Positions 1 to 30,188 of a stretch of DNA of 30,188 nucleotides are shown here, in pieces (the stretch's first letter is position 1; every line of letters begins with the position of its first letter). Made by a program: the position numbers and the translations under genes. Below the pieces are notes generated by a model. It was not told the origin of the DNA. It did not search any database and saw only the letters and a list, made by a program, of their open reading frames with translations. Origin of the DNA: Arthrobacter sp. (lineage in GTDB: Bacteria > Actinomycetota > Actinomycetes > Actinomycetales > Micrococcaceae); assembly GCA_025464925.1 (NCBI GenBank), contig JAODMS010000057.1, forward strand, positions 1 to 30,188, written 5' to 3'.

Positions 1-71
1 CGCCGCAGCGCAGGGGCTTTAGTTGATACAGAACCTCTTCGCCGGACCGACCAGAACCAAAGGAGCCCCTC

Positions 72-1781
72 ATGGCACCCGCCGATTTCACCACCGGTGC
101 CCGCCCGGTCAAAGCAGCCCGCGGCACCAAGCTCACGGCCAAGAGCTGGCAGACGGAAGCCCCGCTGCGCATGCTCATGAACAACCTGGACCCCGAGGTC
201 GCCGAACGCCCGGATGACCTCGTGGTCTACGGCGGCACCGGCCGCGCCGTGCGCAACTGGGCCGCGTTCGACGCGATCACCCGCACCCTGGAAACCCTGG
301 AAACCGACGAGACCCTGCTGGTCCAGTCCGGCAAGCCCGTCGGCGTGTTCCGCACCAACGAATGGGCACCCCGGGTGCTGCTGGCCAACTCCAACCTCGT
401 CGGCGACTGGGCGACCTGGCCCGAATTCCGCCGGCTCGAGGCCGAGGGCCTGATGATGTACGGCCAGATGACGGCCGGATCCTGGATCTACATCGGCACC
501 CAGGGCATCCTGCAGGGCACTTTCGAGACCTTCGCGGCGATTGCCCGCAAGCTGACCGGCGACGAGAACGGCACCCTCGCCGGCACGCTGACCCTCACCG
601 GCGGCTGTGGCGGCATGGGCGGCGCCCAGCCGCTCGCCGTCACCTTGAACGGCGGCGCCTGCCTGATCGTCGACGTCGACGAAAGCCACCTGCGCCGCCG
701 CGCCGGCAAGCGTTACCTCGATGAGGTGGAAACCGACCTCGACGCCGCCATCACCAAGGTCCTCAGCGCGAAGGAAGAACGCCGCGGCTGGTCCGTCGGC
801 TACGTCGGCAACGCCGCCGAGGTCTTCCCCGAGATCCTGCGCCGCCACAACGCCGGCGAACTCACGGTGGACATCGTCACCGACCAGACCTCCGCCCACG
901 ATCCGCTGAGCTACCTCCCCGAGGGGGTCACGGTCGAGGAATGGCACCGCGAGGCCGCCGCCGACCCGGAGGGCTTCACCAAGAAGGCCCAGGCCTCGAT
1001 GGCCCGGCACGTCCAGGCGATGGTGGAATTCCAGGACGCCGGCGCCGAGGTGTTCGACTATGGCAACTCCATCCGCGACGAGGCCCGCAAGGGCGGCTAC
1101 AACCGCGCCTTCGAATTCCCCGGCTTCGTCCCGGCCTATATCCGTCCGTTGTTCTGCGAGGGACTCGGCCCGTTCCTCTTGGTCGCGCTGTCCGGCGACC
1201 CCGAGGACATCGACTTCACGGACGCGGCCATCAAGGAACTCTTTCCGGAGAACAAGCACCTGCACCGCTGGCTCGACGCCGCCGCCGAGCGCGTCGAGTT
1301 CGAAGGCCTGCCGGCCCGCATCTGCTGGCTGGGCTACGGCGACCGCGCCAAGGCCGGGCTGCTGTTCAACCAGCTTGTCAAGGAAGGCAAGGTCACGGCG
1401 CCGCTCGTGATCGGCCGCGACCACCTCGACTCCGGCTCCGTCGCCTCGCCCTACCGCGAAACCGAAGCCATGGCGGACGGCTCCGACGCGATTGCCGACT
1501 GGCCGCTGCTCAACGCCCTGCTCAACACCGCCTCCGGCGCCACCTGGGTCTCCCTCCACCACGGCGGCGGCGTGGGCATCGGCCGCTCCATCCACGCCGG
1601 TCAGGTCTCCGTCGCCGACGGTACCGACCTCGCCACGCAGAAACTCGAACACCAGCTCACCAACGATCACGGCATGTGCGTAATCCGCAACGCCGCCGCC
1701 GGCTACGACCGCGCCGTCGAGGTCGCCCGGGAACGCGGCGTCCGCATCCCCATGTTGAACTCCGCAGAAGCTAAGAAGTAG
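72..1781 (+). CDS. hutU: Urocanate hydratase (urocanase)
   Basis: Cytoplasmic enzyme that hydrates urocanate to imidazolone propionate, the second step of histidine degradation, using tightly bound NAD+ as an electrophile. The 569-residue length fits the family (about 550-570). The N-terminal half ends in the glycine-rich segment [19 protein letters not shown], typical of the urocanase NAD+-binding region. The C-terminal half carries [11 protein letters not shown], whose cysteine (about residue 418) corresponds to the conserved active-site cysteine, and the [11 protein letters not shown] segment. The ATG at 72 is preceded by AAAGGAG at 59-65, a good ribosome binding site. hutH follows after only 8 bases, so the two are surely co-transcribed. 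The promoter and any hut regulator lie upstream of the window or in the first 71 bases, where I see no clear signal. Confidence 0.97.
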
Positions 1782-1789
1782 GAACCGCC

Positions 1790-3382
1790 ATGACACTAAC
1801 GGCCCACGCACCGCTGACCGTCACTCTCGGCTCCAGCGGGGTCACGCCCGAGGACGTCGTCGCCGTCGCCCGCCACGACTCCAAGGTGGCCATCGCGCAG
1901 GACGCCCTGGATGCGGTCGCCAAGGTCCGTGCCCACATCGATGACCTCGCCCGCAGCGAGGTCCCCGCCTACGGCATTTCCACCGGGTTCGGTGCCCTCG
2001 CCAACCGGCACATCCCCAACGAGCTGCGCACCCAGCTGCAGAAGTCGCTGATCCGCAGCCACGCCGCCGGGATGGGCCCGGCGGTGGAACGCGAGGTGGT
2101 CCGCGGAATTATGTTCCTGCGCGCCAAGACCCTCGCCTCCGGCCGCACCGGGGTCCGGCCTGTGGTGCTGCAGACCCTGGTGGACGTGCTCAACGCCGGC
2201 ATCACCCCCGTGGTGCGCGAGTTCGGTTCCCTCGGCTGCTCCGGCGACCTCGCACCGTTGTCCCACTGCGCCCTGGTGCTGATGGGCGAAGGCGAAGCCC
2301 TCGGCCCCGACGGAACAATGTACGGCGCCAAGGACGGCAGGCCGGTCGCCGCGCTCCTCGCCGAGCATGGGATCGAACCCGTCACCCTCGCCGAAAAGGA
2401 GGGACTGGCGCTGGTCAACGGCACCGAGGGCATGCTGGGCATGCTGCTGATGGCCATCGCGGACATCCGGCAGCTGCTCACGACGGCGGACATCACCGCC
2501 GCGCTCAGCGTCGAGGCCCTGCTCGGCACGGACCAGGTCTTCCTGCCCGAGCTGCATGCCGCACTCCGGCCGCACCCGGGCCAGGCAGCGTCTGCTGACA
2601 ACATGCTGCGGGTGCTCTCCAACTCTCCGATTGTCGCCTCGCACCGGATCAACGACACCAAGGTCCAGGACGCCTACTCGCTGAGGTGCGCGCCGCAGGT
2701 CGCCGGCGCCGTCCGCGACACCGCGGACCACGCAGCCCTGGTCGCGTCCCGCGAGCTGGCCGCCGCGATCGACAACCCGGTCGTCCTGCCGGACGGCCGC
2801 GTCAGTTCCAACGGCAACTTCCACGGCGCCCCGGTGGCCTACGTGCTGGACTTCCTGGCGATCGCCGTCGCGGACCTGAGTTCCATCGCCGAGCGCCGGA
2901 CCGACCGGATGCTGGACCCGGCGCGCTCGCACGGGCTGCCGGCGTTCCTGGCCGCGGACCCAGGCGTCGATTCCGGCCTCATGATCGCCCAGTACACCCA
3001 GGCCGGCCTGGTCTCGGACAACAAGCGCCTCGCCGTTCCGGCGTCGGTGGACTCCATCCCGAGCTCGGCGATGCAGGAGGACCACGTCTCCATGGGCTGG
3101 CACGCGGCCCGCAAGCTCCGCCGCTCCGTGGAGAACCTGCGCCGCGTCCTGGCCATCGAACTGGTGACCTCGGCGCGGGCGCTCGACATCCGCACCCAGC
3201 TCTCCGGCGGCGAGCTTACGCCCGGGCCGGCGGGCCAAGCCGTAATTGCGGCGCTGCGCGCCGTCGTCGACGGGGCGGGAACCGACAGGTTCCTGTCACC
3301 GGAGCTGGAGGCGGCGGACCGGCTGCTCGCCTCAGGGGAGGTCAGGGCGGCGGCCGAATCCGCCGTCGGAATTCTCGCCTGA
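1790..3382 (+). CDS. hutH: Histidine ammonia-lyase (histidase)
   Basis: Removes ammonia from L-histidine to give trans-urocanate, the first step of histidine degradation. At 530 residues it is a normal length for the aromatic amino acid lyase family. The signature GSLGCSGDLAPLSH is visible, with the MIO cofactor expected to form autocatalytically from Cys150-Ser151-Gly152. Most textbook members have Ala-Ser-Gly here; I recall Cys in Streptomyces histidases but cannot check it. Other family landmarks are the N-terminal YGISTGFGALANR segment, which carries the catalytic tyrosine loop, then NGTEGML, and the QEDHVSMGWHAARKL segment near the C terminus. The start ATG follows AGGAA at 1780-1784, overlapping the hutU stop, so translation is likely coupled. 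Downstream lies a 148-base gap and a small unknown gene. Confidence 0.97.
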   Translation: MTLTAHAPLTVTLGSSGVTPEDVVAVARHDSKVAIAQDALDAVAKVRAHIDDLARSEVPAYGISTGFGALANRHIPNELRTQLQKSLIRSHAAGMGPAVEREVVRGIMFLRAKTLASGRTGVRPVVLQTLVDVLNAGITPVVREFGSLGCSGDLAPLSHCALVLMGEGEALGPDGTMYGAKDGRPVAALLAEHGIEPVTLAEKEGLALVNGTEGMLGMLLMAIADIRQLLTTADITAALSVEALLGTDQVFLPELHAALRPHPGQAASADNMLRVLSNSPIVASHRINDTKVQDAYSLRCAPQVAGAVRDTADHAALVASRELAAAIDNPVVLPDGRVSSNGNFHGAPVAYVLDFLAIAVADLSSIAERRTDRMLDPARSHGLPAFLAADPGVDSGLMIAQYTQAGLVSDNKRLAVPASVDSIPSSAMQEDHVSMGWHAARKLRRSVENLRRVLAIELVTSARALDIRTQLSGGELTPGPAGQAVIAALRAVVDGAGTDRFLSPELEAADRLLASGEVRAAAESAVGILA

Positions 3383-3530
3383 AAGGAAACAAAGTTCAGT
3401 GGCCGCCCCCATTTCGCGGCCCCTCCGAAATCTTAGCAACATGACCGTCGGGAGCCCGGAATCTGTAGTAAAAAGGGGTAACCGCACCAATGATGCTGTG
3501 GCAAAGAACCTATACAGGGGGTAAAAGTTC

Positions 3531-3767
3531 ATGAAAGCACGCGGGACAATCATTTCCAGACGCCTGGCATCCGCCGCCGCGGTTTCCGACTGGCGAAGCC
3601 TCAAGGCCGGCGATCGGGTCGAGATCGTCAAGCACGCACAGCTTCTGCTGGCCGGTGAGGTCGAAGAGGTCTCGGTGAGCGGCAACGTGCTCTGGCTGGT
3701 CGCTGCGGACCCGTCGGAGACACAGCTCTTTTTAAAGTCCGACGGCGTCCAGGTGCGGCGCCGCTAG
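3531..3767 (+). CDS. Small hypothetical protein, possible SH3-like barrel
   Basis: A 78-residue protein that I do not recognise. The ATG at 3531 is preceded by a G-run (3517-3521) at good spacing. Residues 1-20 are basic and Ala/Ser-rich. Residues 20-78 read as alternating short beta strands with turns (LKAGDRVEIV, LLAGEVEEVS, NVLWLVAAD, LFLKSDGVQVRR), the pattern of a small SH3-like or KOW-like barrel; this fold is an inference. There is no signal peptide or membrane segment. It lies 148 bases after hutH and is closed off by the strong terminator at 3818-3885, so it could be the last gene of the hut transcript or have its own promoter. No function can be assigned. Confidence 0.7.
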   Translation: MKARGTIISRRLASAAAVSDWRSLKAGDRVEIVKHAQLLLAGEVEEVSVSGNVLWLVAADPSETQLFLKSDGVQVRRR

Positions 3768-3817
3768 CGCTTTTTTGACGGCCGGTCCACCGGCGTCGGA
3801 GTGAAGAGGCACCGCAG

Positions 3818-3885
3818 AAGTCCCCGTCCCCCGGGCCGGTCTCCGCATCGAGCAGGGACCGGCCCGGGCGGGCGGGGACTTTTTT
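3818..3885 (+). terminator. Strong intrinsic terminator ending the hut-side transcript
   Basis: A long GC-rich hairpin with a T-tract. The outer arm 3818-3826 pairs perfectly over 9 bp with 3873-3881, and the inner arm 3830-3841 pairs perfectly over 12 bp with 3857-3868. A small internal loop separates them and the apical loop is 15 nt. Six T residues (3880-3885) follow the stem. It separates the hutUH/small-gene transcript from the Ter locus. Confidence 0.9.
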
Positions 3886-4100
3886 GCGGTCTGGGACGTT
3901 GAACAAGTGAGCACATTGCCCGGCGCCAACTGAGGCGGATTGTCGCGTCGTAGCTGCAAGGTGGCGGGTTATCAGGCTAGAGAGGGCCGTACCCTGCGGG
4001 TATGATAATTGCACGAAGTCTTGGGGGATAACTTCCGGGATGTTTTCGCCGTCGTGGCCGTTGATTGGCCGGGACCCGTAGTTCCAGGAGTTGTTCCAGC
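3886..4100 (+). promoter_or_regulatory. Promoter and leader region of the Ter operon
   Basis: There is no gene in this stretch, which together with the terminator forms the 333-base gap before the TerC gene. A good -10 candidate is TATGAT at 4001-4006 (the overlapping GATAAT at 4004-4009 is an alternative). A weaker -35, TAGAGA at 3978-3983, lies 17 bases upstream. A perfect 5-bp inverted repeat, TACCC/GGGTA (3990-3994 and 3998-4002), overlaps the -10 edge and could be part of an operator. Transcription from here would give a leader of roughly 85-90 nt before the GTG at 4101. I see no consensus yybP-ykoY manganese riboswitch in the leader. Confidence 0.5.
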
Positions 4101-5213
4101 GTGTTTTTGAAGACTTTCGGCTGGTCGTTCGCGATCACCATTATTTCATTGGTCATCGCCTTCCTCTATGGCGGTCCGCAGGCGCTGATCCTCTGCGTGA
4201 TCCTGGGCATCCTGGAAGTCAGCCTGAGCTTCGACAACGCCGTCGTCAATGCGCGCATCCTGGAGCGCATGAACCCCTTCTGGCAAAAGATGTTCCTGAG
4301 CGTGGGCATCATCATCGCGGTCTTCGGGATGCGCATCGTGTTCCCGCTGCTGATCGTCGGCGTCACAGCCAAACTGAACCCCGTCGAGGCTGTCACCCTG
4401 GCCCTGGAAAAGGGCGATCCCCACACCCCCGGCAGCTACGGCTACCTGCTGCACGAGGCGCATCCCCAGATTGCGGCCTTCGGCGGCATGTTCCTCCTGA
4501 TGCTGTTCCTGGACTTCATCCTCGCCCACCGGGACATCAAATGGATCAAGTTCCTCGAGATTCCGCTGGCCAAGCTCGGCAAGCTCGAGGGTGCCTCCTT
4601 GATCATCGGTATGGCAGCACTGGCCACCGCCGGCGCAGTGGCCGGTGAAAAGCAGGGTATCGTGCTGCTTTCCGGCCTGCTGGGCATGATCACCTACTTC
4701 CTCGTCAACGGCCTCGGAAACCTCTTCGACGTCGACGGGGACGGTGACATCGACGCGGCGGACGCGGACCTCGTCCTCCACTCCGGCCCCTCCGAGCCGG
4801 CGAAACTGGCCGGCAAGGCCGCCTTCATGCTCTTCCTGTACCTTGAAGTCATCGACGCCTCCTTCTCCTTCGATGGCGTCATCGGAGCCTTCGCCATTAC
4901 CTCGGACCCGATCATCATTGCCCTCGGACTGGGCTTCATCGGTGCCATGTTCGTCCGCTCCCTCACCGTCTTCCTGGTCCGGGAGGGGACGCTGGACGAA
5001 TTCGAATACCTTGATCACGGCGCACACTGGGCCATCGGGGCCTTGGCAGTCATCCTGCTGATCACCATCGTGTTCCCGATCAACGAGATCATTACCGGCC
5101 TTATCGGCGTCGTGTTCATCGGAGCCGCCTTTACGGGGTCCATCCTGCGCAACAAGCGGGCCAGGGCCGCAGGGCAGGATGCCTCACTGGAATCGGCAAC
5201 CGCAAAAAGCTAA
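4101..5213 (+). CDS. TerC/DUF475-type integral membrane protein
   Basis: A polytopic membrane protein of 370 residues from the GTG at 4101. That start has AGGAG at 4086-4090 and places the protein start at VFLKTFGWSF, the usual DUF475 start; an in-frame TTG at 4065 lacks support. Both TerC hallmark repeats are present: EVSLSFDNAVVNA with Asp45 in the second helix, and EVIDASFSFDGVIGA with Asp258. About eight to nine hydrophobic helices are visible. TerC proteins are implicated in metal-ion (Mn2+) efflux and as membrane anchors for TerD proteins. Unusually, the loop before the second repeat contains a 12-residue EF-hand/dockerin-like calcium loop at 210-221 (Asp at positions 1, 3, 5, 9 and 12, Gly at 6, Ile at 8). 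It is the first gene of the Ter operon; the TerD genes follow after 54 bases. Confidence 0.93.
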   Translation: MFLKTFGWSFAITIISLVIAFLYGGPQALILCVILGILEVSLSFDNAVVNARILERMNPFWQKMFLSVGIIIAVFGMRIVFPLLIVGVTAKLNPVEAVTLALEKGDPHTPGSYGYLLHEAHPQIAAFGGMFLLMLFLDFILAHRDIKWIKFLEIPLAKLGKLEGASLIIGMAALATAGAVAGEKQGIVLLSGLLGMITYFLVNGLGNLFDVDGDGDIDAADADLVLHSGPSEPAKLAGKAAFMLFLYLEVIDASFSFDGVIGAFAITSDPIIIALGLGFIGAMFVRSLTVFLVREGTLDEFEYLDHGAHWAIGALAVILLITIVFPINEIITGLIGVVFIGAAFTGSILRNKRARAAGQDASLESATAKS

Positions 5214-5267
5214 CTGCAGCAGTCGAATACACAGCACAACCACTACTACGAAAAGCGGGTAATTCAC

Positions 5268-5858
5268 ATGGGTTTGAGTCTGCAAAAGGGCCAGTCACTG
5301 TCGCTGACGAAGCAGAACGGTGAGTCTTTGACCAACGTCCGGATGGGCCTCGGCTGGGACTCAGCGGCGCCCGCCAAGAAGGGATTCTTCGGCGGCTCCA
5401 AGACTGTGGAGGTCGACCTGGATGCTTCGGCCCTCCTGTTCGACGGTCAGGGGAACCACCTGGACTCGGTCTTCTTCAACCAGCTCACCAGCAAGGACGG
5501 TTCCGTCCGCCACACCGGCGACAACCTCACCGGCGCCGGCGACGGCGACGACGAGACCCTGATGGTGAACCTGCCGAGCGTTTCCCCCGCGATCCAGCAC
5601 ATCGTCTTCGTGATCACCAGCTACAGCCAGCAGACCTTTGACATGGTCCAGAATGCCTTCTGCCGCGTCATCGACGACTCGGTTGCCGGCAGCCCCGAAG
5701 TCGCCCGCTACCAGCTCACCGAGTCGGGCAAAAACACGGCTATGGTGATGGCCAAGCTCTCCCGGAGCGGGAACGGCTGGACGTTCCAGGCCATCGGCGC
5801 ACCGGCCAACGGCCGCACGGCAGGCGATGTCCGCGGCGCGGCGGCTGCGGCACTGTAG
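5268..5858 (+). CDS. TerD-family protein, TerX/TerZ-like
   Basis: A cytoplasmic 196-residue protein of the TerD/CABP beta-sandwich family, which binds calcium. It starts with the family N-terminal SLQKGQSLSLTK and GLGWD segments, then DLDASAL at 50-56. The calcium-binding stretch is intact: DGSV at 77-80, GDNLTG at 84-89 and GDGDDE at 91-96. Compared with the next two paralogues it carries an extra glycine-rich insert (KKGFFGGS, residues 37-44), a QTFDMVQNAFCRV segment and a different C-terminal end, all features I associate with TerX/TerZ of the enterobacterial tellurite operon. The ribosome binding site is weak (GCGGG near 5256). Probably a structural partner of the other TerD proteins and of TerC. 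Confidence 0.92.
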   Translation: MGLSLQKGQSLSLTKQNGESLTNVRMGLGWDSAAPAKKGFFGGSKTVEVDLDASALLFDGQGNHLDSVFFNQLTSKDGSVRHTGDNLTGAGDGDDETLMVNLPSVSPAIQHIVFVITSYSQQTFDMVQNAFCRVIDDSVAGSPEVARYQLTESGKNTAMVMAKLSRSGNGWTFQAIGAPANGRTAGDVRGAAAAAL

Positions 5859-5896
5859 CGTCTGACTTATCTTCACTTCTCACCGAAGGAGTAAAC

Positions 5897-6478
5897 GTGT
5901 CTAGCCTGACTCTGAGCAAGGGCAGCAATTTGTCCCTGACGAAAGCCGATCCCGGGCTGCGCAAGGCGATCATCGGTCTGGGCTGGGATCCGCGGACAAC
6001 CGCAGGAGAGCAGTTCGACCTGGACGCCTCCGCGCTGCTGGTCCGGGCTGACGGCAAGGTCCGCTCGAACGACGACTTCATTTTCTACAACCAGTTGTCG
6101 TCGCCCGACGGTTCGGTGGTGCACCAGGGCGACAACCGCACCGGCGTGGGCGAAGGGGACGACGAGCAGATCCTGATTGATCTCGACGCCGTTGCTTCGG
6201 ACATTCAGAAGATCGTCATCGTCGTGTCGATCGACCAGGCCGACGGCCGCCGCCAGAACTTCGGACAGGTGCGCGACGCCTTCTGCCGGGTGGTGAACCA
6301 GGAGACCGATTCCGAAGTGGTCCGCTATGATCTCACCGAGGACGCGGCAGCAGAAACATGCATGATCTTCGCGGAGATCTACCGCAACAACGGAGAGTGG
6401 AAGTTCCGTGCCGTCGGCCAGGGGTACGCCTCCGGTTTGCACGGCGTTGCGACGGACTTCGGCATAGCACTGAGCTAG
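5897..6478 (+). CDS. terD: TerD-family calcium-binding stress protein (canonical)
   Basis: A 193-residue canonical TerD. The GTG start at 5897 has AAGGAG at 5886-5891. Motifs run in order: SLTKADPGL, GLGWDPRT (27-34), FDLDASALL (40-48), DFIFYNQ (60-66), DGSV (71-74), then the full calcium site GDNRTG (78-83) with GEGDDE (85-90), RRQNFGQV, and the C-terminal NNGEWKFRAVGQGY. The family confers tolerance to tellurite, oxidants, phage and colicins in several bacteria and is proposed to form calcium-dependent membrane-linked assemblies with TerC. It is very similar to the next gene, so the pair arose by a fairly recent tandem duplication. Confidence 0.96.
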   Translation: MSSLTLSKGSNLSLTKADPGLRKAIIGLGWDPRTTAGEQFDLDASALLVRADGKVRSNDDFIFYNQLSSPDGSVVHQGDNRTGVGEGDDEQILIDLDAVASDIQKIVIVVSIDQADGRRQNFGQVRDAFCRVVNQETDSEVVRYDLTEDAAAETCMIFAEIYRNNGEWKFRAVGQGYASGLHGVATDFGIALS

Positions 6479-6483
6479 AAGCC

Positions 6484-6509
6484 GGGCGGGCCGCGACCCC
6501 GGGCCGCCC
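6484..6509 (+). other. GC hairpin between two terD copies
   Basis: Arms GGGCGG (6484-6489) and CCGCCC (6504-6509) can pair in the 67-base gap between the second and third TerD genes. There is no T-run, so a terminator is unlikely; an mRNA-stability or processing element is possible. The gap also contains the AAGGAG ribosome binding site of the next gene. Confidence 0.35.
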
Positions 6510-6545
6510 ACCACAACTTCACCAGACTGAACAAGGAGAACCACC

Positions 6546-7127
6546 ATGGCTGGCCTGACTCTTACCAAAGGCAGTAACCTCTCGCTCACCAAGACCGATC
6601 CGGGACTGAACAAGGTCCTCGTCGGGCTGGGCTGGGATCCTCGTACGACAACCGGCGACGCCTTTGATCTGGACGCATCGGCGCTCCTGCTGGGCGCCGA
6701 CGGAAAGGTCCGTAGCTCGGCGGACTTCATCTTCTACAACCAGCCGGCCGCAGCTGACGGCTCGGTGACACACAAGGGTGACAACCGCTCCGGTGACGGC
6801 GCCGGCGATGACGAAGTGATCGCCGTCGAACTGTCGGCTGTGGGTGCGGATGTCCAGCGCATCGTCTTTGTGGTCTCGATCGACCAGGCAGAGGCGCGCC
6901 GCCAGAATTTCGGCCAGGTGCGCGGCGCCTATTGCCGCGTCGTCAACCAGGAGACCGAGGCCGAGGTAGTGCGCTACGACCTCAGTGAGGACGCGGCTCC
7001 GGAGACCTGCATGATCTTCTCGGAGCTCTACCGGAACAACGGTGAGTGGAAGTTCAAGGCAGTCGGCCAGGGATACGCCACGGGGCTCGCGGGGATCGCC
7101 GCGGACTTCGGCGTCCAGCTCGACTAA
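6546..7127 (+). CDS. terD: TerD-family calcium-binding stress protein (canonical)
   Basis: A 193-residue TerD paralogue, collinear with the preceding gene along its whole length without obvious gaps. The calcium-binding region is intact (DGSV 71-74, GDNRSG 78-83, GAGDDE 85-90), as are FDLDASALL, DFIFYNQ, the RRQNFGQV segment and the C-terminal NNGEWKFKAVGQGY. AAGGAG a few bases before the ATG fixes the start. It lies 67 bases after its twin and 30 bases before telA. Having two near-identical copies suggests either dosage or the building of hetero-oligomers. Canonical TerD proteins are soluble and bind two Ca2+ per domain in solved structures; the same is expected here. Confidence 0.96.
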   Translation: MAGLTLTKGSNLSLTKTDPGLNKVLVGLGWDPRTTTGDAFDLDASALLLGADGKVRSSADFIFYNQPAAADGSVTHKGDNRSGDGAGDDEVIAVELSAVGADVQRIVFVVSIDQAEARRQNFGQVRGAYCRVVNQETEAEVVRYDLSEDAAPETCMIFSELYRNNGEWKFKAVGQGYATGLAGIAADFGVQLD

Positions 7128-7157
7128 CACCGGAGACAAGAGAAAGAGAGACGCACC

Positions 7158-8354
7158 ATGAGCATGCAAGTCACTCCGCCGGACACCTCGGCGTCCGCGC
7201 CGCTTGTCCTGAACGCTCCTGAGGCCCTGGATATCGTCAAGGTGGACGAGGCTCCGGGCATGGTCCCGGTTCCGGCTGATCGCCAGCAGGAGATCAACGC
7301 CCAGGCGCGCGCTTTCGTCAGCGAAGTCGCTGCGATGAACCCGCACAGACCCGAATTCACGAGCAAGATCGATGGCATCAACCGCTTGGCGGGACAGCAG
7401 CTTGTCTCCTCTTCCAACACCTCAAGCCGGCTGCTGGAGCGATCTTCAACGTCGCTGGCGGGCGCGAAAAAGTCGGGCGACAGTGCCCAGGTGAAGGTCG
7501 CGTCCACGCTCGGTGAACTTCGTTCCACCGTGGAGGACCTCACCCCGAACGCGGCCGACCTCAGTGTGGGGCGAAAGATCCTGGGCATTATTCCGGGCGG
7601 CAACAAACTCGCCAAGTACTTCCAGAAATATGAGTCAGCCCAGACCCAGCTGGACAAGATCATCAAGTCCCTGATGGCGGGGCAGGACGAACTGCTCAAG
7701 GACAATGCCGCCCTCGCGCAGGAAAAGACCCAGCTGTGGGAGACCATGCAGGAGCTGAGCGAGTACGCGGTCTTCGCCAAGGCCCTCGATGGCGCCACGG
7801 CAGCCAGGATCGACGAGATGAAGATGTCGGGCCAGGTCGAAAACGCCAACAAACTCGATGCAGATGTGCTGTTCCCCATCCGTCAGCGCCACCAGGACAT
7901 CCTGACGCAGCTGGCGGTCTCGGTGCAGGGCTATCTGGCCATCGACCTGATCCGCAAGAACAACACCGAGCTGATCAAGGGCGTCGAACGGGCACGCACC
8001 ACGACGATCTCCGCCCTCCGGACGGCCGTCATAGTGGCCCAGGCGCTGGCCAACCAGAAGATGGTGCTGGACCAGATCGACGCCATCAACACGACGACCA
8101 ACAACATGATCCTGAAGACTTCCGAGATGCTCAAGGACCAGACCGGCCGCATCCACCAGCAGGCGGCCAGTTCCGGCGTCAGCGTTGAAACGCTGCAGAA
8201 GGCGTTCGATAACGTCTTCCAGACGATGGATGCGATCGACACGTTCCGCTCGCAGGCCAACAAGAACATGGAAGGTACCGTTCACGCCCTCGAAGCGGGA
8301 CTGGAACGGGCCCGTCCCTACCTGGACCGCGCGCGCCAGCAGGAGGGGAATTAG
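7158..8354 (+). CDS. telA: TelA-family toxic anion resistance protein
   Basis: A 398-residue, largely alpha-helical protein of the TelA family (PF05816), linked to tolerance of tellurite and other toxic anions and of some cell-envelope antimicrobials. Residues 1-45 are low-complexity and probably flexible; the rest is long amphipathic helices suggesting coiled coils. Segments typical of the family include the SVGRKILGIIPGGNKL region near residues 138-153, LFPIRQRHQDILTQLAVSVQGYLAIDLIRKNN, and TTISALRTAVIVAQALANQK followed by Thr/Asn-rich helices. It starts at ATG 7158 after an AG-rich ribosome binding site (GAGACAAGAGAAAGAGAG). The mechanism of TelA is unknown; cytoplasmic location is inferred from the lack of a signal peptide or membrane segment. 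Confidence 0.95.
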   Translation: MSMQVTPPDTSASAPLVLNAPEALDIVKVDEAPGMVPVPADRQQEINAQARAFVSEVAAMNPHRPEFTSKIDGINRLAGQQLVSSSNTSSRLLERSSTSLAGAKKSGDSAQVKVASTLGELRSTVEDLTPNAADLSVGRKILGIIPGGNKLAKYFQKYESAQTQLDKIIKSLMAGQDELLKDNAALAQEKTQLWETMQELSEYAVFAKALDGATAARIDEMKMSGQVENANKLDADVLFPIRQRHQDILTQLAVSVQGYLAIDLIRKNNTELIKGVERARTTTISALRTAVIVAQALANQKMVLDQIDAINTTTNNMILKTSEMLKDQTGRIHQQAASSGVSVETLQKAFDNVFQTMDAIDTFRSQANKNMEGTVHALEAGLERARPYLDRARQQEGN

Positions 8355-8388
8355 CGGCCGCCAGCCCTGAGCAATAGGCTTATGGGCT

Positions 8389-8898
8389 ATGGTCGCAAAA
8401 TTCTTTGGTTCGTTGTTCGGCAGGGGATCGGATTCCCCCTCCGCAGCCGAACAGCCGCCTGCCGCCGATCCTGCGGGGGACGAGCTGGCGGTTACAGCGA
8501 CCGCGCTCGAGGAACTTCGAGGGACGGCACTGGGCAGGGGTGCGGAACTGCCCACCGTCGTGGTATCCCAGATCCTGCAGCTGGTCGACGTCCTCCGTGC
8601 GTTGATCCGCTACATCGAGCGGTCCGGAGCGTCTACCGAGCAGGGCGTGCTCCTGAACGCGGTCATCACCGACTACCTGCCGTCTCCGCTGCGCGCCTAC
8701 TTGATGCTGGGGCCATCCTCACGGACAGACGAATCCGCACAGACCACGGCGTTGCTGGAGCAGCTGGGCACCCTCTATTCCACCGTGCAGAACCTGGACA
8801 ACCAGGTCCGCACCGGGGCCATTACGGAGCTGGCCGTCCATGGCCAGTTCCTCAAGGACAAGTTTGATATTGATGGCCTCCACCTGGAAGGACGCTAG
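8389..8898 (+). CDS. Hypothetical helical protein paired with TelA
   Basis: A 169-residue protein with no firm family assignment. Residues 1-35 are an FGSLFGRG-type basic/aromatic start plus an Ala/Pro-rich linker; residues 36-165 are predicted mostly helical. The central DYLPSPLRAYLML segment, followed by two long helices ending in FLKDKFDIDG, is reminiscent of the YLP-x-x-L-x-x-Y pattern of XpaC-type proteins that neighbour telA in Firmicutes; this is an inference from pattern only. The chosen ATG at 8389 gives weak ribosome-binding-site support. It begins 34 bases after telA and its stop overlaps the next start by one base (TAGTG at 8896-8900), so it is an integral operon member. Confidence 0.8.
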   Translation: MVAKFFGSLFGRGSDSPSAAEQPPAADPAGDELAVTATALEELRGTALGRGAELPTVVVSQILQLVDVLRALIRYIERSGASTEQGVLLNAVITDYLPSPLRAYLMLGPSSRTDESAQTTALLEQLGTLYSTVQNLDNQVRTGAITELAVHGQFLKDKFDIDGLHLEGR

Positions 8899-9449
8899 TG
8901 ACTTCGATGGTTGCGGGCAGCAATGCCGCCCTCACTGCAGAGAACCCCGGCCTTGGCACCGTGCTGCTGGGGATCGGCTGGGACACGGTGCCCAGCCGCG
9001 GTCCGCAGGCCGAACTGGTCCCGATGGTCATTATGTGCGGGCAGGACGGACGCGCCCTCTCGGATGATCACCTCGTGTTCTTCAACCAGATCGCCAGCCC
9101 CGACGGCAGCGTCGCGTTCGCCGGAACCGAAGACCAGGAACAGGTCGACGTCGTTCTCAACCGGGTGCCCGATGCCGTCAGCAAGATCGTGGTGCTGCTC
9201 TATGTCGACCCGGACGTGCGGGGTCCCGGAACCTTCGGGGCCGTTCGGAACACCTACCTGCGGGTCGCCGATGAGGGGAACCGGGAGCTGCTCCGCTTCA
9301 ACGTTCCGCCGGGGAACATGGACAAGATCAACGCCATGATTCTCGGGGAGCTGTACCGGCACGCCGGGGGCTGGAAGTTCCGTGCCCTCGGGCAGGGTTA
9401 CGAGACCGGGCTGGCAGCCGTTGCCGCAGACTTCAACTTGAAGCTCTGA
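8898..9449 (+). CDS. Diverged TerD-family protein lacking the calcium site
   Basis: A 183-residue protein clearly homologous to TerD: GIGWD (25-29), HLVFFNQ (58-64), SPDGSV (67-72), FGAVRNTYLRV, and the C-terminal LYRHAGGWKFRALGQGYETGLAAVAADF. However, the DLDASA strand is replaced by ELVPMVIM (39-46), and the calcium-binding GDN-x-TG-x-G-x-GDDE stretch is absent, leaving a short AGTEDQEQ (75-82). It is therefore probably unable to bind calcium as the canonical copies do and may act as a structural or regulatory subunit. Its GTG start overlaps the previous stop codon by one base, implying translational coupling, and the next gene starts one base after its stop. Confidence 0.93.
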   Translation: MTSMVAGSNAALTAENPGLGTVLLGIGWDTVPSRGPQAELVPMVIMCGQDGRALSDDHLVFFNQIASPDGSVAFAGTEDQEQVDVVLNRVPDAVSKIVVLLYVDPDVRGPGTFGAVRNTYLRVADEGNRELLRFNVPPGNMDKINAMILGELYRHAGGWKFRALGQGYETGLAAVAADFNLKL

Positions 9450-9450
9450 C

Positions 9451-10245
9451 ATGGCCGGGAACCGAAGCACCCTCCGGACCGACCTCGACTACCTCAGCCG
9501 CCGGACGAAACCCGCGCAGCGGCCGGAATCGACGCCGCCTGCCGGTGCGGTCCGGGCGCCGAACCTTCCGACGCCGGACCATGCTACGCCGGGTTCCGGC
9601 GGGTTGACCCTCCACCCCGCCTCTTCCCGTCCAGACCCGGTGCCCCAGGGCTCGACGACGCGTTCCCCGACGGTTTTTGCTCCCTCGTCGCGGTCTGCCC
9701 CGGCGTCCGCGCGCACGGCTGCGGTTCCGGAGCGCGTGTTCCCGGCTCCGGGCTTCGGGAGCGTCCGCCAGTTGGACGAAGCGAACCCTGTGGTGCGCCT
9801 GAACGCGAGACAATCCGCCATTGGCTCCCTTCTGGTGGCAGGCGCCCGCTCGGTCACCTGGGAGGACAGGCACTTCACAACAGGCGCCCGCCATGCGGAA
9901 GGGCACGTCGCGGGAACCCCGGTCAACACCCCCGGGAACCGGCCATTGGCCGACATGCAGGACTCGTCCGGGGTGGTGTCCCTGCGGCACGTCCGGCTGC
10001 TCCGCCGCGCGCTGTTCATCGCCGGGGAGGCGCCGCTGACGATCGGGGTCTTCGACGGCGCCGCGGCCGTGGTGGCCCCCCGGAACGACGCCGGTTCGCG
10101 GGCCGTGCTGTACGTGTCACGGATCGGGGCGGTCCTCGAGCTGCGCGCCGAGTTTGTCCCGGCAGCTGCCGACGACCCGGCCGTGTGGGCCCTGTTTGGG
10201 TTCACGATGACCATTCCGCTGGACCAACGGGTCCTCCTGCGCTAG
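9451..10245 (+). CDS. Hypothetical protein of Ter operon, disordered N terminus plus beta-rich domain
   Basis: A 264-residue protein not assignable to a family by eye. Residues 1-100 are rich in Pro, Ser, Arg and Ala and look disordered (MAGNRSTLRTDLDYLSRR start). Residues 105-264 form a compact domain with alternating strands (VRLNARQSAIGSLLVAG, VTWEDRHFTTG, VVSLRHVRLLRRALFIAG, LYVSRIGAVLELRAEF, WALFGFTMTIPLDQRVLLR). The strand pattern could be a beta-sandwich distantly like TerD, but no TerD motif is present. It starts one base after the stop of the diverged TerD gene and is followed by the lyase gene after 35 bases. It sits exactly between the structural TerD/TelA block and the biosynthetic block, so it may link the two. 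No signal peptide or membrane helix. Confidence 0.82.
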   Translation: MAGNRSTLRTDLDYLSRRTKPAQRPESTPPAGAVRAPNLPTPDHATPGSGGLTLHPASSRPDPVPQGSTTRSPTVFAPSSRSAPASARTAAVPERVFPAPGFGSVRQLDEANPVVRLNARQSAIGSLLVAGARSVTWEDRHFTTGARHAEGHVAGTPVNTPGNRPLADMQDSSGVVSLRHVRLLRRALFIAGEAPLTIGVFDGAAAVVAPRNDAGSRAVLYVSRIGAVLELRAEFVPAAADDPAVWALFGFTMTIPLDQRVLLR

Positions 10246-10280
10246 TCCGGCATCACACCGCAGCTATCACCTAGGGGAAT

Positions 10281-11465
10281 ATGCAGCACTTCAAAGCCTT
10301 GGCCGAATCCGTTCAGGAGCGCTTGTTCCACGTCCGGCCCGAGGTGCTTCACCGCGCCTCCGACCCGGGACTGCTGGCGGTGGCGTTGGGCGCGACCCTG
10401 TACTCTCCGGCGACCCGGCCCGCTCTCGCTCAGGACATCCGGAAGCAAGCCAGATCCGGGTGCCTGAGCACCGTTATTTGCCTTGAGGACGCCGTGCCGG
10501 ACGACGGGGTGCCCGCGGCAGAGGAGAACCTGCTCAAAGCCCTGGCGGAACTCCATGCCCTCAACGAGCCGGCTGAACTGCCGCTGATTTTCATCCGGTG
10601 CCGCACCCCGGAACAGATTCTCGACGTCGGACGCCGGGCCGGTGCTGCCCTGGGGGTCGTCTATGGCTTCGTCCTGCCAAAATTCGAGAATGAGACCGGG
10701 CGGGGCCGCGCCTTTCTGGAGGCGTTGCAGCTGTTGAACGAGGAGTGCGGCCGCACCGGTGATCCGGATGCGCAGGCGCTGCGGGTCATGCCGATCATCG
10801 AGGACCCCGTTACGACGCATCTGGAGTCGCGCGTCCGGGTCCTGACGGACAACCTGGCCCTGATCAACGAGTTCCGCGAGCTGGTCCTGTGTGTCCGGAT
10901 CGGTGCAACGGACATGTCCAGCGCCTTCGGGCTGCGGCGTTCCCGCGACCTGACCATCTATAACGTCAAGGTCGTGGCCAACGTCATCGGCGATGTCGTC
11001 AATATCTTCGGCCGCCCGGGCGACGGCTGGATCATTTCCGGCCCCGTCTGGGAGCACTTCACCAACACGGAACGGGTGCTGCGGCCCCAGCTGCGGTCCA
11101 CGCCTTTTGAAGCCGTCAACGAAGGTAAGCTCCGCCAGCGGATCCTGATGGACAACCTGGACGGCCTCATCCGGGAGATCGAGCTGGACCAGGCCAACGG
11201 CCTGCTCGGCAAGACCGTGATCCACCCCAGCCATGTGCCAGTCGTGCATGCCATGTCCGTGGTGAGCCATGAGGAATACCTCGACGCGCTGGACATCGCC
11301 GGGGACCCGGGAGGCGGCGTCAAGGCGTCGTCGTACGGCAACAAGATGAATGAACTGAAGCCGCACCGGGCCTGGGCGGAGCGCACGCTGCTGCGGGCCC
11401 GGGCCTTCGGGGTCGCCAGGCCCGGCGTCAACTTTGTCGAACTCCTGGAAGCGGGCATGCGTTGA
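10281..11465 (+). CDS. HpcH/HpaI aldolase / CitE-like C-C bond lyase of Ter biosynthetic module
   Basis: A 394-residue TIM-barrel enzyme of the HpcH/HpaI-CitE superfamily, in the subgroup found with Ter genes. Visible landmarks are ICLEDAVPDD near the N terminus, LIFIRCRTPEQ, GFVLPKFENETG with the likely metal-binding Glu, RVMPIIEDP, the LCVRIGATDMSSAFGLRR active-site loop, and GKTVIHPSHVPVVHAM near the C terminus. Homologues cleave or form C-C bonds in (thio)esters or oxo acids; the substrate here is unknown. In proposed Ter pathways it works with PRTase, StiP and HAD enzymes to make a nucleoside-like metabolite. The ATG at 10281 follows TAGGGGA at 10272-10278. The next gene's TTG start overlaps its stop (TTGA), indicating coupling. 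Confidence 0.92.
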   Translation: MQHFKALAESVQERLFHVRPEVLHRASDPGLLAVALGATLYSPATRPALAQDIRKQARSGCLSTVICLEDAVPDDGVPAAEENLLKALAELHALNEPAELPLIFIRCRTPEQILDVGRRAGAALGVVYGFVLPKFENETGRGRAFLEALQLLNEECGRTGDPDAQALRVMPIIEDPVTTHLESRVRVLTDNLALINEFRELVLCVRIGATDMSSAFGLRRSRDLTIYNVKVVANVIGDVVNIFGRPGDGWIISGPVWEHFTNTERVLRPQLRSTPFEAVNEGKLRQRILMDNLDGLIREIELDQANGLLGKTVIHPSHVPVVHAMSVVSHEEYLDALDIAGDPGGGVKASSYGNKMNELKPHRAWAERTLLRARAFGVARPGVNFVELLEAGMR

Positions 11466-14104
11466 GGGCCGTCCAGGCGGACGTTCCGTGGAGCGGTGCG
11501 TATGTGCGGGACGTCCTCGGCGTGGAGCTGGCCTCCGCCGCGGAACGCAGCGTCCTGCCGGTCGAGTCCCTGGTAGGCCTGGCGCTCCGGCGGAATCCGA
11601 AGCGGGCCCACCTGCTGGTGTCCCGGGTCCTCGCCAAGCACGTACCCACCGAACCGGGGATCGCGACCTCGGCCGGGCTGCTGCTTGGCCTCCTGGTCCG
11701 CGAGGAACTTCAGGCCCCGGAGGTGGAGGCCGCCGCGGCGTGCCCGGTCCCGCCACTCGGTGCGCTCATCGACGAGGCCGCGGGAAAGCTTGAATGGCTC
11801 CTGGCCTCGGACCCGGCCGAGAACGGACCTTCTGCAACTGCGGGCCCGGAGACGCGGCGGGCCCGCATGTCTGCGGTGGCTGACCTTTGCAGACTGCTCG
11901 AAGGGCGGCAAACCGACCTTCCCGGCGTCGTGACCATCGGCTACGCGGAAACCGCCACCGGGCTGGGGCAGCTCGTGGCCGGACAACTGGGAACCTACTA
12001 CATCCACTCCACGCGGGAGGCCGCGGGCGCCGCCGGGGTGGCGCCGTATGGCGCCTTCGAAGAGACCCATTCCCATGCCACCTCGCATCAGCTGCTGCCG
12101 ACGAGCCGTGCCGCACTGGACCTGGCCGACACGGTGGTCCTGGTGGACGATGAGCTCAGTACTGGCGCCACGATCATCAACACCATCCGCGAACTCCATG
12201 GCACCGCGCCGCACGGCCGCTACGTCGTCGCGTCCCTGGTTGACCTCCGTTCCGCGGAAGACCATGGCCGGCTTGATGCCCTCGCCGCAGAACTCGGCAC
12301 CCGGATCAGCGCTGTGGCGCTGGCGCACGGAAGTATCCGGCTGCCGGAGCTGCTCGCCTTCGAGGCGGCGGAACTGATCCGCGGCCTCCCGCCCGGCGAC
12401 CAGGCGGGACCAACCCCGGGGCAGATCCAGCTGGTGGACCTGAACGAGGTCGTGCCGCCGGTCCGGAGCGCCCGATTCGGAATCGGAGGACGGCCCGACC
12501 CGCGGCAGGCGGACGGGATCGCCGCAGCCCTCGCGGCGTCCCTCAGCGCCGGAATGGCGCCGGGCGACCGCGTCCTGGTGCTGGCTACCGAGGAATTCAT
12601 GGCCCTCCCGTTGGCCGTCGCAACCCGGCTGCAGGAACTGTGGCCTGACAACGACGTCCGTTATTCGACGAGTACGCGCTCTCCGATCGCGGCTCTGGAT
12701 GAGCCGGGCTACGCCGTCCGATCCGCCGTCGCCTTCAGCAGCGGCGACGACGCCCCGGACGGGCCCGGTCCCCGGTTTGCCTACAACTTCGCGCACCCCG
12801 AAGGGCGGTTCGACACCGTTGTGCTTCTGGCGGAACCCGGAACTCCGGCCTCCCAGCTGGCGGCCCCCGGCAAGATCGCGGAGGCCGTTGCGGGCAGCGG
12901 CGCCGCCGTCCGGCTTGTGCTGCTTCCCCGGCAGGGGCCGTTCCCCCCGCCTCTCGCCGGCCCCTCGTTCGGCTCCTACGCTGCTGAGGACGTGCGGTGG
13001 CTGCTGAAGGACCTCAGCTTCGCGCAGCTGGAGGCCCCGAGTGCCGAACGCGAAGCGTCGATCCAATCCGGCAAGGCCAGCTATGCCGAATCGCTGCCGC
13101 AGGAATATGAGCCCTCTCCCGAGTACGGCGCCCTCTTCCAGGCCGCGCTCGGCAGCTCAGCGGCTCGGATAGCGCACGCCGTCGGCACCCTCACGGAACA
13201 GGTCCTGAAGCTCCGACAGAACGCCCCCGTGCTGGTTTCACTCGCGCGGGCCGGAACGCCGGTCGGGATCCTTATGAAGCGATGGGCCAAGGAAGTCCAT
13301 GGCCTGGACCTGCCGCACTATGCCATCAGCATCGTGCGCGGACTCGGCATCGACCAGGCAGCGCTCGGCTACCTCGCCTCACAGCACGACCCTGAACAGA
13401 TCATGTTCGTTGACGGCTGGACGGGGAAAGGCGCGATCACCCGCGAGCTCGCGGCCGCCGTCGAGCTCTTCCGGAAGACCGACGGCGCGGCTTTCCGGCC
13501 GGACCTGGCCGTCCTTGCGGATCCGGGACACTGCGTGCGAATCTTCGGCACGAGGGAGGATTACCTGGTTCCCTCTGCCTGCCTGAATTCCACCGTCTCC
13601 GGCCTTGTTTCACGCACCGTCTTTAACAAGAAGCTGATCGGACCCGGCGATTTCCACGGCGCCAAGTATTACTCGGAATTGAGTCGTAGCGACGTTTCCA
13701 ACGGTTTCCTGGCCGCCGTCACGGCGGAGTTCCCCGCTGTGCGGGCCGGGGTCCTGGCCGCCGCGGCTTCCTTCCCCGTTGAGATTGAGGCGTTCCCGGC
13801 GGCAAACTGGTCGGGATGGTCCGCGGTAGAGGCCATCAGCCGCGATTTCGGCATCAACAACCTGAACCTGGTGAAGCCCGGAGTCGGCGAGACCACCCGG
13901 GTCCTGCTGCGGCGCGTGCCCTGGAAGATCCTTGTCCATCCGGCCGCGTTCGACGACATTGCGCATGTGCTGCACCTGGCCGAACAGCGCGGAGTCGAAG
14001 TGCTGGAAGTCCCGGGCCTGCCGTACAGCTGCGTCGGCCTCATCCATCCGCTCCACACCCCGGGCGCGACAGGCGCCGACGGCAAGGCGGTGGTCGACGT
14101 ATGA
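11462..14104 (+). CDS. Fused PRTase_2-TRSP-StiP-PELOTA protein of Ter biosynthetic module
   Basis: An 880-residue multidomain protein. Residues 1-300 are an orotate-PRTase-like domain (PRTase_2) with the PRPP loop TVVLVDDELSTGAT at about 224-237. Residues 330-490 are the TRSP domain, with the literal TRSP motif at 405-408. Residues 505-790 match StiP/PRTase_1: SYAAEDVRWLLKDL, IQSGKASYAESLPQEYEP, LVSLARAGTPVGILMKR, and a second PRPP-loop-like FVDGWTGKGAI near 648. Residues 800-875 match PELOTA_1, a putative RNA-binding-like domain (INNLNLVKPGVGETTRVLL, VPWKILVHP). In many genomes, as I recall, the PRTase_2-TRSP and StiP-PELOTA halves are separate genes. The TTG at 11462 overlaps the lyase stop by four bases and has GGAAG about 10 bases upstream. 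The last four bases overlap the HAD start (ATGA). Confidence 0.93.
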   Translation: MRAVQADVPWSGAYVRDVLGVELASAAERSVLPVESLVGLALRRNPKRAHLLVSRVLAKHVPTEPGIATSAGLLLGLLVREELQAPEVEAAAACPVPPLGALIDEAAGKLEWLLASDPAENGPSATAGPETRRARMSAVADLCRLLEGRQTDLPGVVTIGYAETATGLGQLVAGQLGTYYIHSTREAAGAAGVAPYGAFEETHSHATSHQLLPTSRAALDLADTVVLVDDELSTGATIINTIRELHGTAPHGRYVVASLVDLRSAEDHGRLDALAAELGTRISAVALAHGSIRLPELLAFEAAELIRGLPPGDQAGPTPGQIQLVDLNEVVPPVRSARFGIGGRPDPRQADGIAAALAASLSAGMAPGDRVLVLATEEFMALPLAVATRLQELWPDNDVRYSTSTRSPIAALDEPGYAVRSAVAFSSGDDAPDGPGPRFAYNFAHPEGRFDTVVLLAEPGTPASQLAAPGKIAEAVAGSGAAVRLVLLPRQGPFPPPLAGPSFGSYAAEDVRWLLKDLSFAQLEAPSAEREASIQSGKASYAESLPQEYEPSPEYGALFQAALGSSAARIAHAVGTLTEQVLKLRQNAPVLVSLARAGTPVGILMKRWAKEVHGLDLPHYAISIVRGLGIDQAALGYLASQHDPEQIMFVDGWTGKGAITRELAAAVELFRKTDGAAFRPDLAVLADPGHCVRIFGTREDYLVPSACLNSTVSGLVSRTVFNKKLIGPGDFHGAKYYSELSRSDVSNGFLAAVTAEFPAVRAGVLAAAASFPVEIEAFPAANWSGWSAVEAISRDFGINNLNLVKPGVGETTRVLLRRVPWKILVHPAAFDDIAHVLHLAEQRGVEVLEVPGLPYSCVGLIHPLHTPGATGADGKAVVDV

Positions 14105-14991
14105 GGACTGAGCCCGGCGACGCCCCGGTCCTGGTGGCCAGTGACCTGGACCGGACCCTGATCTACTCGGCGAACTCCATCTCGCTGCAGGGAAGCGACC
14201 ATTTGGCGCCCCGGATGGTGGTCTCCGAGGTCTACGATGCGGCTCCGCTGTCCTACATGACACGGGCAGCAGAGGACCTGCTGGCGCGCCTTGGGGAGCG
14301 GAGCGTCTTCGTCCCGGTGACCACCCGGACGCAGGCCCAGTTCGCCCGGGTGCAGCTGCCGGGGCTGGGGCGGGGATACGCCGTGACGACCAACGGGGCC
14401 GCGCTGCTGCACGACGGGGAACCTGACCTTGACTGGTCGCGCCACATCCGGCGCTCGCTGGCAGGCCGTTGTGCACCCCTGGGCGAGGTGCTCGGCCACC
14501 TCACCGGAAGCGCGGCCGTTCCCGAGATCCTGCGGGTGCGCACGGCCGAAGACGTCTTCGTGTATTCGATCGTGAACCGGGAGGAGCTCTCCGACAGCTA
14601 CCTCCAGGAGCTGACGGCCTGGTGCCTTGAGCGCGGCTGGACCACTTCCCTGCAGGGCCGGAAGCTGTACTGTGTGCCGGCCCCGGTCACCAAGGAGGCC
14701 GCGGTCGCGGAAGTCCGGCGGCGGAGCGGTGCCGGCCTGCTCGTTGCCGCTGGCGACTCGCGGCTGGATGCGGGCCTCCTCGAGTTCGCGGACATCTCGA
14801 TCCGTCCCGCGCACGGAGAGCTGCACAGCGATGGCTTCGCCCGGGCGAATCTGACGGTGACCTCGGCAGCAGGGGTGCTGGCCGGGGAGGAAATCCTGCG
14901 GTTCATGAACAGCGTCGTGGCGCGGGTCTCGGCCTCGGGGCGGCTTGCGGAGCTGCGGACCAAGGATCCGGCTACCCCAGCAGCGTATTGA
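14101..14991 (+). CDS. HAD-family hydrolase of Ter biosynthetic module
   Basis: A 296-residue HAD phosphatase of the Cof/sucrose-phosphatase-like type. Motif I is SDLDRT with nucleophile Asp15 and acid/base Asp17; motif II is the VPVTTRT threonine region; motif IV is AAGDSRLDAGLL. The cap lies between motifs II and IV. It probably removes a phosphate from the product of the upstream PRTase-type enzymes. The ATG start overlaps the TGA of the previous gene (ATGA at 14101-14104), so it is translationally coupled and is the last gene of the Ter transcript. Its final 20 bases overlap the 3' end of the convergent hutG, and no intrinsic terminator is visible there. Confidence 0.92.
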   Translation: MRTEPGDAPVLVASDLDRTLIYSANSISLQGSDHLAPRMVVSEVYDAAPLSYMTRAAEDLLARLGERSVFVPVTTRTQAQFARVQLPGLGRGYAVTTNGAALLHDGEPDLDWSRHIRRSLAGRCAPLGEVLGHLTGSAAVPEILRVRTAEDVFVYSIVNREELSDSYLQELTAWCLERGWTTSLQGRKLYCVPAPVTKEAAVAEVRRRSGAGLLVAAGDSRLDAGLLEFADISIRPAHGELHSDGFARANLTVTSAAGVLAGEEILRFMNSVVARVSASGRLAELRTKDPATPAAY

Positions 14992-15958
14992 CCAGCCGCG
15001 CGGCCACCTTGGCCGTGCGGCCGTCGATGTCGAACTCCGGGTTCAGCTCCGCAACATCCAGGTGCAGCAGCTTGCCGCTGGCCGCCACCTGGCGGCACAC
15101 CGCGCTGACCACCGGCAGCGACACACCGTACGCCGCGGGTGCGCTCACCCCCGGGGCAGCCGAGGCCGGCAGCACGTCCAGATCCACGGTCAGGTACAAC
15201 GCGTCCACCTGCGCCAGGAAGGCCGCCACAAACGCGTGCACCGCCTGCGCCGAGCAGTCCTCGTCCAGCAAGTAGTCCACGTCCAGTTCCTGGGCCGCGC
15301 GGAACAGCGCCCGGGTGTTGTTCGGCTCGGAGATCCCGACGACGGCGTATTGCAGTTTCCGGCCGGCGGCGGCTTCCGCGCGAGCCATCTGCAGGAACGG
15401 GGTGCCGGAACTGGGCACAGGTTCATCGCGGAGGTCGAAATGGGCGTCCAGGTTAAGCACGCCCACCCGCAGGCCCTCCCGGACCGCCGACGAGCCGGCA
15501 ATGCCCAGGTAGCTGGCAAAGGCGGTCTCGTGGCCGCCACCCAGCACCACGGGCAATCGGCCGGCGTCGAGCAGCCTGGTGATGGCCAGCCCGGCGCGTG
15601 CCTGGGCCGCCTCCAGGGACTGTCCCGCCACGGTGATGTCGCCGGCGTCGTGCACGTCCCGGCGGAGGTGGAAGGCCAGGGGAGCAAGGGCGTTGCGGAT
15701 CGCCGCGGGGCCGGCCGCGGAGCCCGCACGGCCCTTGTTGCGGCGCACGCCTTCGTCGCTGCAGAAGCCCAGAAGGACGGCCGGGCGGGTGCCGTACGCG
15801 GCGGAAGCCGGTGCGGCCGCTATGGCCGGAGGAGTCCGGGGGGCATACGGGGTGACAGCCTGCCACCAGCGCCGGTGCTCGGCGCCCTCGCCGTCAAAAC
15901 GCCCGCTCCAGGGTTGCGGCGGGACAACAACGGTGGATGCGGGAGTAGCCATGGTCAT
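14972..15958 (-). CDS. hutG: Formimidoylglutamase
   Basis: A 328-residue ureohydrolase (arginase/agmatinase fold) that hydrolyses N-formimidoyl-L-glutamate to glutamate and formamide, the last step of one histidine-degradation route. The binuclear-manganese motifs are intact: GGGHE at 140-144, NLDAHFDLR with DAHFD at 171-175, and VDLDVLP at 258-264. The N-terminal PQPWSGRFDGEG and GFCSDEGVRRNKGR segments are typical of HutG rather than arginase or agmatinase. The start ATG is at 15958; an in-frame Met two codons later is an alternative. It is transcribed opposite to hutUH, 11 kb away, and may share a transcript with the upstream permease gene (98-base gap, same strand). Confidence 0.96.
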   Translation of the reverse strand: MTMATPASTVVVPPQPWSGRFDGEGAEHRRWWQAVTPYAPRTPPAIAAAPASAAYGTRPAVLLGFCSDEGVRRNKGRAGSAAGPAAIRNALAPLAFHLRRDVHDAGDITVAGQSLEAAQARAGLAITRLLDAGRLPVVLGGGHETAFASYLGIAGSSAVREGLRVGVLNLDAHFDLRDEPVPSSGTPFLQMARAEAAAGRKLQYAVVGISEPNNTRALFRAAQELDVDYLLDEDCSAQAVHAFVAAFLAQVDALYLTVDLDVLPASAAPGVSAPAAYGVSLPVVSAVCRQVAASGKLLHLDVAELNPEFDIDGRTAKVAARLVNTLLG

Positions 15959-16056
15959 AGCTCACCCCAGCGGCGGCCCGAAAGCCAGCCGCGCCGCCGT
16001 CGAGCTGTCCGGAATCCCGGAAAACTTCGCTCAGCCGGGGCTTAACTGGCCCGGGG

Positions 16057-17499
16057 CTAGTGCATTCCGAGTGCGGCCTCGATGGGGCCGATCGCGAAGA
16101 ACAGCAGGAACGCGCCCGCCACGGCCCACATGAGCGGGTGGATGTCGCGCGCACGGCCCTGGAAGGTGCGGATCAGCACGTACGCGATGAAGCCGGCACC
16201 GAGGCCGTTGGCGATGGAGTAGGTGAACGGCATCAGCGTGAAGGTGAGGAAAGCGGGAATCGCGATGCCCCAGTCCTCCCAGTCGATCTTGCCGACCTGG
16301 GAGACCATCATGAAACCGACAATCACGAGGGCCGGGGCCACGGCCTCGAACGGGACCAGGTTGATCAGCGGGGTGAAGAACATGGCGACGAGGAACAGCA
16401 GGCCGGTGACGATCGAGGCCAGGCCGGTCCGTGCGCCTTCGCCGATGCCGGCACCGGATTCCACGTAGATCTGGTTGGAGGACACGGACGCGCCGCCGCC
16501 CACGATCGCGCCGAGTGCGTCTACCTGCAGCACGCGGTCAACGTTGGGGATGTTGCCGTCCTTGTCCAGGGTTCCGGCCTCGTTGGCCAGGCCCACCATG
16601 GTGCCCATGGCGTCGAAGAAGATGCTGAGCAGGATCACGAACGCCAGCAGGGTCGCGCCGACGAAGCCGAGGTGTTCGAACGCGCCGAGGGGGTTGGCCC
16701 TGCCGATCAGCGACAGGTCAGGCGCAGCCCACTCGGTGAACTTGGGGGCCACGAGGGACCAGCCCTGCGGGTTGAAGTTCTTCCCGTCGAAGCTGGGACC
16801 GATATGCAGCGTGAATTCCAGGATCACGGACAGCACCGTGGAAGCGAGGATGCCGATCAGGATGGCACCCTTGATTTTGCGCACCACCAGGGCGATGGTC
16901 AGGACCAGGCCGAACACGAACACCAGGGTGGGCCAGCCCAGGAGCTTGCCGTCAAAGCCCAGGCCGACCGGGACCGTGGTGCCGGCGACGTCCGGGATGC
17001 GGCGAACGAAGCCGGCGTTGACCAGCCCGATCAGGGCGATGAACAAGCCGATGCCCACCACAATCGCCGTCTTGAGCCCGTCCGGTACGGCCCTGAAGAC
17101 CGCTGTCCGGAACCCGGTGAGGACAAGGATCAGCATGGTGATACCGGAGAGCATCACCAGGCCCATCATGTCGGGCCAGGTCAGGCCGGGGTTGGTGGCC
17201 ACCGTCACGGCGACGAAGGCATTGACGCCCAGCCCGGTTGCCATTGCGAAGGGGTGCTTGGCCCAGGCTCCCATGAGGATGGTGAGGATGCCCGCCACGA
17301 AGGCGGTGGTAGCGGCAACGGCAGGAAAACCAAGCGTGGCACCGGAGGAATCAGGGCCGGAGAGAATCAGGGGGTTCAGCACCACGATGTAGCTCATGGC
17401 GAAGAATGTGGCAAAGCCGCCCCGGATTTCGCGCGAAAAGTTCGACCCCCGCTCGGAAATCCTGAAATACCGATCGAGTGCAGAGCCCTGCTTAAGCAT
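16057..17499 (-). CDS. NCS2/AzgA-family purine permease
   Basis: A 480-residue membrane transporter with about 12-14 hydrophobic helices. The N-terminal REIRGGFATFFAMSYIVVLNPLIL is the hallmark of the AzgA-like branch of nucleobase-cation symporters, whose characterised members import adenine, guanine and hypoxanthine. ATGLGVNAFVAVTVA and the segment FDAMGTMVGLANEAG are further AzgA landmarks. The start ATG at 17499 follows GGAGGAC on the minus strand (about 17503-17509). It precedes hutG on the same strand, so both may serve nitrogen scavenging; the exact purine cannot be told from the sequence. A divergent promoter region (17500-17609) separates it from the copC-like gene. Confidence 0.95.
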   Translation of the reverse strand: MLKQGSALDRYFRISERGSNFSREIRGGFATFFAMSYIVVLNPLILSGPDSSGATLGFPAVAATTAFVAGILTILMGAWAKHPFAMATGLGVNAFVAVTVATNPGLTWPDMMGLVMLSGITMLILVLTGFRTAVFRAVPDGLKTAIVVGIGLFIALIGLVNAGFVRRIPDVAGTTVPVGLGFDGKLLGWPTLVFVFGLVLTIALVVRKIKGAILIGILASTVLSVILEFTLHIGPSFDGKNFNPQGWSLVAPKFTEWAAPDLSLIGRANPLGAFEHLGFVGATLLAFVILLSIFFDAMGTMVGLANEAGTLDKDGNIPNVDRVLQVDALGAIVGGGASVSSNQIYVESGAGIGEGARTGLASIVTGLLFLVAMFFTPLINLVPFEAVAPALVIVGFMMVSQVGKIDWEDWGIAIPAFLTFTLMPFTYSIANGLGAGFIAYVLIRTFQGRARDIHPLMWAVAGAFLLFFAIGPIEAALGMH

Positions 17500-17609
17500 T
17501 TGTCCTCCGGGAGAGATGGGTGTCCCCTAAATCCTATTGGGCGCCGCCACGGTATACGGGCGCTTTCGCCTAGTCTGTAAGGAAGCCAACACAAAGGAGT
17601 AGTCCGTCC

Positions 17610-18173
17610 ATGCGCCTCATTCGTCAGCTTGTGAGCGCCCTGATGGGTGCCGCGGTCCTCACCTTGGTCCTGCTGGGGGCCGTCGGGACAGCGTCGGCGC
17701 ACGATGCGGTGGAATCCAGCAGCCCGGCCGCGGGTGCCGCCCTCGCGGCTCCGCCGGAGACGGTCTCCCTCACGTTAAGCAAGAACCCGCTGGCCGTGGG
17801 CTCGCAGATCCGGGTGAACGATGCGGCAGGGACCAACTGGGCCGACGGCCCGGTAGAGATCGTTGACAACGTCGTCTCCCAGAGGCTCAAGACTGGCGCC
17901 CCGGCCGGCCAGTACACCGTGGTGTGGCGCGTGGTCAGTTCCGATGCCCACCCTATCGAGGGCAGCTTCGCCTTTACCGCCACGGCAGGGGCAGCAGGCT
18001 CGGCGGCCACCGTCCCCACGCTGGGCACCGCGCAGCCGGGTGCCACCGCCGCGCCGGAGCGGTCGCCGAACGCATCCGAACCGTTTCCCTGGAGCCTGGT
18101 GGTCTTCGCCGGTACGGCACTGGGCATCGTGATCGCCTTGAGCGTGCTGGCCAAGCAGCGCCTGAAGGCGTAG
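17610..18173 (+). CDS. CopC-domain copper-binding protein, membrane-anchored
   Basis: A 187-residue exported protein. Residues 1-30 form a signal peptide ending in ASA, so the mature protein should begin with His31, the N-terminal ligand of the CopC Cu(II) site. Residues 31-125 are a CopC beta-barrel (SSPAAGAAL, VSLTLSKNPLAVGSQIRV, YTVVWRVVSSDAHPIEGSFAF), in which the Asp and His of DAHP are the other expected copper ligands. A Pro/Ala/Thr linker follows, then a C-terminal membrane helix (WSLVVFAGTALGIVIALSVLA) with a short basic tail. No copD is next to it. AAAGGAG lies 9 bases before the ATG. It probably binds copper at the outer face of the membrane. Confidence 0.93.
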   Translation: MRLIRQLVSALMGAAVLTLVLLGAVGTASAHDAVESSSPAAGAALAAPPETVSLTLSKNPLAVGSQIRVNDAAGTNWADGPVEIVDNVVSQRLKTGAPAGQYTVVWRVVSSDAHPIEGSFAFTATAGAAGSAATVPTLGTAQPGATAAPERSPNASEPFPWSLVVFAGTALGIVIALSVLAKQRLKA

Positions 18174-18192
18174 CTCCGCGGCTGCCCGCTGC

Positions 18193-18831
18193 CTAGACGG
18201 GTGCAGCGAGGGTGAAGCCCCGGGGCAGGACCGCCGGAATGCCGTCCGGGTGGACCTTGGCAGAAATTGCCTGACCCACCACTTTTGCCTGGCGCAGGAC
18301 TTCCTTGGGCGTGGGAGTAATGAGTTCGCCCACGCCCACCAGGTACATCCCCAGGGCATGCATGGCTGTCGTGAGGTTTTTCTCGGCGGAGATGCCCAGT
18401 TCGGAGAGCAGGCGGCGCAACTGGCTGTGGGCGCAGCGGGTCAGGACGAGGTGGTCCGCCAGAAGGACTCCGCCCGGGGTGCGGACCGCCCACTGTTGCG
18501 TGGGGGAGCCGACCCCGCCGGCGCCGAGGTGGTCCAGCTGGCGGGCCCGGATGTTGTTCCGGACGTCCAATTTATGGCTGGTGGCGTAGTTCCGCAGATG
18601 CCGCAGAATTTCGTTGCGTTCCTGGAGGCTGGCGGCGTCCGCGGCGTCGCAGCGCTGGAGCGAGGAGGCGTTGGCCGGGTGCCCGGCGCCCAGCAGATCG
18701 AGTCCGTCCACGATGATGGACTCCACTCCGCAACGTTGCAGCTCGCTGGCCACGGCCAGGCCCGAAAGCCCGGTGCCAATGATTACAGCCGTGGTCCGTT
18801 CGGTCCCGCCGGACTCAGGGATGCTCGACAC
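18193..18831 (-). CDS. Short flavoprotein-like protein with one Rossmann motif
   Basis: A 212-residue protein resembling the N-terminal part of FAD-dependent monooxygenases. The dinucleotide-binding motif IIGTGLSGLAVASEL lies at about 17-31. RNEILRHLRNYATSHKLDVRNN resembles the FMO-type middle segment, and WAVRTPGGVLLADHLVL the return strand. No second NADP-binding Rossmann motif or catalytic domain follows, and the C-terminal third (PTPKEVLRQAKVVGQAISAKV) is not recognisable. At less than half of a normal FMO length it is either a reduced family of its own or a remnant. The GTG start at 18831 has a strong GAGGAGGG upstream, arguing for real translation. Its 3' end is 19 bases from the convergent CopC-like gene. 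Confidence 0.75.
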   Translation of the reverse strand: MSSIPESGGTERTTAVIIGTGLSGLAVASELQRCGVESIIVDGLDLLGAGHPANASSLQRCDAADAASLQERNEILRHLRNYATSHKLDVRNNIRARQLDHLGAGGVGSPTQQWAVRTPGGVLLADHLVLTRCAHSQLRRLLSELGISAEKNLTTAMHALGMYLVGVGELITPTPKEVLRQAKVVGQAISAKVHPDGIPAVLPRGFTLAAPV

Positions 18832-19300
18832 CGCAGGGTCCCTCCTCGAATGGTGGCAGTTATGGGTACATACTCCGAACGTGTTCCGGGGCCGGTGCCG
18901 ACGCTAGCCCACTTAGGGAGAGGCGTACTGACACACGAGTCTCGGTTTCGCAATGCCTCGAAGACTACCTAAGATTCGCTGCCGGGGATAGAGCAGGCCG
19001 AGCCTGGGCTGGGCCGGGATTCTCCAAGGTCCCGTGCGTTTTCCCGCGTCCGTGCAGCCTTCTAAACTCCGCCTTCCAGCGTCGCTGAACGGCGTGCTGC
19101 ACCTTCCCGGAAGGTGCGCGGAGCGGCTGTCGGAAGCCTTTCCGGCCCCTGCTTGCCTGTTCGCAAATAACCGAGAATAGTGAGGAAAAACAGGGGTTTT
19201 TGCGTGCAGATGCAGTGGCGTGATGCCGGTGGACGCTGCACGCTGGCACTTCTGGCAGAATAGCCGCAACATCAGCAAGAATCGCGAGGAGGCGGACCCC
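18832..19300 (+). promoter_or_regulatory. Divergent intergenic region with promoter of the universal stress gene
   Basis: 469 bases with no convincing gene. A plausible promoter for the stress gene is TTGCCT (19153-19158), a 17-base spacer, and AATAGT (19176-19181), each matching the consensus at four of six positions. Just downstream is an AT-rich perfect inverted repeat, AAAAAC-AGGG-GTTTTT (19186-19201), that would lie at the start of the transcript and stands out in this GC-rich DNA. The minus-strand promoter of the flavoprotein-like gene must also be here but is not clear to me. I did not find a DosR-type box. Confidence 0.4.
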
Positions 19301-20338
19301 ATGGGCCCAGAACAGGTGCATCCGGACCCGGCAGGAGGGACCGGCGGCGAGTCCGTGCCTCCCCGGGGGATCGTGGTTGGCGTGGACGGCTCGGACCACA
19401 GCCACTGCGCCCTGGTGTGGGCCGCCCGCGAGGCAGCGCGCCGCCGCCGTCCGCTGCACGTCGTGACGGCCTATTCGGTCCCGATTTTCGCCGCGTCGGG
19501 GCTGGACGGCGGCTACGCGACCGTGGATGATTCGGTGATCCGCGAAGGGGCGGAGGCCGTCCTGAGGCAGGCTTTGGACAAGGTGCGCGGCTACAACATC
19601 GACGTCGATGCCTCCGTCGAAAACGGGGACGCGTCCGGTGTGCTGCTGGAGATGTCCGAAACTGCCGAACTGCTCGTGTCCGGCACCCGGGGCCGCGGCG
19701 GCTTCGTGGGACGGCTCCTCGGCTCGGTCAGCAGCGCCCTGCCGGCACACGCCAAATGCCCCACCGTCACTGTGCCGCTGATCTGCGCCGAGCGGCTCGG
19801 GGAAACGACCGACGACAAGCACGTCCTCGCCGAGCAGGCAAAGTCGGGCCGCCAGCTGGTCGAAAACGTCGTGGTCGTGGGCGTGGATGGCTCCGAACAG
19901 GCCCGCGTGGCAGTGCTGGAGGCGGCGGCCCAGGCCGAGCGCCTCTCGGCCCCCCTGCGGGTGGTGTGCGCCGTGCCCCAGTACAGCGGCTCGCTGGCAT
20001 GGGTTCCGGCACCGATGGACCGCGAAGCACTCTTCGCGGATATCAAGATCCAGCTCGACGCCGGGGTGGCGTGGCTCCAGAGCCACTTCCCACGCCTGAC
20101 GGTGGAGACCCAGCTCGTGGACGGTTCCCCGGTCGACATCCTTGTCCAGGCCAGCCGGCATGTGGAACTGGTCGTCGTCGGCACCCGCGGCCGCGGCGGA
20201 TTCGCAGGGATGCTGCTGGGATCCACCTCCGACGGCGTCCTGCACCACGCGAAGGGCCCGGTCATGGTGGTTCCGGACCACGATGACCCACGACTGGCGG
20301 ACAGGGCAAGCTTCGGACCCATGCTCGGCGACTCCTAG
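19301..20338 (+). CDS. Tandem universal stress protein (UspA domains)
   Basis: A cytoplasmic protein of 345 residues with two UspA domains, at about 23-165 and 190-335. Each starts with a VVGVDGS strand and ends with the ATP-binding signature G-x2-G-x9-G-S/T: TRGRGGFVGRLLGSVSS in the first domain and TRGRGGFAGMLLGSTSD in the second, followed by HAKCPTVTVP and HAKGPVMVVP. Both domains should thus bind ATP. I chose the ATG at 19301 because GAGGAGG (19287-19293) precedes it; an upstream in-frame GTG (19220) would add 27 residues unlike the family. The next gene, a PEP-dependent phosphotransferase, starts 42 bases downstream, so a stress or dormancy operon is likely. Confidence 0.94.
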   Translation: MGPEQVHPDPAGGTGGESVPPRGIVVGVDGSDHSHCALVWAAREAARRRRPLHVVTAYSVPIFAASGLDGGYATVDDSVIREGAEAVLRQALDKVRGYNIDVDASVENGDASGVLLEMSETAELLVSGTRGRGGFVGRLLGSVSSALPAHAKCPTVTVPLICAERLGETTDDKHVLAEQAKSGRQLVENVVVVGVDGSEQARVAVLEAAAQAERLSAPLRVVCAVPQYSGSLAWVPAPMDREALFADIKIQLDAGVAWLQSHFPRLTVETQLVDGSPVDILVQASRHVELVVVGTRGRGGFAGMLLGSTSDGVLHHAKGPVMVVPDHDDPRLADRASFGPMLGDS

Positions 20339-20380
20339 CGTTCCTACCGCTTTCTTCGATGCCGAATGGAAGGCCGGCCG

Positions 20381-23098
20381 GTGGAGCAGCCCAGCACGCC
20401 GCAGACGCACCAGGCTGGGCTGGTTCTTGCGCTGGAGCTGGCCAGCAAGGACATGCTGCCGGACGTCGGTGGCAAAGGGGCCAACCTGGGCGAACTGGCC
20501 CGGGCGGGCCTGCCGGTCCCCGCCGGGTTCTGCTTGACCACCAGGGCGTACCGGATCGCCATGGTGCCGGCGGGGCTTGAGGACGTCCACAATGCGCTCA
20601 CTGCCGTCACAGCCGATGATCTGCCGGCTCTTGCTGCGCTGGCCGCGAAGGCCCGCGGGCTGGTCCTGGGCGCCGGCGTTCCTGCCGGCATCGCCGATGC
20701 CGTGCGCGCCGCGTATGCAGCGCTCGGGGCGGACGTTGCGGTGGCTGTCAGATCCTCCGCCACGGCCGAGGATCTGCCGTTCGCCAGTTTCGCCGGCCAG
20801 CAGGACACCTTCCTGAATGTGGTGGGTGCGGAGGCGGTCCTGGCTGCCGTCCGGCAGAGCTGGGCCTCGCTGTGGACGGACCGGGCCGTGACCTACCGTG
20901 CCGCGCAAGGGATCGATCCCTCCAGCGTGTCACTCGCGGTAGTAGTCCAGCACATGGTGGACGCGGCCGTGGCCGGCGTGCTTTTCACGGCCAATCCGGT
21001 GACCGGGCGGCGCCACGAGGCGGTCATCGATGCCAGCACGGGGCTGGGTGAGGCGGTGGTTTCAGGGGCCGTCACCCCGGACCACTTTGTGGTGGACAGC
21101 GCCACGGGACGAATTAGCGAGCGACGGATCGCGCACAAGGGCCTTGTCATCCGCCCGCTGCCAGGCGGAGGAACTGAGCGGGTCGAACAGGGAGGTGGCG
21201 GGTCTGCCCCCAGCCTGGATGATCTTCAGCTCGCAGCCCTGGAACGGCTGGGCCGCCGGGCCGAACTCCACTTCGGGTCGCCGCAGGACATCGAGTGGGC
21301 GATCGGCGGGGACGGCGCGCTGTGGCTGACGCAGTCCCGGCCCATCACGACGCTCTACCCCCTCCCCGATAAGCCGCCCGCGGGGGAGGGGCTGCGGGTC
21401 TACCTGTGCTTCAGTCTGGCCCAGGGGCTGACCCGCCCCCTGACGCCGATGGGGCTTGCCGGCCTTCGGCTCATTGCCTCGTCCGTGGCCCGGACGGCCC
21501 GTTTTGACGTACCAGCGCCGCGGAACGGCCCGTCCCCCTACGTCCAGGCCGGCCAGCGCATCTTTTTCGACCTCACGGCCGTGGTCCGCAGCGAGACGGG
21601 CCGCGCAATCGTGCCAAGGGTGTTCGACGTCATGGAGGCGCGGTCCGCCACCGTGCTGCGCGGGCTCTTCGCCGACTCCAGGTTCTCTGTCACCAGCACC
21701 TCGCCGTGGCGGCTCCTTCGCCACATTGCCCCGGCAGCGGCCCGCGCCCGGGTTCCCGGGTCCCTGGTCCGCGCCCTTGTCCGTCCGGAGGCTGCACTCC
21801 GCCGCGTTGAACGCTTGGGTGAGAGGCTCAGGACTTCACTCGTGCTGCCCGCAGGCTCCACTCCGGCGCAGCGGCTGGACCACGCTGAGCGGATCCTGGG
21901 CCAGGAGCTCTTCTCAGCGGTCCCTGGCGTCCTGCCGCTTCCGGCCCTGGGCTTCGCCTTGCTGGCCGTGGCCGGGAAGCTGGCGGGAGGCCGGCGCGAG
22001 CCGGGGGAGCTGCAGGCAGTCCTCCGGGGCCTGCCTAACAACGTGACCACCGAAATGGACCTGCAGCTCTGGGCGCTGGCCGCGTCCATACGTGCCCACC
22101 CCGACTCGGCGGCGGTGTTCACCGATTTACCGCTGCCGGAACTGGCGCGCCGTTACCGTTCCGGCGAGCTCCCTGGCGTCCTGCAGTCCGGGCTGTCCGG
22201 TTTTCTCAACCGCTACGGCCACCGCGCGGTGGCGGAGATAGACCTCGGGATGCCGCGCTGGTCCGATGACCCCACGCACATTCTAGGGGTCCTGGCCAAC
22301 TACCTGCGGCTGGATGATTCCGCCCAGGCCCCGGACCGGCAGTTCCGCAAGGCGGCGCGGGAGGCGGAGGCCCAGGTGGAGCGGCTCGTGGCTGGAGCCC
22401 GGGCGCGGAGCCGCCTGCGGGCCCGGCTGGTCCGGGGCGCGCTGCGACGGACCCGGATGTTCGCGGGCCTGCGCGAACTGCCGAAGTCCTACATCGTGGA
22501 GGCGCTGGCCGCAGTGCGGGAACAACTCGCGGCCGTGGGGGCCGAGCTGGCCGAGACCGGCCGCATCGATGCGCGGGATGATGTCTTCTTCCTGGATCTC
22601 GCCGAAGCACACCGCGGGCTGCACGGCACCTCGCTGCAGGGAGTCGTGCAGCAGCGGCGCGACGCCTATGAGGCAGAGCGGGGCCGGCGGCACATTCCCA
22701 GGGTGCTGCTCTCCGACGGCACGGAACCCGAAGCGCTGCAGACCGGCCCCGGCGGACCGCACGGCGCGAACACCCCCGCGGCGGGGGTTCTGTCCGGCAC
22801 CCCGGCCTCCGCCGGCACAGTCACCGGCCGCGCCCGTGTGATCCTGGACCCGCAGGGCGCACACCTGGAGCCCGGCGAAATCCTCGTTGCCCCGTCCACG
22901 GATCCCGGCTGGACGCCGCTGTTCCTGACGGCGGGCGGCCTTGTGATGGAAATGGGCGGAGCCAACTCCCACGGTGCCGTCGTCGCCCGGGAGTACGGCA
23001 TCCCGGCCGTGGTGGGCGTACCGGACGCCACGTCGAGGATGGCCACCGGAGACAGCATCACCGTCGACGGCGCCGCCGGCACCGTCGCGTCCGGCTGA
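20381..23098 (+). CDS. PEP/pyruvate-binding phosphotransferase, rifampicin phosphotransferase-like
   Basis: A 905-residue dikinase-type enzyme. Residues 1-330 are the ATP-grasp-like nucleotide-binding domain (GGKGANLGELARAGLPVPAGF, VAVRSSATAEDLPFASFAGQQDT, GVLFTANPVTG). Residues 335-780 are a large helical substrate domain. Residues 800-905 are the swivelling phosphohistidine domain, with the motif MGGANSHGAVVAREYGIPAVVG and catalytic His at about 864. There is no C-terminal PEP/pyruvate TIM barrel, so this is not a PEP synthase; the architecture and the SHG motif match rifampicin phosphotransferases, which phosphorylate the antibiotic using ATP. Whether this one acts on rifamycins is unknown. 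I chose the GTG at 20381 because GGAAGG (20368-20373) lies seven bases before it; an ATG at 20366 has no ribosome binding site. Confidence 0.9.
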   Translation: MEQPSTPQTHQAGLVLALELASKDMLPDVGGKGANLGELARAGLPVPAGFCLTTRAYRIAMVPAGLEDVHNALTAVTADDLPALAALAAKARGLVLGAGVPAGIADAVRAAYAALGADVAVAVRSSATAEDLPFASFAGQQDTFLNVVGAEAVLAAVRQSWASLWTDRAVTYRAAQGIDPSSVSLAVVVQHMVDAAVAGVLFTANPVTGRRHEAVIDASTGLGEAVVSGAVTPDHFVVDSATGRISERRIAHKGLVIRPLPGGGTERVEQGGGGSAPSLDDLQLAALERLGRRAELHFGSPQDIEWAIGGDGALWLTQSRPITTLYPLPDKPPAGEGLRVYLCFSLAQGLTRPLTPMGLAGLRLIASSVARTARFDVPAPRNGPSPYVQAGQRIFFDLTAVVRSETGRAIVPRVFDVMEARSATVLRGLFADSRFSVTSTSPWRLLRHIAPAAARARVPGSLVRALVRPEAALRRVERLGERLRTSLVLPAGSTPAQRLDHAERILGQELFSAVPGVLPLPALGFALLAVAGKLAGGRREPGELQAVLRGLPNNVTTEMDLQLWALAASIRAHPDSAAVFTDLPLPELARRYRSGELPGVLQSGLSGFLNRYGHRAVAEIDLGMPRWSDDPTHILGVLANYLRLDDSAQAPDRQFRKAAREAEAQVERLVAGARARSRLRARLVRGALRRTRMFAGLRELPKSYIVEALAAVREQLAAVGAELAETGRIDARDDVFFLDLAEAHRGLHGTSLQGVVQQRRDAYEAERGRRHIPRVLLSDGTEPEALQTGPGGPHGANTPAAGVLSGTPASAGTVTGRARVILDPQGAHLEPGEILVAPSTDPGWTPLFLTAGGLVMEMGGANSHGAVVAREYGIPAVVGVPDATSRMATGDSITVDGAAGTVASG

Positions 23099-23116
23099 AC
23101 GACAGCTTTCCTCCTC

Positions 23117-23137
23117 CGGCCGGGGTGAAGCCGGCCG
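23117..23137 (+). terminator. Possible terminator hairpin after the phosphotransferase gene
   Basis: A perfect 7-bp stem, CGGCCGG (23117-23123) with CCGGCCG (23131-23137), and a 7-nt loop, 19 bases after the stop codon. There is only a weak CTT after the stem and no real T-tract, so termination would be inefficient or depend on other factors. Confidence 0.35.
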
Positions 23138-23188
23138 CTTGCAGGCGTACTGTTGAACCATGAGCTGCAATGTTGGAGCGCGGTCCCG

Positions 23189-24259
23189 GTGAGCCGGAAA
23201 CTGCTGCGCTGGGTGCCTGCCGTGGCCGTCCCTGCTGTCATCGCCGCCGGCGTGCTGGCGGGGTCTCTTCCCGCGAGCGCCGTCGATCCACTGCCGGACA
23301 AGACGCCGGCCCAGGTGCTGCAGATGGTTGCCCAGCACCGGGAGCATGCCCTCTCCGGAACTCTGGAGCAGAGTTCCGAACTAGGCCTGCCGGCGGTCCC
23401 CGAGACCGGGCCCGACGCCGGCTCGTCCGACACCGCCTGGCTGGAGCTGCTGACGGGGCCGCACAGCGCCCGGGTCTACCTCGACGGACCAAACAAGCGC
23501 GTCCAGGTGATGGACAGGTTCGCTGAACGGAACGCCATCCGGAACGGCAACGAACTGTGGTTCTACAACTCCAAGGACAACACCGCAGCCCACGCCCAGC
23601 TGCCTGCCGATGCCGCCGGCCGCCACGCGGCCACCGAAGGCACCCTGCGCACCCCCGATCAGCTCGCCGCCGGGCTGCTGGCCAAAGTCGACCCCAGCAC
23701 TGACGTGTCCGTCGGCGCGGACATCGAAGTAGCCGGACGGTCCGCCTACAACCTGGTGATCACCCCCAAGTCGACGGCCACCCTGCTGGCTTCCGTGGCC
23801 ATCTATGTCGACGGTGAGACCGGGCTTCCGCTGGGCTTGGAGCTGAAGTCCCGCGGACAGCCCGACCCCGCCTTCCGGATCGCCTTTACGAAACTGTCAC
23901 TTGAGGCCCCCGACGCTTCGGTCTTCGCGTTCACTCCGCCGCCGGGCGCCACCGTCAAGGAGATTCCGGTGCCGGCGCACAAGGCCGAGGGGGCGACCCC
24001 GCCGGCCGGCAAGGAGCCTAAGGACGCCGGCCGGCCCGCCGTCACCGGTTCCGGCTGGGAATCCGTCGTCGAGCTTCCGGCAGGAACGGGCGAGCCGCTG
24101 TCCGGGGCGGCTCCGCTGCTGCAGCAGGCCACCGTCCCCGTTCCCGGCGGGCGGCTCCTGTCCACCTCCCTGGTGAATGTGTTGATCCTTGACGACGGGC
24201 GCGTGTTCGCCGGTTCCGTGCCCTTGGAGCGGCTCCAGGCCGCAGCCGCGCACCGGTGA
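23189..24259 (+). CDS. Secreted LolA/RseB-like protein
   Basis: A 356-residue exported protein. From the GTG at 23189 it begins with a clear signal peptide: basic VSRKLLRW, then hydrophobic AVAVPAVIAAGVLAG, then LPASA. The mature part resembles the LolA/MucB-RseB half-barrel: TPAQVLQMVAQHREHALSGTLEQ, ARVYLDGPNKRVQVMDRFAERN, LWFYNSKDNTAAHAQL, YNLVITPKS, IYVDGETGLPLGLEL and a FAFTPPPGATV end. A Pro/Lys-rich linker and a C-terminal beta-rich segment follow (SLVNVLILDDGRVFAGSV). The fold binds lipid or lipid-like ligands in known members. GGAG at 23174-23177 supports the start; a TTG at 23153 is possible but less likely. It is followed seven bases later by an ABC ATPase, so the three genes form an operon. 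Confidence 0.88.
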   Translation: MSRKLLRWVPAVAVPAVIAAGVLAGSLPASAVDPLPDKTPAQVLQMVAQHREHALSGTLEQSSELGLPAVPETGPDAGSSDTAWLELLTGPHSARVYLDGPNKRVQVMDRFAERNAIRNGNELWFYNSKDNTAAHAQLPADAAGRHAATEGTLRTPDQLAAGLLAKVDPSTDVSVGADIEVAGRSAYNLVITPKSTATLLASVAIYVDGETGLPLGLELKSRGQPDPAFRIAFTKLSLEAPDASVFAFTPPPGATVKEIPVPAHKAEGATPPAGKEPKDAGRPAVTGSGWESVVELPAGTGEPLSGAAPLLQQATVPVPGGRLLSTSLVNVLILDDGRVFAGSVPLERLQAAAAHR

Positions 24260-24266
24260 CCGCGGA

Positions 24267-25319
24267 GTGACCGCCGTTCCACCGGTGGCCGAACTGAGCA
24301 TCGAGACCACAGGCCTCAGCAAACGGTTTGGCCATCAGCTGGCGGTCGACAGCGTCGATCTGGCCGTGCCGAAAGGCTCGGTCTTCGGCTTTCTGGGCCC
24401 CAACGGCTCGGGCAAGACCACCACCATCCGGGTCCTGCTGGGCCTGGCCGCGGCCAGCGGCGGTTCCGTGCGCGTGCTGGGCAAGGAAATGCCCCGGCGG
24501 CTACATGAGGTGTTGCCCCGGGTTGGCGCCCTCGTCGAAGGGCCCGCGGTCTACCCGTTCCTGTCCGGCGCGGCCAATCTGCACCGCTTTGACGCCGCGG
24601 ACCCGTACGTTTCAGCCGCCACCCGGCGGGCCAGGGTCCAGTCGGCGCTCCGGCGGGTGGGCCTGACGCACGCCGCGGACAAGAAGGTGCGGGCCTACTC
24701 CCTGGGAATGAAGCAGCGCCTGGGCATTGCCAATGCCCTGCTGGCTCCGCGGGAACTTCTCGTCCTGGACGAACCCACCAACGGACTGGATCCGCAGGGC
24801 ACCCGGGAGGTGCGGAGTCTGGTGCGCTCCCTCGCCGCCGACGGCGCCACCGTGTTCGTGTCCAGCCACCTGCTGGCCGAGGTGGAGCAGATCTGCACGC
24901 ACGCAGCCATTATGAGTGCGGGCCGGCTGGTGGCGCAGGGGACCCTCGCGGAATTGCGCCAGACGGGCCAGGCCCGAATGCGGGTGCTGACGCCCGATCC
25001 TGCAGCGGCTGCCGGGGTCCTGGCCGGTTTCGGCCTGACCGCCACCTCCGCAAGTCCGGCCGCCGGCACCCCCGGCGGGGCCGGCCATGCCGGCGGCTTC
25101 TCCGGCGGCAGTCCAGCCAGTGCAGGTGAGGTGCTCTTTGCGCCGCTGCCGGCCGTGTCATCCGACGGCGCCGGATCCCCCGATGGTGTGGCGCCGGAGG
25201 CCGTGGTGGCGGCCCTTGTGGCCGCCGGCGTCCGGATCCGCGGCTTCGCGACCGAGCAGGTCAGCCTGGAGGAGCGCTTTGTGGCACTCACCGGGGAGGG
25301 CTTCGATGTTCTCCAGTGA
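24267..25319 (+). CDS. ABC transporter ATP-binding protein
   Basis: A 350-residue cytoplasmic ATPase of the CcmA/DrrA-type (COG1131) family. The motifs are complete: Walker A GPNGSGKTT from residue 44, signature YSLGMKQRLG near 144, Walker B LLVLDEPTNGLDPQG near 165, and the switch His in VFVSSHLL near 198. After residue 230 comes an unusual Gly/Ala/Ser-rich region of about 60 residues before a final VRIRGFATEQVSLEERFVALTGEG segment typical of the C-terminal end of such ATPases. The GTG start at 24267 is seven bases after the previous stop; the ribosome binding site is weak (GCGGA), suggesting coupling. The 3' end overlaps the permease gene by 14 bases. Confidence 0.94.
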   Translation: MTAVPPVAELSIETTGLSKRFGHQLAVDSVDLAVPKGSVFGFLGPNGSGKTTTIRVLLGLAAASGGSVRVLGKEMPRRLHEVLPRVGALVEGPAVYPFLSGAANLHRFDAADPYVSAATRRARVQSALRRVGLTHAADKKVRAYSLGMKQRLGIANALLAPRELLVLDEPTNGLDPQGTREVRSLVRSLAADGATVFVSSHLLAEVEQICTHAAIMSAGRLVAQGTLAELRQTGQARMRVLTPDPAAAAGVLAGFGLTATSASPAAGTPGGAGHAGGFSGGSPASAGEVLFAPLPAVSSDGAGSPDGVAPEAVVAALVAAGVRIRGFATEQVSLEERFVALTGEGFDVLQ

Positions 25320-26220
25320 CACATCCAGGTTCAAAAACGGCACCAGGGAGTCATCCGGTCCTCCGTCCGGTGAGGATGCCGCCGGGCTGTCCACCCGGTC
25401 CCGCACCTGGGGCAGGGGGCTGCTTGCTTCCGAGCTGGGTGTGCTCTTCCGCCGCCGCAGGACCTGGGCCATGCTCTGTGCGCTGGCCGCCATCCCGGTG
25501 CTGATCGCCCTGGCGGTAAGACTGTCGTCCGCCGTGCCTCCGGGCCGGGGGCCGGCGTTCCTGGACAGGATCACCCAGAACGGGCTGTTCGTCGGCGTCA
25601 CGGCCATGCTGGTGTCCGTTCCGCTGTTCCTGCCGCTGACGGTCGGGGTCGTGGCAGGGGACACCATTGCCGGCGAAGCCGGGCTGGGCACCCTGCGCTA
25701 CCTGCTCGTGGCCCCGGCGGGCCGGATCCGGCTGCTGCTGGTGAAGTATGCCGGCGCGGCGGTATTCGTGGTCGTGGCCCCCCTGGTGGTGGCGTTGGTC
25801 GGGGCCGGCATGGGTGCCGCACTCTTCCCGGTAGGCCCGATAACCCTGCTCTCAGGGGACCGAATCGGGGCGGGTGAAGCCATGCTGCGGCTGTTGCTGA
25901 TTGCCGCCTACCTGACCGTCTCATTGCTGGGGCTGTCGGCGATCGGCCTGTTCGTCTCCACGCTCACGGACGTGCCGGTGGGGGCGATGGCGGCCACCGT
26001 GGTGCTCTCGGTCGTCTCACAGGTCCTGGACAACTTGCCGCAGCTGGAGTGGCTTCATCCGTGGCTGTTCAGCCACTACTGGCTGGACTTCGCGGATCTC
26101 CTCCGGCAGCCGGTGTCCTGGGATTCCTTCGCCAGCACTGCCCTTCTGCAGTGCGGCTACCTAGCCGCCTTCGGTGCGCTCGCCTACGGCAGGTTCGTCA
26201 CCAAGGACGTACTCTCCTAG
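25306..26220 (+). CDS. ABC transporter permease
   Basis: A 304-residue membrane protein with an N-terminal soluble stretch of about 55 residues, then six hydrophobic helices (WAMLCALAAIPVLIALAV; FVGVTAMLVSVPLFLPLTVGVVAG; AAVFVVVAPLVVALVGAGMG; LLLIAAYLTVSLLGLSAIGLFV; VGAMAATVVLSVVSQVL; LLQCGYLAAFGALAYG). The GDTIAGEAGLGTLRYLL segment is typical of ABC-2 type permeases, where it contacts the ATPase. The ATG at 25306 is inside the ATPase gene and has GGGGAGGG just upstream, so translation is coupled. With the LolA/RseB-like protein it may export or sense a lipid-like or antimicrobial substrate; the substrate is unknown. Confidence 0.93.
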   Translation: MFSSDTSRFKNGTRESSGPPSGEDAAGLSTRSRTWGRGLLASELGVLFRRRRTWAMLCALAAIPVLIALAVRLSSAVPPGRGPAFLDRITQNGLFVGVTAMLVSVPLFLPLTVGVVAGDTIAGEAGLGTLRYLLVAPAGRIRLLLVKYAGAAVFVVVAPLVVALVGAGMGAALFPVGPITLLSGDRIGAGEAMLRLLLIAAYLTVSLLGLSAIGLFVSTLTDVPVGAMAATVVLSVVSQVLDNLPQLEWLHPWLFSHYWLDFADLLRQPVSWDSFASTALLQCGYLAAFGALAYGRFVTKDVLS

Positions 26221-26239
26221 CCGGCAGCCGGCCATCCGG

Positions 26240-27160
26240 TCAGGCGTGCTGGTGCGCCTCGTGCTCCGAATGGCTGGCGGGCTCCAGCTGGAAGGTGCAG
26301 TGTCCGGTGTCGAAGTGCGAGCCCAGGCAGCTCGTGAGATTGTCCAGCACCTGGTCCGCCCCGCGGGCGCCCAGCGCCTCGTCCTCCACCACCACGTGGG
26401 CTGAGAAGACCGGCACGCCGGAGGTGATGGTCCAGATGTGGATGTCATGAACGGACACCACCCCTTCCACGGCGAGGATGTGTTCGCGGATCATCTGCAC
26501 GTCCACGCCCTTGGGCGTGGCCTCAAGGAGGACATCCACCACGTCACGCAGCAGGTGCCAGGCCCGGGGCAGGATCAGCAGCGCAATGGCCAGGGAGGCG
26601 ATGGTGTCCGCCGCATGGAGCCCCGTGACCATGATGAAGACCGCGGCGGCGATGACGGCCAATGACCCCAGCAGGTCGCCCAGGACTTCCAGGTAGGCAC
26701 CCCTCACGTTCAGGCTTTCCTTCTGGGCGCCGCGAAGGATCAGCAGGGACACCAGGTTGGCCAGGGCGCCGAGGACGGCGGCCAACAGCATGACGTCGGT
26801 CTGCACCTCGGGTGCTGAACCGAGCCGCCGGATGGCCTCCGTGAAGATGACCACCGCGATCACGATCAGGACCAGGGCGTTGGCCAACGCCGCCAGCACT
26901 TCGGCGCGCTGGTAGCCGTAGGTCCGCTGGTCACTCGCGGGCCGCGCGGCGATCCACGCGGCGAGCAGGGCGATGAAGACGCCGGCGGCATCGGAGAGCA
27001 TGTGTCCGGCGTCGGCGAGCAGTGCCAGGGAGCCGGACACCAGCGCGCCCGCAATCTGGACCAGCACGACGGCGAGGGTGATGGCCAGGACCGCGACCAG
27101 GCGCTTCCGGTGCTTTCCGGTGGCCGTGATGCCGTGCGAATGGCTGTGGTCGTGTCCCAT
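26240..27160 (-). CDS. Cation diffusion facilitator (zinc-type) transporter
   Basis: A 306-residue exporter of the CzcD/ZitB branch. It starts with a His-rich metal-binding stretch (MGHDHSHSHG). Six membrane helices follow, with the metal-site motif HMLSD (His53 and Asp57) in the second helix and the LHAADTIASL segment in the fifth. The cytoplasmic C-terminal domain (VDVQMIREHILAVEGVVSVHDIHIWTI) is the ferredoxin-like dimerisation domain, and the tail is again His-rich (SEHEAHQHA). Such proteins export Zn2+, Co2+ or Cd2+ in exchange for protons. The ribosome binding site before the ATG is weak. The next gene upstream on the strand is 10 bases away. Confidence 0.95.
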   Translation of the reverse strand: MGHDHSHSHGITATGKHRKRLVAVLAITLAVVLVQIAGALVSGSLALLADAGHMLSDAAGVFIALLAAWIAARPASDQRTYGYQRAEVLAALANALVLIVIAVVIFTEAIRRLGSAPEVQTDVMLLAAVLGALANLVSLLILRGAQKESLNVRGAYLEVLGDLLGSLAVIAAAVFIMVTGLHAADTIASLAIALLILPRAWHLLRDVVDVLLEATPKGVDVQMIREHILAVEGVVSVHDIHIWTITSGVPVFSAHVVVEDEALGARGADQVLDNLTSCLGSHFDTGHCTFQLEPASHSEHEAHQHA

Positions 27161-27170
27161 GCCTACAAGG

Positions 27171-27620
27171 CTAGTCCCAGCCGAGTTCGTGCAGGCGCTG
27201 GTCGCTGATGCCGAAGTGGTGAGCGATCTCGTGGACCACCGTGACGGTGACTTCCTCGATCACGTCCTCGCGGGATCCGCAGATCTCAAGGATGGGCTGG
27301 CGGTAGATGGTGATGCGGTCCGGCAGGGATCCCGCGTCCCACCAGGAGTCCCGCTCGGTCAGGGGCACGCCCTCGTAAAGGCCCAGCAGCACGGTGTCCG
27401 GATTTTCTCCGGGCTCCGGCGTGTAGTCATCTTCGATGAAGACGGCCACATTGCTCATGGTCTTCGCCAGTTCCGGCGGGATCCGGTCGAGCGCATCGCT
27501 CACCGCGGCTTCGAAGTCGGACTCCGACATCGGGAACGGCTCCGGATTGTGGCTGCCGTCCTGGCGGCTGCCGTTACCGTCCGGAACTATCGGCAGGCCT
27601 GGCGGCAAGGAAGCGGTCAT
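27171..27620 (-). CDS. Small zincin-like metallopeptidase family protein
   Basis: A 149-residue cytoplasmic protein of the minimal-gluzincin type (PF06262). The zinc motif HEIAH is at 130-134 in VTVVHEIAHHFGISDQRLHELGW, with GISD following as in the family. Residues 32-60 (SESDFEAAVSDALDRIPPELAKTMSNVAVFIED) are the typical N-terminal part; the first 30 residues are an extra disordered stretch, and Met31 could be the real start, although the ATG at 27620 has AGGG seven bases upstream. Substrates of this widespread actinobacterial family are unknown. It is closely packed with its neighbours (10 bases to the CDF gene, 9 to the EamA gene). Confidence 0.92.
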   Translation of the reverse strand: MTASLPPGLPIVPDGNGSRQDGSHNPEPFPMSESDFEAAVSDALDRIPPELAKTMSNVAVFIEDDYTPEPGENPDTVLLGLYEGVPLTERDSWWDAGSLPDRITIYRQPILEICGSREDVIEEVTVTVVHEIAHHFGISDQRLHELGWD

Positions 27621-27629
27621 ACCTGAACC

Positions 27630-28607
27630 CTAGCGGGATCTGCGCCTGGTCAACCCCACGCCCACGAGGCAGATCACGCCGCCGACGAGTCCCCAGACGG
27701 TGGGAACCTCGCCCAGCACCAGCCAGGAGATCAGGATCGTGGTGCCGGGCACCAGGTAGGTGGTGGCGGCGAGCCTTCCGGCGTCGACCAGCGACAGCGC
27801 ATACGCCCACGTGGTGAAGGCTATGGCGGTCGGGAAGATGCCGAGGTAAACGAGTCCGAGGGTGGCCGGCAGGGGTGCGGACTGCAGTTCGGTGAGGAGC
27901 TGGCCGCTGAAAGGCAGGCAGCAGACCACGCCCACCATAATGCCGAACCAGGTGGCCTGGGCTGCCGGGAATTTACGGAGTACGGGCTTTTGCACGATCA
28001 CGCTGACCGCGGCGAGGGCAGCGGCAAGCAGGCAGAGCAGCACGCCGGCGACATCCGCCGTCGACCGCTGTCCGGAGCCCAGGGCGATCACGGCAACGCC
28101 GCCGAACGCCACCAGGCTGCCGATGATCAGCCAGCGCGGGAAGCCTTCCTTGAGGATGATCCCGGCCATGATGGCGACGAGGATGGGGTTGACATTGATC
28201 AGCAAGGCGCTCGTGCCGGCGTCCAGGACGTGCTCGGCGGCGTTCAGGGCGATGTTGTAGCCGCCGAACCACATCACGCCGTAGGCCACGATCGGCCACC
28301 ACTCACGGCCCTTCGGCAGCATCCTGTCTCGCTGTATTTTCGGCAGCACCACGAGGCCGAGCGCGACGGCGGCGATCGCCAGCCGGCCGAGGGTCAGGGG
28401 TCCGGGGGAGAAGCTGGGGCCGACGGCCCGGATACCCACGAAGGCAGAGGCCCAGAGCACCACGGTGACGAGGACGGCGGCGATGCCCAGCTTGCTGATC
28501 CGGGCCGGCTGCTGGGGGGCTTCGTGCCGGGCTGGCGCGGCAGCATCGGGCGGACTGTCGTGGGTGCTGTCCGGCTGCGAGGGGCCTGTGTCGGCGGTGG
28601 TTGCCAT
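27630..28607 (-). CDS. EamA/DMT-family transporter
   Basis: A 325-residue membrane protein with an N-terminal Pro/Gln-rich tail of about 40 residues and then ten hydrophobic helices arranged as two EamA repeats. The first starts at IAAVLVTVVLWASAFVGIRAV, the second around VAGVLLCLLAAALAAVSVIVQKPVL. A Pro in TYLVPGTTILISWLVLGEVP, near the end of the second repeat, is typical. Members export amino acids or other small metabolites; the substrate cannot be predicted. The C terminus is basic (TRRRSR). The start ATG at 28607 has GGAAGGA about 14 bases upstream. Confidence 0.94.
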   Translation of the reverse strand: MATTADTGPSQPDSTHDSPPDAAAPARHEAPQQPARISKLGIAAVLVTVVLWASAFVGIRAVGPSFSPGPLTLGRLAIAAVALGLVVLPKIQRDRMLPKGREWWPIVAYGVMWFGGYNIALNAAEHVLDAGTSALLINVNPILVAIMAGIILKEGFPRWLIIGSLVAFGGVAVIALGSGQRSTADVAGVLLCLLAAALAAVSVIVQKPVLRKFPAAQATWFGIMVGVVCCLPFSGQLLTELQSAPLPATLGLVYLGIFPTAIAFTTWAYALSLVDAGRLAATTYLVPGTTILISWLVLGEVPTVWGLVGGVICLVGVGLTRRRSR

Positions 28608-28687
28608 GCTGCCAATCTAGTCCTTCCGCGTGCCGGCGGCTGGCGGAAATCGGCCACGTCAGGGCAGGGCGCTGCCCAGGAGGTGGC

Positions 28688-29707
28688 CTACCGTCCCTGC
28701 CTCAGCCACTCCAGGAGCCGCTCCAGCGGCCAGGTGGTGACTATCCGCTCTGCGGGGACGCCGTTCGCCGCGGCGCGCTCGGCCCCGTACTGGAGGAAGT
28801 CGAGTTGGCCGGGCGCGTGGGCGTCGCTGTCGATGCTGAACAGGCAACCGGCGTCCAGGGCAAGCCGAATAAGATCGTCCGGCGGATCCTGGCGCTCGGG
28901 GCGGGAGTTGATCTCGACGGCGACGCTGTTTTCCGCGCATGCTGCGAAGACCCGCTCGGCGTCGAAGTCCGACGGCGGGCGGGTGCCCCTCGATCCCTGC
29001 AGGAGGCGTCCGGTGCAGTGGCCGAGCACGTTCGTATGCGGGTCGCTGATGCCCTTGAGCATGCGCCGGGTCATGGTGCGGCTGTCGGAGCGGAGCTTTG
29101 AGTGCACGCTCGCGACCACCACGTCCAGGCTGTCCAGCAGTTCCGGGCTCTGGTCCAAATTCCCGTTCTCGAGGATGTCCACCTCAATGCCGGTCAGCAG
29201 GCGGAATGTGCCGTTGTGGTCGTTGATCCGCTCTATTTCGCCGAGCTGCCGGCGGAGCCGCTCGGGGCTCAGCCCATTGGCGATGGTGAGGTTGGGGGAA
29301 TGATCGGTCTGGGCCAGGTATTGGCGTCCCAGCAGCCGGGCGGCATCGGCCATGAGCTCGATCGGGGATCCTCCGTCGGACCAGTCACTGTGGCTATGCA
29401 GGTCACCGCGGAGCGCCGCCGTCAGCTCGGACCCGCCCACCGCGAGAGGCTGCGCGCCGCGTAGCCGCAGCTTCTCCAGATAGTCCGGTATGTCGCCGCT
29501 GACTGCCTGGCGGATGACCTCAAAGGTCCTGTCCCCGATCCCCTTCATGGTCTTGAGCCGGCCGTCCCGGGCCCGTTCGGCCAGCTCGTCGGGGCCGAGG
29601 CTGCCGATGAGGCCGGCCGCTTTGCGGAAGGCCTGCACCTTGAAGGTGGGGGCGAGTTCACGTTCGAGCCAGAAAGCGATCTCATTAAGCGCATCGACGG
29701 CATCCAT
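28688..29707 (-). CDS. Helix-hairpin-helix plus PHP-domain hydrolase
   Basis: A 339-residue protein combining an N-terminal PolX-like 8-kDa/HhH region (residues 1-80; hairpin TMKGIGDRTFEVI at 53-65) with a C-terminal PHP phosphoesterase domain. PHP metal motifs are visible: DLHSHSDWSDG (His104, His106), TDHSPNL, GIEVDI, VVASVHSKL, LGHCTGRL and IDSDAH. It is thus the N- and C-terminal modules of a PolX-type protein without the polymerase palm. It may act as a phosphatase or nuclease in DNA repair; this is an inference from domain content. I chose the ATG at 29707; a TTG five codons upstream is an alternative. The divergent tRNA genes begin about 190 bases away. Confidence 0.92.
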   Translation of the reverse strand: MDAVDALNEIAFWLERELAPTFKVQAFRKAAGLIGSLGPDELAERARDGRLKTMKGIGDRTFEVIRQAVSGDIPDYLEKLRLRGAQPLAVGGSELTAALRGDLHSHSDWSDGGSPIELMADAARLLGRQYLAQTDHSPNLTIANGLSPERLRRQLGEIERINDHNGTFRLLTGIEVDILENGNLDQSPELLDSLDVVVASVHSKLRSDSRTMTRRMLKGISDPHTNVLGHCTGRLLQGSRGTRPPSDFDAERVFAACAENSVAVEINSRPERQDPPDDLIRLALDAGCLFSIDSDAHAPGQLDFLQYGAERAAANGVPAERIVTTWPLERLLEWLRQGR

Positions 29708-29780
29708 CCGACCATCTTGCACCTTTGAACCGGAGTCCGCCCGGCCGCCTGCCTCCGGCGGACGCGGCCGGAGGCTGATT

Positions 29781-29808
29781 TTGGATAATCCGGAGGTTGG
29801 CTTATAGT
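29781..29808 (+). promoter_or_regulatory. Likely promoter of the tRNA-Glu gene
   Basis: TTGGAT (29781-29786), a 16-base spacer, and TATAGT (29803-29808), a good match to the housekeeping sigma consensus. A second TATAGT at 29811-29816 follows. It lies about 90 bases before the mature tRNA and after the divergent PHP gene. Confidence 0.55.
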
Positions 29809-29841
29809 TTTATAGTCCAGTTCGGAGGAACCCGAAAGGAC

Positions 29842-29871
29842 AAAAATGAAAGGCTTCGGCCCTTAATTTTT
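29842..29871 (+). other. Terminator-like UUCG hairpin in the tRNA-Glu leader
   Basis: A near-palindrome with core stem GGC (29852-29854) and GCC (29859-29861) capped by a TTCG tetraloop, flanked by an A-rich arm (29842-29846) that can pair with the T-run at 29867-29871, with two mismatches between. It has the look of an intrinsic terminator but sits between a promoter and tRNA-Glu, so it may be an attenuator, a processing signal, or protection of the leader. Confidence 0.45.
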
Positions 29872-29898
29872 GCCCTGGTTCAACCGGATGGCGTTCTG

Positions 29899-29971
29899 GC
29901 CCCCATCGTCTAGCGGCCTAGGACACCGCCCTTTCACGGCGGCGGCACGGGTTCGAATCCCGTTGGGGGTA
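29899..29971 (+). tRNA. tRNA-Glu (anticodon UUC)
   Basis: Folds into a full cloverleaf: acceptor 29899-29905 pairs with 29964-29970 (with a G-T end pair common in actinobacterial tRNA-Glu), and the discriminator is A29971. The anticodon stem CCGCC/GGCGG encloses loop CTTTCAC with anticodon TTC at 29933-29935. The T arm contains GTTCGAATC. No CCA is encoded. 73 nt. Confidence 0.97.
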
Positions 29972-30007
29972 CGCAAGGAACTGGTCAAACCGGATGCGAA
30001 AGTCTGG

Positions 30008-30013
30008 TAGGCT
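30008..30013 (+). promoter_or_regulatory. Possible extended -10 of a tRNA-Asp promoter
   Basis: TAGGCT preceded by TG one base upstream (TGGTAGGCT, 30005-30013) in the 96-base gap between the two tRNA genes. No good -35 is seen at the correct distance. The tRNA-Asp gene could also be co-transcribed with tRNA-Glu. Confidence 0.4.
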
Positions 30014-30029
30014 AAAGGCCTTGAAAAAT

Positions 30030-30047
30030 TGCGGTAGCGATACCGCA
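30030..30047 (+). other. GNRA-capped hairpin in the tRNA-Asp leader
   Basis: A perfect 7-bp stem, TGCGGTA (30030-30036) with TACCGCA (30041-30047), closed by a GCGA tetraloop, 20 bases before the mature tRNA-Asp. There is no T-tract, so a processing or stability role is more likely than termination. Confidence 0.6.
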
Positions 30048-30067
30048 GACACGCAAGAAACAAGCAA

Positions 30068-30141
30068 GGCCCTGTAGCGCAGTTGGTTAGCGCGCCGCCC
30101 TGTCACGGCGGAGGTCGCGGGTTCAAGTCCCGTCAGGGTCG
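30068..30141 (+). tRNA. tRNA-Asp (anticodon GUC)
   Basis: Full cloverleaf: acceptor GGCCCTG (30068-30074) pairs with CAGGGTC (30134-30140), discriminator G30141. The anticodon stem CCGCC/GGCGG encloses loop CTGTCAC with anticodon GTC. The D arm has AGTTGGTTAG and the T arm GTTCAAGTC. No CCA is encoded. 74 nt. The 47 bases after it show nothing I can assign. Confidence 0.97.
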
Positions 30142-30188
30142 CTCTGATTGCCAGAAGAAATTCCGGCTCTCATGGTGACATGTCACCT

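Follow-up and report, generated by a model that had tools for sequence, protein, structure and literature searches.

A Micrococcaceae variant of the actinobacterial Ter stress-response locus, with a loop-less TerD and a predicted TerD-fold protein beside its enzyme genes

Do the Ter proteins and the enzymes encoded side by side in an Arthrobacter genome form one system, and what might such a system make? The stretch of DNA analysed here (the window, 30,188 nucleotides of Arthrobacter sp. contig JAODMS010000057.1) contains, at 4101–14991, a run of eleven neighbouring plus-strand genes, delimited by ORF analysis, Pfam, and NCBIfam. The locus is an actinobacterial Ter stress-response locus, a variant of a kind proposed in 2012; hence the idea itself is not new.

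Gene content and upstream region

Pfam, NCBIfam, and motif comparisons bore out the original prediction of eleven consecutive same-strand genes with named domains (Table 1). A TerC protein (DUF475), three loop-bearing TerDs, and TelA constitute a sensing/membrane block, which is followed by UnkA, TerD4, UnkB, and the enzyme core. The terC product scores 410 bits against DUF475 and 61.3 bits against TerC (cut-off 27.8); the frame scored by Pfam was 4065–5213, within which the GTG at 4101 is the most likely start. This DUF475 protein carries an EF-hand-like acidic loop, DVDGDGDIDAAD, at 4728–4763, but we rejected the loop as a general feature of TerC because, of 45 full-length TerCs, 8 show its pattern, and these are confined to the family (8 of 21). 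The tight overlaps predicted between 8389 and 14991 are present at UnkA/TerD4 (TAGTG, −1), lyase/fusion (TTGA, −4), and fusion/HAD (ATGA, −4), with TerD4/UnkB at +1, whereas UnkB and the lyase are spaced by 35 bases. TelA/UnkA (34 bases) and the first-block junctions (30–67 bases) are similarly loose. Pfam recognised no TerB, TerF, or TerY-type domain among 30 scanned window frames. Ten proteins (nine of the eleven, leaving out TerD2 and TerD3, plus a 78-aa ORF) matched none of the PADLOC-DB 2.0.0 anti-phage models, with only weak hits at E values of 0.0081, 0.029, and 0.065.

Table 1. Features of the locus (window coordinates)
Feature	Position	Strand	Basis or remark
Very strong terminator-like hairpin	3810-3891		parts locus from hutU/hutH and 78-aa ORF
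Possible sigma-70-like promoter, TAGAGA-17-TATGAT	3978-4006	+	promoter scan; just before leader
Structured terC leader	4009-4106	+	folding, alignment; close relatives only
TerC-superfamily (DUF475) membrane protein	4101-5213	+	GTG start; Pfam, NCBIfam
TerD1, acidic loop GDNLTGAGDGDDE	5268-5858	+	Pfam
TerD2, acidic loop GDNRTGVGEGDDE	5897-6478	+	Pfam, PDB sequence matches
TerD3, acidic loop GDNRSGDGAGDDE	6546-7127	+	Pfam
TelA	7158-8354	+	Pfam, 285.8 bits
UnkA, 169 aa, family unassigned	8389-8898	+	no Pfam match at E<=10
TerD4, without acidic loop	8898-9449	+	Pfam
UnkB, low-confidence N-terminal tail and predicted TerD-fold domain	9451-10245	+	structure prediction
CitE-like TIM-barrel C-C bond lyase (PF15617, C-C_Bond_Lyase)	10281-11465	+	Pfam, 367 bits
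PRTase_2 - TRSP - StiP (probably PRTase-like) - PELOTA_1 fusion, 880 aa	11462-14104	+	TTG start; Pfam
HAD-type phosphatase	14101-14991	+	weak NCBIfam match, conserved motifs

The terminator-like hairpin folds, as 3805–3892, with −73 kcal/mol (z −8.9). Between hutH and this hairpin lies the 78-aa ORF (3531–3767), which is 78–83% identical in L001–L004 and has no family match worth naming. In L004, this ORF and the terC leader are separated by more than 1 kb of extra sequence (about 1200–2350), which the window, L002, and L003 lack. ARAGORN called a tRNA-Glu inside hutU (629–712, minus strand) that the Rfam scan did not report and that is probably a false call. Sigma-70-like sites number 2 on both strands of 3300–15300 against a shuffle mean of 1.1, which is near chance.

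In the predicted fold of the terC leader, the arm GGGGGATAACTTCC pairs with an arm bearing the terC Shine-Dalgarno sequence (about 4086–4090), and this hairpin may mask the ribosome-binding site. The segment 4009–4110 folds with −39.7 kcal/mol (z −2.5), and 5 of 200 shuffles were equally good. Aligning the window with four relatives yielded 30 consensus pairs, 2 of which changed on both sides; these paired changes suggest a conserved structure, short of proof, and the L003 leader folded alone has a different lowest-energy fold. The leader also occurs in L002, L003, L004, L082, and G505. A covariance model matched 4 of 295 family genomes, with strong single-copy matches in G003, G110, and G505 and a weak one in G007 (E = 0.0024); the model was built with G003 and G110 included, and the G505 leader, which precedes terC, looks the same as that of G003. 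A search of 120 family genomes with an exact-type pattern gave no match, but it was a weak test because G003 and G110, which carry variant leaders, were also missed. With that result and covariance matches confined to close relatives, we rejected the leader as a wider-spread element. Rfam at its gathering threshold returned two tRNAs only and no known riboswitch, and it holds no family for the leader; below gathering it gave just chance-like matches to the terminator hairpin.

The enzyme core and its TerD-type neighbours

Relatives were sought around Arthrobacter sp. H16F315 (G003, whose locus is L003). StiP (PF11202) was found in 26 of 197 family genomes and exceeded the cut-off in 68 of 296 class genomes, and the cluster occurs in named Arthrobacter and Pseudarthrobacter strains. 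We compared 65 loci: the window, L001–L004, and 60 fetched loci (25 from the family and 35 from the class), the class loci being chosen for sufficiently long contigs and not randomly. The 69 class StiP matches comprise G003 itself, the 35 fetched, and 33 left out, including one below cut-off. The lyase, PRTase_2-TRSP, and StiP-PELOTA each occur in all 65 loci and the HAD gene in 64, and UnkA and UnkB are found in 30 (the window and 29 other Micrococcaceae loci).

All domains of the predicted PRTase-TRSP-StiP-PELOTA fusion were recovered in one frame, but the identity of StiP needs correction: it is probably a second PRTase-like domain. Its predicted fold is PRTase-like and it carries PRPP-type motifs; therefore, two PRTases may be present in the fusion. 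Kinship of StiP with PRTase_2 by sequence was rejected (26 of 100 hhalign shuffles scored as high, and a further profile comparison was likewise weak), which leaves the predicted fold to support it. TRSP was also rejected as a third, decayed PRTase: its motif order is similar, but 72 of 100 column shuffles equalled its hhalign score, which was lower than their mean. The StiP stretch SACLNSTVSGLxSRTV is almost invariant, and pLDDT is <50 at residues 705–717. The final gene product matches the NCBIfam HAD-IIB MPGP family weakly (E = 2.8e-4) and nothing in Pfam at E<=10, and 64 loci share its HAD-type motifs. A profile for ATPgrasp_Ter, an accessory partner, hit all 48 relatives and 13 of 14 control genomes; 15 relatives exceeded the cut-off by 0–0.6 bits, of which 10 belong to the 29 genomes of the family. 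Hits in the family span about 55–65 of 131 positions and lie mostly in frames of >1,000 aa, which we read as CarB-like. PRTase_3 (PF15610) matched 0 of 48, but its control likewise matched nowhere, so this negative carries no weight.

All 65 loci have a PELOTA domain attached to StiP, and its core (KPGVGEtTRVLLRRvPW) is almost invariant. This conservation would fit an enzyme core that acts on RNA, in which PELOTA would dock a structured RNA, a base of which the PRTase domains would exchange or to which they would add one, with no free nucleoside signal. The PRPP-type motifs, however, indicate a free phosphoribosyl donor, while the HAD phosphatase and lyase suit small-molecule chemistry and no RNA target is known. 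We regard action on RNA as unlikely.

The TerD-type proteins encoded next to these enzymes differ from those of the first block. TerD2 is matched in sequence by 3ibz (E = 1.7e-77) and 2kxt (E = 6.5e-76). TerD4 lacks the acidic GDNxxGxGxGDDE loop in all 30 family loci, and UnkB is also without this loop. The UnkB model consists of a low-confidence N-terminal tail of about 100 residues followed by a TerD-fold domain (about residues 104–250), and UnkB probably adopts the TerD fold, which would make it a disguised fifth copy of the sensor. UnkB had no PDB sequence hit at E<=10, Foldseek returned nothing at E<=0.001, and the candidacy of UnkB as a TerD by sequence was rejected, its hhalign score lying below the shuffle mean (82 of 100 shuffles as high). 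Because it combines a predicted TerD fold with no sequence match, we do not file it as a TerD family member. Of the two proteins originally described as unknown, then, neither has a Pfam match at E<=10, but UnkB can probably be assigned a fold. A tree uniting TerD4 with the further loop-less TerDs by the lyase (49 rows) was rejected (p-AU 1.2e-4), but this group was drawn by position and long branches were flagged, so that the result speaks only tentatively against a shared ancestry; on that tree the acidic loop must have changed 4 or more times.

In the database, the relatives of UnkA that carry a name come from Arthrobacter-like bacteria, Sinomonas, and one Herbiconiux, and one more comes from an unplaced actinomycete bin. 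TelA and XpaC are neighbours elsewhere. UnkA was rejected as an XpaC/Halogen_Hydrol (PF10112) relative, as 0 of 46 UnkA members matched among families listed at E<=10, although PF10112 is a poor comparison standard, having reached cut-off in 0 of 148 class genomes.

Linkage of the Ter and enzyme genes

The order TerC-TerD-TerD-TerD-TelA-UnkA-TerD4-UnkB-lyase-fusion (or two halves)-HAD is unbroken in 21 of 30 family loci, where a run counted as full when TerC reached 95% of its length or more; two more have the order unbroken with just a terC remnant (L001, 3905–4204; L072, 1310–1705). TelA is parted from the second block in 7 of 30. Six of these (L065–L069 and L076, whose stretches start inside or after terC, which was not judged there) have a TelA-UnkA gap of 1.3–3.5 kb, and L075 has no TelA within 3.9 kb upstream of UnkA, up to the contig end. 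Opposite-strand ORFs occupy the gap in five of the 30 (L065, L066, L068, L069, and L076), each of which has one gap ORF starting MPKSRTRKPKNTRP; a simple gene caller found no opposite-strand ORF in that of L067. These ORFs show the second block to be capable of a separate start. Beyond the family, 24 of 35 class loci have a TerD on the opposite strand no more than 2 kb from the lyase start, and together the two observations argue that a single transcript is not general.

Closer to the window, the nearest relatives (L001–L004) share its flanks, with hutH in 4 of 4 and an arginase gene in 3 of 4; L002 has no arginase gene in the 4.3 kb available after HAD. By contrast, G110 carries the same eleven genes and the leader between different flanks, with none of seven window flank proteins present from 3.4 kb before to 5.5 kb after. 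The leader-to-HAD stretch therefore acts as a unit in the window's clade. The same seven proteins were not found in the 25 family loci L064–L088 either, although these extend no further than about 1.1 kb beyond terC on its upstream side. Further downstream, beside a CopC-domain gene, a 506-aa ORF (16060–17580) without a Pfam match is 66–79% identical in L001, L003, and L004. As to the claim that the genes are made together, the spacing in the window and the intact run with leader in G110 favour it, while the opposite-strand ORFs and TerDs speak against it as a general rule; to judge by sequence, one transcript is plausible in the window but not a general property.

The predicted pairing of sensing and enzyme genes held at the level of genomes. 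TerD (PF02342) occurs in 77 of 296 class genomes, among them all 68 with StiP (conversely, 68 of 77), and Fisher's test for this co-occurrence gives 1.5e-57 with relatedness ignored. The nine class genomes with TerD and no StiP have one TerD apiece. This bears on whether two units that work independently happen to adjoin here, one for metal/calcium homeostasis (TerC-TerD-TelA) and the other metabolic. Besides the TelA-UnkA interruptions, such independence draws on 8 of 65 loci (L115–L122) whose fetched stretch has neither TerD nor TerC. However, TerD sits 13.9–16.9 kb off on the same contig in 7 of those 8 (G237, G287, G299, G310, G331, G432, and G482), the eighth (G216) being on a contig of only 13.4 kb, and all 30 family loci have TerD4 inside the enzyme block. 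With TerD in every StiP genome and a single TerD in each TerD genome that lacks StiP, we give independent units a slightly lower place than action on RNA.

Possible mechanism and relation to known systems

With moderate confidence, we interpret the locus as a Micrococcaceae Ter-dependent stress-response system whose enzymes make a nucleoside-like molecule. In such a system, TerC, TerD, and TelA would read membrane or metal stress, and the lyase would provide or trim a small carbon unit. The fusion's two PRTase-type domains, PRTase_2 and StiP, would couple a base-like moiety to PRPP, and the HAD enzyme would strip a phosphate to leave a nucleoside-like molecule that serves as signal or protectant. 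PELOTA may tether the enzyme to RNA, and TerD4 and UnkB, loop-less and encoded beside the enzymes, would be the likely receivers of the product. Counting against this interpretation are the lack of a convincing ATPgrasp_Ter partner in the relatives, the negative profile comparisons of StiP with PRTase_2 and of UnkB with TerD, the UnkB Foldseek search without hits at E<=0.001, and the low pLDDT of the almost invariant StiP stretch. A more specific version, which we put forward tentatively and consider doubtful, is that TerD4 and UnkB form a dedicated receptor pair of TerD fold, without the calcium-type loop, that binds the nucleoside-like product of the adjoining enzymes, with terC held off by the leader hairpin until the system is called. 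If so, the locus would encode both the synthase of a signal and the receptor for it, beside three calcium-type TerDs.

StiP matches PF11202 with 338.9 bits, a family that Pfam describes as a cysteine protease; the domain has conserved His residues and a Cys that none of the 65 loci has lost. Were StiP a protease, the locus would work through regulated proteolysis, which we consider improbable, and the database name 'cysteine protease' may mislead annotation. Least probable is a TerC-centred metal supply or export system whose enzymes make a metal-binding small molecule: PMC12096827 gives the Bacillus TerC proteins MeeF and MeeY a part in loading membrane and extracellular enzymes with manganese, and PMC12054061 reports that Klebsiella terC adds to tellurite and zinc resistance, but nothing in the enzyme core suggests a chelator.

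The Ter-dependent nucleoside-like product remains our preferred reading, in a field where Ter function is still disputed. Because the locus is compact, occurs in named strains, and places its enzymes beside two candidate receptors, the proposal is directly testable. In our literature search, no paper combined TerD, StiP, and PELOTA, none since 2020 combined TerD, phage defense, and tellurite resistance, no report of the proposed product was found, and the UnkA, UnkB, loop-less TerD4, and leader of Micrococcaceae loci were not found in print. The Ter module proposed in 2012 reportedly also includes a C-C lyase and a PELOTA domain.

The link to that published proposal is supported by the presence of TerD, TerC, TelA, PRTase, and HAD together. 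As passages of PMC7824862 (2021) describe Ter systems, PRTases and HAD enzymes produce a signal derived from a nucleoside or nucleotide, which TerB and TerD may sense, while TerC and TelA work at the membrane; a passage of PMC7159879 (2020) adds that TerD might recognise nucleotide derivatives. Both cite Anantharaman, Iyer and Aravind (2012, Mol Biosyst 8:3142).

Compared with the enterobacterial tellurite operon (terXYW, terZABCDEF), the window locus shares the TerC and TerD families but has no Pfam-recognised TerB, TerF, or TerY-type domain. Relative to the TerD structures 3ibz (Streptomyces coelicolor) and 2kxt (Klebsiella, calcium-binding by title), TerD2 is close in sequence, whereas UnkB is similar in predicted fold only, and both TerD4 and UnkB lack the GDNxxGxGxGDDE loop. 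The nearest counterpart is the Ter-dependent system proposed in 2012, which is alike in TerC, TerD, TelA, PRTases, and the HAD enzyme. No convincing ATPgrasp_Ter partner was found in the window's relatives, and the window differs further in adding UnkA and UnkB, in its loop-less TerD4, and in uniting PRTase, TRSP, StiP, and PELOTA in one protein.
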